Shown: piece by piece, positions 1 through 64,000 of the stretch
Numbering within the stretch: the first letter of the stretch is position 1
How the letters are laid out: each line of letters starts with the position of its first letter
Source of the DNA: Klebsiella variicola
GTDB lineage: Bacteria > Pseudomonadota > Gammaproteobacteria > Enterobacterales > Enterobacteriaceae
Direction of reading: 5' to 3'
DNA length: 64,000 nt
NCBI RefSeq assembly: GCF_000828055.2
Contig: NZ_CP010523.2
Coordinates: 4,898,001 to 4,962,000 of the forward strand
Translations under genes and position numbers: made by a program
The notes under the pieces: model-generated
What the model was told of the DNA's origin: nothing
Databases searched by the model: none
Seen by the model: the letters and a program-made list of their open reading frames with translations, nothing else

Positions 1-3000
1 CGCGTCGCCAGGCAGGTCATTTTCGGCTGTGCAATACCCTGGCGCAGCGTCTGCCCCGTCTCCTGCCGGTTAGCATGATGCAGCGCGGCGCTGCTTAGAT
101 AATGTTCCAGTCGGCTCAGGCTGAGAGCCTGTTGTGTGGCGAACTGTTCCACCGCCAGTCGCTGGGCTATGTTATAGCTATCGTTACACCAGGTACGCCA
201 ATCTTTAGCGCTGATGCAATGGGAAATCTGCGCCCAGCGTTCCTCATTGAGATTTAGGTGGCGTCCGCCCTTATCCTTCGGTTTATAGTCTTCATTAAGT
301 ATCATCAACACCTCTGCGTTGGTGACCAGCTCGCCGGCCTGGTCCAGCCACAGGGTAATGGTTTCAGGAGGCATCAGATGGTCGGCCAGTCGTTGCAGAG
401 CTGGTGTATTGACATCCGCTTCAATCAGAAAATCGTAGCGGAAAAAAATATTTTCATCGCCCATGCCTGGTGTGATGCGGATAATCGCGCTAGCAACACC
501 GCGTTCTTCAAAATCCAGCATTTGTAGGATGGCATCATGGAAAGGTTCACCCAAGCGAGCCGGGCGGATTTTACCCTGAGAGGTATCAGCCCGGTAGTAG
601 CTAAGCGGCCAAGTCATGGGCGAACTTCCGCTAGATTGGTTAAGATCAAAGCCCAGCAGGCAGTGTTTTTGTAGGCGATGTGGGCTGACTAAGGTGCCCG
701 TCCCTCTATCACCAGGGTTGAAGCGATAGCGGAATATCGATGGATCTTTCTCATCTGGAATAAAATCGAATTTCAGTACATTACCTATCAGATTACGAGC
801 GCAGCGGCGGAATTCCTCTTCATTCTCATCTATATCCGCCAGTGCATCGGCATACTCTCTGGCTTCGATGATATCGCCATCAATTTGCAGCAGGACTTCC
901 TGCATTTCGATGCGCTGCTTTTCCACCGTAAGGCGGCCATCTTCACCAGCCAGACGCGCACTGAGTTGCATCATGCTCTCTTCACCCAGCGGGTAAAGAT
1001 TGGAAATAAGCTGCTGTAATTCCTCATCAATCAAGTATTGTAGGCTTGCAATCGACTCTTCGAAGACATCGAACACTTCATTGAGAATAGTCAGCCACTG
1101 ATTTTGCAGACCCTCTGCTTCACTCACCAGCGCCATGCTGAGGATAGTAGTCGCACTCTCAGTCGCGCAGTAGCGATTCAAGCGGCCAAGACGCTGTTCC
1201 ATACGGTTAGGCGACAGCAACAAGTCGTAATGCAGCGCAATCTTGCGCCCGCCGTGCAGATTGACACCTTCTTCAGCCCGGCGATCGCACACTAAGATCT
1301 GGCATTTGCTTCCCTTGCCAAAGCGCACTTCTTTGTCGGGGTTATGGCGCTGGATTTTGCCAATAAATGGTATCATCAGGTCGGTAAATACCTGGTCGGC
1401 TACCCATGGCTGGTCACAGAACACCACAATATAAGGGAGTTCTCTGACGTTACTATCCAGAAGTTTTTCCAATACATCAATTAAGCGCTGGCGCTTGCTG
1501 TCACACTCCATTTTGCAGCGGTCTATCAGCTCAAGCAGGATCTCCTTCTCGCCATCAAACAGCGGATGCTGCAACAGCGCGAGCTGTGAATCACTATAGA
1601 GAAAGCCCTGCGCGGCATCAAGTGACTCCTGCTGTAAGCGATAGTTTGCAAGCCGGGCCAGTAGCTCCGGCGTAGCGATAGCGGCTTCAAACAGTAACTG
1701 ATAAATTGCCACCAACGTGGGGTCTTGTGGGTGCATCATTATTGCCGATTCGCGCCAGGCGATCATCATGTCGTTGCTGGCGTTCGTCGTGGCATATTTT
1801 TTTAGTGATAGGCCGGACAAGCCAGGCATCAGGACACTAATGGCGGGGTTGCTACGGCGGTTGCGTAGCAGGCGGTGGTGCAGACGGTAACGGTTACCAA
1901 TGTAGTGGCGGATTTTATTGATCAGCAGATCACGCACCTCACTCCGCAGCGGTTGCATCATATCTAAATGGGGAAGCAACTGTGAAGCCATCCCGTTTAG
2001 TACTTCATCCTCAGGAAACATCCTAGTCAACGCTTCCAGGTTCTCTTCCAGCGTCATGTTGTCGTTTTCACAGTTAAACGCGTAGAACAGTGAACCTATT
2101 TCTTCGCGCTGCTGGATACGCTGCTGAAATTTCAGTAAGCCAGTGTCAGTCAGTGGGTAATTTTTAGCATCCAGCAGATGCAGCATGGCCAGGAAGTTCT
2201 TTTCATTGCCAGTTACGGGCGTCGCTGATAGTAATAGCAATTTTTCACTTTGTTGCGCCAAGTAGTTCACACTAGCGTAGCGCTGCTCGTACTCTGCATC
2301 CCATGCCCATGCACCGACCTGATGAGCTTCGTCAATCACCAGCATATCGGGGCGGAACGACAGGGGGTCCGCTGTGCTGAAGGCCGCCATATCAATGATA
2401 TGGATCGACTTATTAAGCAGTTCCTCCAGGTGAAAACGTGCAGAAAGTTCCTGCTGCCACTGCCGGTGCAGAACTCCAGGCGCCACAATCACCACGCAGT
2501 GGGTGAGCGGATTTTCCGTGACGTGTTGACGCACGATCAGCCCAGCTTCGATGGTTTTCCCGAGGCCGACTTCATCAGCCAACAGATAGCGTTGAATAGG
2601 GTCAGATAACACCCGACGCGCGACGGCCAACTGGTAAGGTTCGAGTTCAATACTGGACGACAGCGAAGAGGTAATCCCAGCACAAGCGTTGCGTTGTTTC
2701 AGCATCTGATGCTGATAAGCTAGACGGGCATCTTGCCAGAAGGGGGTATAGGTAATGCGCTCGGCCAGAAGGGCCGCAGCATCGCTGATAGGGCGATCCC
2801 AGCGCACAAAGATATCATTTAAGCTGACGTCTTCCTGCTGCTTGTTAGGAAAATGCAAACGCACCCCTCCAGGCACGGCACCAACAACACGTGCAATCTG
2901 CCAGTGTGCTACCTCGTAGTCGTAGCGATAAACCAGACTTTCCGCGTGGAGTTCGGCTTTTTTTAGGTGTTTTATTTCGACAGTTTGCTCTATGCCTTCA

Positions 3001-3122
3001 TAATTTACGGGAGAATCGAAATACTTAATTAGAGCATCATTATTGTTAATGCGAATAAGTTTGCCGATTCCATAAGGCGAGTCAACGAGGTCGCCTGCTT
3101 CAAGGGGCATATATCCATCCAT
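1..3122 (-). CDS. dpdE: DpdE-like SNF2-family helicase (partial, runs off left edge)
   Basis: A minus-strand reading frame stays open from an ATG at 3122 (in-frame alternative ATG at 3110) to the window edge, about 1040 codons. It has superfamily 2 helicase motifs in order: LADEVGLGKT (motif I, near 2570-2595), DEAH (near 2322-2335), SATP (near 2215-2230), then a C-terminal RecA-like domain with RAEEGVNLHGG (motif V) and NRMEQRLGRLNR (motif VI, near 1180-1210). A short SH3-like N-terminus (GDLVDSPYGIGKL) precedes the helicase. With dpdA and dpdB next to it, the best match is DpdE, the SNF2-like helicase of the restriction half of the 7-deazapurine DNA modification system. SNF2 family membership is seen in the motifs; the Dpd assignment rests on context. 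The C-terminus is not in the window. No strong ribosome-binding site precedes either start. Confidence 0.75.
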   Translation of the reverse strand, partial: MDGYMPLEAGDLVDSPYGIGKLIRINNNDALIKYFDSPVNYEGIEQTVEIKHLKKAELHAESLVYRYDYEVAHWQIARVVGAVPGGVRLHFPNKQQEDVSLNDIFVRWDRPISDAAALLAERITYTPFWQDARLAYQHQMLKQRNACAGITSSLSSSIELEPYQLAVARRVLSDPIQRYLLADEVGLGKTIEAGLIVRQHVTENPLTHCVVIVAPGVLHRQWQQELSARFHLEELLNKSIHIIDMAAFSTADPLSFRPDMLVIDEAHQVGAWAWDAEYEQRYASVNYLAQQSEKLLLLSATPVTGNEKNFLAMLHLLDAKNYPLTDTGLLKFQQRIQQREEIGSLFYAFNCENDNMTLEENLEALTRMFPEDEVLNGMASQLLPHLDMMQPLRSEVRDLLINKIRHYIGNRYRLHHRLLRNRRSNPAISVLMPGLSGLSLKKYATTNASNDMMIAWRESAIMMHPQDPTLVAIYQLLFEAAIATPELLARLANYRLQQESLDAAQGFLYSDSQLALLQHPLFDGEKEILLELIDRCKMECDSKRQRLIDVLEKLLDSNVRELPYIVVFCDQPWVADQVFTDLMIPFIGKIQRHNPDKEVRFGKGSKCQILVCDRRAEEGVNLHGGRKIALHYDLLLSPNRMEQRLGRLNRYCATESATTILSMALVSEAEGLQNQWLTILNEVFDVFEESIASLQYLIDEELQQLISNLYPLGEESMMQLSARLAGEDGRLTVEKQRIEMQEVLLQIDGDIIEAREYADALADIDENEEEFRRCARNLIGNVLKFDFIPDEKDPSIFRYRFNPGDRGTGTLVSPHRLQKHCLLGFDLNQSSGSSPMTWPLSYYRADTSQGKIRPARLGEPFHDAILQMLDFEERGVASAIIRITPGMGDENIFFRYDFLIEADVNTPALQRLADHLMPPETITLWLDQAGELVTNAEVLMILNEDYKPKDKGGRHLNLNEERWAQISHCISAKDWRTWCNDSYNIAQRLAVEQFATQQALSLSRLEHYLSSAALHHANRQETGQTLRQGIAQPKMTCLAT

Positions 3123-3534
3123 AAGTTTGCTGTGCGTAACAGTGATTTTAAAAGTCTTTGATTAATGATGATTTTTTATACGTATAATATCACTGAATAC
3201 AAGGACAATGTCATACACTGCAACCCGTAAAGATGATTGTCAAGGAGGGGGATCACGGTTACTAGTCTACTATGACTTTTAGGGGGAGGTAATCCGGTGC
3301 GGCCTGTGACTTATTTACCGGCCTTCAAAACTCGTGAAACGACTAAATCTCAAAAAAACTCTTAATTTTTTATGAGTTACGAACATATATCGTAACAAGG
3401 TCAGCGTTTGATGATAAGAATGAAAGCATGGGGCTGTCTGGCGCTTGTACAGAATTTGAACTTCTGCACCATATCTGCAGCCCCACGTCGATTTTCAGCA
3501 CTCGATACTTATAATGCCAATTGGGTTGTCACCC
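3123..3534. other. Gene-free gap in the dpd cluster with inverted repeats
   Basis: About 410 bases separate dpdB from the dpdE-like gene and no convincing reading frame is present. The stretch is AT-rich. It contains an inverted repeat with 7-base arms GTTACGA/TCGTAAC at 3376-3396, and a nested hairpin at 3429-3485. A -10-like TATTAT/TATACG on the minus strand near 3180-3190 could drive the dpdE-like gene, but its -35 is poor. Confidence 0.5.
3429..3485 (-). other. Nested hairpin just downstream of dpdB
   Basis: The outer arms TGGGGCTG (3429-3436) and CAGCCCCA (3478-3485) are exact complements. The inner arms GTACAGAA (3447-3454) and TTCTGCAC (3462-3469) pair with one G-U and close a 7-base loop. 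Read on the minus strand this lies about 50 bases beyond the dpdB stop. It could be a transcript end or an mRNA-stabilising structure; no run of T follows, so a simple intrinsic terminator is unlikely. Confidence 0.4.
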
Positions 3535-4665
3535 TTATTTAATATCTGCATTGACAGTTTTCATATAGTTAGTTACCAAATAATCTGTAACCAACGATAT
3601 ATCTTTCGATAGATTCTGTACCTCGTTCCACTTACGAACGATCGGATGACCATCAATATCCGTGCCTAAGTTCCACACTCCACTACTCCATGCACAAAGC
3701 GGCTTGATACGATTTAACTCTTCTACAAAGCGGGAATAGGAAGGGATCTCGGTCCATCCTGGTTCGCCTTTGTACTCCTGATGCACTTGATCAATTTCAT
3801 CCATCAGGCTACCGAGAGCAAGAATCCCCACACCGTGTAACAAGCGAGAGTAACGAGGTTTTTTATCCCAATCGTCAGTAAACACAGTTTCTACAGCAGA
3901 CCAGAAGTTATTCAGCAACTTGACCATTTTGGCTTCATCGCCAAGTCCAGTTGCCGGGTCACGAAAGCGATACAATGCTCCCTCACGTAGGCTAGAGTCG
4001 ATCATTTTGATCATTGAGTTGTCAGCAATCACTCCGTCCGGGTTGGTCGCAGTCTTAATTCGCCCAGCCAATGGCCCCTCACCAAAGTTAAGACGCTGTG
4101 TCAGCAGTGAAGGGAATTTGCGCAGTTGCAGATCGGAAGGCAAGCGGCCATGCGTATGCGGAGCCAGTTCGTACAACAGCGTTTTAGGCAACGGTTTGGT
4201 GGAGTTCACCAGCATAAACTGTTCGCGTTGTTCTTCGGCATCATTGGCGATAAATGCCGATACCGGCATCATAAAAGAGTTGATGTCCGCTTCTCGTAAC
4301 GCAGCTGTACGTTGCTGTCCATCAACGATAAACCCAGGTTTGTCGAAGTTTACCTCTTCAGAATACGGAATAACGAGATGCCCCATATCACTGTTTTCCA
4401 GCAGCGGTTCAAAGCGTACGCGCTGATCGAAAGCGATAATGACGGGGTTGGGGATCATCGGATTCGCGCTTTCAATATAGCGCTGGATTTCCTTAATATG
4501 GCTACGTACTTCCGGACGCTGATAACCAACCAGGTTCTCATCTCCGCGTCGAATGCGTGAAATCGCAGCAATTTTGCTGATTTGTTTGCCTTCAATGGCC
4601 AAGCTGTAAAGCTGTCTCTTCTCACCCTGACGAATACGCAGGGCGGGGACACGAAACTCACTCAT
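3535..4665 (-). CDS. dpdB: DpdB, DGQHR/ParB-like nuclease-fold protein
   Basis: The product has 376 residues and carries the signature DGQQRTAAL (residues 115-123), a variant of the DGQHR motif that defines DndB/DpdB-type ParB-like proteins. A conserved segment near FMLVNSTKPLPKTLLYEL follows, as in that family. In the Dpd system, DpdB works with the transglycosylase DpdA to insert preQ0 into DNA. The gene starts only 2 bases after the dpdA stop, so the two are almost certainly co-translated, in keeping with a joint role. The length fits the family and no frameshift is seen. The Q in place of H in DGQHR is a tolerated variant as far as I know. Confidence 0.85.
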   Translation of the reverse strand: MSEFRVPALRIRQGEKRQLYSLAIEGKQISKIAAISRIRRGDENLVGYQRPEVRSHIKEIQRYIESANPMIPNPVIIAFDQRVRFEPLLENSDMGHLVIPYSEEVNFDKPGFIVDGQQRTAALREADINSFMMPVSAFIANDAEEQREQFMLVNSTKPLPKTLLYELAPHTHGRLPSDLQLRKFPSLLTQRLNFGEGPLAGRIKTATNPDGVIADNSMIKMIDSSLREGALYRFRDPATGLGDEAKMVKLLNNFWSAVETVFTDDWDKKPRYSRLLHGVGILALGSLMDEIDQVHQEYKGEPGWTEIPSYSRFVEELNRIKPLCAWSSGVWNLGTDIDGHPIVRKWNEVQNLSKDISLVTDYLVTNYMKTVNADIK

Positions 4666-4667
4666 GA

Positions 4668-5915
4668 TTAATCCTCTGAGCGTAATGACAATGTGTGCTG
4701 CAAGCGACTGTACAGCACCTGAATATTGTGGAATCCGCGACGGCGATTACGCTCGGCGCCACGGAAAATAATCACGTTAATCCCAATGGATTTGCAGATA
4801 TTGCACTGGCACTTCCGCCAAGGTTGGTCGGCAAGCGTACGTTCGTAATCGGCACGGATCTTCTCCGCTTCTTTTTCACCCGAGTGTAGACGTTCATAGG
4901 CCATTACAGCCTCCAGAACTTTTTCTAGCGACAACGCGTCTTTATCGTATTCAGCCAAGGCATGCATGGCATCTTTTTCCAGAAGACGCGCCACATCCTG
5001 GTCAATAACGCCAGATTTTATCTTACGACTGAGACTAGGGTTGGCATCGAACTGCGGCACACGCACAGCTGTATAAGCTCGTCCCTCAGGCGTATGGTAG
5101 TTATTTTTGCGATCTTTAAACGCCTGCTGAAGGGGGGTTGTTGAGTCGATACTGGTAACACCAAGACGAACGAAATCCGTAAAGCTCTCCGGACGAGCAA
5201 TACCAAGCAGATGAACCCGGGTATCACTTTTGAGAAGTGGTTTAATCTCTTCCAAGGTTTCAAGGATCTGCGCCGTTTTCAGGGGCACCATCCCCCCCAT
5301 GGTGATATTCTTATACCCCATAGCCAGCAGTGCTTCTACTGATTGTCTGTAAGATGCCTTGTTCCAACCGTGCGCAACGCCAAAGGGCGTGAAGCAACTC
5401 TTCTGCGATTTAACTAAAAAATCCTGCGCCAGAGTCAAGGTGATATCCTGGCGACGACGACATTCTGCCAGCACCTCACCTGAGAAAGATTCTCCCGGTT
5501 TTTCGTAGCCAAAAATGATATGGTCAAGTGATACCCCGTAGTTAAAGCGGGATGTTTCATAGAATTCAATAACATCTTCGACGCGATATGGAGGAACATC
5601 TTGATTTACATAAGTAAATGCACCACAGTCTCCCATTGTTTGCATCGTCTCTGGCAAACGAAAGAAATGTTTCATTCCATTCCGGAAGTACCGTAATCGT
5701 TGTGCTCGCGTATATTTACTTTCACCGCGACCTAAGCCATCTACAACCGCTTTCGAAACTAGCATTCCATCATAAGGATGGGGGAAAACCTCATGCGGAT
5801 AGAGGTCGTCACGCTGGCGAACACGATGTTCATTGCGCGTTTCTCGAAGGAAGTCGAAACTAGGATCGATAAAATCCTGACTATCCGGAAAAAAATACTT
5901 TAGCTTCGACAACAC
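4668..5915 (-). CDS. dpdA: DpdA, DNA-directed tRNA-guanine transglycosylase homologue
   Basis: The product has 415 residues. The C-terminal zinc-site pattern CQCNIC followed by RRGFHN (about residues 369-397) and the TIM-barrel motifs GVSLDHIIFG, GGMVPLK and LLGIARPESF mark the TGT superfamily. DpdA enzymes exchange guanine for preQ0 in DNA instead of tRNA. The start is GTG at 5915, chosen because AGGAG lies at the right distance upstream. Housekeeping Tgt is quite different in sequence and is not normally next to a DGQHR protein, which supports DpdA. It is flanked by the DpdC-like gene upstream (67 bases) and dpdB downstream (2 bases), so dpdC-dpdA-dpdB probably form one operon. Confidence 0.88.
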   Translation of the reverse strand: MLSKLKYFFPDSQDFIDPSFDFLRETRNEHRVRQRDDLYPHEVFPHPYDGMLVSKAVVDGLGRGESKYTRAQRLRYFRNGMKHFFRLPETMQTMGDCGAFTYVNQDVPPYRVEDVIEFYETSRFNYGVSLDHIIFGYEKPGESFSGEVLAECRRRQDITLTLAQDFLVKSQKSCFTPFGVAHGWNKASYRQSVEALLAMGYKNITMGGMVPLKTAQILETLEEIKPLLKSDTRVHLLGIARPESFTDFVRLGVTSIDSTTPLQQAFKDRKNNYHTPEGRAYTAVRVPQFDANPSLSRKIKSGVIDQDVARLLEKDAMHALAEYDKDALSLEKVLEAVMAYERLHSGEKEAEKIRADYERTLADQPWRKCQCNICKSIGINVIIFRGAERNRRRGFHNIQVLYSRLQHTLSLRSED

Positions 5916-5982
5916 TGATCTCCTGTGACGCCTTTTACTGTCAAAAAACGTGAGATTTTAGCATAGTCTTATTGCTGCGACA

Positions 5983-6939
5983 TTATCGATTAGTCAACAA
6001 AACTGCCTGGTACAGCGTTCGAAATCGCTTCTCTTCAAAACTATTGCCTTGATCACGAAATGACCGAAGTGCCCGGGAAGCACTTCCATCTGGATTTGCA
6101 TGTATATACGAAGAAATCCAAATAGTTACCTCTTCTGGTCTCCTGCGCACCCCGCGAACAGTATGCTTTTTAGGCAGTACTGAAAATGTTGAACGAAGAC
6201 GCTCAGCAAGCAACCCCAAATGGCCATCATCCATACTCATAAACTGTTCAATTACATACTGAGCTATTTTAATATTTAACATAAGCATATTACTGTTAAA
6301 AAACTCAGCGATTGATTTATTGCTTACCAATAGTTTTTTTTTCAAAGAAAATTTAGCCTGCGAAGAAGATATAATGATTAACTGTCTATCGACATCCTTT
6401 AAGTAAGAGATGCCTTTCATTAAATCCATGTTTATTGCGTTTATATAATCAGGTGATGCACAGATAATAAAATACTCATCGGACTTATCCATCATTAAGT
6501 CAGATAAGGATACAGGATGAGATTTTTTTAATGGGGATGCTTCATTTAATTTTCCCCACCATTCTTGATGAAAGGATTTCTTTCCATATTTATCGGAAAA
6601 AAGAGGTATGGAATCTTTATGTCCTGTAGCAAATGTCGCTTGATAAGGAACTATAGCATCCCCATGTTTCAACAGTCCAAAACCAGCTGAAAGAACCCAT
6701 AATTCAATGGGTTGAGCGTCATATATCGACATTGCCGTTGACCAGTGCCCCCCCTTATATAACTTTTCTACAGGAACAACTAACTTCGTCGATAGAGCCG
6801 AATTTACGGCCTCACCCCAGGCATGAATCAAACCTTTCGGCGTTTTATATTTTTCAGAAAAGGTGGCAAGATTCAGTACTGAATGACCGTTATTATGCTT
6901 GCTATTAGTGCAACTTGTAATCAGATTTAGTCGGCTCAC
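5983..6939 (-). CDS. dpdC: DpdC-like protein (converts dPreQ0 in DNA to ADG, by context)
   Basis: The product has 318 residues. The N-terminus has LITSCTNSKH (residues 5-14) and the middle LWVLSAGFGLLKHGDAIVPY, a pair of motifs reminiscent of YaaA/DUF6884-type proteins. In known Dpd clusters a third modification gene, dpdC, is needed to turn inserted preQ0 into 2'-deoxy-7-amido-7-deazaguanosine. Its place directly upstream of dpdA on the same strand makes this the obvious candidate. The start is GTG at 6939 with GAGGG upstream. Function is inferred from context and motif resemblance, not from a confident full-length match. Confidence 0.62.
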   Translation of the reverse strand: MSRLNLITSCTNSKHNNGHSVLNLATFSEKYKTPKGLIHAWGEAVNSALSTKLVVPVEKLYKGGHWSTAMSIYDAQPIELWVLSAGFGLLKHGDAIVPYQATFATGHKDSIPLFSDKYGKKSFHQEWWGKLNEASPLKKSHPVSLSDLMMDKSDEYFIICASPDYINAINMDLMKGISYLKDVDRQLIIISSSQAKFSLKKKLLVSNKSIAEFFNSNMLMLNIKIAQYVIEQFMSMDDGHLGLLAERLRSTFSVLPKKHTVRGVRRRPEEVTIWISSYIHANPDGSASRALRSFRDQGNSFEEKRFRTLYQAVLLTNR

Positions 6940-7041
6940 AATATTACCCTCAAGAATCCCCCCGCAAAGCTACCGTATGTAGGGGTTCGTTGCAAGCCTA
7001 ATTAGGTAAAAAACTTTTATCGTAACCTATCACGAATTCAA

Positions 7042-7275
7042 TTAATGTGGAGAATACTCATAATAAACATCTTCATCCCTATCACACGGGGCATTACGTT
7101 TAATAACTCCCTGGGATTCTAAATATTCGCAAAATTCTTGACAATCTTTTAACAAACATCCACCTGCTTTGGCCTTTTTATTAGAAATCAAAGCCCTGGC
7201 AAGAGTATCATAACTAAACCCCCCCGTTGAGTGGGTGATCATATCCATAGCAGCATGCGTATCAAATGACATCAT
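7042..7275 (-). CDS. Small hypothetical protein, 77 residues, at the leuX end of the island
   Basis: I do not recognise this protein. It is 77 residues long, has no membrane segment, and contains two cysteines in GGCLLKDCQEFCEYLE (three with the last C) followed by an acidic C-terminus DRDEDVYYEYSP. GGGAGAG lies about 8-10 bases before the ATG at 7275 (a second ATG is at 7272), and a good promoter with a 17-base spacer lies at 7309-7337, so translation is likely. It precedes the dpdC-like gene by about 100 bases on the same strand and could be a small regulator or accessory protein of the island. Confidence 0.6.
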   Translation of the reverse strand: MMSFDTHAAMDMITHSTGGFSYDTLARALISNKKAKAGGCLLKDCQEFCEYLESQGVIKRNAPCDRDEDVYYEYSPH

Positions 7276-7308
7276 CGATGACTCTCCCTCGGTTTTATAT
7301 CCAATGAA

Positions 7309-7337
7309 GGTATAATTAAGTCATCATAGTTTTGCAA
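7309..7337 (-). promoter_or_regulatory. Promoter of the 77-residue gene
   Basis: On the minus strand TTGCAA (7332-7337) and TATACC (7309-7314) are separated by 17 bases and lie about 35 bases before the start codon. It may also serve the dpdC-dpdA-dpdB genes downstream. Confidence 0.55.
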
Positions 7338-7436
7338 GAACAAGGCACCAAATACTACTTTATACAACTTTCGCTTCGATCCCATCCAAACTACACGGCT
7401 ATCAGGTTTTCAGAAGTTGCATAGAAATCAAGACAC

Positions 7437-7459
7437 AAAAAAAGCCGCCCTTGAGCGAC
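7437..7459 (-). terminator. Intrinsic terminator of leuX
   Basis: Read on the minus strand, GTCGC-TCAAG-GGCGGC folds into a short hairpin and is followed by seven T. It lies 14 bases past the tRNA 3' end, which fits leuX termination before the island genes. Confidence 0.7.
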
Positions 7460-7473
7460 TTGATTGTATCTTT

Positions 7474-7558
7474 TGGTGCCGAAGGCCGGACTCGAACCGG
7501 CACGTATTTCTACGGTTGATTTTGAATCAACTGCGTCTACCGATTTCGCCACTTCGGC
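7474..7558 (-). tRNA. leuX: tRNA-Leu, anticodon CAA
   Basis: An 85-base class II tRNA with acceptor arms GCCGAAG/CTTCGGC, discriminator A, encoded CCA, the GGTTCGAGTCC T-arm and a long variable arm. The anticodon loop TTCAAAA gives CAA, reading UUG. It matches enterobacterial leuX, a frequent integration site for islands. Its 3' end faces the dpd genes, as expected if the island entered at the tRNA 3' end, and the tRNA sequence is intact. ahr to the right matches the E. coli neighbourhood of leuX. Confidence 0.97.
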
Positions 7559-7585
7559 ACTGAAGGGGATGCGGAAACGTTCTGG

Positions 7586-7613
7586 ATTATACCTGTCGGC
7601 GGCGGCCATGCAA
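7586..7613 (-). promoter_or_regulatory. leuX promoter
   Basis: On the minus strand TTGCAT (7608-7613) and TATAAT (7586-7591) are 16 bases apart, with a GC-rich segment between, about 28 bases before the tRNA 5' end. Confidence 0.75.
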
Positions 7614-7689
7614 GCGACAGCGTGTCGTCATTGCGCTAAGTGTTGAAAAAAACAGCGCTATCCTGCGCGACGTCACCTTTTACGACCGT

Positions 7690-7935
7690 TCCGGAGCGCC
7701 AATGCCACCAGCAACCCTCCTCTCACAACCCCGCGACCCCAACTCCGCCTGCCAGCCATACCCCTTTCCCCCAGCACTCCCTAACCCCACTCAAACTTAT
7801 CTCAAATTTTTCTCACCACGCTCTCACCTGCATCCCTATCACAATCCATCTCTCCTCAAACAAATGCCCAATATCCACTCCCCAACTATTCTCCCAACCC
7901 CACCCACTATCACTCCCATATATTCCAGAAAGTTT
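7690..7935 (+). other. Long C-rich, G-poor tract (rut-like) before the carbonic anhydrase gene
   Basis: On the plus strand this stretch is dominated by C, A and T. Between 7741 and 7920 I count 7 G in 180 bases, while the first 60 bases hold 30 C. Nothing else in the window has this strand bias. Transcripts read left to right here would be unstructured and C-rich, the kind of RNA that Rho loads on. The 120-codon frame across it (7640-8002) has the composition expected from the bias alone (very rich in P, S, T, H) and is not taken as a gene. 7936-8149 holds AT-rich DNA that should contain the promoter of the next gene. Confidence 0.6.
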
Positions 7936-8149
7936 TAGCCAATGCCTTTTTGTTATTCACCCACTCCGCAGTCAAATATTAATTTCATCAATATTTTTAT
8001 AACTTTACATTAATGAAAAGTTTTCTTTTTGCCGTTTATTCCAGGATTTTCCTCAGGCGTGAAGGGTTCCGGTAAACACTATTTTTACTAGTCGCTGTAC
8101 GAGTCTTGATGGACATATTCACTCGATGAATTAACTCAGGAGAATACTT

Positions 8150-8830
8150 GTGACGACGTTAAAACCTTTGCTGGCCCGCAACCGCAGCTGGGCGCTGCAG
8201 AAGTGTCAGCATGACCCGGACTATTTCGAAAAATGGGTCGACGGGCAGCGGCCCCACTCGCTGTGGATCGGCTGCTCCGACAGCCGCGTTCCCGCCGAGG
8301 TGCTCACCGGCAGCCAGCCCGGCGAGCTCTTTGTCCACCGCAATATCGCCAACATGCTCGACCCCGCCGACGACAACGTCATGAGCGTCCTGCAGTATGC
8401 CCTCCACTACCTTGAGGTGGAGCGGGTGGTGCTCTGCGGCCACTACGGCTGCGGCGGTGTGCAGGCGGCGCTCTCTCTGCCCACCCTGCCGCTGGCGCAG
8501 GAGTCCTCGGCGCTGGCTCGCCGCATCGGCCAGCTGCGCCACACCCTGCATCACGAAATTGCGCAGATCGCCGATGGGTGTGGTGTTGAGGCCTCCCCCG
8601 GCGCCAGTGCCAGCGCCAGCACCGACGCGGAGTGCTCTCGCCGTGCCCTTGATGCCCTGGTGGAAGCCAACGTTCGCGCCCAGTTCGCCCGTCTGCTGGA
8701 GAGTGAACCGGTGCAGACGGTGCTCGCCAGCGGGCGGCCGCTCAGCCTGCACGGCTGCGTCTACGATCTGGCTTCCGGCCATTTAACCACCCTCGTCGAA
8801 CACCTCTCACCGCAGGAGCACGCCCCATGA
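8150..8830 (+). CDS. Beta-class carbonic anhydrase
   Basis: The 226-residue product interconverts CO2 and bicarbonate. The zinc ligands are visible: C42, D44 (in CSDSR), H98 and C101 (in HYGCGG), with R46 as the usual partner of D44. The start is GTG at 8150 with AGGAG 9 bases upstream. The stop overlaps the start of the SulP transporter gene by 4 bases (ATGA), so the pair is translationally coupled. Carbonic anhydrase with SulP is a recurrent pairing thought to serve bicarbonate (or a similar anion) uptake or pH control. It is distinct from the housekeeping can gene by position; I cannot tell which subclade it belongs to. Confidence 0.92.
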   Translation: MTTLKPLLARNRSWALQKCQHDPDYFEKWVDGQRPHSLWIGCSDSRVPAEVLTGSQPGELFVHRNIANMLDPADDNVMSVLQYALHYLEVERVVLCGHYGCGGVQAALSLPTLPLAQESSALARRIGQLRHTLHHEIAQIADGCGVEASPGASASASTDAECSRRALDALVEANVRAQFARLLESEPVQTVLASGRPLSLHGCVYDLASGHLTTLVEHLSPQEHAP

Positions 8831-10296
8831 ACACGCTTCGTCAGGACTCTCTCGCCGGCATCGTCGTCTTCCTTGTCGCCCTGCCGCTGTGCCTCGGCAT
8901 CGCCCAGGCCAGCGGCTTACCGCCCTTCGTCGGCCTGCTGACCGGCATCATCGGCGGCCTGGTCGTCACCGCCCTCAGCCCCTCCCGCTTCGCCGTCAGC
9001 GGCCCCGCCGCCGGACTGGTCACCATCGTCGTCGCCGCCATTGAATCCCTGGGTTCCTTCTCCGTCTTCCTGATGGCGCTGGTGCTGGCCGGCGTGCTGC
9101 AGCTGCTGTTCGGCATCCTGCGGGCCGGGCGCTTTATCTCGCTGGTTCCCGCCAGCGTCATCAAAGGCATGCTGGCGGCGATCGGCATCCTGCTGATTAT
9201 GCAGCAGATCCCCGTCGCGCTCGGCACGGCGGAAGAGACCGGGCTTGCCGAAGTGGTTCAGGGCAATGCCGCTTTCTCCGTCACTGCGATTGCCGTCGCC
9301 GCGGGCGGCCTGCTGGTGCTCTGGCTGTGGGGCTCGCCGCTTATCCGCCGGGTGAAGAGCCTGCGCTGGATCCCCGGGCCGCTGATCGCCGTCCTGCTCG
9401 GCTGCGTGACCACCCTGCTGCTGACCCATTTTGCGCCGCAGCAGCTGGCCGCCCTGCCGCGTATTACCCTGCCGGCGTTCGGCAGCCTCGGCGATCTGCT
9501 GGGCGAGCTGGAGTCCCCCGCATGGAGCGCCTGGCGTAATCCGTCGGTGTGGGTGGTGGCGGTGACCCTGGCGCTGGTCGCCAGCCTCGAAACCCTGCTC
9601 AGCCAGGAGGCGCTGAAAAAGCTGCGCCCGCAAAATCCGCCCCCTTCGCCGAACCGCGAAATGGTCGCCCAGGGCGTCGGCAATCTGCTCTCCGGCGTGC
9701 TGGGGGCGATGCCGATCACCGCGGTGATCGTCCGCAGCTCGGTGAACGTCAGCAATGGCGCGCAGAGCAAGCTGTCGATCTTTATCCATGGCGTCCTGCT
9801 GTTAATCTGCGGCCTGTGGTTCAGCGGCCTGCTGACCTTAATCCCGCTCGCCAGCCTCGCCGCCGTGCTGCTGTATACCGGCTATAAGCTGGCGACGCCG
9901 CGGCTGTTCATCGAGCAGTTCCGCCAGGGGGCGGCGCAGTACGTTCCGTTCCTCGCCACCATCAGCGGGATTATTGCCTTCGGCATGCTGGCGGGGATTG
10001 GGATTGGTCTTGCCACCCAGATGGCTTTCAGCCTCTGGCGCAGCCATCGCCACTCGCTGCAGCTGGCGCGCTACGATGACCACTACGTGCTGCGCATCCA
10101 GCAGAATCTGACCTTTATGCACAATCCGCATCTGCTGGCCCTGCTGGCGAAAATTCCGGAAAAGAGCGTGGTGATCGTCGAGCACGACAGCGTCGGCTAC
10201 CTCGACCCGGACGTGCAGGCGGTGCTGGATGATTTTGCCGAGAACGCCCCGCAGCGCGGCATCCAGCTTAATCAGTGGCCGCTGGCCAGCCGCTGA
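8827..10296 (+). CDS. SulP-family inorganic anion transporter
   Basis: The 489-residue inner-membrane protein shows the SulP N-terminal pattern (DSLAGIVVFLVALPLCLGIA, residues 7-26), many hydrophobic segments to about residue 400 and a short C-terminal cytoplasmic part of about 80 residues with weak STAS-like character (VVIVEHDSVGYLDPDVQAVL). SulP proteins move sulfate, bicarbonate or dicarboxylates. The direct coupling to a carbonic anhydrase gene favours bicarbonate. No STAS-carbonic anhydrase fusion is present; the two functions are kept as adjacent genes. Confidence 0.88.
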   Translation: MNTLRQDSLAGIVVFLVALPLCLGIAQASGLPPFVGLLTGIIGGLVVTALSPSRFAVSGPAAGLVTIVVAAIESLGSFSVFLMALVLAGVLQLLFGILRAGRFISLVPASVIKGMLAAIGILLIMQQIPVALGTAEETGLAEVVQGNAAFSVTAIAVAAGGLLVLWLWGSPLIRRVKSLRWIPGPLIAVLLGCVTTLLLTHFAPQQLAALPRITLPAFGSLGDLLGELESPAWSAWRNPSVWVVAVTLALVASLETLLSQEALKKLRPQNPPPSPNREMVAQGVGNLLSGVLGAMPITAVIVRSSVNVSNGAQSKLSIFIHGVLLLICGLWFSGLLTLIPLASLAAVLLYTGYKLATPRLFIEQFRQGAAQYVPFLATISGIIAFGMLAGIGIGLATQMAFSLWRSHRHSLQLARYDDHYVLRIQQNLTFMHNPHLLALLAKIPEKSVVIVEHDSVGYLDPDVQAVLDDFAENAPQRGIQLNQWPLASR

Positions 10297-10407
10297 CCTT
10301 AACGGGCGGCTGGTCCGCCCGCTGCGCGACCCCTCCGATTGCCAAGCGCCGGGGAATACCATGCTCTACACTTTCTGGGTTATCACGCCAACCCCAAGGA
10401 AATGAAC

Positions 10408-11427
10408 ATGAGCATCATTAAAAGCTACGCCGCCAAAGAAGCGGGCGCCGATCTGTCGCTGTGGGAATACGATGCCGGCGAGCTGCAGCCGGAAGATGTC
10501 GAAGTTGAAGTGGAATACTGCGGGATCTGCCATTCGGACCTGTCGATGATCGACAACGAATGGGGGATGTCGAGCTACCCGCTGGTGGCCGGTCACGAGG
10601 TGATTGGCCGGGTGGCGGCGCTGGGCAGCGCGGCGCAGGATAAAGGGCTGAAGATTGGCCAGAAGGTCGGCATCGGCTGGACGGCGCGCAGCTGTGGCCA
10701 TTGCGACGCCTGCATCAGCGGCAATCAGATCAACTGCCTGGAAGGCTCGGTGCCGACCATTCTTAACCGCGGCGGCTTCGCCAATAAGTTGCGCGCTGAC
10801 TGGCAGTGGGTGATCCCCCTGCCGGAGAGCATCGATCTGGCGTCCGCCGGCCCGATGCTGTGCGGCGGCATCACCGTCTTTAAACCGCTGCTGACCCACC
10901 ACGTCACCGCCACCAGCCGCGTCGGGGTGATCGGCATCGGCGGCCTCGGCCATATCGCCATTAAGCTGCTGCGGGCGATGGGCGCGGAAGTGACCGCCTT
11001 CAGCTCCAACCCGGCGAAAGAGCAGGAAGTGCTGGCGATGGGCGCCGATCGCGTGGTGAACAGCCGCGATCCTGAAGCCTTAAAAGCGCTGGCCGGTCAG
11101 TTTGACTTGATCATCAACACCGTGGCGGTGGATCTCGACTGGCAGCCGTACTTCGAAGCCCTGGCTTACGGCGGCAACTTCCATACCGTCGGCGCGGTGA
11201 TGAAGCCGTTCCCGGTGCCGGCCTTTACCCTTATCGGCGGCGACCGCAGCATCTCCGGCTCGGCGACCGGTAATCCGTCCGAACTGCGTAAGCTGATGAA
11301 ATTCGCCGGGCGCAGCAAAGTGGCGCCAACCACCGAGCTGTTCCCGATGTCGCAGATTAACGAAGCGCTGAAGCACGTTCGCGAAGGCAAAGCCCGCTAC
11401 CGCGCGGTGCTGAAAGCCGACTTCTGA
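10408..11427 (+). CDS. ahr: NADPH-dependent aldehyde reductase / alcohol dehydrogenase Ahr
   Basis: The 339-residue zinc-dependent medium-chain dehydrogenase is close to E. coli Ahr (YjgB) along its length. The catalytic zinc site starts at CGICHSD and GHE; the structural zinc cysteines lie around [25 protein letters not shown] is the NADP-binding glycine motif. Ahr reduces a broad range of aldehydes. The ATG at 10408 is chosen because AAGGA lies 7 bases upstream and the N-terminus [13 protein letters not shown] matches the family; earlier in-frame ATGs add an unlike extension. Its position next to leuX is conserved with E. coli. Confidence 0.95.
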
Positions 11428-11438
11428 TGGTTCTCTCC

Positions 11439-11467
11439 CGCCGGGCGGCCCGCTCGCCCGGCGTTTT
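11439..11467 (+). terminator. Intrinsic terminator after ahr
   Basis: CGCCGGGC (11439-11446) pairs with GCCCGGCG (11456-11463) and is followed by TTTT. Confidence 0.7.
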
Positions 11468-11485
11468 CCCCGTCGCTTCATCAAA

Positions 11486-11514
11486 CCGTCATCTCCCCGC
11501 CATGCCTCTGTAGT
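11486..11514 (+). promoter_or_regulatory. Three degenerate 11-base direct repeats (possible weak Pho box)
   Basis: CCGTCAT, CCGCCAT and CTGTAGT start at 11486, 11497 and 11508, exactly 11 bases apart, resembling the CTGTCAT repeats of a Pho box with 6, 5 and 5 of 7 matches. The AT-rich linkers typical of Pho boxes are missing. It lies 44 bases before the gpdQ transporter operon, where phosphate control would make sense. Confidence 0.25.
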
Positions 11515-11557
11515 CATTGCTTCCCACAATCCGGGCTTCGATAAATGGCTGAACGAG

Positions 11558-12442
11558 ATGCGCGTCACCATGAGAAAGACCTGGCTTCCCTGGCTGATCC
11601 TGTCGCCTTCCCTGCTGTTTTTACTGCTGTTTACCTGGTTCCCGCTGGGGCGTTCGGTGTATGACAGCCTGTTTGATACCCGCATGGCCAGCGACGGCGC
11701 GCAGTACGTCGGCCTGGATAACTTCGCCCGCCTGTTTGCCGATAACGTCTTCTGGCAGTCGCTGGGCAATAACCTGCTCTATATCCTGCTGACGGTAGTG
11801 CCCGGGGTGACCCTCGCCCTGCTGCTGGCGGTCGCCCTGAGCGAGAACCATCGCGTCAACCGCTGGCTGCGCACCGCCTTCTTCTTCCCGATGATTATCC
11901 CGATGGTCAGCGCCGCCGCGCTGTGGCTGTTTATCTTTATGCCCGGCCTCGGCCTGCTCGACCACTATCTGGCGAAGCTGTTCGGGCCGATGAACAACAA
12001 CTGGCTGGGGCGCAGCAACAGCGCGCTGCTGGCCCTGGCGCTGATCGGCGTGTGGAAGTTCGCCGGCTACTACATGCTGTTTTTCCTCGCCGGGCTGCAG
12101 AGCATTCCGGCCTCGACGCGGGAAGCGGCGCTGATGGAGGGGGCTACCCGCACGCAGGTCTTTTTTAAGGTCACGTTACCGCTGCTGCGCCCGACGCTGA
12201 GCTTTGTGATCACCACCGCGCTGATCTACTCCATCACCCAGATCGACCACGTGGCGGTGATGACCCGCGGCGGGCCGGACAACGCCACCACCGTGCTGCT
12301 CTATTACATCCAGAATCTCGCCTGGGATACCCACGACCTCGGCAAAGCCTCCGCCGCCACCTTCCTGACCCTGGCCGGGCTGTTCGCCTTCTCGCTGATT
12401 AACCTGAAACTGCTGGAGAAAGGAGCCCACTATGAGCGCTGA
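11558..12442 (+). CDS. ABC sugar/glycerophosphodiester transporter permease (UgpA/MalF type)
   Basis: The 294-residue protein has about six membrane segments and the EAA loop EAALMEGATRTQVFFKVTLP (about residues 192-211) that docks with the ATPase. The start may be 11558 or the ATG at 11570; neither has a clear ribosome-binding site. It is the first gene of an operon permease-permease-gpdQ-ATPase-binding protein and overlaps the next gene by 11 bases. CUT1 permeases of this form carry oligosaccharides or glycerol-3-phosphate and its diesters. The presence of gpdQ inside the operon points to glycerophosphodiesters. Confidence 0.87.
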   Translation: MRVTMRKTWLPWLILSPSLLFLLLFTWFPLGRSVYDSLFDTRMASDGAQYVGLDNFARLFADNVFWQSLGNNLLYILLTVVPGVTLALLLAVALSENHRVNRWLRTAFFFPMIIPMVSAAALWLFIFMPGLGLLDHYLAKLFGPMNNNWLGRSNSALLALALIGVWKFAGYYMLFFLAGLQSIPASTREAALMEGATRTQVFFKVTLPLLRPTLSFVITTALIYSITQIDHVAVMTRGGPDNATTVLLYYIQNLAWDTHDLGKASAATFLTLAGLFAFSLINLKLLEKGAHYER

Positions 12443-13319
12443 CATCTCGCCGCTGCTGGTCCGCACGCCCGCCGCCGCCCGTCCGCTGTGGCTGCGCCTG
12501 CGCCGCTCGTCGCCCTTTACGCTGACGGTATTAATGTGCTGCCTGGCGCTGCTGTGGATCAGCCCGTTTATCTGGATGCTGGCCACCTCGTTCAGCGCTA
12601 CCACCTTCGGGGAAGATATGGCCTCGCTGCTGCCCCGCCTGCCGCTGACCCTCGATAACTTCCGCGACGCCTGGAACAGCGCCGACTGGCTGAGCCTGTA
12701 CGCCAACACCCTTATCTTCACCTTCGGCACCTTCTTCGTGCAGCTGTTGACCATCACCACCGCCGGGTACGTCTTCGCCTGCCACGAGTTTCGCGGCAAG
12801 CAGACGCTGTTTCTCCTGTTCCTGGTGCAGCTGATGATCATGCCGGTGGTGATGATGGTGCCGAACATGCTGACCCTGAAAACCTTCGGCCTGCTCAACA
12901 CCCTCACCGGGGTGATGATGCCCTACTTCACCTCGGCGTTCGGCGTGTTCCTGATGCGTCAGGCGTTCCTCGCCATCCCGAAAGAGCTGGAAGAGGCGGC
13001 GCTGATGGAAGGCTGCCGCTGGTGGCAGGTGCTGTTCCGCATGCTGCTGCCGATGTCCTGGCCGTCGGTGCTGGCCTTCGCCACCGTCAGCATTACCTAC
13101 CACTGGAACGAGTACCTGTGGCCGCTGATGATGCTCAACGATCCCGATAAGCAGGTGCTGACCGTCGGGCTGGTCTCCTTCGCCATGGGCGCCGAATCCG
13201 GCGGCCAGTGGGGCACCATCGGCGCCGGGACGCTGATGGTCTGCCTGCCGCTGATGCTGGCGTTCATCCTTTTTCAGAAACAGTTCCTGCGGAGCTTCGG
13301 CTTCTCCGGGATCAAATAA
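12432..13319 (+). CDS. ABC transporter permease (UgpE/MalG type)
   Basis: The 295-residue second permease has an N-terminal membrane segment near residue 35 and a further five, with the EAA loop EEAALMEGCRWWQVLFRMLLP. It pairs with the upstream permease to form the channel of a CUT1 importer. It starts inside the end of the upstream gene (11-base overlap) with GGAG in place before the ATG. Confidence 0.88.
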   Translation: MSADISPLLVRTPAAARPLWLRLRRSSPFTLTVLMCCLALLWISPFIWMLATSFSATTFGEDMASLLPRLPLTLDNFRDAWNSADWLSLYANTLIFTFGTFFVQLLTITTAGYVFACHEFRGKQTLFLLFLVQLMIMPVVMMVPNMLTLKTFGLLNTLTGVMMPYFTSAFGVFLMRQAFLAIPKELEEAALMEGCRWWQVLFRMLLPMSWPSVLAFATVSITYHWNEYLWPLMMLNDPDKQVLTVGLVSFAMGAESGGQWGTIGAGTLMVCLPLMLAFILFQKQFLRSFGFSGIK

Positions 13320-13329
13320 GGAGTGATTC

Positions 13330-14154
13330 ATGCTGTTAGCGCACATTTCCGATACCCATTTCCGCAGCCGCGGCGAGAAGCTGTACGGCTTTATCGACGT
13401 CAACGCCGCCAACGCCGACGTGGTCTCCCAGCTTAACGCGCTGCGCGAACGCCCGGACGCGGTGGTAGTGAGCGGGGATATCGTCAACTGCGGCCGCCCG
13501 GAGGAGTATCAGGTGGCCCGCCAGATCCTCGGCAGCCTGAACTATCCGCTGTATCTGATCCCCGGCAACCACGACGACAAAGCCCATTTTCTGGAGCATC
13601 TTCACCCGCTGTGCCCGCAGCAGGGCAACGATCCGCAAAATATGCGCTATGCGGTGGATGATTTCGCCACCCGCCTGCTGTTTATCGACTCCAGTCGCGC
13701 CGGCACCTCAAAGGGCTGGCTGACCGACGAGACCATCGGCTGGCTGGAAGCCCAGCTGTTCGAGGGCGGCGACAAACCGGCAACGATCTTTATGCACCAC
13801 CCGCCGCTGCCGCTGGGCAATGCGCAGATGGACCCGATCGCCTGCGAAAACGGCCACCGTCTGCTGGCGCTGGTGGAGCGTTTCCCGTCGCTGACGCGCA
13901 TCTTCTGCGGCCATAACCACAGCCTGACCATGACCCAGTATCGCCAGGCGCTGATCTCCACTATCCCTGGCACCGTCCATCAGGTGCCGTACTGCCACGA
14001 AGACACCCGGCCCTATTACGACCTCTCCCCGGCCTCGTGCCTGATGCACCGTCAGGTCGGCGATCAGTGGGTGAGCTACCAGCACTCGCTGGCCCACTAC
14101 GCCGGGCCGTGGCTGTACGACGAAAACATCAGTTGCCCAACGGAAGAGCGCTAA
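13330..14154 (+). CDS. gpdQ: Glycerophosphodiesterase GpdQ
   Basis: The 274-residue binuclear metallophosphoesterase splits glycerophosphodiesters (such as glycerophosphoethanolamine) to glycerol-3-phosphate and an alcohol, and also acts on many other mono-, di- and triesters. All ligands known from the K. aerogenes enzyme are present at the same positions: D8, H10, D50, N80, H156, H195 and H197. From memory the sequence agrees with that enzyme almost throughout, and the length is identical. It has no signal peptide, so it acts in the cytoplasm on imported diesters. It lies between the permease and ATPase genes, 10 and 5 bases from its neighbours, so transport and hydrolysis are coupled in one transcript. 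Confidence 0.96.
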
Positions 14155-14159
14155 CCGCC

Positions 14160-15230
14160 ATGCTCAGTCTGCAAAACATCAGTAAGCGTTTCGACGGCAA
14201 ACCGGCGCTCAGCGCCCTGTCGCTGGATATTCACGAAGGCGAATTCGTGGTGCTGGTCGGCCCGTCGGGCTGCGGGAAAAGCACCCTGCTGCGCCTGCTC
14301 GCCGGCCTGGAGCCGGTCAGCGAAGGCCAAATCTGGCTGCATGATGAGAACATCACCGCCACCACGCCGCGCGAGCGCAACTTCGCGATGATCTTCCAGA
14401 ACTATGCCCTGTTTCCGCATCTGTCGGTGCGCGACAACATCACCTTCGGCATGAAGGTGCGCAAGGAAGAGAAAAGCAGCTGGCAGCCGCGGGTGGACAA
14501 AGTGGCGCAGATGCTGCAGCTGGAGGCGCTGCTCGACCGCAAACCGGCGAAGCTCTCCGGCGGCCAGCGCCAGAGGGTGGCGATGGCCCGGGCGATCGTG
14601 CGCAATCCGCGGCTGTTCCTGATGGACGAGCCGCTCTCCAACCTCGACGCCCGCCTGCGCAGCGAAGTGCGCGACAGCATTATGGCCCTCCACCAGCAGC
14701 TGAAAACCAGCACGATCTATGTGACCCACGATCAGACCGAGGCGATGTCGATGGCCGACCGCATCGTGGTGATGAACGGCGGCCACGTACAGCAGGTCGG
14801 GCGCCCGGAGTATCTGTACGCCAACCCGGCCAACCTGTTCGTCGCCGGGTTTATCGGTTCGCCGGCGATGAACCTCCTGTCGCTGCCCTGCGCCAACGGT
14901 GAAGTACTGTTGGGAGAACAGCGCCATCCGCTGCCGCCGCGCCACCGGGATCAGACCCGCGTCTGGCTGGGCATTCGCCCGGAACATATTACCGACCGCG
15001 TGGAGGAGGGCCATCTGCGCCTGCCGGCCACCGTTCTGCAACGAGAACTGATGGGGGCCGACTACCTGCTCCACGTCAGCACCCCGATCGGCACCCTGCG
15101 CTTTAGCCGCCGCCACCGCGGCACGGTGCCGGAGAAAGGCGAGTCGCTACTGGTCGGCTTCTCGCCTGCCGATGTGCATCTTTTTCATGCTGAGACCCAG
15201 CATAATTTAGCGCCGGTACATCAGGCGTAA
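14160..15230 (+). CDS. ABC transporter ATPase (UgpC/MalK type)
   Basis: The 356-residue ATPase has Walker A GPSGCGKST (residues 34-42), signature LSGGQ, Walker B LFLMDEP and switch His in VTHDQ, followed by a C-terminal OB-type regulatory domain of the MalK/UgpC kind (about residues 240-356). The ATG at 14160 is chosen since MLSLQNISKRF is the usual N-terminus; an earlier in-frame start lies inside gpdQ. It drives the importer formed by the two upstream permeases. Confidence 0.92.
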   Translation: MLSLQNISKRFDGKPALSALSLDIHEGEFVVLVGPSGCGKSTLLRLLAGLEPVSEGQIWLHDENITATTPRERNFAMIFQNYALFPHLSVRDNITFGMKVRKEEKSSWQPRVDKVAQMLQLEALLDRKPAKLSGGQRQRVAMARAIVRNPRLFLMDEPLSNLDARLRSEVRDSIMALHQQLKTSTIYVTHDQTEAMSMADRIVVMNGGHVQQVGRPEYLYANPANLFVAGFIGSPAMNLLSLPCANGEVLLGEQRHPLPPRHRDQTRVWLGIRPEHITDRVEEGHLRLPATVLQRELMGADYLLHVSTPIGTLRFSRRHRGTVPEKGESLLVGFSPADVHLFHAETQHNLAPVHQA

Positions 15231-15240
15231 TTGTTGCAGT

Positions 15241-15322
15241 CAGTTTGGACGCGGACAGCGCGGAAGAACCGGAGCGTACACGTAGTACGTGAGGATTCTG
15301 AGCACTGCCCAGGGCCAAACTG
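15241..15322. repeat. Palindromic enterobacterial intergenic repeat (boxC/ERIC-like)
   Basis: The 82-base element is bounded by CAGTTTGG and CCAAACTG and has an inner near-palindrome GTACACGTAGTACGTG. It lies between the ATPase and the binding-protein gene within one operon, so it will be transcribed and could affect relative expression of the periplasmic component. Confidence 0.6.
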
Positions 15323-15369
15323 GCAAATAAAATAGCCTGTGGACAGGTGCTTACTGATGGAGACAGATC

Positions 15370-16680
15370 ATGTTTAAACCTCTTACGGTAGTCGCGGTTG
15401 GCCTCAGTCTTGCCCTGAGCGGCGCGGCGCTGGCAAAAGAGAAAATAGACTTCATGTTCCCGGCGCCGGTGGACGGCAAGCTGACCATGGAGATGACCCG
15501 CGTCATTAAGCAATTCAACGACTCGCAGCAGGATGTCGAAGTGCGCGGGATCTTCACCGGCAACTACGACACCACCAAGATCAAAGCCGAATCGGCGCAG
15601 AAGGCCGGCCAGCCGCCGGCGCTGGTGATCATGTCCGCCAACTTCACCACCGATCTGGCGCTGAAGGATGAGATCCTGCCGATGGACGAGCTGTTTAAAT
15701 ATGGCGATCAAAAGGCTGGCGATTTTCTGCAAAAGGAATTCTGGCCCGCGATGCATAAGAACGCCCAGGTGATGGGCACCACCTATGCGATCCCGTTCCA
15801 TAACTCGACGCCGATCCTCTATTACAACAAGACGATGTTCGATCAGGCCGGGATCAAACAGCCGCCGCAGACCTGGGCCGAGCTGCTGGCTGATGCCAAA
15901 AAGCTGACCGACGAGAGCAAAGGCCAGTGGGGGATCATGCTGCCGTCGACCAACGACGACTACGGCGGCTGGATCTTCTCGGCGCTGGTACGCGCCAACG
16001 GCGGGAAATACTTTAACGAAGACTATCCTGGCGAGGTCTATTACAACTCGCCGACCGCCATCGGCGCCCTGCGCTTCTGGCAGGATCTGATCTACAAGGA
16101 CAAGGTGATGCCGTCCGGGGTGCTGAACTCGAAGCAGATCAGCGCCGCGTTCTTCTCCGGCAAGCTCGGGATGGCGATGCTCAGCACCGGCGCGCTGGGC
16201 TTTATGCGCGAGAACAGCAAAGACTTTGAGCTTGGGGTAGCGATGCTGCCGGCCAAAGAGCAGCGCGCGGTGCCGATCGGCGGCGCCAGCCTGGTGAGCT
16301 TTAAAGGCATCAACGAGGCGCAGAAGAAAGCGGCGTATCAGTTCCTGACCTATCTGGTGAGCCCCGACGTGAACGGCGCGTGGAGCCGCTTTACCGGCTA
16401 CTTCTCGCCGCGCAAGGCGTCATACGATACGCCGGAGATGAAGGCCTATCTGCAGCAGGATCCGCGGGCGGCGATCGCGCTTGAGCAGCTTAAGTACGCC
16501 CATCCGTGGTACTCCACCTGGGAGACCGTGGCGGTGCGTAAGGCGATGGAGAACCAGCTGTCGGCGGTGGTCAATGATGCCAAAGTGACGCCGGAAGCGG
16601 CGGTTCAGGCGGCGCAGAAGGAAGCCGATGCGCTGATGAAACCTTATGTGGATAAGACCGCGCTGGCGGAAGTGAAGTGA
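15370..16680 (+). CDS. ABC transporter periplasmic substrate-binding protein (UgpB type)
   Basis: The 436-residue protein has a signal peptide (residues 1-22, cut after ALA) and the fold pattern of family 1 extracellular binding proteins, with IPFHNSTPILYYNK and GIMLPSTNDDYGGWIF as in UgpB-like proteins. It belongs to the gpdQ transporter operon but is set 139 bases beyond the ATPase gene by a palindromic repeat. The likely ligand is a glycerophosphodiester; this is inferred from gpdQ and cannot be read from the sequence. Confidence 0.88.
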   Translation: MFKPLTVVAVGLSLALSGAALAKEKIDFMFPAPVDGKLTMEMTRVIKQFNDSQQDVEVRGIFTGNYDTTKIKAESAQKAGQPPALVIMSANFTTDLALKDEILPMDELFKYGDQKAGDFLQKEFWPAMHKNAQVMGTTYAIPFHNSTPILYYNKTMFDQAGIKQPPQTWAELLADAKKLTDESKGQWGIMLPSTNDDYGGWIFSALVRANGGKYFNEDYPGEVYYNSPTAIGALRFWQDLIYKDKVMPSGVLNSKQISAAFFSGKLGMAMLSTGALGFMRENSKDFELGVAMLPAKEQRAVPIGGASLVSFKGINEAQKKAAYQFLTYLVSPDVNGAWSRFTGYFSPRKASYDTPEMKAYLQQDPRAAIALEQLKYAHPWYSTWETVAVRKAMENQLSAVVNDAKVTPEAAVQAAQKEADALMKPYVDKTALAEVK

Positions 16681-16731
16681 CGCGTTACCCGTCATCGTCA
16701 CCCTCACCCTGGCCCTCTCCCTGAGGGAGAG

Positions 16732-16899
16732 GGGACGGTACGGCGCCGTGGTTAAGCCCTGAATCCGGGAGAGGGAACTGTCCGGCGCCGTGGTTGAGCC
16801 CTGGGCCCGGGAGAGGGGACTGTCCGGCGCCGTGGTTGAGCCCTGAGTCCGGGAGAGGGGACGGTACGGCGCCGTGGTTAAGCCCTGAGTCCGTTTGTG
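16732..16899. repeat. Four tandem 42-base repeats
   Basis: The core CGGCGCCGTGGTT recurs at 16741, 16783, 16825 and 16867, exactly 42 bases apart; the units differ at a few positions (for example GGTACGG or TGTCCGG before the core). The region between convergent transcription units starts with a CCCTCTCC/GAGAGGG palindrome at 16713-16733. Because 42 is a multiple of three it gives a repetitive antisense frame, which is not a gene. Confidence 0.9.
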
Positions 16900-16904
16900 A
16901 AAGG

Positions 16905-16935
16905 AAAAAAAGCAGGCCATACCCGGTATGGCCTG
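16905..16935 (-). terminator. Intrinsic terminator of the iolE operon
   Basis: CAGGCCATAC and GTATGGCCTG form a perfect 10-base stem with a 3-base loop. On the minus strand a run of seven T follows. Confidence 0.9.
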
Positions 16936-16950
16936 AAAATGTCACAACGA

Positions 16951-17850
16951 TTAGATCCCTGCCGTTTCGCGGATATATTTGCGCGCTTTGACGGCGTATT
17001 CGAAAGGATTGGCCAGAGCAGGATCCTGCTCGGCTTCCACCACCATCCAGCCTTTATAGCCAAAATCGTCCAGCAGCTTGAACACCGGACGGAAATCGAT
17101 CACCCCGTCGCCCGGGACGGTGAAGGTGCCTTTTTTCACGCCGTCGAGGAACGACAGGCCGTCGCGGCGCACCTGGTCGATCACCGGCGGACGGACGTCT
17201 TTCAGGTGAACGTGGTTGATGCGCGGCAGATACTTTTTGAGGATCGCCAGCATCGGCGCTTCGCCGCCTTCGGAATACCAGGCGTGGCCGGTGTCGAACA
17301 GCAGGAAGACGCGCTCGTCCACCAGTGACATAAACTTGTCGATTTCCGCGGTGGTCTGAATGCCGGTGCCCATGTGGTGGTGCAGACAGACCTGCATCCC
17401 CTTCTCCGCCGCCAGGCGACCGAGGGTGTTATAGCCTTCCGCTACCCGCTGCCACTCTTCTTCGCTGAAGCACGGCTTCGCATCGCCGAGGATCGGTTTA
17501 TCCAGCCCCTGGATGCTGCCGCTCTGCTCGGAGCAGCCAATCACTTTCGCCCCCATCGCATGAAGGAAGTTCATGTGATTGACGAATTCATCAATGGTTT
17601 TTTCCCTCTGGCCGTTGGCGAAAAAGGTGCTGAACCAGGCGTTGCAGATCTGAATGCCGCGGATGTCCAGCATCGGCTTGAGAACCGCCGGGTCGCGCGG
17701 ATATTTGCTGCCGACTTCGCTGCCGGTAAAGCCAGCCAGCGCCATTTCGCTGACGATCTGCTGGAAGGTGTTTTCGCTGCCGAGCTCCGGCATATCATCG
17801 TTAGTCCAGCCGATCGGGGCGATAGCCAGTTTGACGTTATCTTTGTTCAT
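16951..17850 (-). CDS. iolE: Inosose dehydratase IolE
   Basis: The 299-residue cytoplasmic TIM-barrel enzyme dehydrates 2-keto-myo-inositol (scyllo-inosose) to 3D-3,5/4-trihydroxycyclohexane-1,2-dione, the second step of inositol breakdown. [14 protein letters not shown] at the N-terminus and [20 protein letters not shown], and VVEAEQDP are family landmarks containing the metal-binding residues. It is the last gene of the minus-strand group iolD-iolG-iolH-like-iolE, just before a strong terminator. Confidence 0.95.
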
Positions 17851-17873
17851 AGTAGGGCTCCTGCCGCTGCGCC

Positions 17874-18758
17874 TTAGCGGCGCAGCAATTCACGTTCAAT
17901 AAGTTCACGGGTTTCCACTGCCTGGTATTTCATTTTTTCCGGGTAGCCAAACAGCGAGGTGGCGACAATCGGCTCCCCGCCGACCTTGAAGGTCTGCTCG
18001 GCGAATTTCATTTCGCGCAGGGTGCGGAACAGCGCGTCGAAATCCACATCCCCTTCCCCGACGCCTACATGCTGGTGCACCACGGCATCCACGCCCGGCG
18101 GGTTAACGATATAGCGGCAATGTTTCGTATGATTGCGGGTATCCGCAATCAGGACATGGGAGAGATCGCTCCCGGCATAGCGCAGCATGCTCGCCACATC
18201 GCCGACGCCTTTGTCGTAGAAAAAGGTGTGCGGCACGCTGTAGACGTACTTCACGTTATCGCTGCGGAACGATTTCACAATATCGACGGTTTCATTGTTC
18301 TCTTCGCAGAAATCCCAGGGATGCGCCTGGATCTCCACGCGGATGCCTTCCCGCTCAAAAATCGGCAACAGCTCTTCCATGGAGCGATAGAACATTTCAT
18401 CGCAGATTTCGGGCTGATTCGGATCGCCGGAGAACTCGGTGTTGATCACCTGAACGCCCATCTCCACCGCAATTTCCACCAGCCGTTTCCAGTTTTTCAC
18501 CGCCGCCTGACGGCGCAGTTCGTCCGGGCCGGACCAGCGGTAGACGCAGATAAACGACGACAGCTCAAGGCCGGTATCGCGCAGCGCCTGCTTGTACTCC
18601 GCCATGATCTCCCGGCTGGCGCGCGGGTGCTTGTAGAACGGGTTAATCTGCGGGTGCGGCGACTGTTCAATGTACTTGTAGCCCCACTCCGCTACCTGAT
18701 GGACCATGCGGGTGATCCCGAGATCCTTAATCACATCCACATCAAAGGCAATTTTCAT
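17874..18758 (-). CDS. TIM-barrel sugar-phosphate isomerase/epimerase, IolH-like
   Basis: The 294-residue AP-endonuclease-2-fold protein starts [14 protein letters not shown] and has metal-ligand stretches [22 protein letters not shown] and [14 protein letters not shown]. It sits between iolG and iolE with gaps of 41 and 23 bases, so it acts with inositol degradation. IolH proteins of other bacteria are similar, but their reaction is not firmly established. An isomerase or epimerase acting on an inosose is the likely role. Confidence 0.72.
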
Positions 18759-18799
18759 CGTCGTTACCTGTGCAAAGAAGTTCCGTCAGCAAAACATCC

Positions 18800-19813
18800 T
18801 TAACGTTTGTAGAATGCCGGGCACTCGGGCAGCGTCACTTCAACAGGCTCGCTGGTTCCCTGCGCTTTAATGCAGGCATCCGCCGCCACCGACGCCGCGT
18901 AGCCGTCCCAGGCCGACGGGCCGTGCAGCTGGCCGGCTTTGACGTCGTTGATAAAGGCCTGCAGCTCGACGTCGTAGGCTTTGATAAAGCGGTCTTTCCA
19001 GTCGGTCAGAATGGCAGTCGACAGGCTGGCGGACTTACGCATCTGGACGGCAGACGGCTCCGGCAGACGGGCAATCCCGGTTTCGCCGACCACTTCGCAC
19101 TGGATGTCATACCCGTACTGGCAGTTCACGAACACTTCGACGTCTATCAGGGTGCCTTTTTTGGTTTCAAAGGAGACGATCTGCGGATCTTTCAGGCGCG
19201 CATGGGTGTGCGAGGTGGAGCGCGGGAAGCGCACCTGCACGGAACGGTAGTCATCGTTCAGCAGCCAGCGCAGCACGTCCAGCTCGTGGATCAGGGTGTT
19301 GGTGATCGCCATATCGGTGGTGTAGTTCTCGCCGACCGACTGGTTGCGGTGGGCGCAGCGCAGCATCAGCGGCGCACCGATATCGCCATCGTCGATCACT
19401 TTTTTCAGCGCAAGATAGCCTTCGTCGTAGGGGCGCATAAAGCCAACCTGCACCAGGCGACGGCCGGCCTTCATTTCAGCATCGACGATGCGGCGGCAGC
19501 CTTCCGCAGACATCGCCAGCGGTTTTTCGCAGAACACCGGCTTACCGGCGGCAATGGCGGCCAGGGTGTACTCTTCGTGGGTCGGGTCCCAGGAGGTGAC
19601 CAGGATGGCATCGACATCGCTGGCGTTAATCACGTCGTGGCCGTCGGCGTAGACTTCCGCCTGCACGCCCGGCAGCGCGACCGCCGCACGGGCGTTGTCG
19701 GCATTGATATCAGACACCGCCACAACGGTGGCGCCCTGCAGAACCTGGGTGCAGCGACGGATGTGTTCTTTACCGATAGCGCCAGCGCCGATGACACCTA
19801 ATTTGAGCGACAT
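18800..19813 (-). CDS. iolG: myo-Inositol 2-dehydrogenase IolG
   Basis: The 337-residue Gfo/Idh/MocA oxidoreductase has the Rossmann motif [12 protein letters not shown] and the EKPL motif ([13 protein letters not shown]) with the catalytic lysine. It oxidises myo-inositol to 2-keto-myo-inositol with NAD+, opening the pathway. The ATG at 19813 is chosen over longer frames because GGAGAAAA precedes it and the Rossmann strand should begin near residue 5. Confidence 0.94.
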
Positions 19814-19859
19814 AATGGTTTTCTCCGTAAGTCTGTAGGATTCAGGGTAGAGGTTCGTT

Positions 19860-21800
19860 TTAGTAATCACGCGCCTGGGCGCGCTTTTCATTAATCATTT
19901 GCGCCACCTTGCGGATCCGCTCTGAGAGCGCCGTCTGGGCGACTCCGACGTTCCACCAGCTGCCGTATTTGTGCACCATGGTCTTCGGCAGCACTTTAAT
20001 ATCAATCAGGGTGCTGACCGTTTCGCGACGGGCGGCGTCCAGTGCGTGGCGCAGTTCGTCCAGGGTGGTGACGCGCCAGGTTTTGCAGCCGTAGCCGGCG
20101 GCGATGGTGGCGAAGTCCACCGGCACCAGGCCGCCCTGCAGCTGGCCGGTTTCCGGCTGGCGGTAGCGGAACTCGGTGCCGAAGCTGTCCATCCCGTGCT
20201 CCATCTGCAGGTTGTTGATGCAGCCGTTGGCCATGTTGTCGAACAGCACGACGTTGATCTTCGCCCGCTCCTGCAGGGAGGTGACCAGCTCAGAGTGCAG
20301 CATCATGAAGGAGCCATCGCCGACCAGGGAGTAGACTTCGCTCTGCGGCTGCGCCAGCTTCACGCCCAGCGCGGCGTTGACTTCGTATCCCATGCAGGAG
20401 TAGCCGTACTCCACGTGGTAGGTGTTTTCCGCGCGGTTGCGCCAGACGCGCTGCAGATCGCCGGGCAGGCTGCCCGCCGCCGCGACGATCACCGCCTCGG
20501 CCGGCAGCGTTTCATTCAGTACCCCAAGGACGCTGCTCTGGGTCAGGGTGGAGTCGGTGATCTGGCGGAACTCGCGATACACCGATTCGCGATCGAGATG
20601 ATCGTCGATCTCCGGCACAAAGGATTTTTCCTGCCACACCGCCTGGTAGACGCGCTGGGTCTCTTTTAACTGACGACTCTGCACGCTCTCGATCTGCGCG
20701 CCCCAGCCGGCCTGCCAGCCGCTGTCCGCCAGCCCCGCGTCGAGGGCGGTCATCGCTTCCCGGGCGTCCGCCAGCATGGCAATGCCGTCCAGCTTCCAGG
20801 CGTCGAAGTTGCTGACGTTAATATTCAGGAAACGCACCTCCGGGTGCTGGAAAATCCATTTCGAGGCGGTGGTAAAATCGCTGAAGCGGGTGCCGACGCC
20901 GATCACCAGGTCGGCCTCTTTCGCCAGCAGGTTCGCCGCCAGGCAGCCCGTCTCGCCGACGCCGCCGACGTTCAGGGGGTGAGACGAGACCACCGTCCCC
21001 TTCCCGGCCTGGGTTTCGGCGAAGGGCACCCCGTAGCGCTCGGCGAAACGGGACAGCGCTTCGCCCGCGCCGGAGTATTTCACCCCACCGCCGCAGACGA
21101 TCAGCGGTTTACGGCTGGCTTTGATGGCCGCGACGGCGTCCGCCAGCTGCGCGGCGCTGGCCGGGCGGCGGTCGAGACGGTGCAAGCGGCGCGCAAAGAA
21201 GGATTCCGGGTAGTCCCAGGCTTCGCCCTGCACATCCTGCGGCAGGCACAGCGTCACCGCGCCGGTTTCCGCAGGGTCGGTCAGGACGCGCATGGCGTTG
21301 ATGCAGGCGCTCATCAGCTGTTCCGGGCGGGTAATACGGTCCCAGTATTTGCTGACTGCGCGGAAAGCGTCATTGGTGCTGATGCTGAGATCGTAGCTCT
21401 GTTCAATCTGCTGGAGCACCGGGTCCGGCTGGCGGGTGGCGAAGACATCGCCCGGCAGCAACAGCAGCGGAATGCGGTTGGCGCTGGCGGTGCCGGCGGC
21501 GGTGATCATGTTGGCCGCTCCCGGACCGATGGAGGAGGTGCAGGCGATAATCTGCCGGCGCAGGGCCTGGCGGGCAAAACCGGTGGCCGCGTGGGCCATC
21601 CCCTGCTCGTTACGCCCCTGATAGACGCGCATATCGCCGCTGTCCTGCTCCAGCGCCTGCCCCAGCCCCAGGACGTTGCCATGGCCGAAAATCGCGAAAA
21701 TGCCTTTCACGAATTTCAGCTCTACGCCATCCACTTCCAGGTACTGGTTATCGAGGAACTTCACCAGCGCCTGCGCCGTTGTCAGTCTCAGTTTGCCCAT
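19860..21800 (-). CDS. iolD: 3D-(3,5/4)-trihydroxycyclohexane-1,2-dione hydrolase IolD
   Basis: The 646-residue thiamine-diphosphate enzyme opens the ring of the diketone to 5-deoxy-glucuronate. The ThDP/Mg motif [15 protein letters not shown] with a downstream NMANGCINN and the N-terminal [15 protein letters not shown] are visible. The start is placed at [13 protein letters not shown] (21800). It is the first gene of the minus-strand iol group and faces iolC across a 505-base regulatory gap. Confidence 0.95.
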
Positions 21801-21929
21801 GATGCACAATCCTTATTGTTCAGTATTTGTGTGTGGCGTCGCGCCGATGCCGCCGGGGCCGTCGTTCACGTCACTGGAATACCTGTGGATTATAGGCAAA
21901 CATTTTTTTCATTAAATACAAATACAGAA

Positions 21930-21944
21930 GAAATATTTCATTTT
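21930..21944. promoter_or_regulatory. Candidate IolR operator (iolD side)
   Basis: GAAATATTTCATTTT carries the TTTCATTT half-site shared with sites before iolC, iolR and iolA. It lies about 130 bases before the iolD start. Confidence 0.5.
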
Positions 21945-22190
21945 GCGAGAGGGATCAAACTCTCTACCCATTTCATACGTTTCACTTACATTCCAGACAC
22001 GTTTTCGGACCCTTTTTTGCCGCGCCACACGACAATATCCCCTTAAAAATCATAGGTAAAGAAACAGCTTCCGGCGTTTCACTTTCCCCTGGGGCGACAG
22101 AGGGGCCGATCCACGCTCGCGCGAGGCTCAGTGCGGCAGAGTGGTAGATCCCTCACACTTTTGGTTTTTTAATTTCGAACGAGTTTGCAA

Positions 22191-22206
22191 ATGAAATATT
22201 TATTTC
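22191..22206. promoter_or_regulatory. Candidate IolR operator (iolC side)
   Basis: ATGAAATATTTATTTC is a near palindrome of the same kind as the other iol sites, 100 bases before iolC. Confidence 0.5.
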
Positions 22207-22305
22207 TCAAACTAAGGGTAACCAATAACCCTCAGGCTGTTCACGGAGTCGACGTCGGGATCCCGACCCTTCCAGGCAGCAGACACCAAAAAGGAAATCC
22301 TAGCT

Positions 22306-24219
22306 ATGAATGCAGCAGTAAAGCGGCTCGACGTCATCTGTATAGGTCGGGTGGCCGTCGACCTCTATGCCCAGCAGATCGGTTCGCGGCTAGAAGACGT
22401 TGCCAGTTTCGCGAAATATCTGGGCGGCTCCTCCGGCAACGTGGCCTTTGGCACCGCGATTCAGGGGCTGAAATCGGCCATGCTGGCGCGCGTTGGCGAT
22501 GAACACAACGGCCGTTTCCTGCGTGAAACGCTCAACCGCGCCGGGGTGGATACCGAGTATCTGATCACCGACAAATCCCGCCTGACCGCGCTGGTGATGC
22601 TGGGGATTAAGGATCAGGAGACCTTCCCTCTGATTTTCTACCGTGATAACTGCGCCGATATGGCCTTAACGCCTGATGACATCAGCGAGGAGTATATTGC
22701 CTCCTCCCGGGCGCTGGCGGTGACTGGCACCCACCTGTCGCACGCCAACACTCGCGCCGCGGTGCTGAAGGCGCTGGAATACGCTCGCCGTCACGGCCTG
22801 CGTACCGCGCTGGATATCGATTACCGTCCGGTGCTGTGGGGGCTCACCTCGCTCGGCGATGGCGAAACCCGTTTCATTGAGTCCGGGCCGGTCACCAGCC
22901 AGCTGCAGGAAGTGCTGCATCTGTTCGATTTGGTGGTGGGAACCGAAGAAGAGTTTCATATTGCCGGGGGCAGCACCGATACCCTGACCGCGCTGAAAAA
23001 TGTGCGCAATGCCACCAAAGCCACCCTCGTGTGTAAGCGCGGGCCGATGGGCTGCGTAGTGCTGGAAGGCGACATCCCGGACAGCTGGGACCAGGTGCCG
23101 CTGCAGCAGGGCGTGCGCGTGGAGGTTCTCAACGTGCTGGGCGCCGGGGATGCCTTTATGTCGGGCCTGCTGCGCGGCTGGCTCAACGACGAAGGCTGGG
23201 AGCAGGCTTGCCGTTACGCCAACGCCTGCGGCGCGCTGGTGGTTTCCCGCCACGGCTGCGCGCCGGCGATGCCGACCAAAGTCGAACTCGATGACTACCT
23301 GCTGCGCGCCGAATCGGTGCCGCGCCCGGACGTCGACGAGCGCCTCAACCACCTGCACCGGGTCACCAGCCGCCGTCAGCAGTGGCCGGAGCTGTGCATT
23401 TTCGCCTTCGACCATCGCAAACAGCTGGCCGACCTGGCACGGGAGACCGGGCGCGATGAAGCCTGCATTCCGCAGCTCAAGCTGTTGTTGTTAGCCGCGG
23501 CCGAAGCGGCGGCGCAGGAGGCGGGTCTCGATCAGCGCAGCGGCATTCTGGCCGACGGCACCTATGGCCAGCGTGCGCTGAACGCCATTACCGGCAAGGG
23601 CTGGTGGATCGGCCGCCCCATCGAGCTGCCCAGCTCGCGACCGCTGCGTCTGGAGCATGGCAACATCGGCTCGCAGCTGATCGACTGGCCGCTGGAGCAT
23701 GTCGTCAAATGCCTGGTCTTCTATCATCCTGCCGACCCGGCGGCGCTGCGTGAAGAGCAGGACGCCCTGCTGCTCGAGGTGTGGCAGGCCTGTAACAAGT
23801 CAGGCCATGAGCTGCTGCTGGAGGTGATCCTGCCGGAAAATGGCCCGGACAAAGACGAGCGCCATTACCACACCATGCTGGAACACTTCTATCAGCTGGG
23901 GATCAAGCCGGACTGGTGGAAGCTGCCGCCGCTCTCCAGCGCCAGCTGGCAGCAGATCACCGCCCTTATCGAGCGCGAAGATCCGTGGAGCCGCGGGATC
24001 CTGATCCTCGGCCTCGACGCGCCTTCCGACAAACTGCGCGCCGGTTTCGCCGAGGCGGCCGCACACCCGATGATCAAAGGTTTCGCCGTTGGGCGCACCA
24101 TCTTTGGCCAGCCGTCGCGGCGCTGGATGCAGGGTGAGCTCAGCGATGAGGCCCTGATAGAGGAAGTGAAACGCAACTACCTGACGCTTATTGGCTACTG
24201 GCGCGAAGCCCGCCGCTGA
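22306..24219 (+). CDS. iolC: Fused 5-dehydro-2-deoxygluconokinase / DUF2090 aldolase-like protein (IolC)
   Basis: The 637-residue protein has two parts. Residues 1-330 are a PfkB-type sugar kinase with GGSSGNVAFG and the anion-hole signature NVLGAGDAF; it phosphorylates 2-deoxy-5-keto-gluconate. Residues about 335-637 begin WPELCIFAFDHRKQL and form a DUF2090 domain, a class of predicted 2-deoxy-5-keto-gluconate-6-phosphate aldolases. The fusion would channel the product to dihydroxyacetone phosphate and malonate semialdehyde, so no separate iolJ is needed. AAGGAAA precedes the ATG at good spacing. The iolD-facing control region lies upstream and a strong terminator downstream. Confidence 0.93.
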   Translation: MNAAVKRLDVICIGRVAVDLYAQQIGSRLEDVASFAKYLGGSSGNVAFGTAIQGLKSAMLARVGDEHNGRFLRETLNRAGVDTEYLITDKSRLTALVMLGIKDQETFPLIFYRDNCADMALTPDDISEEYIASSRALAVTGTHLSHANTRAAVLKALEYARRHGLRTALDIDYRPVLWGLTSLGDGETRFIESGPVTSQLQEVLHLFDLVVGTEEEFHIAGGSTDTLTALKNVRNATKATLVCKRGPMGCVVLEGDIPDSWDQVPLQQGVRVEVLNVLGAGDAFMSGLLRGWLNDEGWEQACRYANACGALVVSRHGCAPAMPTKVELDDYLLRAESVPRPDVDERLNHLHRVTSRRQQWPELCIFAFDHRKQLADLARETGRDEACIPQLKLLLLAAAEAAAQEAGLDQRSGILADGTYGQRALNAITGKGWWIGRPIELPSSRPLRLEHGNIGSQLIDWPLEHVVKCLVFYHPADPAALREEQDALLLEVWQACNKSGHELLLEVILPENGPDKDERHYHTMLEHFYQLGIKPDWWKLPPLSSASWQQITALIEREDPWSRGILILGLDAPSDKLRAGFAEAAAHPMIKGFAVGRTIFGQPSRRWMQGELSDEALIEEVKRNYLTLIGYWREARR

Positions 24220-24226
24220 TCCCCCT

Positions 24227-24264
24227 ACGCCCGTCTCCGTCACCTTGCGGAGCGGGCGTTTTTC
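24227..24264 (+). terminator. Intrinsic terminator after iolC
   Basis: ACGCCCG...CGGGCGT with an inner CTCCG/CGGAG pairing, followed by five T. Confidence 0.85.
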
Positions 24265-24302
24265 TGTTTCTTCGTGAAATGAATCGCGTATTTCGTCGCA
24301 AT

Positions 24303-24324
24303 AAATGAAAAATTCGCTTCATTT
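24303..24324. promoter_or_regulatory. Candidate IolR operator before iolR
   Basis: AAATGAA and TTCATTT are inverted arms 8 bases apart, using the same half-site as the other iol operators, 47 bases before the iolR start. A related, looser pair GTGAAAT/ATTTCGTC lies at 24274-24297. This suggests autoregulation. Confidence 0.45.
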
Positions 24325-24370
24325 GGTACACTGGAAGCCATATTCCTTCCATTTTCTCAGAGCGCACTCT

Positions 24371-25228
24371 ATGGCCAATAACCCAACACAGCTGACCATC
24401 CTGCAGGATGAAATCAGGCGTCGCTACGATACGTTAAGCAAACGCCTGAAACAGGTCGCCCGCTATATCCTTGATAACAGCAATAGCGTGGCTTTCGATA
24501 CCGTGGCCTCCATTGCGCAACAGGCGGATGTTCCCCCTTCCACGTTGATTCGTTTTGCCAACGCCTTCGGCTTCAGCGGCTTTAACGAAATGAAACAGAT
24601 GTTCAAGCAACATTTGATGGAAGAGACCGCCAACTATACCGAGCGCGCCCGTCTGTTCCGCCAGACTACCAGCGATGAGTCCAGCCCGCCGGAAACGCCG
24701 ACGGAAATCCTCAATATGTTCACGATGGTGAACAACCAGGCGCTGCAGCAGCTGGCGATGCAGACCTCCAGCGATGATCTGGAGCGCGCGGTGGCCCTGC
24801 TGGGCGAAGCGGAAAATATCTACGTCATTGGCCTGCGCCGGTCGTTCAGCGTCGCCTCCTATCTGACCTATGCGCTGCGCCACCTCGATCGCAAAGCCTT
24901 TCTGATCGACGGCCTCGGCGGCATGTTCACCGAGCAGCTGAGTCTGGTCGGCCCGAAAGACGTGGTGGTGGCGGTGAGCTTCTCGCCGTACGCCCGGGAA
25001 GTGGTCGAGCTGGTGGAGCTGGGCGCGCAGCGCAAAGCGCGACAGATCGCGATTACCGACAGCCAGGTCAGCCCGCTGGCGGCCTTCAGCGATGTCTGCT
25101 TTGTGGTGCGTGAAGCGCAGGTGGATGGCTTCCGCTCGCAGGTTGCTTCCCTGTGTCTGGCCCAGACGTTGGCGGTTTCGCTGGCGCTGAACAGCAGCCA
25201 GGAGTCCGAGGCCAAGCAGAAGGCGTGA
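24371..25228 (+). CDS. iolR: RpiR-family regulator of inositol catabolism, IolR
   Basis: The 285-residue protein has an N-terminal RpiR helix-turn-helix (about residues 1-80, ADVPPSTLIRFANAFGFSGFNEMK) and a C-terminal SIS sugar-phosphate-binding domain (about 125-260, IYVIGLRRSFSVASYL). RpiR-type IolR proteins repress iol genes until an inositol breakdown intermediate binds the SIS domain. The ATG at 24371 is chosen because MANNPTQLTIL fits the family start; a longer in-frame extension would cover the operator-like palindrome. It stands alone after iolC. Confidence 0.88.
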   Translation: MANNPTQLTILQDEIRRRYDTLSKRLKQVARYILDNSNSVAFDTVASIAQQADVPPSTLIRFANAFGFSGFNEMKQMFKQHLMEETANYTERARLFRQTTSDESSPPETPTEILNMFTMVNNQALQQLAMQTSSDDLERAVALLGEAENIYVIGLRRSFSVASYLTYALRHLDRKAFLIDGLGGMFTEQLSLVGPKDVVVAVSFSPYAREVVELVELGAQRKARQIAITDSQVSPLAAFSDVCFVVREAQVDGFRSQVASLCLAQTLAVSLALNSSQESEAKQKA

Positions 25229-25249
25229 GATAAGCCGCCTGGCGTTAGT

Positions 25250-25370
25250 TGCCCGGCGGAGTCGTATAAGCCTGCGGGAGGATCTCGTAGGCCGGATAAG
25301 CGTAGCGCCATCCGGCACAAAGGCGGGTATGGTGCCGGAGGTGTCCTGCCCGGCGGCGCTGCGCTGGCCG
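25250..25370. repeat. REP/BIME cluster after iolR
   Basis: A REP unit containing GTAGGCCGGATAAGCG and CGCCATCCGGCA is followed by an opposite unit CCCGGCGGCGCTGCGC, typical of a BIME. It follows the iolR stop directly. Confidence 0.85.
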
Positions 25371-25439
25371 GGCCTGGGATATGTGCGCCTGCGGGTCGCC
25401 GGAGATAATGTTATTGGTATGCAACTTTATTAATCCGGG

Positions 25440-25830
25440 AAAAGCGTTTGTCGCATGTGATTTCAGCGCACATTGCGCTCCCGGTTAATCGTCTGCGTTA
25501 TGCCTGGCATGGCGCAGGGAGCGCACAGGGGGCGGCCAGTCGCCGCCGCCCCCTGTACCCCCGGGCTCCGGCCAGCAAAATCGCCACTGCGTGGTACCTT
25601 CGACTTATCCCTGCAGGCTTCGGGTCGGGCCGAGGCAGCGTCCGTGCAAAACACGGCCCTCAGCCCGCATCCATGCGGGCTGCCCCGGCCTTCCGGGAAC
25701 GTCTCAGCGATTTTGAGGCCGTCAGCACCGGCAGTTTCAGTCGCACAAGTGGGTCAATCAACGGCAGGTCGCACGACCCCCTGGACGGGCAAGGCGTGAG
25801 CCGCCGCCCGGCATAAAAGCGGCTCCGTGC
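25440..25830. other. GC-rich block with strong hairpins, no recognised gene
   Basis: About 390 bases between BIME clusters differ from REP sequence. They contain GGGGGCGGC...GCCGCCCCC (25529-25553) and a perfect 10-base stem CAGCCCGCAT/ATGCGGGCTG (25662-25683). Several frames of 60-120 codons are open, but they share no codon bias and have no ribosome-binding site, as expected in GC-rich non-coding DNA. It might be a structured RNA or a decayed mobile segment. Confidence 0.45.
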
Positions 25831-25839
25831 CCGCGGTCA

Positions 25840-26105
25840 TCGCCCGGCGGCGCTGCGCTTGCCGGGCCTACGATATATGAGCTCACGTGAGGATACCGTA
25901 GGCCGGATAAGCGTAGCGCCATCCGGCACAAGACGGGTATGGCGCCGGGGATGCCCTGCCCGGCGGCGTTGCGCTTGCAGGCCTGAGGTATAGGGGCTCA
26001 CGGGAGGATGCCGTAGGCCGGATAAGTGTAGCGCCATCCGGCACGAGACGGGTACGGTGCCGGAGGTTCCTGCCCGGCGGCGCTGCGCTTGCCGGGTCGG
26101 GGAGT
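25840..26105. repeat. BIME cluster between iolR and iolB
   Basis: Alternating REP units: GTAGGCCGGATAAGCG or GTAGGCCGGATAAGTG starts near 25900 and 26012, with CCCGGCGGCGYTGCGCTTG units at about 25850, 25960 and 26070. The spacing of about 110 bases shows duplicated modules. Confidence 0.88.
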
Positions 26106-26155
26106 GGGATTCCGCGGAGCGTTTCGCTAAAAAACACCTGCCGCCCTCAAACAAG

Positions 26156-26186
26156 AAGGCCGGTTAGCATCGCTAACCGGCCTTTT
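26156..26186. terminator. Terminator hairpin between iolR and iolB
   Basis: AAGGCCGGTTAGC and GCTAACCGGCCTT form a perfect 13-base stem with loop ATC, followed by TTTTG on the plus strand and CCTTCTTG on the minus. It probably ends iolAB transcription and stops read-through from the repeats. Confidence 0.8.
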
Positions 26187-26208
26187 GTATCCGCTTCTGC
26201 ACGGCGCG

Positions 26209-27018
26209 TCAGTCGTGGCGCGGGTACTCCGGCGTGTTGATCCAGGCGTGGTCATCTTCCCAGGTGAACAACCATTTCCGATCCGGCCCGGCCATCACGT
26301 TCAGATAGTAGCTGTCGTAACCGGCAATCGCCGCCACCGGGTGGTAACCACGCGGCACCATCACCACATCGTGGTTGTAGGGCGCCATACAGGCGTCCAG
26401 GCTGCGGTCATCGGTGTAGACCCGCTGGAAGGCAAAGCCCTGCGGCGGATCGAAGCGGTGGTAGTAGGTCTCTTCCAGCTGCGTCTCTTTGCCCGGCTGG
26501 GCGGTATCATGCTTATGCGACGGCCACGAACTGGTGGCACCCTCGTCGGTGTACACCTCCACCACCAGCAGGCAGTCCGCCTCGGCGCTGTCCGGCAGAA
26601 TATTATGCACCCGGCGCTGGTTGCGCCCTTTCCCGCGATGCTCTACGCCGACGTCTTCCGGCCGAATGAGGCGTGCCGGGAAGCGGCCTTTGCCCGGCGC
26701 GCTGCATACCGCCAGCTCCAGATCGGAATCGGCGGTTACCTCGACTTTATCCTGTGGCGGCACGTAGACCGACCACGGCGGGGTGCGTTCAAACGGCGAC
26801 ATCCGTTTACCGAGATTCGGGAAATCGGCATGCTGCGTTTTCACCGACGCCAGCCCGGCGACCAGCACCAGGCACAGCTCGCGATCGCCGCTCTCCAGCG
26901 TCACGGTCTGCCCTTTTTTCACCATCCAGACATCAAAGCCGATATAGCGCCAACCGGCGCTTTGCGGCGTAATATGCTGGATCTGTCCCTCTTTTCGCGA
27001 TTTAGCCAGTAACGACAT
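26209..27018 (-). CDS. iolB: 5-deoxy-glucuronate isomerase IolB
   Basis: The 269-residue double cupin protein isomerises 5-deoxy-glucuronate to 2-deoxy-5-keto-gluconate. Family landmarks are SPFERTPPWSVYVPP, SSWPSHKHD, LEETYYHRFDPPQGF and MVPRGYHPVAAIAGYDSYYLNVMAG, which carry the metal-binding His and Glu. It follows iolA by 18 bases in the same transcript. Confidence 0.95.
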   Translation of the reverse strand: MSLLAKSRKEGQIQHITPQSAGWRYIGFDVWMVKKGQTVTLESGDRELCLVLVAGLASVKTQHADFPNLGKRMSPFERTPPWSVYVPPQDKVEVTADSDLELAVCSAPGKGRFPARLIRPEDVGVEHRGKGRNQRRVHNILPDSAEADCLLVVEVYTDEGATSSWPSHKHDTAQPGKETQLEETYYHRFDPPQGFAFQRVYTDDRSLDACMAPYNHDVVMVPRGYHPVAAIAGYDSYYLNVMAGPDRKWLFTWEDDHAWINTPEYPRHD

Positions 27019-27036
27019 GGCGCTCTCCTTCGCCGA

Positions 27037-28542
<1,506 letters not shown>

Positions 28543-28894
28543 GTTCTCGCCTCATAGTGAAGGGGGCCAGCGCACACCGGCCCGTCGCTGATTCTGTTGT
28601 GCTATAACCGTAGTAAAATGAAATTTATATTTCAACATTGTCGTGAAATGAAATTTCATTTTGGTGATAACAGTCGCATTTTGCGCTGACGGATTGCCTG
28701 TGCGTTGCCCGCATCGCGCCTCGTTGTCTCTCGACGCCAGGCTTCCCGCCGCTGTCGCCTCCGTAGTCGGGGCCAGTGATATTTTGCGAGACAGCTCAAA
28801 CATTCATCATTTCCATTCTTGCTAATTTTGGAATAAACGTTTTGACTGTTAGCCAATTGAACGAACCTACCCCCTCTTCCGTCAGGAGTGTCCT
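28543..28894. other. Control region between iolA and the iolI-like gene
   Basis: The gap contains two palindromes at 28615-28661 (listed below), GC-rich DNA at 28680-28780, and an AT-rich stretch with the spaced inverted TTCCA/TGGAA near 28811-28832 before the iolI-like gene. No gene is seen. Confidence 0.5.
28615..28661. promoter_or_regulatory. Pair of candidate IolR operators before iolA
   Basis: AAATGAAATTTCATTT at 28646-28661 is a perfect 16-base palindrome, and a second, looser copy AAAATGAAATTTATATTTCAAC lies at 28615-28636. Their centres are about 28 bases apart, near three helical turns, so cooperative binding is plausible. The pair sits 75-120 bases before iolA. Confidence 0.6.
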
Positions 28895-29716
28895 ATGGCC
28901 ATCGCAATGCAACGTTTTTGTATTAACCGCAAAATCGCGCCAGCGCTCAGCATTGAAGCGTTTTTCCGTCTGGTGAACCGTCTGGGCCTGAATAAGGTCG
29001 AGCTGCGCAACGATTTACCCAGCGGAAAAGTGACCGACGATCTGAGTCATCAGCAGGTGCGCGAGCTGGCGGCGCGCTACCACATCGAGATCCTGACGAT
29101 TAACGCGGTCTACCCCTTTAACCGTCGTAGCGAAGAGGTGCGGCAGCTGACCGAATCGCTGCTGAAAGAGGCCCAGGCCATCGGCGCCAAATCGCTGGTG
29201 CTCTGTCCGCTCAACGACGGCAGCGAAGAGCCGGCCAGCGAAACCCTGAGCGCCCTGCGCGACCTGGCGCCACTGTTCGCCTTCTACGGCATCCACGGCC
29301 TGGTGGAGCCGCTGGGCTTCCCGCAAAGCTCGCTGCGTTCGGCACTCCAGGCGCAGACGCTGATCCACGACGCCCGCGTGCCGTTTAAGCTGCTGATCGA
29401 CACCTTCCATCACCATCTCTACCCCCAGGCGGCGGACGAGTTCAGCCAGGTGGAGGTGGCGGACATCGGTCTGGTGCACCTCTCCGGGGTGGACGATACC
29501 CGTCCGAGCGAGCAGCTCACCGATGCCGAGCGCATCATGCTGACCCCGCAGGATCGTCTCGGCACCTGCGAGCAGGTTAAAGCGCTGGAAGCCCGCGGCT
29601 ATCAAGGGGTATACGCTTTTGAACCCTTCGCACCTGAGCTGGCGCAGTGGAGCGAAGCGGATATCGAGCGCGAAATTGAGCAGAGCATCGCGCTTATCCA
29701 GCGCCACTGCGCCTGA
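28895..29716 (+). CDS. TIM-barrel isomerase, IolI-like
   Basis: The 273-residue xylose-isomerase-like TIM-barrel protein has metal-site stretches VEPLGFP, LLIDTFHHHLYP, VHLSGVDDTRP and GVYAFEPFAPEL. IolI proteins interconvert inososes (2-keto-myo-inositol and 1-keto-D-chiro-inositol), which lets D-chiro-inositol enter the pathway; position at the edge of the iol locus supports that role. AGGAG lies 10 bases before the ATG. It is divergent from iolA. Confidence 0.75.
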   Translation: MAIAMQRFCINRKIAPALSIEAFFRLVNRLGLNKVELRNDLPSGKVTDDLSHQQVRELAARYHIEILTINAVYPFNRRSEEVRQLTESLLKEAQAIGAKSLVLCPLNDGSEEPASETLSALRDLAPLFAFYGIHGLVEPLGFPQSSLRSALQAQTLIHDARVPFKLLIDTFHHHLYPQAADEFSQVEVADIGLVHLSGVDDTRPSEQLTDAERIMLTPQDRLGTCEQVKALEARGYQGVYAFEPFAPELAQWSEADIEREIEQSIALIQRHCA

Positions 29717-29780
29717 AGCCTGCTCTGGACAGCGTGCGCGGCGCGTGACGATTTTCCCAACGCCGGACGACGAGGTTGCC

Positions 29781-29786
29781 TATAAT
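29781..29786 (+). promoter_or_regulatory. -10 element of yjgR
   Basis: A consensus TATAAT lies 28 bases before the yjgR start codon; no good -35 is seen. Confidence 0.4.
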
Positions 29787-29814
29787 CGTCGCAGGATAAA
29801 TGGAGGAATCGATC

Positions 29815-31317
29815 ATGAGCTCACCCTTGTTGATTGCGCGCACGCTGGATAACGCGCTGTATTTGCTGCCCGCGATGGCCAACCGCCATGGGCTGATCAC
29901 CGGTGCGACCGGCACCGGTAAAACCGTCACCCTGCAAAAGCTGGCTGAGTCGTTCTCGGAGATTGGCGTGCCGGTATTTATGGCGGACGTCAAGGGCGAC
30001 CTGACCGGCATTGCCGCCGCGGGGCAGAGCTCAGAGAAACTGCAGGCGCGGCTAGAGAAGATCGGCGTCAGCGACTGGGAGCCGCACGCCAACCCGGTGG
30101 TGCTCTGGGATATCTTTGGCGAGAAGGGTCACCCGGTTCGGGCGACGGTCTCCGATCTTGGCCCCCTGCTGCTGGCGCGCCTGCTCAATCTCAACGAGGT
30201 GCAGAGCGGCGTGCTGAACATTATTTTTCGCATCGCGGACGACCGCGGCCTGCTGCTGCTCGACTTCAAAGATCTCCGCGCCATCACCCAGTTTATCGGC
30301 GACAACGCCAAAGCGTTCCAGAATCAGTACGGCAATATCAGCAGCGCCTCGATCGGCGCCATCCAGCGCGGGCTGTTAACCCTGGAGCAACAGGGCGCCG
30401 AGCACTTCTTCGGCGAGCCGATGCTGGATATCGCCGACTGGATGCGCGTCGATGCCACTGGTAAAGGGGTGATCAATATCCTCAGCGCCGAAAAGCTCTA
30501 CCAGATGCCGAAGCTCTACGCCGCCAGCCTGCTGTGGATGCTTTCCGAGCTTTACGAGCGTCTGCCGGAGGCGGGCGATCTCGACAAGCCCAAACTGGTG
30601 TTTTTCTTCGATGAGGCACATCTGCTGTTCAACGACGCGCCGCAGGTGCTGCTGGATAAAATCGAGCAGGTGATCCGCCTTATCCGCTCCAAGGGCGTCG
30701 GCGTCTACTTTGTCTCGCAGAACCCGGCGGATATTCCCGACGCGGTGCTCGGCCAGCTGGGCAACCGCGTACAGCATGCCCTGCGCGCCTTTACGCCAAA
30801 GGACCAGAAGGCGGTGAAAACCGCCGCCCAGACCATGCGCGCCAATCCGGCCTTCAGTACCGAGCAGGCGATCCAGGAGCTGGGCACCGGCGAGGCGCTG
30901 ATCTCCTTCCTCGATGAGAAAGGCAGCCCGTCGGTGGTCGAGCGGGCGATGGTGATCGCTCCCTGCTCGCGGATGGGACCGGTCAGCGATGACGAACGCA
31001 ATGGCCTGCTGAACCACTCGCCGCTGTACGGCAAGTATGAGGAGGAGGTGGACCGCGAGTCGGCCTTCGAGATGCTGCAGCAAGGGGTGCAGGTCGCCAC
31101 CGGGCAGCAGTCGGCCCCGCCGGCGAAGGGCCAGCAGAGCGGCGATGACGACGGGCTGCTCGGCGGCCTGAAAGATATCCTGTTCGGCAGCACCGGCCCG
31201 CGCGGCGGTAAACGCGACGGTATCGTGCAGACCGCAGCGAAAAGCGCGGTTCGCCAGGTCACCAATCAGATCGTCCGCGGCATGCTGGGCAGCCTGCTGG
31301 GCGGCCGCAAGCGCTAA
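29815..31317 (+). CDS. yjgR: YjgR, DUF853 HerA-like P-loop ATPase
   Basis: The 500-residue protein has Walker A GATGTGKT (residues 30-37), Walker [10 protein letters not shown] and [11 protein letters not shown], of the HerA/FtsK-like superfamily (DUF853). Its cellular role is not established. The C-terminus (about 430-500) is Gly/Gln/Lys-rich and low in complexity. The start at 29815 ([12 protein letters not shown]) fits the E. coli protein, also 500 residues; GGAGG precedes it. Confidence 0.92.
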
Positions 31318-31347
31318 AAAAAAGCCCCCTCATCGCTGAGGGGGCTT
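31315..31347 (-). terminator. Terminator between yjgR and lptG
   Basis: AAGCCCCCTCA/TGAGGGGGCTT form an 11-base perfect stem. On the minus strand eight T follow, so it ends lptFG transcription; the yjgR stop overlaps the A-run. Confidence 0.9.
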
Positions 31348-31365
31348 ACGTTTCAGGCTTACCCG

Positions 31366-32448
31366 CTAGGCCTTGCGCATCATCAGCCAGAGGCTTATCA
31401 GGAAGAAGCTGGCGCTCGGCAACAGCGCGCCGATGATCGGCGGGATGCCGTAGACCAGGGTCAGCGGGCCGAAAATCTGATCCAGTACGTAGAAGATAAA
31501 GCCGAAGCTAATCCCCGTCACCACCCGCACGCCCATCGGCACGCTACGCAGCGGACCAAAGATAAACGACAGCGCCATCAGCATCATCACCGCCACCGAC
31601 AGCGGCTGGAAGATTTTGCTCCACATATTGAGCTGGTAGCGTCCCGGATCCTGGCCGCTGGACTTCAGGTATTTCACATAGTTGTGCAGACCGCTGATCG
31701 ACAGCGCATCCGGATCCAGGGCAACCACGCCGAGCTTATCCGGCGTGAGGTTGGTTTTCCAGGTGCCGCTCACCATCTGCGACCCGGTCACCTGCTTTGG
31801 ATCGGTCAGGTTGGATTCATCCACCTGCGACAGGCGCCACACTTTATTTTCACTATCGAACTTTGCCGAGGCGGCATAGCGCACCGACTCTAAACGACGC
31901 TCCGGATTGAAGGCATAGATGCTGACGCCCCCCAGCTCATCGTTGCCTTTCACGCGTTCGATATAGACAAAGTTGTGGCCATCTTTCGCCCACAACCCTT
32001 GCTGAGTCGACAGCAGCGAACCGCCGTACATCTGCTGGGCGCGGTAGTTGCGCGCCATTTGCTCGCCCTGGGGCGCCACCCACTCGCCGATCGCCATGGT
32101 CAGCAGCACCAGCGGGATCGCAGTTTTCATTACCGCCAGCGCCACCTGCAGCCGGGTGAAACCGGATGCCTGCATCACCACCAGCTCGCTGCGTTGGGCC
32201 AGCATCCCCAGCCCCAGCAACGCGCCAAGCAGCGCCGCCATCGGGAAGAAGATCTGGATGTCCTTCGGCACGCTGAGGATGGTGTAGAGACCAGCGCCCA
32301 GCGCATCGTAACTACCCTGCCCGGACTTTTTCAGCTGATCGACAAACTTGATAATGCCGGAGAGCGACACCAGCATGAACAGGGTCATCATGATGGTGTT
32401 GAAAATCGTCTTACCGATATAACGGTCAAGTACGCCAAACGCCTGCAT
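31366..32448 (-). CDS. lptG: LPS export ABC permease LptG
   Basis: The 360-residue inner-membrane protein has three N-terminal and three C-terminal membrane segments around a large periplasmic beta-jellyroll domain. With LptF it forms the channel of the LptB2FG extractor that moves lipopolysaccharide from the inner membrane to the LptC-LptA bridge. MQAFGVLDRYIGKTI is the usual start. The gene overlaps the end of lptF by one base. Confidence 0.97.
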   Translation of the reverse strand: MQAFGVLDRYIGKTIFNTIMMTLFMLVSLSGIIKFVDQLKKSGQGSYDALGAGLYTILSVPKDIQIFFPMAALLGALLGLGMLAQRSELVVMQASGFTRLQVALAVMKTAIPLVLLTMAIGEWVAPQGEQMARNYRAQQMYGGSLLSTQQGLWAKDGHNFVYIERVKGNDELGGVSIYAFNPERRLESVRYAASAKFDSENKVWRLSQVDESNLTDPKQVTGSQMVSGTWKTNLTPDKLGVVALDPDALSISGLHNYVKYLKSSGQDPGRYQLNMWSKIFQPLSVAVMMLMALSFIFGPLRSVPMGVRVVTGISFGFIFYVLDQIFGPLTLVYGIPPIIGALLPSASFFLISLWLMMRKA

Positions 32449-33545
32449 CAGGCCGCTCCTTTATTAAAACGGGCGCGGAAGCGGCGCATCGGCACCGTGT
32501 CCCACAGGTTTAACAGCACCGCCAGCGCAAAATAGAGCAGGTTAATCGCCCACATCCAGATAGCCGGGTCCATTTTGCCTTTGCCGCCGTTCGACTTAAT
32601 CGACGTTTGCAGCAGGAAGAACACCAGGTAAAGCAGCATCGCCGGCAGCATCGACAGCACGCGCCCCTGACGCGGGTTCACCACGCTGAGCGGCACCACC
32701 ATCAGCGCCATAATGAAGACGGTCGCCACCAGCGTGAAGCGCCAGTGCAGTTCGGCACGCGCGCGGTCGGTATGGGTCTGCCACAGAGTGCGCATATCCA
32801 TCTGTTCGGTGTCGTCCGGATCGGAGGTCACTGCCTGGTGGCCGATAATGGCCTGATAGTTATTGAAGTCGGTAATGCGGAAATCGCGCAGCATCGCGGT
32901 GCCTTCAAAGCGGGTGCCCTTGTTGAGGGTCACGACCTGCGAGCCGTCTTTCTGCTGCGACAGCTCGCCGGAATCCGCCACCACCACCGAGGGGCGCGCA
33001 TTGCCTTTCGGACGCAGCTGGGCAAGGAAGACGTCATGGAAGCGGTTGCCGTTGACGCTCTCGATAAACATCACCGCGTTACCATCGCTGGCCTGCTGGA
33101 ACTGGCCCTGGGCCAGCGCCGCCATGCCGGGGTTGGCTTTGGCTTCGGCCAGCACTTCGTCCTGATGGCGCGACGACCACGGCCCCGCCCACATGACGTT
33201 GACCGCCGCCACCGCGCCGGTGAACAGCGCGAGGATCATCGCCGCCTTGATCAGCACGGCTTTGCTCAGACCGCAGGCGTGCATCACCGTAATTTCACTT
33301 TCGGTGTACAGCTTGCCCAGGGTCATTAGCAGGCCAAGGAACAAACTTAACGGCAGGATAAGCTGCGCCATCTCCGGGATGCCGAGCCCCAACAGCGAGA
33401 GCACCAGATTGGTTGGGATATCGCCATCCACCGCGGCGCCGAGGATCCTGACTAATTTCTGACAAAAGAAAATCAGTAACAGGATGAATAGGATCGCCAA
33501 CTGGCTTTTCAGCGTCTCACGAACCAGATATCTTATGATTATCAC
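32448..33545 (-). CDS. lptF: LPS export ABC permease LptF
   Basis: The 365-residue partner of LptG has the same layout, starting MIIIRYLVRETLKSQ, with membrane segments near residues 15-35, 55-75 and 95-115 and three near the C-terminus. It is essential for lipopolysaccharide transport in enterobacteria. It is transcribed divergently from pepA across a 389-base gap. Confidence 0.97.
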   Translation of the reverse strand: MIIIRYLVRETLKSQLAILFILLLIFFCQKLVRILGAAVDGDIPTNLVLSLLGLGIPEMAQLILPLSLFLGLLMTLGKLYTESEITVMHACGLSKAVLIKAAMILALFTGAVAAVNVMWAGPWSSRHQDEVLAEAKANPGMAALAQGQFQQASDGNAVMFIESVNGNRFHDVFLAQLRPKGNARPSVVVADSGELSQQKDGSQVVTLNKGTRFEGTAMLRDFRITDFNNYQAIIGHQAVTSDPDDTEQMDMRTLWQTHTDRARAELHWRFTLVATVFIMALMVVPLSVVNPRQGRVLSMLPAMLLYLVFFLLQTSIKSNGGKGKMDPAIWMWAINLLYFALAVLLNLWDTVPMRRFRARFNKGAA

Positions 33546-35446
<1,901 letters not shown>

Positions 35447-35451
35447 TTGCC

Positions 35452-35540
35452 GTCTGATGCCCGGTGGCGCTACGCTTACCGGGCCTACGGAAAGATGCCG
35501 TTTGTAGGCCGGGTAAGCGTAGCGCCACCCGGCTTTGCAT
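35452..35540. repeat. REP pair between pepA and holC
   Basis: GCCCGGTGGCGCTACGCTTACCGGGCCTAC and its inverted copy TAGGCCGGGTAAGCGTAGCGCCACCCGG form a BIME in the pepA-holC gap. Confidence 0.88.
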
Positions 35541-35567
35541 TTAAATCCACGACAAGAAGCCCCATAT

Positions 35568-36011
35568 ATGAAGAATGCAACGTTCTACCTTCTGGACAAC
35601 GAAAACACCGTCGAAGGCCTGAGCGCCGTCGAGCAGCTGGTGTGTGACATTGCCGCAGAACGTTGGCGCAACGGCAAGCGCGTCCTGATCGCCTGTGAAG
35701 ATGAGCAGCAGGCGATTCGTCTCGACGAGGCGCTGTGGTCGCGGCCGCCGGAGAGCTTTGTGCCGCATAATCTGGCGGGCGAAGGCCCGAGAGGCGGCGC
35801 GCCGGTGGAGATTGCCTGGCCGCAGAAACGCAACAGCAGCCCGCGGGACATTCTGATCAGTCTGCGGCTTAACTTTGCAGATTTTGCCACCGCTTTCACA
35901 GAAGTGATAGACTTTGTCCCTTACGAAGAAAATCTGAAACAACTGGCGCGCGAACGCTATAAAGCGTACCGCATGGCTGGTTTCAACCTGAACACGGCAA
36001 CCTGGAAATAA
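35568..36011 (+). CDS. holC: DNA polymerase III chi subunit HolC
   Basis: The 147-residue protein is the chi subunit of the clamp loader, linking it to single-strand DNA-binding protein through the psi-chi pair. [12 protein letters not shown]-like start (here [12 protein letters not shown]), [11 protein letters not shown] and [11 protein letters not shown] are typical. The ATG at 35568 is used; an earlier in-frame ATG would lie in the REP. The stop overlaps the valS start by one base. Confidence 0.97.
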
Positions 36012-38866
36012 TGGAAAAGACATACAACCCACAAGATATCGAACAGCCGCTTTACGAGCACTGGGAAAAGCAGGGCTATTTCAAACCGAATGGTGATGAA
36101 AGCCAGGAGAGCTTCTGCATCATGATCCCGCCGCCGAACGTCACCGGCAGTTTGCATATGGGTCATGCCTTCCAGCAAACCATCATGGATACCATGATTC
36201 GCTACCAGCGCATGCAGGGCAAAAACACCCTGTGGCAGGCCGGTACCGACCACGCGGGTATCGCCACCCAGATGGTGGTTGAGCGTAAGATTGCCGCGGA
36301 AGAAGGGAAAACCCGTCACGACTACGGCCGCGATGCCTTCATCGACAAAATCTGGCAGTGGAAAGCAGAATCCGGCGGCACCATTACCCGCCAGATGCGC
36401 CGCCTCGGCAACTCCGTGGACTGGGAGCGCGAGCGCTTCACCATGGACGAGGGGCTTTCCAATGCCGTGAAAGAAGTCTTTGTTCGCCTGTACAAAGAAG
36501 ATCTGATCTACCGCGGTAAACGCCTGGTTAACTGGGACCCGAAACTGCGCACCGCCATTTCCGACCTCGAAGTGGAAAACCGCGAATCGAAAGGTTCCAT
36601 GTGGCACATCCGCTACCCGCTGGCCGATGGCGCGAAAACCGCTGACGGTAAAGATTACCTGGTGGTCGCCACCACCCGTCCGGAAACCCTGCTTGGCGAT
36701 ACCGGCGTGGCCGTTAACCCGGAAGATCCGCGTTACAAAGATTTGATTGGCAAATTCGTGGTGCTGCCGCTGGTTAACCGTCGCATCCCGATCGTGGGCG
36801 ACGAACACGCCGACATGGAAAAAGGCACCGGCTGCGTGAAGATCACCCCGGCGCACGACTTTAACGACTACGAAGTGGGTCGTCGTCATCAGCTGCCGAT
36901 GATCAACATCCTGACCTTTGACGGCGACATCCGCGAAAGCGCGGAAGTCTACGACACCAAAGGCAATGAATCCGACGTCTACTCCAGCGAGATCCCGGCG
37001 GAGTTCCAGAAACTGGAACGCTTCGCGGCGCGTAAAGCCGTCGTTGCGGCGGTTGACGCCCTCGGCCTGCTGGAAGAGATCAAACCGCACGATCTGACCG
37101 TCCCTTACGGCGATCGCGGCGGCGTGGTTATCGAACCGATGCTCACCGACCAGTGGTACGTGCGTGCGGACGTGCTGGCCAAGCCGGCGGTGGAAGCCGT
37201 TGAGAATGGCGACATTCAGTTCGTGCCGAAGCAGTACGAAAACATGTACTTCTCCTGGATGCGCGATATTCAGGACTGGTGTATCTCCCGTCAGCTGTGG
37301 TGGGGTCACCGCATCCCGGCATGGTATGACAACGACGGCAACGTCTACGTGGGCCGTAGCGAAGACGAAGTGCGTCAGGAAAACAACCTGAGCGCCGACG
37401 TTGCCCTGCGTCAGGATGAAGATGTTCTGGATACCTGGTTCTCTTCCGCGCTGTGGACCTTCTCCACCCTCGGCTGGCCGGAAAACACCGACGCCCTGCG
37501 TCAGTTCCACCCGACCAGCGTGATGGTGTCCGGCTTCGACATCATCTTCTTCTGGATCGCCCGCATGATCATGATGACCATGCACTTCATCAAAGATGAA
37601 AACGGCAAGCCGCAGGTACCGTTTAAGACCGTCTACATGACCGGTCTGATCCGCGATGACGAAGGCCAGAAGATGTCCAAATCCAAGGGTAACGTTATCG
37701 ACCCGCTGGATATGGTTGACGGCATTACCCTGCCGGAGCTGCTGGAGAAACGTACCGGCAACATGATGCAGCCGCAGCTGGCGGAAAAAATCCGTAAGCG
37801 CACCGAGAAACAGTTCCCGAACGGCATCGAGCCGCACGGCACCGACGCCCTGCGTTTCACCCTGGCAGCGCTGGCCTCTACCGGCCGCGACATCAACTGG
37901 GATATGAAGCGTCTGGAAGGTTACCGTAACTTCTGTAACAAGCTGTGGAACGCCAGCCGCTTCGTACTGATGAATACCGAAGATCAGGATTGTGGCTTCA
38001 ACGGCGGCGAAATGGTGCTCTCCCTGGCCGACCGCTGGATCCTCGCGGAATTCAACCACACCGTGAAAGCGTATCGCGAAGCGCTGGATAACTTCCGCTT
38101 CGATATCGCCGCCGGCATCCTGTACGAGTTCACCTGGAACCAGTTCTGCGACTGGTACCTGGAGCTGACCAAGCCGGTGATGAACGGTGGCAGCGAAGCA
38201 GAGCTGCGTGGGACGCGTCATACGCTGGTGATCGTGCTGGAAGGTCTGCTGCGCCTGGCGCATCCGATCATTCCATTCATCACCGAGACCATCTGGCAGC
38301 GCGTGAAAGCGATCTGCGGTATCACCGCCGACACCATCATGTTGCAGCCGTTCCCGCAGTACGATGCCTCTCAGGTGGATGACGCGGCGCTGGCCGATAC
38401 CGAATGGCTGAAACAGGCGATCGTCGCCGTGCGTAACATCCGTGCGGAAATGAACATCGCCCCGGGCAAACCGCTGGAACTGCTGCTGCGCGGCTGCAGC
38501 AAAGAGGCCGAGCGTCGTGTGAACGACAACCGCAGCTTCCTGCTGAACCTGGCGCGTCTGGAAAGCATTACCGTGCTGCCTGCCGATGATAAAGGTCCGG
38601 TCTCCGTGACCAAGATTATCGACGGTGCCGAGCTGCTGATCCCGATGGCGGGCCTCATCAATAAAGAAGATGAGCTGGCGCGTCTGGCGAAAGAAGTGGC
38701 CAAAATCGAAGGTGAAATTGGCCGCATCGAAAGCAAGCTGTCCAACGAAGGTTTTGTCGCCCGCGCACCGGAAGCGGTGATCGCTAAAGAGCGCGAGAAG
38801 CTGGAAGGCTACGCGGAAGCGAAAGCGAAGCTGATTGAGCAGCAGGCGGTGATCGCCGCGCTGTGA
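36011..38866 (+). CDS. valS: Valyl-tRNA synthetase ValS
   Basis: The 951-residue class I synthetase carries the HIGH-type motif in [14 protein letters not shown] (about residues 41-54), the editing domain (about 190-330, with [15 protein letters not shown]), KMSKS at residues 554-558, and a C-terminal coiled coil (about 880-951). It charges tRNA-Val and edits threonine. TAATG coupling to holC matches E. coli. Confidence 0.99.
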
Positions 38867-38874
38867 TCCTCCCG

Positions 38875-38905
38875 TCCCTTGCCACCCGGCAAGGGGCGTT
38901 TTTTT
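38875..38905 (+). terminator. Intrinsic terminator after valS
   Basis: CCCTTGCC-ACCC-GGCAAGGG stem followed by GCG and seven T. Confidence 0.9.
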
Positions 38906-38987
38906 ATGAAACATCCTCGCTTGCGCTTTCCCCTGTCGCGATGTTATTAACATCATCATTCGTCTTTTTTGGGTAATGAGTCATTGT

Positions 38988-39491
38988 ATGAATACGAGCG
39001 TCCCCGCGGCGACGTTGCTGCGTCGCATTACGGCGGCAGACAATGCCGCCATCGCCAGGGTCATCCGCCAGGTCTCGGCTGAATATGGCCTGACCGCCGA
39101 TAAAGGCTATACGGTCGCCGACCCGAATCTCGATGAACTGTATGAGCTGTACAGCCAGCCAGGCTCTGCCTATTGGGTGGTGGAGAAAGAGGGCGAAGTG
39201 GTTGGCGGCGGTGGCGTCGCGCCGCTCGCCTGCAGCGAGCCGGATATCTGCGAGTTACAGAAAATGTATTTTATGACCAGCGCGCGCGGTCAAGGGCTGG
39301 CGAAGAAGCTGGCGCTGCTGGCGCTGGACTACGCCCGCGAGCAGGGCTTTAAACGCTGCTATCTGGAAACTACCGCCTTCCTGACGGAGGCGATCGGCTT
39401 ATATGAACATCTCGGCTTTGAGCACATTGACGGGCCGCTGGGTTGCACCGGCCACGTTGACTGTGAAGTGCGGATGCTGAAAACGCTGTAG
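38988..39491 (+). CDS. yjgM: GNAT-family acetyltransferase YjgM
   Basis: The 167-residue protein follows the E. coli YjgM sequence closely ([28 protein letters not shown] is cut here to its core [14 protein letters not shown]). The acetyl-CoA pyrophosphate loop is RGQGLAKKL. Substrate unknown. The start at 38988 ([11 protein letters not shown]) gives the E. coli length; an ATG 12 bases earlier is possible. Confidence 0.9.
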
Positions 39492-39499
39492 CGCCTCGA

Positions 39500-39680
39500 T
39501 ATCGCAGGCGTCCCCGGTAGAGCTACGCTTACCGGGGCTACAGTTCGGTAGCCCGGCTAAGCGTAGCGCAAGCCGGGGTATGTCCCGGGTGGAACCCCTT
39601 GCACCTTACCCGTGCTCGCGGTGCCGTTTTTTTGTTGGGTGGCGGCTAACGCCTTACCCGACCTACGGCCCATACCATTG
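39500..39680. repeat. REP-like repeats between yjgM and miaE
   Basis: GTAGAGCTACGCTTACCGGGGCTAC and GTAGCCCGGCTAAGCGTAGCGCAAGCCGGGG face each other at 39519-39578, and GGGTGGCGGCTAACGCCTTACCCGACCTAC at 39639-39668 is a third unit. Between them GCACC...GGTGC at 39600-39624 precedes seven T and may end yjgM transcription. Confidence 0.75.
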
Positions 39681-39774
39681 CGAGCTGAAGCTCTCAACGC
39701 TATCTCTTTCCCCAGGGCTACTGAAACTGCCGGTGTTAGTGGCTACCGGGGCTACAGGGCCCGAATACCGAGGG

Positions 39775-40539
39775 TTACGCCGCTACCGGCACACCGCTGT
39801 GAAAGCGGAACTCGGCCTCCGGCCTGAGGATCAGCGCCGCTTCCGCCTCGCCGAGCTGGCGCACCCGCTCGCTAATATCGTCTCCGGCAATCTTCTGCGC
39901 CAGATCCAGATAGTCCTGATAGTGACGCGCCTCGGAGCGCAGCAGCGACAGATAAAACTTCTGCAGATCGTCATCCAGCCACGGCGCCAGCGCCGCAAAG
40001 CGTTCGCAGGAGCGGGCCTCGATATAGGCGCCGCAGATCAACTTATCGATCAGCATCACCGGCTCGTGCGAACGCACCTCCCGCCGCATGCCGCGGGCAT
40101 AGTTGCTGGCGGTGATTTTGACGTAGGGAATATCACGCGCCAGCATCATCTCCCGCACCTGCCAGAAGTGATGTAGCTCCTCTTTAATCAGCAAAATCAT
40201 GCTGTCCAGCAACTGGCGGCCCCACGGGTCGTCGGTCTGCGGCATGGCGCTTTTATTGATCCGCTTATGCAGGGCGACAAAATCCGGCTCCGGCCCCCAG
40301 CGGTAGGTGAAGTCTTCATACGGCTTCAGGCAGGCCAGCAGCTCGTCGGCGTCGGCTTTATCCGCGACGTAGCGACGCACCAGCAGCATGGCGTTCTGCG
40401 CCGCTTTCAGTTCGCACACCATATGGTCGGTCAGCAGCAGCGGCAGGTTTTCCGGCTTGCGGGCTTCGTCAATCCACGCCTGCGGCGTCGGGCAGTGCAG
40501 GAAGTTGATAATCGGGGAGAGTATCTGCGGGTAATCCAT
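39775..40539 (-). CDS. miaE: tRNA-(ms2io6A) hydroxylase MiaE
   Basis: The 254-residue non-haem diiron monooxygenase hydroxylates 2-methylthio-isopentenyl-adenosine at tRNA position 37. The ferritin-like helices hold the iron ligands (HMVCELKAAQNAM, IKEELHHFWQV, EARSCERFAAL, RSEARHYQDYL). It is present in Salmonella and Klebsiella but absent from E. coli. It is followed, in reading order, by REP-like repeats. Confidence 0.96.
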   Translation of the reverse strand: MDYPQILSPIINFLHCPTPQAWIDEARKPENLPLLLTDHMVCELKAAQNAMLLVRRYVADKADADELLACLKPYEDFTYRWGPEPDFVALHKRINKSAMPQTDDPWGRQLLDSMILLIKEELHHFWQVREMMLARDIPYVKITASNYARGMRREVRSHEPVMLIDKLICGAYIEARSCERFAALAPWLDDDLQKFYLSLLRSEARHYQDYLDLAQKIAGDDISERVRQLGEAEAALILRPEAEFRFHSGVPVAA

Positions 40540-40588
40540 GGAAGTTCCTTGCTATACGGCGGCAGGCGCCGCCGTATCCATCTGCAGC

Positions 40589-41011
40589 TTAGTGGCGAAC
40601 ACCATCGTCGTCTTCATCGACAAAATCTTCGTCATCGTCGCCGTCTTCTTCACCGTTCGGGTCCTCATAATAGGTACCCCAACCGTCATACTCGACGTCA
40701 TATTTTTCTGCCAGCGTCATCAGCTGTTCCACCTGGGCATCGATCAGGTCTGCGTTCAGCGCGCATTCGCTGAGAATATCGCAGCAGATGACCATGTCAC
40801 CCTCTTCCACTTCCAGCTCTTCGGGCTCGGTCACTTCATAGCCCAGCTTGAACGCTTCCACCGCCACTTTCTCCAGCGTTTCGAAATCGTCTGCAGAGAG
40901 GTGATGCTCAATCGTGTACAGTGCGTCCGGATCGCTGCCATCCTCCAGCAGCTCTTCGATAATCAGACGCGTCTCTTCACGCTGTTCTTCCAGGTGTTCC
41001 GGGTTTGCCAT
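40589..41011 (-). CDS. rraB: RNase E inhibitor RraB
   Basis: The 140-residue acidic protein binds RNase E and inhibits its action on a subset of transcripts. [18 protein letters not shown] and the C-terminal acidic tail ([17 protein letters not shown]) are diagnostic. The ATG at 41011 is chosen since it matches the family N-terminus and has GAGG/GGAA upstream. Confidence 0.96.
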
Positions 41012-41108
41012 GGCTCGTTCCTCATAATGTGCGGCAGTTGTCCCTATTGTCACATACCGCCGTCATTGCCTCCACTTCTCAGTGAAAGATTTCGATCACA
41101 GACTTGCA

Positions 41109-41147
41109 AATGAATATTCATACATATAAATTGAATTTTAATTCAAT
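41109..41147 (+). promoter_or_regulatory. Two ARG boxes before argI
   Basis: Box 1 at 41109-41126 is TGAAT-ATTC-ATACA with flanks, and box 2 at 41130-41147 is TGAAT-TTTA-ATTCA, a perfect palindrome core. They are separated by 3 bases, the spacing used by hexameric ArgR with arginine to repress arg genes. Confidence 0.9.
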
Positions 41148-41174
41148 TAGTGGCCTATGCCAGGTGAGGGAACC

Positions 41175-42179
41175 ATGTCTGCGTTTTACCAGAAGCATTT
41201 TTTAAAGTTACTCGATTTTACGCCTGCAGAAATCACCACCCTGCTCGAGCTGGCGGCAAAGCTCAAAGCCGATAAGAAAAACGGTATCGAAGTCCAGAAA
41301 CTGGCAGGGAAAAACATCGCGCTCATCTTCGAAAAAGACTCAACCCGTACACGATGCTCTTTCGAAGTTGCCGCATACGATCAGGGCGCCCGCGTGACCT
41401 ATCTGGGGCCAAGCGGCAGCCAGATTGGCCATAAAGAGTCGATCAAAGACACCGCCCGCGTGCTCGGGCGGATGTACGATGGCATTCAGTATCGCGGCCA
41501 CGGCCAGGAGGTGGTGGAGACCCTGGCGCAATACGCCGGTGTGCCGGTGTGGAACGGCCTCACCAACGAGTTCCACCCCACCCAGCTGCTGGCGGACCTG
41601 CTGACCATGAAAGAGCACCTGCCGGGCAAAGCCTTTAACCAGATGACGCTGGTCTACGCCGGCGACGCGCGCAACAACATGGGCAATTCGATGCTGGAAG
41701 CCGCAGCGCTGACCGGTCTGGATCTGCGCCTGGTAGCGCCATCGGCCTGCTGGCCGGAGTCTCAGCTGGTGGAGACCTGTACCGCACTGGCCAAACAGCA
41801 GGGTGGCAACATCACCCTGACGGAAGATATCGCCGCGGGGGTGAAAGGCGCCGATTTTATCTATACCGACGTCTGGGTATCGATGGGCGAGGCGAAGGAA
41901 AAATGGGCCGAACGTATCGCCCTGCTCCGCGATTATCAGGTTAACAGTGCGATGCTGGCGCTGACCGGCAATCCGCAGGTCAAGTTCCTCCACTGCCTGC
42001 CAGCGTTCCATGACGACCAGACCACGCTGGGCAAACAGATGGCCGCCGATTACGGCCTGCACGGCGGCATGGAAGTGACTGACGAAGTGTTTGAGTCGGC
42101 GGCGAGCGTGGTGTTTGACCAGGCGGAAAACCGGATGCATACCATCAAAGCGGTGATGGTGGCGACGCTGGGCAAGTAG
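41175..42179 (+). CDS. argI: Ornithine carbamoyltransferase ArgI
   Basis: The 334-residue enzyme makes citrulline from ornithine and carbamoyl phosphate in arginine synthesis. [16 protein letters not shown] is the carbamoyl-phosphate motif and [10 protein letters not shown] the ornithine-side HCLP motif. The start [13 protein letters not shown] at 41175 is chosen over an in-frame ATG 18 bases upstream because it gives the family length and GAGG precedes it. ARG boxes control it. Confidence 0.97.
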
Positions 42180-42240
42180 CCCCTCGCTGGCGGCCACATC
42201 CCGGATAGCACGGCGCTTATCCGGGATATGGCTCGCCATT

Positions 42241-42696
<456 letters not shown>

Positions 42697-42834
42697 TTAC
42701 CTCGAATATAAAACAGCATTTCATTTTATGACTTTATACCCCCATCGCCACTGCCATACCAGTACAGTTTCACCGTTCTTTGCGCTGGCGCACTTTTCTG
42801 CAGGCAAACGATTACCTGTTTGTGAATGAATCGC

Positions 42835-42862
42835 TTGATCGTCATAACGGTCTGCGTATAAT
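42835..42862 (+). promoter_or_regulatory. pyrLBI promoter
   Basis: TTGATC (42835-42840) and TATAAT (42857-42862) are 16 bases apart, about 25 bases before the leader-peptide start. Confidence 0.8.
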
Positions 42863-42887
42863 GCCAGTCGTTTTGCCGGGAGGAAGC

Positions 42888-42992
42888 ATGGCCAATTGCG
42901 TACGACATTCTGTCTTAGCGCGTCTGAACGCAGACGCTGGCCTGGCGTTTTTCTTTCCGTTGCTCATTGGATTCCCGAAGCCCCTTATTTAA
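42888..42992 (+). CDS. pyrL: pyrBI operon leader peptide PyrL
   Basis: A 34-residue peptide starts at ATG 42888 after GGGAGGAAGC. CVRHSVLARLNADAGLAFFF follows the E. coli PyrL pattern (CVRHFVLPRLKKDAGLPFFF) in its first half; the end is shorter, and its TAA stop lies inside the attenuator stem. When UTP is scarce RNA polymerase pauses in the U-rich stretch coding for FFF, the ribosome catches up and blocks terminator formation, raising pyrBI expression. Confidence 0.93.
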   Translation: MANCVRHSVLARLNADAGLAFFFPLLIGFPKPLI

Positions 42993-43006
42993 GGGGCTTT
43001 TTTTTT
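42978..43006 (+). terminator. pyrBI attenuator
   Basis: AAGCCCCTT-ATTT-AAGGGGCTT (42978-42999) is followed by a run of T to 43006. It ends the leader transcript 23 bases before pyrB when UTP is plentiful. Confidence 0.95.
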
Positions 43007-43028
43007 GCCCAGGCGTCAGGAGATAAGC

Positions 43029-43964
43029 ATGGCTAACCCGCTATATCAAAAACATATCATTTCCATAAACGATCTCAGCCGCGAAGACCTCGAACTGGTG
43101 CTGGCGACGGCGGCAAAGCTGAAAGCCAATCCGCAACCCGAGCTGCTGAAGCATAAGGTTATCGCCAGCTGTTTCTTTGAAGCCTCCACCCGTACCCGTC
43201 TCTCTTTTGAAACCTCGATGCACCGCCTGGGTGCCAGCGTGGTCGGCTTTTCTGACAGCGCCAATACCTCGCTGGGCAAAAAAGGGGAAACCCTGGCGGA
43301 TACTATCTCCGTTATCAGCACCTACGTTGACGCCATCGTGATGCGTCATCCGCAGGAGGGCGCCGCGCGCCTGGCGACTGAATTCTCCGGCGGCGTGCCG
43401 GTACTGAACGCCGGCGACGGCGCCAACCAGCACCCGACCCAAACCCTGCTCGATCTGTTCACCATTCAGGAGACCCAGGGCCGCCTCGAGAACCTCAACG
43501 TGGCGATGGTCGGCGATCTGAAGTATGGCCGTACCGTCCACTCCCTGACCCAGGCGCTGGCCAAATTCAGCGGCAACCGCTTCTACTTTATCGCCCCGGA
43601 CGCGCTGGCCATGCCGCAGTACATCCTCGATATGCTGGATGAAAAAGGTATCGCCTGGAGCCTGCATAGCGCCATCGACGACGTGATGGCGGAAGTGGAT
43701 ATTCTGTACATGACCCGCGTGCAGAAAGAGCGTCTGGATCCGTCGGAATACGCCAACGTGAAAGCGCAGTTCGTCCTGCGCGCCGCCGACCTCGAAGGGG
43801 CGCGCGCCAACATGAAGGTGCTGCACCCGCTGCCGCGCATTGACGAAATCACCACCGATGTCGATAAAACACCGCACGCCTGGTACTTCCAGCAGGCCGG
43901 TAACGGCATCTTCGCCCGCCAGGCGTTACTGGCACTGGTACTGAATAGCGAGCTGGCACTGTAA
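43029..43964 (+). CDS. pyrB: Aspartate carbamoyltransferase catalytic subunit PyrB
   Basis: The 311-residue catalytic chain makes carbamoyl aspartate, the first committed step of pyrimidine synthesis, in the complex (PyrB3)2(PyrI2)3. [16 protein letters not shown] and LHPLPR are the carbamoyl-phosphate and aspartate motifs. ATG at 43029 (MANPLYQKH) has AGGAG upstream and gives exactly the E. coli length. Confidence 0.98.
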
Positions 43965-43977
43965 GGGGGAATGAGAG

Positions 43978-44439
43978 ATGACACACGACAATAAACTGCA
44001 AGTAGAAGCCATTAAACGCGGCACCGTGATCGACCATATCCCGGCGCAGGTCGGCTTTAAGCTGCTCACCCTGTTCAAACTGACCGAAACCGACCAGCGC
44101 ATCACCATCGGCCTGAACCTGCCCTCCGGCGAGATGGGCCGCAAGGATTTGATTAAAATCGAGAACACCTTCCTGACCGACGAGCAGGTTAACCAGCTGT
44201 CGCTGTACGCCCCGCAGGCGACGGTAAACCGCATTGATGATTACGAAGTGGTGGGCAAATCCCGCCCGAGCCTGCCGGATCGCATTGACAGCGTGCTGGT
44301 CTGCCCGAACAGCAACTGTATTAGCCACGCCGAACCGGTTTCTTCCAGTTTTGCAGTGAAAAAACGCGCCGATGACATCGCACTCAAATGCAAATACTGT
44401 GAAAAAGAGTTTTCTCATTATGTGGTGCTGGCCAACTAA
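43978..44439 (+). CDS. pyrI: Aspartate carbamoyltransferase regulatory subunit PyrI
   Basis: The 153-residue regulatory chain binds CTP (inhibition) and ATP (activation). The four zinc cysteines are visible in CPNSNC and CKYCEK near the C-terminus. It follows pyrB by 13 bases and is co-expressed with it. Confidence 0.98.
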
Positions 44440-44445
44440 ATGCGG

Positions 44446-44474
44446 TTGGTATTGGTGGTAGGCCTCCCTATAAT
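44446..44474 (+). promoter_or_regulatory. ridA promoter
   Basis: TTGGTA (44446-44451) and TATAAT (44469-44474) are 17 bases apart, 118 bases before ridA, so ridA can be transcribed apart from pyrBI. Confidence 0.7.
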
Positions 44475-44591
44475 GGCTACCACCCTACGCTTCGTCCTTC
44501 AGGCGGCGTCTGCGCCGGCGGCACAGCGCTTACCCTCTGGCGGCAACCTGAATGATTTTGCGTAACATTACTCAGTTCATCTGGAGATAAC

Positions 44592-44978
44592 ATGAGCAAA
44601 ACTATTGCGACGGAAAATGCACCAGCAGCGATTGGCCCATACGTTCAGGGCGTTGATCTGGGCAGCATGATCATCACCTCTGGCCAGATCCCGGTCGACC
44701 CGAAAACCGGCAGCGTCCCGGAAGACGTGTCCGCGCAGGCGCGCCAGTCGCTGAACAACGTGAAAGCGATCGTTGAAGCCGCTGGCCTCACCGTTGGCGA
44801 CATCGTCAAGACCACCGTATTCGTCAAAGACCTCAACGATTTCGCTACCGTTAACGCCACCTACGAAGCGTTTTTCACCGAGCACAATGCCACCTTCCCG
44901 GCGCGCTCCTGCGTGGAAGTCGCTCGTCTGCCGAAAGACGTGAAGATCGAGATCGAAGCCATCGCCGTACGTCGCTGA
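44592..44978 (+). CDS. ridA: 2-iminobutanoate/2-iminopropanoate deaminase RidA
   Basis: The 128-residue trimeric enzyme hydrolyses reactive enamines and imines made by PLP enzymes such as IlvA. SGQIPVDPKTG and the C-terminal RSCVEVARLPKDVKIEIEAIA with the key Arg are conserved. A GGAG ribosome-binding site precedes the ATG. Confidence 0.98.
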   Translation: MSKTIATENAPAAIGPYVQGVDLGSMIITSGQIPVDPKTGSVPEDVSAQARQSLNNVKAIVEAAGLTVGDIVKTTVFVKDLNDFATVNATYEAFFTEHNATFPARSCVEVARLPKDVKIEIEAIAVRR

Positions 44979-44992
44979 TCGCTTTGGTTGGC

Positions 44993-45025
44993 AGAAAAAA
45001 AGGCAGCCAGTGGCTGCCTTTTTTA
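44993..45025. terminator. Bidirectional terminator between ridA and mgtA
   Basis: AAGGCAGCC-AGT-GGCTGCCTT has an A-run on the left and a T-run on the right, ending ridA on the plus strand and mgtA on the minus. Confidence 0.93.
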
Positions 45026-45050
45026 CGTGGCTCATCCGAAAATGCGCCCT

Positions 45051-47759
45051 TCACTGCCAGCCGTAGCGACGGCTATAGAAACCTTTAACGGTCTGGGTCA
45101 GCACCATATAGCCCGCCAGGATCACCACCAGCCACGGGAAGTAGCTGAGCGGCAGCGCCTGCAGCTGCAGGTAGCCCGCCAGCGGCGAGAACGGCAGGGC
45201 AATGCCCACGGCCATCACCACCAGAGTCATGGCGAACAGCGGCCACGCGGCGCGGCTCTGAACGAACGGAATGCGCCGGGTGCGGATCATGTGCACAATC
45301 AGCGTCTGCGACAGCAGCCCTTCAATAAACCAGCCGGACTGGAACAGAGTCTGCATCTCCACGGTATTGGCGTGGAACACCCACCACATCAGGCCGAAGG
45401 TGAGGATATCGAAAATCGAGCTGATCGGTCCAAAGAAGACCATAAAGCGCCCGAGATCGGCCGGGTTCCAGCGCTGCGGTTTACGGATCTGCTCATCATC
45501 GACGTTATCGAACGGGATCGCCACCTGGGAGACATCGTACAGCAGGTTCTGAATCAACAGGTGCAGCGGCAGCATCGGCAGAAACGGCAGGAAGGCGCTG
45601 GCCACCAGCACGCTAAAGACGTTACCGAAGTTGGAGCTGGCGGTCATTTTGATGTACTTGAGCATGTTGGCGAAGGTGCGGCGGCCTTCGATCACCCCCT
45701 CCTCCAGCACCATCAGGCTTTTTTCCAGCAGAATGATATCCGCCGCCTCGCGGGCGATATCCACCGCGCCATCAACCGAGATGCCAATATCCGCCGCGCG
45801 TAACGCCGGGGCGTCGTTGATGCCGTCGCCCATAAAGCCCACCACGTGACCTTCGCGTTTCAGCAGCGTCACGATACGCTCTTTATGCAGCGGCGCCAGA
45901 CGTGCAAACAAAGTGGTGCGCTTCGCCAGCGCCGCCAGGTCATCGTCGCTCATGGCTTCAATCTGGCTGCCAATCACCACTTCGCCCGCATCCAGCCCCA
46001 CTTCATGGCACACCTTCGCCGCCACCAGTTCGCTATCGCCGGTGAGGATTTTCACCGTGATGCCGCTGGCCTTCAGCGCCTTCAGCGCCGGGGCGGTGGT
46101 CTCTTTCGGCGGATCAAGGAAGGCGATGTAGCCTTCGAGGATCAGGTCGGATTCATCGGCGCGCTGGTAGTCGCCCTCGCGCGCCGGCAGGTATTTGGTT
46201 GCTACCGCCACCACCCGCAGTCCCTGACGGTTCAGGGTATCGGTCACCCGACGGATGCGGCGCAGCATGGTGTCGTCCAGCGGTACGATTTCGCCGTTGT
46301 AGCGCACCTGGGTCGAGACGTTAAGGATCTCCTGCAACGCCCCTTTACAGATCAGCTGATGCGCGTCGCCCTGCTCTTTTACCACCACCGACATGCGGCG
46401 GCGTTCGAAGTCGAACGGGATCTCATCCACCTTTTGCCAGCGCTCTGCGAGGCCGCGGGCGGCCTCCAGCTCCACGCCTTCCAGCACCGCGGTATCGAGC
46501 AGGTTTTTCAGCCCGGTCTGGTAATGGCTGTTGAGCCAGGCGGTATGCAGCACTCTCTCGCTGGACTTACCGGAGACATCGGTGTGGTTCTCCAGCACGA
46601 TCTTGTCCTGAGTCAGGGTGCCGGTTTTATCGGTGCAGAGAATATCCATCGCGCCAAAGTTCTGAATGGCGTCGAGGTGTTTGACGATCACTTTTTGTTT
46701 CGACAGCTTCACCGCCCCGCGCGCCAGCGTCGAGGTGACGATCATCGGCAGCATCTCCGGCGTCAGGCCGACCGCCACCGACAGTGCAAACAGCGCCGCT
46801 TCCCACCAGTCGCCTTTGGTGTAGCCATTAATCAATAGCACCACCGGGGCCATCACCAGCATAAAGCGGATCAGCAGCATGCTGACCCGGCTGATGCCTT
46901 TCTGGAAGGCGTTCGGCTCGCTTTCCTGCTCGCTGACGCGCCCGGCCAGCTGGCCAAACCAGGTGTTGCCGCCGGTGGCGTAGACGATAGCCTGCGCCGA
47001 GCCGCTCACCACGTTGGTCCCCATAAAGCACAGGGTGTCGCATTCCAGCGGGTTCTGCTGCAGCGGGTCGCGGCTGCGCGCGACTTTCTCTACCGGCAGC
47101 GATTCGCCGGTCAGCGAGGCCTGAGCGACAAACAGATCGCGCGCCTGAATAATGCGCAGGTCCGCCGGGATCATATCTCCCGCCGACAGCTTGACGATAT
47201 CTCCTGGCACCAGTTGGTCGATAGGCAGTTCAAGCCAGCGGCTCTCCCCCTGCTCGTTCACCACCCGCAGCACCGTGGCGGTATTGCTGACCATCGCCTT
47301 TAGCGCATCCGCCGCTTTGGTCGAGCGCGCTTCCTGGATGAAGTTAAGCAGCGTCGAGATGCCGACCATCAGCGCGATAACGCCCGCGGCGAACAGATCT
47401 TCGGTGGAATAGGAGACGATGCCGAGCACCGTCAGCAGCAGGTTGAACGGGTTGCGATAGCAGGTCCACAGATGCACCCACCACGGCGAGGGCTTCTGCG
47501 CCGGGATCTGATTGTCACCATGTTTGAGGATCTTTGCCGCCACTTCGCCTTCATTGAGCCCTTCAGGGTGGCTGTCAAAGGCACGCCAGATCTCCTGGTC
47601 ATCCATCGCCGCAACGTCCAGGCAGCGCTTGCCGAGCGAGTCCGGGATCGGCACGCTGGTCAGGTTACGGGCATCAGGCAGCGGATCGCGCTGGACCAAA
47701 CGGCGTGGCAGATGGCGGCTAAGCTGCGCGAACAGCTGCCGGGTATAATTTTTCAACAT
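45051..47759 (-). CDS. mgtA: Magnesium-transporting P-type ATPase MgtA
   Basis: The 902-residue P3B ATPase imports Mg2+ at the inner membrane under Mg2+ starvation. The phosphorylation site is DKTGTLT (in LCTDKTGTLTQDK), with TGES in the actuator domain and GDGIND in the phosphorylation domain. Ten membrane segments are expected. Expression is set by PhoP and by the leader RNA upstream, which carries mgtL. Confidence 0.98.
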   Translation of the reverse strand: MLKNYTRQLFAQLSRHLPRRLVQRDPLPDARNLTSVPIPDSLGKRCLDVAAMDDQEIWRAFDSHPEGLNEGEVAAKILKHGDNQIPAQKPSPWWVHLWTCYRNPFNLLLTVLGIVSYSTEDLFAAGVIALMVGISTLLNFIQEARSTKAADALKAMVSNTATVLRVVNEQGESRWLELPIDQLVPGDIVKLSAGDMIPADLRIIQARDLFVAQASLTGESLPVEKVARSRDPLQQNPLECDTLCFMGTNVVSGSAQAIVYATGGNTWFGQLAGRVSEQESEPNAFQKGISRVSMLLIRFMLVMAPVVLLINGYTKGDWWEAALFALSVAVGLTPEMLPMIVTSTLARGAVKLSKQKVIVKHLDAIQNFGAMDILCTDKTGTLTQDKIVLENHTDVSGKSSERVLHTAWLNSHYQTGLKNLLDTAVLEGVELEAARGLAERWQKVDEIPFDFERRRMSVVVKEQGDAHQLICKGALQEILNVSTQVRYNGEIVPLDDTMLRRIRRVTDTLNRQGLRVVAVATKYLPAREGDYQRADESDLILEGYIAFLDPPKETTAPALKALKASGITVKILTGDSELVAAKVCHEVGLDAGEVVIGSQIEAMSDDDLAALAKRTTLFARLAPLHKERIVTLLKREGHVVGFMGDGINDAPALRAADIGISVDGAVDIAREAADIILLEKSLMVLEEGVIEGRRTFANMLKYIKMTASSNFGNVFSVLVASAFLPFLPMLPLHLLIQNLLYDVSQVAIPFDNVDDEQIRKPQRWNPADLGRFMVFFGPISSIFDILTFGLMWWVFHANTVEMQTLFQSGWFIEGLLSQTLIVHMIRTRRIPFVQSRAAWPLFAMTLVVMAVGIALPFSPLAGYLQLQALPLSYFPWLVVILAGYMVLTQTVKGFYSRRYGWQ

Positions 47760-48026
47760 AAACAGTCCCTCCGCGCTCGCGCGAGCGAACGCAGCGTCGC
47801 CAACAGGCGTAGCAAAGCCTACCTGTCAGGCATGTAATTTTTATGGCAGGGACATCAAGGACATCACTGCTTTACGCTTTCCGGTAAAGCAGTGTTAAAC
47901 AGGCTTACCGGAAAGAAAGGTTGCTCCATCGAGGATGAGGAGTGGGATCGGGGTCCATAAATTCTCCGGTAAGTGAATATAAACGGCGCGGATTATAGCG
48001 CGCTCGTTGAGACATGTGTGGCATTT
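47760..48026 (-). promoter_or_regulatory. mgtA 5' leader (Mg2+/proline-sensing)
   Basis: From the predicted start point near 48026 to the mgtA ATG is about 265 bases, very near the known E. coli/Salmonella leader length. The leader encodes MgtL (47905-47958). It includes two complementary segments, CTTTACCGGAAAGCGTAAAG-type arms around 47870-47890, and further GC-rich hairpins at 47775-47820. By family knowledge it ends transcription early by Rho at high Mg2+ and reads through at low Mg2+ or low proline. Confidence 0.8.
47905..47958 (-). CDS. mgtL: Leader peptide MgtL
   Basis: A 17-residue peptide MDPDPTPHPRWSNLSFR starts at ATG 47958 after GGAGAATTT. It keeps the E. coli MgtL length, acidic second residue, and prolines at 3, 5, 7 and 9, the feature that makes translation sensitive to proline and Mg2+ levels. 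The basic middle part of E. coli MgtL is replaced here by WSNLS. Confidence 0.93.
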   Translation of the reverse strand: MDPDPTPHPRWSNLSFR

Positions 48027-48032
48027 ATGGCG

Positions 48033-48067
48033 ATGATAAGCCCGCGCAACTAAACCGAACGTAAACC
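48033..48067 (-). promoter_or_regulatory. PhoP box and -10 element of mgtA
   Basis: GGTTTA-CGTTC-GGTTTA on the minus strand (48051-48067) is a perfect PhoP box. TATCAT (48033-48038) lies 12 bases downstream, so the box replaces the -35 element as in other PhoP-activated promoters. Confidence 0.93.
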
Positions 48068-48137
48068 AGACTTTGCTCATTGCGGTTTGGTTGAGTAGCA
48101 TTAGGCTCACTTCTACCATCCCTGACGAGAATTCCGC

Positions 48138-49085
48138 ATGCAGAACCGGCTGACCATCAAAGATATTGCGCGTTTAAGCGGCGTAGGAAAATCGACGGTA
48201 TCCCGCGTCCTTAACAACGAGAGCGGGGTCAGCGAACGGACCCGCGAGCGCGTCGAAGCGGTGATGCAGCAGCACGGTTTCTCACCCTCCCGCTCCGCCC
48301 GCGCCATGCGCGGCCAGAGCGATAAAGTGGTGGCGATTATCGTCACCCGTCTGGATTCCCTGTCGGAAAACCTTGCCGTGCAGACCATGCTGCCCGCCTT
48401 TTATGAACAGGGTTACGATCCGATTATGATGGAGAGTCAGTTCTCCCCGGGACTGGTGGAAGAGCATCTCGGCATGCTCGCCCGGCGTAATATTGACGGC
48501 GTAGTGCTGTTCGGATTTACCGGCATTGATGAGGCGATGCTCGCCCCCTGGCGCGATACGCTGGTGCTGATGGCCCGCGACGCCCCCGGTTTCGCCTCGG
48601 TGTGCTATGACGACGAAGGCGCCATCACGCTGCTGATGCAGCGGCTCTACGATCGCGGACATCGCCACATCAGTTTTCTTGGCGTCCCGCACAGCGACGT
48701 CACCACCGGCGAGCGCCGCCATCTCGCCTACCTCGCCTTCTGTAAAAAGCATCGCCTGACGCCCACCGCCGCTCTGCCGGGCTTGGGCATGAAGCAGGGG
48801 TATGACACCGTCGCCAGCGTGCTGACGGCCGAAACCAGCGCCCTGGTCTGCGCGACGGATACCCTCGCCCTCGGCGCCAGCAAGTACCTCCAGCAGCAGG
48901 GCCGCGCTGCGCTGCAGCTCGCCAGCGTCGGTAGCACGCCGCTAATGAAGTTTCTCCACCCGGAAATCTTGACCGTCGATCCCGGCTATGCCGAGTCCGG
49001 ACGCCGGGCCGCCCGGCAGTTGATCGAGCAGATCGCCGGCAGCGTCGAACCCCGCCAGATCGTGATTCCTGCCGCCCTGAATTAA
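48138..49085 (+). CDS. treR: Trehalose operon repressor TreR
   Basis: The 315-residue LacI-family repressor has the helix-turn-helix LTIKDIARLSGVGKSTVSRV at its N-terminus and a periplasmic-binding-protein-like ligand domain, which senses trehalose-6-phosphate. It is divergent from mgtA and upstream of treB. Length equals that of E. coli TreR. Confidence 0.97.
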   Translation: MQNRLTIKDIARLSGVGKSTVSRVLNNESGVSERTRERVEAVMQQHGFSPSRSARAMRGQSDKVVAIIVTRLDSLSENLAVQTMLPAFYEQGYDPIMMESQFSPGLVEEHLGMLARRNIDGVVLFGFTGIDEAMLAPWRDTLVLMARDAPGFASVCYDDEGAITLLMQRLYDRGHRHISFLGVPHSDVTTGERRHLAYLAFCKKHRLTPTAALPGLGMKQGYDTVASVLTAETSALVCATDTLALGASKYLQQQGRAALQLASVGSTPLMKFLHPEILTVDPGYAESGRRAARQLIEQIAGSVEPRQIVIPAALN

Positions 49086-49123
49086 TCTCATTCGGACGAT
49101 TTATGTGATCGTCGCCGGGTTTC

Positions 49124-49135
49124 GGGAACGTTCCC
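49124..49135 (+). promoter_or_regulatory. TreR operator
   Basis: GGGAACGTTCCC is a perfect 12-base palindrome 83 bases before treB, of the form expected for a LacI-family operator with central CG. A half-site GGAACGGTT follows at 49151-49159. Confidence 0.75.
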
Positions 49136-49217
49136 ATTTTGCAAATCAAGCGGAACGGTTAGGATGCCCTCAAGGTAAAAAACGGCATCTCTCCCCCTCT
49201 GTTTTTGAGGCTTCATC

Positions 49218-50636
49218 ATGAGCAAAGTAAACCAGCAGGACATCGATAAACTGATCGAACTGGTGGGCGGACGCGGCAACATCGCCACCGTCAGCCACTG
49301 TATTACCCGTTTGCGCTTTGTGCTGAACGACCCGGCCATCGCCAAACCAAAAGAGATTGAACAGCTGCGCATGGTGAAGGGATGCTTCACTAACGCCGGC
49401 CAGTTCCAGGTGGTCATCGGCACCGAGGTGGGCGATTACTACAAGGCCCTGCTGGCTACCACCGGCCAGACCTCCGCCGATAAAGAGCAGGTCAAGCAGG
49501 CCGCGCGGCAAAATATGAAGTGGCATGAGCAGTTGATCTCGCACTTTGCCGAGATCTTCTTCCCGCTGCTGCCGGCGCTAATCAGCGGCGGTCTGATCCT
49601 CGGTTTCCGTAACGTCATCGGCGACTTACCCATGAGCAACGGCCAGACGCTGGCTCAGATGCACCCGTCGCTGAAAACCATCTATGACTTCCTGTGGCTG
49701 ATTGGCGAGGCGATCTTCTTCTATCTGCCGGTGGGGATCTGCTGGTCAGCGGTGAAGAAAATGGGCGGCACGCCGATCCTCGGGATCGTTCTTGGCGTCA
49801 CCCTGGTTTCCCCGCAGCTGATGAACGCCTATCTCCTCGGCCAGCAGGTGCCGGAGGTGTGGAACTTCGGCCTGTTTACCATTGCCAAAGTCGGCTACCA
49901 GGCGCAGGTGATCCCGGCCCTGCTGGCGGGCCTGACGCTCGGCTTTATCGAGACGCGCCTCAAGCGCATCGTGCCTGACTACCTCTACCTGGTCATTGTC
50001 CCGGTCTGCTCGCTGATCCTCGCGGTGTTCCTCGCGCACGCCATTATCGGTCCGTTCGGCCGCCTGATCGGCGACGGCGTGGCCTTCGCGGTACGCCATC
50101 TGTTAACCGGCAGCTTCGCGCCAATCGGCGCCGCGCTGTTCGGCTTCCTCTACGCGCCGCTGGTGATTACCGGTGTCCACCAGACCACCCTCGCTATCGA
50201 TATGCAGATGATCCAGAGCATGGGCGGCACCCCGGTGTGGCCGCTGATTGCGCTGTCGAACATTGCCCAGGCGTCGGCGGTGGTCGGCATCATCATCGCC
50301 AGCCGTAAACAGAATGAACGTGAAATCTCGGTGCCGGCGGCAATTTCTGCTTACCTCGGGGTTACCGAACCGGCGATGTACGGTATCAACCTGAAGTACC
50401 GCTTCCCGATGCTGTGCGCGATGATCGGCTCCGGCCTCGCCGGCCTGCTGTGCGGCCTGAACGGCGTGCTGGCGAACGGCATCGGCGTCGGCGGCCTGCC
50501 GGGCATCCTCTCCATCCAGCCAACCTACTGGCAGGTGTACGCCATGGCGATGGCTATCGCGGTGGTGGTGCCGATTATCCTGACCACCGTGGTGTATCAG
50601 CGCAAGTACCGTCAGGGCACCTTGCAGATTGTCTAA
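49218..50636 (+). CDS. treB: Trehalose PTS enzyme IIBC, TreB
   Basis: The 472-residue membrane protein joins an N-terminal EIIB domain (phospho-cysteine C28 in SHCITRLRF) to an EIIC channel (about residues 100-460). It imports and phosphorylates trehalose using the glucose EIIA (Crr), since no EIIA domain is present. Confidence 0.97.
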   Translation: MSKVNQQDIDKLIELVGGRGNIATVSHCITRLRFVLNDPAIAKPKEIEQLRMVKGCFTNAGQFQVVIGTEVGDYYKALLATTGQTSADKEQVKQAARQNMKWHEQLISHFAEIFFPLLPALISGGLILGFRNVIGDLPMSNGQTLAQMHPSLKTIYDFLWLIGEAIFFYLPVGICWSAVKKMGGTPILGIVLGVTLVSPQLMNAYLLGQQVPEVWNFGLFTIAKVGYQAQVIPALLAGLTLGFIETRLKRIVPDYLYLVIVPVCSLILAVFLAHAIIGPFGRLIGDGVAFAVRHLLTGSFAPIGAALFGFLYAPLVITGVHQTTLAIDMQMIQSMGGTPVWPLIALSNIAQASAVVGIIIASRKQNEREISVPAAISAYLGVTEPAMYGINLKYRFPMLCAMIGSGLAGLLCGLNGVLANGIGVGGLPGILSIQPTYWQVYAMAMAIAVVVPIILTTVVYQRKYRQGTLQIV

Positions 50637-50647
50637 CTTCTTCTTTC

Positions 50648-50666
50648 GGGGCGCCTTTGGCGCCCC
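50648..50666 (+). other. Hairpin between treB and treC
   Basis: GGGGCGCC-TTT-GGCGCCCC is a perfect 8-base stem without a T-run, so it more likely sets treB mRNA stability or partial read-through than full termination. Confidence 0.6.
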
Positions 50667-50687
50667 TCGTTGCAGCAGGAAAGCACT

Positions 50688-52343
50688 ATGAATCATCTTC
50701 CCCACTGGTGGCAAAACGGCGTTATTTATCAAATCTATCCGAAGAGTTTTCAGGATACCACCGGCAGCGGTACCGGCGATCTGCGCGGCGTCACTTCCCG
50801 CCTCGACTATCTGCAGAAGCTTGGGGTCGACGCCATCTGGCTGACGCCGTTCTATGTCTCACCGCAGGTGGATAACGGCTACGATGTGGCGAACTACACC
50901 GCTATCGATCCCTCCTACGGCACGATGGCCGACTTTGACGCCCTGGTGGCGGAGGCGAAGGCCCGCGGCATCCGCATCGTGCTGGATATGGTACTGAACC
51001 ATACCTCGACCGAGCATGAATGGTTCCGTCAGTCGCTGAATAAGGAGAGTCCCTACCGGCAGTTCTATATCTGGCGCGACGGCGAACCGGACGCGCTGCC
51101 GAACAACTGGCGCTCCAAGTTTGGCGGCAACGCCTGGCAGTGGCATGCCGACAGCGGGCAGTATTATCTGCACCTGTTCGCCATTGAACAGGCGGATCTC
51201 AACTGGGAGAACCCGGCGGTACGCGCCGAGCTGAAAAAGGTCTGCGAATTCTGGGCCGACCGCGGCGTCGACGGTCTGCGCCTCGACGTCGTCAACCTGA
51301 TCTCGAAAGACCAGACCTTCCCCTGCGATGCGGAGGGTGATGGCCGCCGCTTCTACACTGACGGCCCGCGGGTGCATGAATTCCTGCAGGAGATGAGTCG
51401 CGATGTCTTTACTCCCCGTAACCTGATGACCGTCGGCGAGATGTCCTCCACCTCGCTGGAGCACTGCCAGCAGTACGCCGCGCTGGACGGCCGCGAGCTG
51501 TCGATGACCTTTAACTTCCACCATTTAAAGGTCGATTATCCCGGCGGTGAAAAATGGACCCTCGCCCGCCCGGACTATGTGGCGCTGAAAGCGCTGTTCC
51601 GTCACTGGCAGCAGGGGATGCACAATCGGGCGTGGAACGCGCTGTTCTGGTGTAACCACGATCAGCCGCGCATCGTGTCGCGCTTTGGCGACGAAGGCGA
51701 GTACCGGGTGCCGGCGGCGAAGATGCTGGCGATGGTGCTGCACGGCATGCAGGGCACGCCCTATATCTATCAGGGCGAAGAGATCGGCATGACCAATCCG
51801 CACTTCAGCAGCATCAGCGATTACCGTGACGTCGAAAGTCACAATATGTTTATCGAGCGCGCAGCGCAGGGGCAAAGCCCGGACGAACTGCTGGCAATCC
51901 TCGCCAGTAAGTCGCGCGACAACAGCCGCACGCCGATGCCATGGCACGCCGGGGAGAACGGCGGCTTCAGCGACGGTGAGCCGTGGATCGGCTTTGGCGA
52001 TAACTACCGGGAGATCAACGTCGAGGCGGCGCTGGCGGACCCCGATTCGGTGTTTTATGCCTATCAGCAGCTGATTATGCTGCGCAAAACCCTGCCACTG
52101 CTGACCTGGGGCGATTACCAGGATCTCCTGCCGGACCATCCATCGCTGTGGTGCTATCGCCGTCAGTGGCAGGGGCAAACGCTGGTGGTGGCCGCCAACC
52201 TGAGCCGCGACCTGCAGACCTGGCAGCCAGAGGAAGCCCAGGGCGACTGGAAGATGATCATCAGCAACTATGCCGAAACCACGCCCCGCCCGACCGGTCT
52301 GACGCTGCGGCCGTTCGAAGCCGTATGGTGGCTGCAGGCGTAA
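50688..52343 (+). CDS. treC: Trehalose-6-phosphate hydrolase TreC
   Basis: The 551-residue GH13 enzyme splits trehalose-6-phosphate into glucose and glucose-6-phosphate. The four GH13 regions are visible: DMVLNHTS, GLRLDVVNL, VGEM and NHDQPR. The ATG at 50688 (MNHLPHWWQNG) follows AGCAGGAAAGC. Confidence 0.97.
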   Translation: MNHLPHWWQNGVIYQIYPKSFQDTTGSGTGDLRGVTSRLDYLQKLGVDAIWLTPFYVSPQVDNGYDVANYTAIDPSYGTMADFDALVAEAKARGIRIVLDMVLNHTSTEHEWFRQSLNKESPYRQFYIWRDGEPDALPNNWRSKFGGNAWQWHADSGQYYLHLFAIEQADLNWENPAVRAELKKVCEFWADRGVDGLRLDVVNLISKDQTFPCDAEGDGRRFYTDGPRVHEFLQEMSRDVFTPRNLMTVGEMSSTSLEHCQQYAALDGRELSMTFNFHHLKVDYPGGEKWTLARPDYVALKALFRHWQQGMHNRAWNALFWCNHDQPRIVSRFGDEGEYRVPAAKMLAMVLHGMQGTPYIYQGEEIGMTNPHFSSISDYRDVESHNMFIERAAQGQSPDELLAILASKSRDNSRTPMPWHAGENGGFSDGEPWIGFGDNYREINVEAALADPDSVFYAYQQLIMLRKTLPLLTWGDYQDLLPDHPSLWCYRRQWQGQTLVVAANLSRDLQTWQPEEAQGDWKMIISNYAETTPRPTGLTLRPFEAVWWLQA

Positions 52344-52374
52344 GGTACTTCTTGCCCGACAGAAACCGGAGCGT

Positions 52375-52411
52375 AATGCCTGGCATCGGAGGTGGATGCC
52401 AGGCATTTTTG
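52375..52411 (+). terminator. Intrinsic terminator after treC
   Basis: AATGCCTGGCATC and GATGCCAGGCATT form a 13-base stem followed by T-rich sequence. Confidence 0.93.
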
Positions 52412-52511
52412 CTTATTTTCCAGCCAGATAAATTTACATTTATCGCCAGCGCCCATCATCCGTACTCTCACCTTTTTACCTTGTTCTGGGTCAATAAAAT
52501 CGCAAACATCT

Positions 52512-52525
52512 TTGATGCAAATCAC
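52512..52525 (+). promoter_or_regulatory. FNR site before nrdD
   Basis: TTGAT-GCAA-ATCAC matches the FNR palindrome TTGAT-N4-ATCAA with one mismatch, as expected for an anaerobically induced gene. Confidence 0.75.
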
Positions 52526-52568
52526 TACATATAGAACTTAAAATGCGTCCCGGCCCTACATGTTGTAT
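52522..52568 (+). promoter_or_regulatory. Pair of NrdR boxes before nrdD
   Basis: The cores CTACATATAG (52525-52534) and CTACATGTTG (52556-52565) start exactly 31 bases apart, the usual spacing of paired NrdR boxes, and match the box core in 9 and 8 of 10 positions. NrdR with dATP would repress. The first box touches the FNR site. Confidence 0.75.
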
Positions 52569-52728
52569 TAATCGTCTATTATGTCACCATATCTTGTCGA
52601 TGTCTGGCGGTGATGAGATGTGGATAAAACGGGCCGGATCTGAAGGCAAACAGCACGAGCCGTAGCGTGCAGCGCCTTCGGGATAACCTCCGCCTCTGTG
52701 GATAACCTGTTCTATATATGGAGTGATC

Positions 52729-54867
52729 ATGACACCGCATGTGATGAAACGTGATGGCTGTAAAGTGCCGTTCAAATCAGAGCGCATTCAGGAAGCAATT
52801 CTACGTGCAGCTAAAGCAGCGGGAGTCGATGACGCAGACTATTGCGCCACCGTCGCAGAAGTCGTTAGCCAACAAATGCAGGGCCGCGCCCAGGTCGACA
52901 TCAACGAGATTCAGACTGCGGTAGAAAACCAGCTGATGTCCGGCCCCTATAAGCAGCTGGCGCGCGCCTACATTGAGTATCGCCATGACCGCGATAGCCA
53001 GCGCGAGAAGCGCGGCCGCCTCAATCAGGAGATCCGCGGCCTCGTCGAGCAGACCAACTCCGCGCTGCTCAACGAAAATGCCAACAAGGATAGCAAAGTC
53101 ATCCCGACCCAGCGGGACCTGCTGGCCGGTATCGTCGCCAAGCACTATGCGCGGCAGCACCTGCTGCCCCACGATGTGGTGATGGCCCACGAGCGCGGCA
53201 TGATCCACTATCACGACCTCGATTACTCGCCCTTCTTCCCGATGTTCAACTGCATGCTGATCGATCTGAAAGGGATGCTGACTCAGGGCTTTAAGATGGG
53301 CAACGCGGAGATCGAGCCGCCGAAGTCTATCTCTACCGCCACCGCGGTGACGGCGCAGATCATCGCCCAGGTCGCCAGCCATATTTATGGCGGCACTACC
53401 ATCAACCGTATCGATGAAGTGCTGGCGCCGTTCGTCACCGAAAGCTTCAAAAAGCATCGTAAAATCGCCGAAGAGTGGCAGATCCCGGACGCCGAAGGCT
53501 ATGCCCGCGCCCGTACCGAAAAAGAGTGCTACGACGCCTTCCAGTCGCTGGAGTATGAAGTCAACACGCTGCATACCGCCAACGGTCAGACGCCGTTTGT
53601 CACCTTTGGTTTTGGCCTCGGCACTAGCTGGGAGTCGCGCCTGATCCAGCAGTCGATTCTGCGCAACCGCATCGCTGGCCTCGGTAAAAATCGCAAAACC
53701 GCGGTATTCCCGAAACTGGTCTTCGCCATTCGCGACGGTCTGAACCATAAGTTCGGCGATCCGAACTACGACATCAAGCAGCTGGCGCTGGAGTGCGCCA
53801 GCAAGCGCATGTACCCGGATATCCTCAACTACGATCAGGTGGTGAAAGTCACCGGGTCGTTTAAAACGCCGATGGGCTGCCGCAGCTTCCTCGGGGTGTG
53901 GGAAAACGAGAACGGCGAGCAGGTGCATGACGGGCGCAATAACCTCGGCGTGATTAGCCTCAACCTGCCGCGTATCGCCCTGGAAGCGAAAGGCGACGAA
54001 ACCGCCTTCTGGGCGCTGCTGGACGAGCGCCTGCAGCTGGCGCGCAAAGCGCTGATGACCCGTATTGCCCGTCTGGAAGGGGTGAAGGCCCGCGTGGCGC
54101 CGATCCTGTATATGGAAGGGGCCTGCGGCGTGCGGCTGAAAGCCGACGATGACGTCTCCGAGATTTTCAAAAACGGCCGCGCGTCCATTTCACTGGGTTA
54201 CATCGGTATCCATGAGACCATCAATGCGCTGTACGGTAATCAGCATATGTACGACAGCGAGGCGCTGCGTGAGAAAGGTGTGGCCATCGTCCAGCGCCTG
54301 CGCGACGCCGTCGATGTGTGGAAGGAAGAAACCGGCTACGGCTTTAGTCTGTACAGCACGCCGAGCGAAAACCTGTGCGACCGCTTCTGCCGTCTCGACA
54401 CCGCCGAGTTTGGCATAGTGGAGGGCGTGACCGATAAAGGTTACTACACCAACAGCTTCCACCTTGACGTCGAGAAGAAGGTCAACCCGTACGACAAGAT
54501 CGATTTCGAAGCGCCGTACCCGCCGCTGGCCAACGGCGGCTTCATTTGCTACGGCGAGTACCCGAATATCCAGCACAACCTGAAGGCGCTGGAAGACGTG
54601 TGGGATTACAGCTATGAGCACGTGCCGTACTACGGCACCAACACGCCGATCGATGAATGCTACGAGTGTGGTTTTACCGGCGAGTTCGAGTGCACCAGCA
54701 AGGGCTTTACCTGCCCGAAATGTGGTAACCACGATGCCGCTCGCGTGTCGGTTACTCGTCGGGTATGCGGTTATCTCGGCAGTCCGGACGCGCGTCCGTT
54801 CAACGCCGGCAAGCAGGAAGAAGTGAAGCGCCGCGTTAAGCACCTGGCCAATGGGCAGATCGGTTAA
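52729..54867 (+). CDS. nrdD: Anaerobic ribonucleoside-triphosphate reductase NrdD
   Basis: The 712-residue class III reductase makes dNTPs without oxygen. An N-terminal ATP-cone (about 1-95) senses dATP. The glycyl radical is G681 in RVCGYLG, and the zinc site is CYECGFTGEFECT...CPKCG. ATG at 52729 (MTPHVMKRDG) gives the E. coli length. Confidence 0.98.
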   Translation: MTPHVMKRDGCKVPFKSERIQEAILRAAKAAGVDDADYCATVAEVVSQQMQGRAQVDINEIQTAVENQLMSGPYKQLARAYIEYRHDRDSQREKRGRLNQEIRGLVEQTNSALLNENANKDSKVIPTQRDLLAGIVAKHYARQHLLPHDVVMAHERGMIHYHDLDYSPFFPMFNCMLIDLKGMLTQGFKMGNAEIEPPKSISTATAVTAQIIAQVASHIYGGTTINRIDEVLAPFVTESFKKHRKIAEEWQIPDAEGYARARTEKECYDAFQSLEYEVNTLHTANGQTPFVTFGFGLGTSWESRLIQQSILRNRIAGLGKNRKTAVFPKLVFAIRDGLNHKFGDPNYDIKQLALECASKRMYPDILNYDQVVKVTGSFKTPMGCRSFLGVWENENGEQVHDGRNNLGVISLNLPRIALEAKGDETAFWALLDERLQLARKALMTRIARLEGVKARVAPILYMEGACGVRLKADDDVSEIFKNGRASISLGYIGIHETINALYGNQHMYDSEALREKGVAIVQRLRDAVDVWKEETGYGFSLYSTPSENLCDRFCRLDTAEFGIVEGVTDKGYYTNSFHLDVEKKVNPYDKIDFEAPYPPLANGGFICYGEYPNIQHNLKALEDVWDYSYEHVPYYGTNTPIDECYECGFTGEFECTSKGFTCPKCGNHDAARVSVTRRVCGYLGSPDARPFNAGKQEEVKRRVKHLANGQIG

Positions 54868-54879
54868 AGAGCTATGCGC

Positions 54880-54975
54880 TTTTCCCGGAGAGCGGCGCGC
54901 AGCGCCTTATCCGGGCTACTGTTTTGCACCGTCCGGTAGCCCGGGTAAGGCGGAACGCCGCGACCCGGGAAATGG
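54880..54975. repeat. REP-like repeat pair after nrdD
   Basis: GGCGCGCAGCGCCTTATCCGGGCTAC and GTAGCCCGGGTAAGGCGGAACGCCG face each other. Confidence 0.8.
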
Positions 54976-54990
54976 CCGCATTCCTCCGTT

Positions 54991-55114
54991 TTCGCAAAGC
55001 AATTAGCGTCAGAGCAAGGCGGCAAACGAGGGAATTCCCGGGAGCGTACATTCAGTACGTGACTGGGGTGAGCGAGCGCAGCCAACGCGGCTATGGCGTT
55101 AATTGAGAAGCGAA
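54991..55114. repeat. ERIC element abutting the nrdG start
   Basis: The 124-base element is bounded by TTCGCAAAGCAATTAGCGTC and GGCGTTAATTGAGAAGCGAA (imperfect inverted repeats). Its centre holds GTGACTGGGGTGAGCG, the conserved ERIC core. It ends 2 bases before the nrdG start codon. Confidence 0.88.
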
Positions 55115-55116
55115 AA

Positions 55117-55581
55117 ATGAATTACCATCAGTACTACCCGGTAGATATCGTCAACGGCCCCGGCACCCGCTGCACCCTGTTTGTCTCCGGCTGCGTCCAC
55201 GAGTGCCCCGGCTGCTACAACAAGAGCACCTGGCGGGTGAACTCCGGTATGCCGTTTACCGCTGAGATGGCCGACCGCATCATTGCCGACCTCAACGATA
55301 CCCGCATCAAGCGCCAGGGGATTTCACTCTCCGGCGGCGATCCGCTGCATCCGCAGAACGTCGCGGAGATCCTCAAGCTGGTTCAGCGCGTGCGCGCCGA
55401 ATGCCCCGGCAAAGATATCTGGGTCTGGACCGGCTATAAACTGGATGAGCTGAATGAGGCGCAGATGCAGGTAGTGAACCTGATCAACGTGCTGGTCGAC
55501 GGTAAGTTTGTGCAGGATTTAAAAGACCCGGCGCTGATCTGGCGCGGCAGCAGCAACCAGGTGGTACATCATTTGCGTTAA
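55117..55581 (+). CDS. nrdG: Anaerobic ribonucleotide reductase-activating protein NrdG
   Basis: The 154-residue radical-SAM enzyme generates the glycyl radical on NrdD. The cluster cysteines are C26, C30 and C33 (CVHECPGC). The ATG at 55117 gives the family start MNYHQYYPVDIVNGPG. Its ribosome-binding stretch GAGAAG lies in the terminal repeat of the ERIC element. An in-frame ATG at 55093 would extend the protein into the ERIC by 8 residues and is less likely. Confidence 0.96.
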   Translation: MNYHQYYPVDIVNGPGTRCTLFVSGCVHECPGCYNKSTWRVNSGMPFTAEMADRIIADLNDTRIKRQGISLSGGDPLHPQNVAEILKLVQRVRAECPGKDIWVWTGYKLDELNEAQMQVVNLINVLVDGKFVQDLKDPALIWRGSSNQVVHHLR

Positions 55582-55598
55582 TCCCCTCCGTCAGCCTC

Positions 55599-57509
55599 TC
55601 AAAACCGGCTGACGCACTCCATCGCCACCGTTTTAAACTCATTGAAGCTGCGGGTCGTGGCAAGGCGGCTCATGGCGCGCTCGCGCAGGAAAGTCACGAA
55701 AATATCGTAGATCGCCATCGCCTCTTCGTACTCGCGCTTACTGATGGCGAGCAGGAAAATGATATGGGCGGTTTCGTCGCCCCAGGCGATCCCCTGCGGG
55801 ACGATAACCGTATAAACCACCGTCTTTTTGGCCAGCAGTCCCAGGGAGTGCGGCAGCGCAATGCCATCGCCGAGCATGGTGCTGACAATCGCCTCACGCT
55901 CCACCACCGAAGCATGAAACTCGGCGTCAACAAAGCCTTCCTCCAGCAGCTGCTGGCACAGCTCGGCGAACAGCGTTTGCTGATCCATCGGCTTATCGAC
56001 CACCCGGAAGTGGGCGGCATCGAAGTACTTATTCAGCATCCACGGACGGGTACGGTCCACCAACACCAGCTTGCCAATCTGATCCAGCTGATAGTCGGTG
56101 GGAAACGGCGCGATGGTCACCACCGGTTTGTCTTTTTCGCTGATGCGCACCGTGGAGATAACAAAATCCGCCTCGATCGCATCCCGCTGTTCATACTCGC
56201 GCTGGGAAATCGTGGCGGCGATCTCCAGCTGCGGATATTTGCGCTGCAGGATCGCTTCGATCATCCGTACCATCGCATTGCTGGTATCGCAGACCAGTAG
56301 CACCTGTGGTTGACGCTGGTAGCCAATGTTGTAGTGGCGCTCCAGCCCGACGCCGATATGCAGCACCAGGAAGCCAATTTCGTTTTCGCTGATGGTATAA
56401 GGCGTGTACTTCCCCCAGCTGGAGACCGCGGCGAGGGTCATATCCCAGGCCATCGGGTAGTGCTGTTTGATGTTATCCAGCAGCGGATTGGGGATCATGA
56501 TCTGGTAGCGCACGCGGGTGATCATGGTTTTAATGTGGGTCAGCAGATCGGCGTGCAACTGGGCGTCGTCCAGCAGGTTGTAGTTATACTGGCTGTTGAT
56601 GTAGCGCAGAATGTAATTGACCAGCGCTTCGTCATCGTCGGCGCTGATGGTTTCCGGGTCGACGTCCTGCACCTGACGGGCGGCGAGATGCACGCACAGC
56701 CACTCTTCTTCAGCGGGCGAGAAGGGTTTTCCGGCCAGCCGCTGCAGCTCTCCCGCCAAATCGCGCGCGGCGTCGCGGACGTTTTGCGCCACATCTTCAG
56801 CGTTGAAATCGGCCAGCGGATAGCCTTCGCTAACGCGGCGCACCACCACTGCGCCGTACAGGCAGATAAAGCGCTCGCCGACATCAGTGAGGCGAATATG
56901 GTGCCGGGTAAGCGTCTCCTGTAGCACCGGCTCCAGCAGCGCAGGGACATCCGCCTCCAGCGCCTCGGCGCCGATCAACGGATTGATACCGCCCTGTTGG
57001 GCCAGCTCCCACAGCAGATCGGTCAGGCAGGCGCGAATCGACACCTCGCTACCAAACAGCTTCATGCCGTGGCGAGGGCGGGTTTCAAGGGTAAGCTGAT
57101 AGCGCTGGAAGCGCTCACGCACCTCGACCATATCATTTTGCAGCGTCGCGCGGCTGACGAACCACTCATCCGCCAGATCTTCCAGCTTGATGGAGAACGC
57201 CGACGTCAGGAAGCGCACCAGCAGAAACGTGATGCGATCCTGGGCGGTTCGCGGCACGTGCTGCGTCTTCGGCGCCGTCTCCTCCAGCGCCTGAAAGCTC
57301 GCCGGGTTATCAATTTTCAGTTGATAACCGCTGCCGCGGTTGAGGATAAACTGCGCGCCATACTGCGCCAGCAGCGCATTCAGGGCGGTAATATCGGCGC
57401 GCACGGTACGGGTGGAAACCGACAGGCGTTGCGCCAGCTCATCCTGCGGCAGCGTTTCATTTCGCAGCAGGGTGAAGAGTTGCGCTAAGCGTTGGTTGGG
57501 AAATCGCAT
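55599..57509 (-). CDS. PRD-containing BglG/MtlR-type transcriptional regulator of the dga-like operon
   Basis: The 636-residue protein has an N-terminal winged helix-turn-helix (about 1-60, STRTVRADITALN), two PTS-regulation domains (about 170-390), an EIIB-like domain (about 400-490, VLLVCDTSNAMVRMIEAIL with a Cys), and a C-terminal EIIA-like domain (about 495-636, LGDGIALPHSLG with a His). Such proteins are activated or repressed by PTS phosphorylation at these sites. It is the last gene, 22 bases after the lactonase, of the minus-strand operon and probably controls it. It is a DNA-binding activator by its HTH, not an RNA-binding antiterminator as its family name may suggest. Confidence 0.85.
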   Translation of the reverse strand: MRFPNQRLAQLFTLLRNETLPQDELAQRLSVSTRTVRADITALNALLAQYGAQFILNRGSGYQLKIDNPASFQALEETAPKTQHVPRTAQDRITFLLVRFLTSAFSIKLEDLADEWFVSRATLQNDMVEVRERFQRYQLTLETRPRHGMKLFGSEVSIRACLTDLLWELAQQGGINPLIGAEALEADVPALLEPVLQETLTRHHIRLTDVGERFICLYGAVVVRRVSEGYPLADFNAEDVAQNVRDAARDLAGELQRLAGKPFSPAEEEWLCVHLAARQVQDVDPETISADDDEALVNYILRYINSQYNYNLLDDAQLHADLLTHIKTMITRVRYQIMIPNPLLDNIKQHYPMAWDMTLAAVSSWGKYTPYTISENEIGFLVLHIGVGLERHYNIGYQRQPQVLLVCDTSNAMVRMIEAILQRKYPQLEIAATISQREYEQRDAIEADFVISTVRISEKDKPVVTIAPFPTDYQLDQIGKLVLVDRTRPWMLNKYFDAAHFRVVDKPMDQQTLFAELCQQLLEEGFVDAEFHASVVEREAIVSTMLGDGIALPHSLGLLAKKTVVYTVIVPQGIAWGDETAHIIFLLAISKREYEEAMAIYDIFVTFLRERAMSRLATTRSFNEFKTVAMECVSRF

Positions 57510-57531
57510 GTCAGTTCCTTGTGGTTACGGC

Positions 57532-58686
57532 TCAGGGTTGGGCGGATATCACCATCTGCGATGGGCTACCAACCGGCGTGTAGTCGGAGGCAAAGGTTAA
57601 TTTGCCATCCTTCGGCGCCACGCTGAAGCGGGTAATATTATCGCTACGCTGGTTCATGACGTACAGCCACTGCCCCTGATTATCCAGGGTCAGCGTACGG
57701 GGGTAATCCCCACGCGTCCAGATATCCTCCTGGTGGCTCAGGCGGCCGTCGGCCTGCACCGTAAAGTGGGCGATGCTGTTATGCAGGCGGTTGGCGACAT
57801 ACAGCTGCTTACCATCGTTGCTCAGCGCCAGACCGGCGGCAAAGCTGGTGCCCTTATACTCTTTCGGCAGCGCGGAGACGGTTTTGCCTTCGCGCAGCAA
57901 GCCGCTTTGCTTATCCAGATGATAGAAAGTCAGCGTCGACGCTTCTTCGTTGATCAGCCACAGGCCGTCGCCCTTTGGCGTAAAGACGAAGTGGCGTGGG
58001 CCGGCGCCCGGCGACGAAGCGGCGATGAACGGCGGATCGTTCGGCGTCAGCTTGCCGCTGGCGCTATCCAGCCGGTACTGATAGATCCGATCCAGCCCCA
58101 GATCGGTGGAATAAACAAATTTCCCGCTGGGATCGGCGGCGATCATATGGGCGTGCGGGCCATTGTGATCGCTGATGGCGAAGCTGCCCTCGACGGCCGC
58201 CGCCGGGCGTTCGGCGCCTGCCGGGCCTTCATCCTGATGCCTGTCCACTGCCTCGCCCAGGCTACCATCTTCTTTCACCGGTAGCACGGCGATACTCCCG
58301 CTGACGTAGTTGGCCACCAGCAGATGTTTACCATCCGGCGTCAGGGAGAGATACACCGGCCCGGCGCCGCCGGAGGCAACCTGGCTGAGCGCGGTCAGCT
58401 CGCCATTCTTCTCAATGCGCCACGCCTGCACGACGCCTTTTTCGACTTCACTGGCGGCATACAGCGTTTTGCCATCGCGCGACACGGTCAGCTGCGCGAC
58501 GTTTGGCAACGCGCTCACCAGCGCCCTGTCACGCAGCGCGCCGGTGTTGGCATCGACGGTAAAGCGGTACAGACCTTCGCCATTGGGATTATAGGTACCT
58601 ACCCAGGCATAGTGGGTTTGCGCGGCGCCCGCGGCGGCGGCAAACAGGGACAGTGAAGCGACAAGCAGATGACGAGCGACAGGCAT
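57532..58686 (-). CDS. Exported lactonase-family beta-propeller protein
   Basis: The 384-residue protein has a signal peptide (MPVARHLLVASLSLFAAAAGA, shown here up to residue 21 minus one: cut after AGA near residue 22) and then a seven-bladed propeller of the 6-phosphogluconolactonase (Pgl/YbhE) type, with NGPHAHMIAADPSGKF and GAGPRHFVFTPKGDGLW. The ATG at 58686 is chosen since AAGGAG precedes it; upstream frame is intergenic repeat. The other enzymes of the operon are cytoplasmic, so a periplasmic lactonase would act on the substrate before uptake. Confidence 0.82.
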   Translation of the reverse strand: MPVARHLLVASLSLFAAAAGAAQTHYAWVGTYNPNGEGLYRFTVDANTGALRDRALVSALPNVAQLTVSRDGKTLYAASEVEKGVVQAWRIEKNGELTALSQVASGGAGPVYLSLTPDGKHLLVANYVSGSIAVLPVKEDGSLGEAVDRHQDEGPAGAERPAAAVEGSFAISDHNGPHAHMIAADPSGKFVYSTDLGLDRIYQYRLDSASGKLTPNDPPFIAASSPGAGPRHFVFTPKGDGLWLINEEASTLTFYHLDKQSGLLREGKTVSALPKEYKGTSFAAGLALSNDGKQLYVANRLHNSIAHFTVQADGRLSHQEDIWTRGDYPRTLTLDNQGQWLYVMNQRSDNITRFSVAPKDGKLTFASDYTPVGSPSQMVISAQP

Positions 58687-58811
58687 AGCAACTCCTTGAT
58701 GGTTCGGTGGGATAAGTTGCCTCTCACCCCGGCCCTCTCCCAAAGGGAGAGGGAGAAAACCAGATGGTTCCCTCTCCCTCCGGGAGAAAGTTAGGATGAG
58801 CGGCAATAGCA
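58687..58811. repeat. Inverted CCCTCTCC/GGAGAGGG repeat between dgaF-like and lactonase genes
   Basis: CCCTCTCCC...GGGAGAGGG at about 58733-58752 and CCCTCTCCCTCCGGGAGAAAG at 58773 form hairpins. Related sequence opens the 16681-16740 stretch before the 42-base repeats. It lies inside the operon. Confidence 0.65.
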
Positions 58812-59552
58812 CTACTTCACTAACTGTTTAGTCATCTCCAGCAGCTGGCGCACATCGGCCGGGCGGGTGTTGCCGCTGGCTTTATCGATAATCGAGCTGT
58901 AGATATGCGGGATGATTTTGCTCACCCCGGCATCGAGAGCGATTTTCAGGATCTCGCTGTAGTTGTCCAGATCGATACCGCCGGTCGGTTCCAGCCAGAA
59001 ATCGTGCGCAGCGCAGGCTTTGGCGACGGCTTCGAATTCGGCGCGGTGCTTCAGGCCGCCCATCGGGAAGTATTTGATGGAGCTGCCGCCCATGTCTTTC
59101 AGCAGCGCGATGGCGGTTTCCAGCGGCACAATGCCATCCGCCGCGCCGCTGCTCAGCGGGCCGGTGGAGATCTTCACCATTCCCGGCGTACCGGTCGGCG
59201 AGACCAGGCCATTCACCACGGTCTCATTCTGCCCGAGCAGCGCGCGGCTGGTAGCCACGCCGGTGAAGACCTGGTTGACGTGCTGCGGCTGCACCTGGCG
59301 AGAAATCTCGCTCACCATCGCCGACTGGTTTGGATCGCCTGCGCCCAGCCCGACGGAGAGCGCGTTATCAATAAGCTTCGCGTAGTCACGCATATCGGCC
59401 ACCGCGCTGGCGACATCCGGATAGTTTTTGGAGAGCACGCCGACCAGGACATGACCTTCCGCCGCGTCGTAAATTTCGCGGGCGTTGTCTTTGCTGCCCG
59501 CCAGGACGTTCAGGCACACGCGATCACGGTAAAAGTTTGGGGTCAGTTTCAT
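58812..59552 (-). CDS. dgaF: KDGP aldolase family protein, DgaF-like
   Basis: The 246-residue TIM-barrel protein belongs to the EF_0839/DgaF family, which cleaves 2-keto-3-deoxygluconate-6-phosphate to pyruvate and glyceraldehyde-3-phosphate. SSIKYFPMGGLKHRAEFEAV and EPTGGIDLDNY are family landmarks; the Schiff-base lysine should be the K in SIKYFP. It overlaps dgaE by 4 bases. It differs from Eda in sequence. Confidence 0.85.
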   Translation of the reverse strand: MKLTPNFYRDRVCLNVLAGSKDNAREIYDAAEGHVLVGVLSKNYPDVASAVADMRDYAKLIDNALSVGLGAGDPNQSAMVSEISRQVQPQHVNQVFTGVATSRALLGQNETVVNGLVSPTGTPGMVKISTGPLSSGAADGIVPLETAIALLKDMGGSSIKYFPMGGLKHRAEFEAVAKACAAHDFWLEPTGGIDLDNYSEILKIALDAGVSKIIPHIYSSIIDKASGNTRPADVRQLLEMTKQLVK

Positions 59553-60667
59553 GCTTGTTTCTCCTTGTTCAGCACTTCCGCGATGCGGCGAGCAACCACC
59601 GCCAGCTGCTGCGCGTTCACGCTGCGGACATCGGCTTCGATAATGCCTTCATTCGCTTTATAGCCGCGGAAGTAGATGGCGTATTCGCCCTGCTTCAGCG
59701 CGTTAACCAGATCGCCGGTCTTCACGCCGGTCACCGCTTCGTTGAATTTGATTTCGGCGCGGGCGATATCGCGACCCGCGCTATCCCACACCACCCGGGC
59801 GGTCACGCCGTTAAGCGTGTTGAGCTGTTCGATAAACGGCGTCATCTTCGCCACCATCTGCTCGCCGCTCTCTTTGCTCGCCGTCAGGTAGTGTTCAATG
59901 GCGCAGGTCAGGCCAAGAATGCCCTCTTTACCCACTTTCATCGCCCGGCCAATCCCCATCGACTGGCGTTTAACCCACTCGACGTACTGCGTTTTGCCGA
60001 TCACCAGCCCGCTGGTCGGCCCTTCAATGGCTTTTGCGCCGCTGTAGATCACCAGGTCGGCGCCCATGCGGTAGTAGCACTGCAGATCTTCTTCCGCCGC
60101 CGCATCGACAATCAGCGGCAAGCCATGCTGGCGCGCCACTTCCGCAGCCTGCGCGACGTTGAGCATGCTTTTCTGTACGCAGTGGTGGGATTTGATGTAC
60201 AGGATCGCCGCGGTGCGCGGGGTGATTGCCGCCGCCAGCTGTTGGGCGGAACATTCGTTGGCGTAGCCCGCTTCCACCAGCTTACCGCCGCCCAGCGCCA
60301 CCATGGTGCCAACCGGCGCGCCGAAGTTGACGTTGTGGCCCTTCGGCAACACGATTTCGTTATTCTCAATCGGCGTAACGTGCAGGTTCTCCAGCAGCCA
60401 GTCGCTGTCTTTCACCAGCACCGCCGCCACCGACTGGGCAATCCCCGCCGACGCGCAGGAGACAACGGTCGCCCCTTCCACGTCCAGCAACCTGGCAATG
60501 TACTCGCCGGTTTTATTCACCAGGTCTTTCATTTCAAAGTACTGGTTCATACCGGCCATCGCGGCTTCCACCACTTCCGGGCGCGGCGTGGAAACGCCCA
60601 GCGCCGTCATGCGGCCCGAAGTATTAATCACCTGTTTTAAATGGTATTTCTCAAAAATCGAAGGCAT
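59549..60667 (-). CDS. dgaE: D-glucosaminate-6-phosphate ammonia-lyase family protein, DgaE-like
   Basis: The 372-residue PLP enzyme of the SelA-related EF_0838 family carries the PLP lysine at K212 (YSGAKAIEGP) and ADLVIYSG. In Salmonella DgaE removes ammonia and water from D-glucosaminate-6-phosphate to give 2-keto-3-deoxygluconate-6-phosphate, the DgaF substrate. The gene overlaps the amidohydrolase gene by 17 bases and dgaF by 4, so all three are tightly coupled. The exact amino sugar acid used here is not known. Confidence 0.85.
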   Translation of the reverse strand: MPSIFEKYHLKQVINTSGRMTALGVSTPRPEVVEAAMAGMNQYFEMKDLVNKTGEYIARLLDVEGATVVSCASAGIAQSVAAVLVKDSDWLLENLHVTPIENNEIVLPKGHNVNFGAPVGTMVALGGGKLVEAGYANECSAQQLAAAITPRTAAILYIKSHHCVQKSMLNVAQAAEVARQHGLPLIVDAAAEEDLQCYYRMGADLVIYSGAKAIEGPTSGLVIGKTQYVEWVKRQSMGIGRAMKVGKEGILGLTCAIEHYLTASKESGEQMVAKMTPFIEQLNTLNGVTARVVWDSAGRDIARAEIKFNEAVTGVKTGDLVNALKQGEYAIYFRGYKANEGIIEADVRSVNAQQLAVVARRIAEVLNKEKQA

Positions 60668-61784
60668 GTTCCGCGCTCCCTTGTTCGGTCAGATAGCCTT
60701 TGCCCGCGCGGATCGCGGCCAGCGGCACCAGAATGTTGTCAGCCTGGAGGCTCTCTTTTTCGGCATCCACCAGCAGCGTGGGCCGGTGCTCCAGGCGAAA
60801 TAGCGTTAAATCGGCGTCGAAGCCCACTTCCAGCCGCCCTTTACGCGACAGGCGCAGCCCCTCGGCGGCGCTGACGGTCACGCAGGCAATGACCTGCGGC
60901 AGGGTCATGCCGATGGCGAGGAATTTCGACATCACCAGCGCCAGCGAGCGCACCGGGCCATCGATACGGTTACGGCAGTAAATATCGGAGCTGATGGTGT
61001 GCGGCAGAATGCCCAGCGCAATCGCCCGCCGCGCCACTTCAAAGCTGAAGCTGGCGGTGCCGTGCCCAACGTCGAGGCGCACGCCGCGCTGCAGAGCGCG
61101 AGTAATCGAGCTACGCAGTTCGCCGGCGGGATTCAGAATGCGGTTCGGCTTGCCGTTATAGCAGTGGGTAATGATGTCGCCGCGGCTCAGCAGATCGGCG
61201 ATTTCATCGAGGTTCGGCGGGTTATTGCCGATGTGCACCATCAGCGGCAGATCGCCGTTTTCCTGCTGAATGGCCTTGGCGCGCGCCAGCGGCGTAATGC
61301 CGTTTTCGCCGACGACGCTGCTGCTCATCCGCGCCTTCAGGCCGACGATAAAATCAGGATGACGCTGCACCGCCTGCTTCACCGCAGCGGCGTCGATATT
61401 GGCCATATTCGCCAGTTCATTCTGCGCAATCAGCCCGACGCGCGAGATATTGAGCAACGCATAAACTTCCGTCGCCGCGTTACGGGTCAGTTGATAGAAG
61501 TCATCGACGTCGTCGGCGCCGGTGCTGCCGGCATCAATCACGGTGGTGACGCCGGTGGCGATGCCGACGCTGTCCGGCTCATCGTGATAAATCGGCGAAT
61601 TCGGGTAGCAGTGAACGTGGGAGTCAATCCAGCCGGCGCTGACGTAGCTGTTGCCGTGCAGATCGAGGGTGTTGCGGGAGGGCGCGCTAATCTCGCCCAG
61701 CGCCGCGATTTTCCCGTCCTGGATGGCGATATCAGTCAGGGTATCGTCGACGAGGCGCGCACGGCGCAGGAGTAAATCAAACAT
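60651..61784 (-). CDS. Amidohydrolase/deacetylase-family metallohydrolase (EF_0837 type)
   Basis: The 377-residue protein has the amidohydrolase metal motif GWIDSHVHCYP near residue 55, plus DAGSTGADDVDDFYQL and HIGNNPPNLDEIADLL. It is of the EF_0837/AHA_3915 family found with DgaE/DgaF and DUF4310-4312. In this pathway it most likely removes an acyl group from an N-acylated amino-sugar acid before DgaE acts. The ATG at 61784 is used since AGGAGAT precedes it and MFDLLLRRARLVD is the typical start. Confidence 0.8.
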   Translation of the reverse strand: MFDLLLRRARLVDDTLTDIAIQDGKIAALGEISAPSRNTLDLHGNSYVSAGWIDSHVHCYPNSPIYHDEPDSVGIATGVTTVIDAGSTGADDVDDFYQLTRNAATEVYALLNISRVGLIAQNELANMANIDAAAVKQAVQRHPDFIVGLKARMSSSVVGENGITPLARAKAIQQENGDLPLMVHIGNNPPNLDEIADLLSRGDIITHCYNGKPNRILNPAGELRSSITRALQRGVRLDVGHGTASFSFEVARRAIALGILPHTISSDIYCRNRIDGPVRSLALVMSKFLAIGMTLPQVIACVTVSAAEGLRLSRKGRLEVGFDADLTLFRLEHRPTLLVDAEKESLQADNILVPLAAIRAGKGYLTEQGSAEHAFDF

Positions 61785-61809
61785 AGCTATCTCCTGATGA
61801 AAAGGGTGA

Positions 61810-61896
61810 ATCTGTTGCCGGATGGCGGCGTACCGCCTTATCCGGCCTACCAATCGCGCTGACGTGTAGGCCCGATAAGCGCAGCGCCATCGGGCG
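61810..61896. repeat. REP pair inside the dga-like operon
   Basis: GCCGGATGGCGGCGTACCGCCTTATCCGGCCTAC and TAGGCCCGATAAGCGCAGCGCCATCGGGCG face each other between the DUF4310 and amidohydrolase genes. Confidence 0.88.
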
Positions 61897-61897
61897 A

Positions 61898-62542
61898 TTA
61901 GCTAATCGCCACCGGGAAGATGGAGCCGAGGATCATCGCGCCGAGGATGGCGCCGCCGGTGATCGGTTTCTGCCAGATGTAGAACAGCAGTGCGCCAACC
62001 AGCGAGCCAATCCCGATAGGAATCGAGGCGGTCATCGCGCTGAGGATAATCAAGGGACCGAGGAAGCGGCCGGAGGCATTACCGGCCCCCATCATCACGT
62101 CGGCGCCGTAAGTGGAATCGCTCTGGTTAATGGTGAACTTACGCGCCAGAATGATGATGTAACCCACTGCCAGACCAAGGACCAGGCCGGTGACCAGCGA
62201 GGCGGCGAAGTTCGCCACCGGGAAGACAAAGCCCGCGCCGAGCAGCAGCGCCGGTACGCCAAGACCGATACCGGTCTGTATCGCTCCGCCGATATCGAGG
62301 ATCCCCACCAGCGACCCTTCGATGATGCGGGCGAACAGGAAGCTGGCGCCAAACGCCGCCACCGCGCCGTAAACGCCGCTATCAATCCCCGACTTCAGCA
62401 TGGCCACGAAGGCCACTTCGTTAAAGGCGCCGATGCCGTACAGGTAGTACATGTGCGTCCCGGCGAAGACGCCGGAGGAGAGCAGGCCAACAAAGATCGG
62501 GAACGACCAGTCGGCATACCAAAAACCTTTATTCTGTTCCAT
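61898..62542 (-). CDS. DUF4310-family membrane protein
   Basis: The 214-residue protein has about five or six hydrophobic segments (SGVFAGTHMYYLYGIGAF, ASFLFARIIEGSLVG, GVPALLLGAGFVFPVANF, TGLVLGLAVGYIIILA, GSLVGALLFYIW). It is of the EF_0833/AHA_3914 family (DUF4310), known only from operons like this. With the DUF4311 protein it probably forms the membrane part of an uptake system. No function is established. Confidence 0.85.
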   Translation of the reverse strand: MEQNKGFWYADWSFPIFVGLLSSGVFAGTHMYYLYGIGAFNEVAFVAMLKSGIDSGVYGAVAAFGASFLFARIIEGSLVGILDIGGAIQTGIGLGVPALLLGAGFVFPVANFAASLVTGLVLGLAVGYIIILARKFTINQSDSTYGADVMMGAGNASGRFLGPLIILSAMTASIPIGIGSLVGALLFYIWQKPITGGAILGAMILGSIFPVAIS

Positions 62543-62555
62543 TATCAGGCTCCCG

Positions 62556-63332
62556 TTACTTGCCGCTGAGTGAGTTGTGGATCATGTCCAGCCAGTTCGG
62601 CACGGTCAGATGGAAGGATTCGATCATCTTCATGTCGAAGCCGCGGAAGAAGCCGCTGAGGACAAACAGCGCGACGATGGCCACCATCATCACTTTAGTC
62701 ACCCGGTTCCAGCCGCTCTCTTCGACGCCTTTACCGATCAGGATCCCCAGCACCAGACCCGGTACGGCGTTACCCATAATCAGCTGCGCGGCGCCGCCGA
62801 AAATCGTCGCCCAGAAGCCTGATTTCTTACCGGCATCGATAGCCGCCAGCCAGAAGATCACCGGCATCACGGTGTTCACCAGCAGGTTTGCCGCCGGCAC
62901 CAGGACCTTAACCGCGGTCACCTGCAGCGCTTCCGGTACGGACGAGGCGGTGAGGTTGAGGAAGGCGACGACAATCATGCCGATGATGCCGCAGGAGATG
63001 GCCATTTTTTTCGGATCGTGCAGCGTTTCGCCGACGTTACGATTTTTCAGCATCAGCGCCGCCGCGCCCCAGTTGGGGATAATGCGGTGGTCAACATCCT
63101 GGGTGAAGGAGCCTGCTGCCACGGAAGAGGCCCAGGCGTTAAAGAAGAAACCGAGGCCAAAGGAGAAGTGGGAAGCCGGATCGCCTTCGCAGGAATTCAG
63201 CTCGCCCAGGGTTCGAAACGCCCCCATCCCCTGGGTGGTAGGGGCGTGAAACATGCGTGCCGCTCCGGCGCCCACGCCGACGCCGACCAGGCCGCCGATG
63301 ATGAGCGATTTTATTAAAATTATCAGGAACAT
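62556..63332 (-). CDS. DUF4311-family membrane protein
   Basis: The 258-residue protein has several membrane segments (MFLIILIKSLIIGGLVGVGV, IIGMIVVAFLNLTASSV, LLVNTVMPVIFWLAAI, MMVAIVALFVLSGFF). It belongs to the EF_0832/AHA_3913 family (DUF4311). ATG at 63332 is chosen because AAGGG precedes it; a TTG start 7 codons earlier is possible. It is next to the DUF4310 gene (13-base gap) in what looks like a two-protein channel. Confidence 0.85.
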   Translation of the reverse strand: MFLIILIKSLIIGGLVGVGVGAGAARMFHAPTTQGMGAFRTLGELNSCEGDPASHFSFGLGFFFNAWASSVAAGSFTQDVDHRIIPNWGAAALMLKNRNVGETLHDPKKMAISCGIIGMIVVAFLNLTASSVPEALQVTAVKVLVPAANLLVNTVMPVIFWLAAIDAGKKSGFWATIFGGAAQLIMGNAVPGLVLGILIGKGVEESGWNRVTKVMMVAIVALFVLSGFFRGFDMKMIESFHLTVPNWLDMIHNSLSGK

Positions 63333-63353
63333 AGTCAGACCCTTTGCTAACAA

Positions 63354-63653
63354 TCAGGTTTGCGTGACGAAATCCACTTTATCGAGATCGATGGCGGTCA
63401 CGTTGACGGTGACGTCCAGCTCCACGCTGTAGGTCCGTCGTTCACGGCGCAAAAAGAAGAACAGGAAGGCCTCTTTTCGTACCGCTTCGCGCGCATGAAC
63501 AACCGTCACGTCCTGTGGCTCAATACGCAGCAGAATGTGCGATGAGGTTTTCATCACCGCAGCCTGCACATGGTTCAGGGCATCGGCGAAGGCCCGTGAT
63601 TTGCTTTCGCCTTTGCCGGCAACCCTCACCGTGGTGGTGAATTGCTCTTTCAT
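63354..63653 (-). CDS. DUF4312-family small protein
   Basis: The 99-residue soluble protein starts MKEQFTTTVRVAGKGESKSR and has the ILLRIEPQDVTVVHA stretch. It belongs to the EF_0831/AHA_3912 family (DUF4312), which always accompanies DUF4310/4311 and the SFCGS protein. Its role is unknown; a cytoplasmic component of the transporter is plausible. Gap of 2 bases to the SFCGS gene. Confidence 0.85.
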   Translation of the reverse strand: MKEQFTTTVRVAGKGESKSRAFADALNHVQAAVMKTSSHILLRIEPQDVTVVHAREAVRKEAFLFFFLRRERRTYSVELDVTVNVTAIDLDKVDFVTQT

Positions 63654-63655
63654 AC

Positions 63656-64000
63656 TTATGCGCCGTATTTCTTTTTCCAGGCTTCTACCAGGCGCTCGCC
63701 CAGCTCTTCTTTATCCATAAAGCCGAAGCCCAGCACGTTGCACCCTTCGTTGATGGCAGTGACGCCCTCTTCCACCGAACGCATGCCATATTTCGCTTTG
63801 TAGCCGTATTTGGTCTGGGCGGTGATGGCCCCGGCGCCGCCGCTGCCGCAGAAGGAGATGCCGAAGGTAGCGTTTTCCGCTTTCATCATGTCGCCAAGCT
63901 TCATATCGGCAGCAACGCCAGGGACGACCACAGCACGTGCGCCCGCTTTCTCAGCGCCTGCAGCGACTTTTTGGCCTTTACCCAGACGGTCGCCAATGAC
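63656..64000 (-). CDS. Glycine-rich SFCGS-family protein (partial, runs off right edge)
   Basis: The frame enters from the right edge (VIGDRLGKGQKVAAGAEKAG) and ends at 63656, with 114 codons visible. The landmark FGISFCGSGGAGAITA gives the family name (EF_0830/AHA_3911). Its Cys-Gly-x-Gly loop resembles the phospho-cysteine loop of PTS EIIB domains of the galactitol/ascorbate type. The N-terminus is outside the window. A GTG at 63931 also lies in frame but the coding sequence continues upstream, so it is not the start. Confidence 0.85.
   Translation of the reverse strand, partial: VIGDRLGKGQKVAAGAEKAGARAVVVPGVAADMKLGDMMKAENATFGISFCGSGGAGAITAQTKYGYKAKYGMRSVEEGVTAINEGCNVLGFGFMDKEELGERLVEAWKKKYGA

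Follow-up and report, generated by a model that had tools for sequence, protein, structure and literature searches.

A complete Dpd 7-deazaguanine modification-restriction gene set with mosaic structure at leuX of Klebsiella variicola

The window analyzed here, a stretch of 64,000 nucleotides of Klebsiella variicola DNA (G000:C1:4898001-4962000 in genome coordinates), opens with a minus-strand series of dpd genes which, together with open dpdF-K, dpdD and queD to its left and with the preQ0 genes of the genome, makes up a complete Dpd 7-deazaguanine modification-restriction island. Gene content, motifs and borders are read directly from the sequence, as are co-occurrence, the partition into modules and the mosaic structure, and the best explanation as a whole, which we hold with high confidence, is a complete Dpd island combining marking, restriction and a probable control by Orf77, the product of a small gene beside dpdC. 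Housekeeping folE, queD, queE and queC would, with an extra queD in the island, supply preQ0, for which DpdA would, together with DpdB, swap guanine in DNA; DpdC would then hydrolyze the inserted preQ0 to the amide (dADG) and in this way mark the cell's own DNA, the chemistry of DpdA-C being taken from the literature. DpdE, F, G, H, I, J, K and D would jointly attack DNA lacking the mark, the likeliest nuclease being the phospholipase-D-like DpdK, with DpdE, F and J as the helicases feeding it. The winged-helix protein Orf77 would probably control dpd transcription so that marking precedes restriction.

An earlier sequence-only reading had described a DpdC-like gene, dpdA, dpdB and a DpdE-like SNF2 helicase as a minus-strand series ending at leuX, and curated profiles bore out each of these genes. 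The part of the series within the window spans 1-6939, with dpdE cut by the window edge. The gene for the DNA-guanine transglycosylase, dpdA (4668-5915, minus strand), matches NCBIfam model NF041059 at 580.2 bits (cut-off 200), and residues 2-415 of its product match the solved DNA-guanine transglycosylase PDB 7UI4 at 906 bits. The residues D96, D257, C369, C371, C374 and H396 are invariant in all 17 DpdA proteins compared. Clustering of DpdA with tRNA Tgt, which the same reading had named as evidence that would speak against it, was not observed: the protein scored 580 bits with the DpdA model versus 22-29 bits with Tgt models, and its 25.2 bits with TIGR00430 lie far below the cut-off of 306.75 for Tgt membership. 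In a tree, it was also placed apart from the genome's own Tgt, but since this tree is weak, having a single Tgt that sits on a very long branch, the separation is based on the profile scores. Few forks among close relatives were supported in this tree, which was therefore not used to argue for exchange. An assignment to the phage-type dpdA is likewise not supported, given the position within a full dpdA-K cluster and the score with 7UI4.

Directly adjoining, dpdB (3535-4665, minus strand) codes for a DGQHR-domain protein acting with DpdA, which carries a DGQQR motif and matches NF041060 at 470.1 bits (cut-off 300). The product of dpdC (5983-6939, minus strand), which converts dPreQ0 in DNA to dADG according to the literature, was recognized by the PADLOC model for DpdC at 395.7 bits over residues 1-316 of 318. 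An NCBIfam search with DpdC yielded no match, a match to DUF6884 stayed below its cut-off, and a search by sequence for a solved relative gave none at E <= 0.01. DpdC is 46-50% identical to its counterparts in eight Enterobacterales loci and 35% identical to that of Tolumonas. The arrangement that defines a Dpd locus, dpdB and dpdC adjoining dpdA, is thus present, with DpdC identified by PADLOC only.

The 3′ end of leuX (tRNA-Leu, anticodon caa; 7474-7558, minus strand; found with ARAGORN and the Rfam tRNA model) forms the island border and attachment site. Neither an integrase nor a second leuX copy lies between dpdC and leuX, as had been stated before, and the gap contains a 77-aa ORF (7042-7275). 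The expectation that the other island end and mobility genes lie left of the window held for the far end and for an integrase, but this integrase is truncated. There, dpdF-K, dpdD, queD, a copy of the leuX 3′ end and the truncated integrase occupy genome positions 4881541-4897949. The direct repeat comprises a 14-base exact copy of the leuX 3′ part at 4882309-4882322, 23,172 bp from the copy inside leuX; a longer repeat, judged by eye, is alike in about 20 of 21 bases with one base missing. The far copy runs into a leuX-integrase leader that is also seen in Cedecea and Enterobacter, and the truncated integrase keeps a leader of this leuX type. Next to leuX inside the element no integrase is present, and a tblastn search with the integrase of an E. 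coli island yielded, among the significant matches, nothing but the remnant on the outer side of the far border. When the 20 kb to the left were searched for repeats in general, the pairs shown were all short or weakly alike. In terms of G+C per 1000 bases, the dpd genes lie at 39-52% and the stretch from 8001 to 15500 at 61-68%. The island would have been placed at leuX by an insertion of the integrase type, next to an older leuX element, and since the far-end integrase is now truncated, it is probably no longer self-mobile.

The small ORF in the gap, here called orf77 (7042-7275, minus strand), encodes a predicted winged-helix protein of 77 aa, has homologs beside dpdC and is unannotated in most records examined. 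In each of the 13 close relatives under comparison it adjoins dpdC, be it at leuX, at selC (Serratia sp. H1w) or on a plasmid (pPOL9A), and a homolog was found beside dpdC in eight of the nine other loci first compared, Tolumonas being the one without. Both orf77 and dpdA occur in 159 of 5426 E. coli genomes; this is an agreement of counts, and, by reading, 20/20 listed orf77 genomes and 30/30 listed dpdA genomes were located in the 159 accessions of the restriction modules described below. Among 394 genomes of the order, taken as the same sample for both genes as the listed handles agree, two carry orf77, both together with dpdA (counted at E <= 1e-60), and none of the 388 genomes without dpdA does. 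Four of the six genomes of the order with dpdA, like Tolumonas, contain no detectable orf77, and thus orf77 is not a general Dpd component. For the 32 of 55 pairs with computable dS, dN/dS values of 0.00-0.29 were obtained.

An AlphaFold2 model of Orf77 shows a winged helix at moderate confidence (pLDDT 76), for which Foldseek returned no match at E <= 0.001. At 1e-3, neither Pfam, NCBIfam nor PADLOC had a match for the window's Orf77, and scans of eight members yielded only weak matches of single members (E of 0.059 and 0.17 in Pfam, 0.05 and 0.06 in PHROGs). Relatives were absent from 50,697 phage records, and none of 105 pattern matches in viral contigs was a relative. Concerning known families, a winged-helix domain as in Fur proteins is predicted, but the C-terminal metal-binding dimerization domain is missing, as nothing follows the winged helix in the protein, and no Pfam match of the window's Orf77 supports this family. 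Controller (C) proteins of restriction-modification systems are small lambda-repressor-type HTH proteins; Orf77, modeled as a winged helix and without a Pfam match at E <= 1, is not one of them, but it may work like a C protein nonetheless. From its conserved place beside dpdC and its modeled fold, Orf77 is probably a regulator of the dpd genes.

The region between orf77 and dpdC bears on this assignment. A candidate dpdC promoter (TTGCAA-17-TAGCTT; 6967-6995, minus strand) lies there at a conserved place, and in 11 aligned intergenic regions the first two T and the last A of the first box as well as TA.CTT of the second box are invariant. A scan for consensus promoters, with 14 found versus 9.0 expected in shuffles, did not pick up this candidate. 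In ten relatives, orf77 is followed by a covarying hairpin with two-sided changes in five of 12 pairs; a counterpart in the window is not evident in the alignment. An operator common to the three dpd promoters was sought by eye only and not found.

Alternatively, Orf77 could belong to the marking machine as a subunit that binds DNA and, for example, steers DpdC, and be no regulator of transcription. In favor of this, the divergence of Orf77 over 12 loci correlates better with that of dpdC (r = 0.970) than with that of dpdA (0.848) or dpdB (0.861), and in this island orf77 and dpdC are both about 50% diverged while dpdA and dpdB are so by about 10%. However, this contrast shrinks when the window is left out (0.954 with dpdC, 0.938 with dpdB), and linkage by itself can make neighboring genes co-diverge. 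Moreover, the synthesis operon is described as dpdA-C, without orf77, in the accessible parts of the literature (PMC11888242). Since the hairpin and the promoter-like pair following it suggest that orf77 is transcribed separately, a regulator fits better than a marking subunit, and we consider the latter rather unlikely.

It would also be conceivable that Orf77 is an excisionase-like helper of the leuX integrase that travels with dpd by proximity only. The winged-helix fold is used by some excisionases as well, so that size and predicted fold of Orf77 would be as expected, and orf77 is located between integrase and dpdC in the loci L008, L009, L011, L014 and L016. Nevertheless, the gene is kept beside dpdC without an adjacent integrase match in this window, in L012 and L013, on pPOL9A and in E. 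coli CFSAN061772, and in E. coli 746 it is kept though the integrase is reduced to a fragment. The integrase that accompanies it at selC is another one (42% identical), and its absence from the 388 genomes of the order lacking dpdA, from 50,697 phage records and from 105 pattern matches in viral contigs also argues against such a helper, making this explanation improbable.

Regarding the restriction half, the SNF2-type helicase gene dpdE (minus strand, from 3122 to the window edge and ending 46 bases left of it), the first gene of the restriction operon, matches NF041062 at 997.1 bits (cut-off 500), and its product contains the motifs GLGKT and DEAH. On the chromosome left of the window follow dpdF, G, H, I, J, K, D and queD, all as open reading frames. 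All 11 dpd genes match family profiles, nine of them (A, B, D, E, F, G, H, J, K) above the NCBIfam cut-off; DpdI remained below it (91 versus 150 bits) and had no PADLOC match at 1e-10. The genome further contains folE, queE, queC and two copies of queD, one of which is the extra copy in the island. Whether the island serves defense or only modification had been made dependent on these restriction and preQ0 genes, and the sequences support an answer in favor of the full Dpd gene set.

This island carries a co-directional type of restriction genes, named R1 here. In E. coli, three diverged restriction modules, R1, R2 and R3, account in sum for all genomes with dpdA (54 + 47 + 58 = 159; these are genomes, not events), and the three lists showed no shared accession. 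E. coli ATCC 8739, for instance, has dpdA together with an R3 module. Across E. coli R1, R2 and R3 islands, dpdA and dpdB are 96-98% identical, versus 37-49% for dpdJ, and the R3 module runs in the opposite direction. Within R2, the islands of 14EC017 and 2273-PO3 are 91-93% alike in dpdJ-K-D and only 46-66% in dpdE-I; locus L012 is a loose member (dpdE 55-56%, dpdG 49-53%). Tolumonas possesses R1-like dpdE-G, 72-86% identical to R1 loci, in opposite direction, with dpdA at 68-69%. The present island is, as judged from its sequence, a mosaic: its dpdE-F block is 95-99% identical in nucleotides to that of E. coli C7 (dpdE 97-99% per 500 bases), while the flanks reach 53-88%. Counts of loci overstate independence, as L083 nearly equals L081 and, within the marking cassette, L079 closely resembles L016; G097 holds the stretch of L014 (matched with a 1 kb piece) and is therefore not independent. 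Overall, orf77-dpdC-dpdA-dpdB behaves as a single unit of inheritance, and the restriction genes behave as a second, exchangeable unit, with the joint just after dpdB.

If the modules were instead old divergent lineages of the whole island, dpdJ of R2 and R3 could be expected to be nearer to each other (46-49%) than to R1 (37-39%), which is the case. This reading is nonetheless very improbable, as it conflicts with near-identical dpdA and dpdB beside strongly diverged dpdJ, with the opposite direction of R3, with the split likeness of the two R2 islands, with the joining of dissimilar blocks in the window and with the reversed R1-like genes of Tolumonas. That the island only marks DNA, its restriction half being decayed or inactive as the truncated far-end integrase might make thinkable, can be rejected as extremely unlikely, since dpdD-K are all open, match their profiles over most of the gene length and retain, as across the dpd proteins, helicase, Walker A, DGQQR and PLD (HxK) motifs.

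Based on the exchange of modules, we tentatively propose, with slightly less than even confidence, that enterobacterial Dpd is a plug-in immune system, in which a constant orf77-dpdC-dpdA-dpdB cassette would accept any one of three or more diverged restriction modules, always joined just after dpdB, with sub-blocks being swapped too. The modules would read the same self-mark and differ in their target or in the evasion of phage inhibitors, and Orf77 would time marking versus restriction. Little is understood about the restriction half of Dpd, and three diverged modules with a near-invariant marking cassette in one species could serve as a natural experiment for telling mark readers from phage-facing proteins. 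The conserved and mostly unannotated orf77 could be a handle on how a cell gains the island without attacking its own unmarked DNA.

In the accessible portions of the relevant texts, a review states that restriction activity tied to the Dpd mark was not further explored (PMC12707154), and neither orf77 nor a partition into three modules was met in the Dpd literature found, which does not prove their absence from print. In Salmonella enterica serovar Montevideo, the Dpd island (Thiaville 2016; Yuan 2018; Gedara 2023; via excerpts of PMC11888242 and PMC12839542) likewise comprises dpdA-C for synthesis and dpdD-K for restriction, leuX is named as insertion site for S. enterica (PMC11888242), and the window's DpdA matches the solved structure 7UI4. 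This likeness is taken from the literature; the window differs in its dpdC and orf77, about half identical to close relatives, and in the lack of an integrase beside leuX. In E. coli, defense hotspot 37 at leuX similarly holds a Dpd cluster, at a frequency of 2% (EcoSal Plus 2025, PMC12707154), and the available part of this text describes replacement of systems, but mentions neither orf77 nor a single marking cassette shared by three modules. E. coli C7 (NZ_CP010240.1) differs from the window by a 414-aa integrase beside leuX, by other genes beyond queD and by amino-acid identities of only 47% for dpdC and 52% for orf77, whereas order and orientation of its dpd genes are identical. The island thus belongs to a Dpd family and lies at a hotspot that are both already described in print; among Dpd islands it is ordinary, and its value may lie in the comparison it opens.

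Profile searches identify the genes next to leuX (window 7474–7558, minus strand, ARAGORN) as a Dpd island, the window being placed at bases 4898001–4962000 of a contig of 5,521,203 bases. The minus-strand series of a DpdC-like gene, dpdA, dpdB and a DpdE-like gene beside leuX, described in the sequence-only reading, was borne out by PADLOC and NCBIfam: dpdC (window 5983–6939; PADLOC DpdC, 395.7 bits), dpdA (4668–5915; NCBIfam, 580.2 bits, cut-off 200), dpdB (3535–4665; NCBIfam, 470.1 bits, cut-off 300) and dpdE (3122 to past the left edge; NCBIfam, 997.1 bits, cut-off 500), all on the minus strand. The remaining Dpd genes were found left of the window, where that reading had placed the other island end, at genome 4883299–4897949. 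On the minus strand these are dpdF (4895382–4897949; 869.5 bits), dpdG (4894490–4895398; 335.4 bits), dpdH (4891428–4894490; 897.6 bits), dpdJ (4886102–4890631; 1821.9 bits), dpdK (4885563–4886105; 208.3 bits) and dpdD (4883299–4885566; 594.9 bits), all above the profile cut-off, and dpdI (4890646–4891431; 91.0 bits), below its cut-off of 150; for DpdI, a PADLOC search at 1e-10 matched nothing. The profile matches cover most of the length of each of these proteins. Motifs are present in DpdE (GLGKT/DEAH), DpdF (GTGKT/DEAH), DpdJ (GTGTGKT/DEVH), DpdH (Walker A), DpdB (DGQQR) and DpdK (HTKGVLGD, HxK), and the G+C content of the dpd genes is 39–52% vs. 61–68% over window 8001–15500. The identification as a Dpd island is correct. 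The genome contains the complete preQ0 synthesis set, with folE, queE, queC and two copies of queD, one chromosomal and one in the island (genome 4882850–4883248, plus strand); all four genes proposed for a search were thus found. In RefSeq records of E. coli (e.g., L016, L081, and L082), the gene symbol of DpdB is printed dbpB; dpdC is labelled a hypothetical protein in each of them, as is dpdI in L016 and L081. Elsewhere in the window, a Magnesium-II riboswitch (47858–47973, minus strand) and a Ysr276 sRNA match (34493–34687, minus strand) scored above the Rfam cut-off.

Clustering of DpdA with tRNA Tgt, which would have spoken against a Dpd system, was not observed. Residues 2–415 match PDB 7UI4, a DNA-guanine transglycosylase from Salmonella Montevideo according to PMC12137116, with 906 bits, vs. 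only 22–29 bits for Tgt models. D96, D257, C369, C371, C374, and H396 are invariant in 17 of 17 DpdA proteins, and D96 and D257 align with D102 and D277 of the genome's own Tgt. A tree of DpdA also sets Tgt apart, adding little given its single Tgt on a very long branch. The DpdA of the window is of the DNA-modifying kind.

A direct repeat of the leuX 3′ end was found at the far border, where 14 bases recur exactly at genome 4882309–4882322, 23,172 bp from those in leuX; by eye, approximately 20 of 21 bases agree between tRNA end and far copy, with one base missing. In Cedecea (L009) and Enterobacter (L011), a leader separates leuX from the integrase; read in tRNA orientation, the far copy continues into this same leader and then into an ORF of 199 aa. 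Against the E. coli island integrase (414 aa), this ORF aligns over residues 1–174 only (56.5% identity there). A search with this integrase gave no match beside leuX in the window, as the sequence-only reading had noted for the stretch between cluster and leuX, and the dpd genes at leuX in Candidatus Pantoea varia (L013) likewise lack an integrase match. The simplest history would be a tandem arrangement of two leuX elements: an older one, with a now truncated integrase, would have been separated from leuX when the dpd unit inserted in between. The leuX part of the query was matched in 20 of 20 genomes of the genus, own included, dpdA in one of these (the own one). Across the order, 6 genomes out of 394 had a dpdA match. 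A genome of the host's family (G097) contains the stretch of the Pantoea ananatis locus L014, and from such relatives the host is inferred to be a member of the Enterobacterales. A truncated fosA-like ORF of 97 aa (genome 4882443–4882736; L004:2443–2736), matching positions 48–138 of the 140-position fosA7 profile, is located between queD and the far copy of the leuX end. ORFs left of the island (genome ~4876795–4881311; L005/L004) have 37–41% G+C, one among them 56%; by eye, one appears Hcp-like and one DUF2778-like.

Among 14 Enterobacterales loci, dpdA and dpdB are 86–100% identical (Tolumonas, L015, 65–69% to those), and the restriction genes sort into three groups: R1 (window, L016, L010) and R2 (L012, L014, L082, L084), both co-directional, and R3 (L008, L009, L011, L013, L079, L081, L083), oriented in the opposite direction. 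Identity of dpdJ is 37–49% between and 72–100% within groups, as compared for 12 loci; L010 and L012 were assigned through dpdE-G, L012 being a loose R2 member (49–57% to other R2 loci). Tolumonas has R1-like dpdE-G, but in opposite orientation. Megablast with dpdJ of each type matched 54 (R1), 47 (R2), and 58 (R3) E. coli genomes, a sum of 159 that equals the count of those with dpdA; across the three types, E. coli islands are 91–99% identical in dpdC and 96–98% in dpdA and dpdB. Two R2 islands are 91–93% identical in dpdJ-K-D (dpdD in part) vs. 46–66% in dpdE-I, so that exchange is visible inside modules too.

The island of the window is a mosaic, too. Compared per 500 bases with the island of E. 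coli C7, nucleotide identity is 95–99% across dpdF, dpdE, and the dpdB-dpdE gap (approximately genome 4895500 to window 3540), 77–85% in dpdB and dpdA, 64–88% from dpdG to dpdD, and 53–61% in dpdC and orf77. The 95–99% block marks recent exchange between this island and one of E. coli type; 4.6 kb of it were matched in 54 of 5426 E. coli genomes, every one at 95–99%. The IncY plasmid pPOL9A of Enterobacter cloacae (L079, NZ_CP086409.1) carries an R3-type cluster with orf77 adjoining IS26 and IS5-family transposases, and is a possible route between chromosomes. Two genomes (G144:C9, L073 and L074; G131:C26, L071 and L072) each have two different DpdA/DpdB pairs. In G144, the two sides of a single restriction module are taken by a dpdA-dpdB pair, 51–57% identical to the window, and by a dpdC-A-B set (23–35%), possibly two marks with one reader.

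The 77-aa orf77 (window 7042–7275, minus strand) lies between leuX and dpdC. In ten relatives it is followed 3′ by a hairpin, 5 of the 12 pairs of which show two-sided changes; one of the pairs is broken in two sequences and another gapped in one. In the window, this hairpin is not evident in the alignment. A promoter-like pair upstream of dpdC (window TTGCAA 6995–6990, TAGCTT 6972–6967, minus strand) is kept in 11 of 11 sequences including the window, and the approximately 415-bp dpdB-dpdE gap contains TTGACA (window 3243–3238), as does L010. Because of these three features, the sequences suggest three transcription units, orf77, dpdCAB, and dpdE-D, and a putative regulator is the natural reading of Orf77. 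Over 12 loci, divergence of orf77 correlates with that of dpdC at r = 0.970 (dpdA 0.848, dpdB 0.861); without the window, the values are 0.954, 0.871, and 0.938, much of the contrast being the window's effect, the orf77 and dpdC of which differ by ~50% from all other loci, its dpdA and dpdB by ~10%. Shared linkage can explain this joint divergence, as can joint function.

PMC11888242 and PMC12707154 already describe Dpd islands with a synthesis part (dpdA-C) and a restriction part (dpdD-K), the leuX locus, the frequent presence of queD and the variable gene content. DpdA-B-C chemistry is described in PMC12839542; according to PMC12458937, DpdJ belongs to the YprA family of helicases and is associated with a PLD nuclease. 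In the portions of the Dpd literature covered by the searches, neither orf77 nor a partition into three modules was mentioned. What the comparison adds is a conserved, usually unannotated small gene and modular restriction halves joined to a constant marking half.
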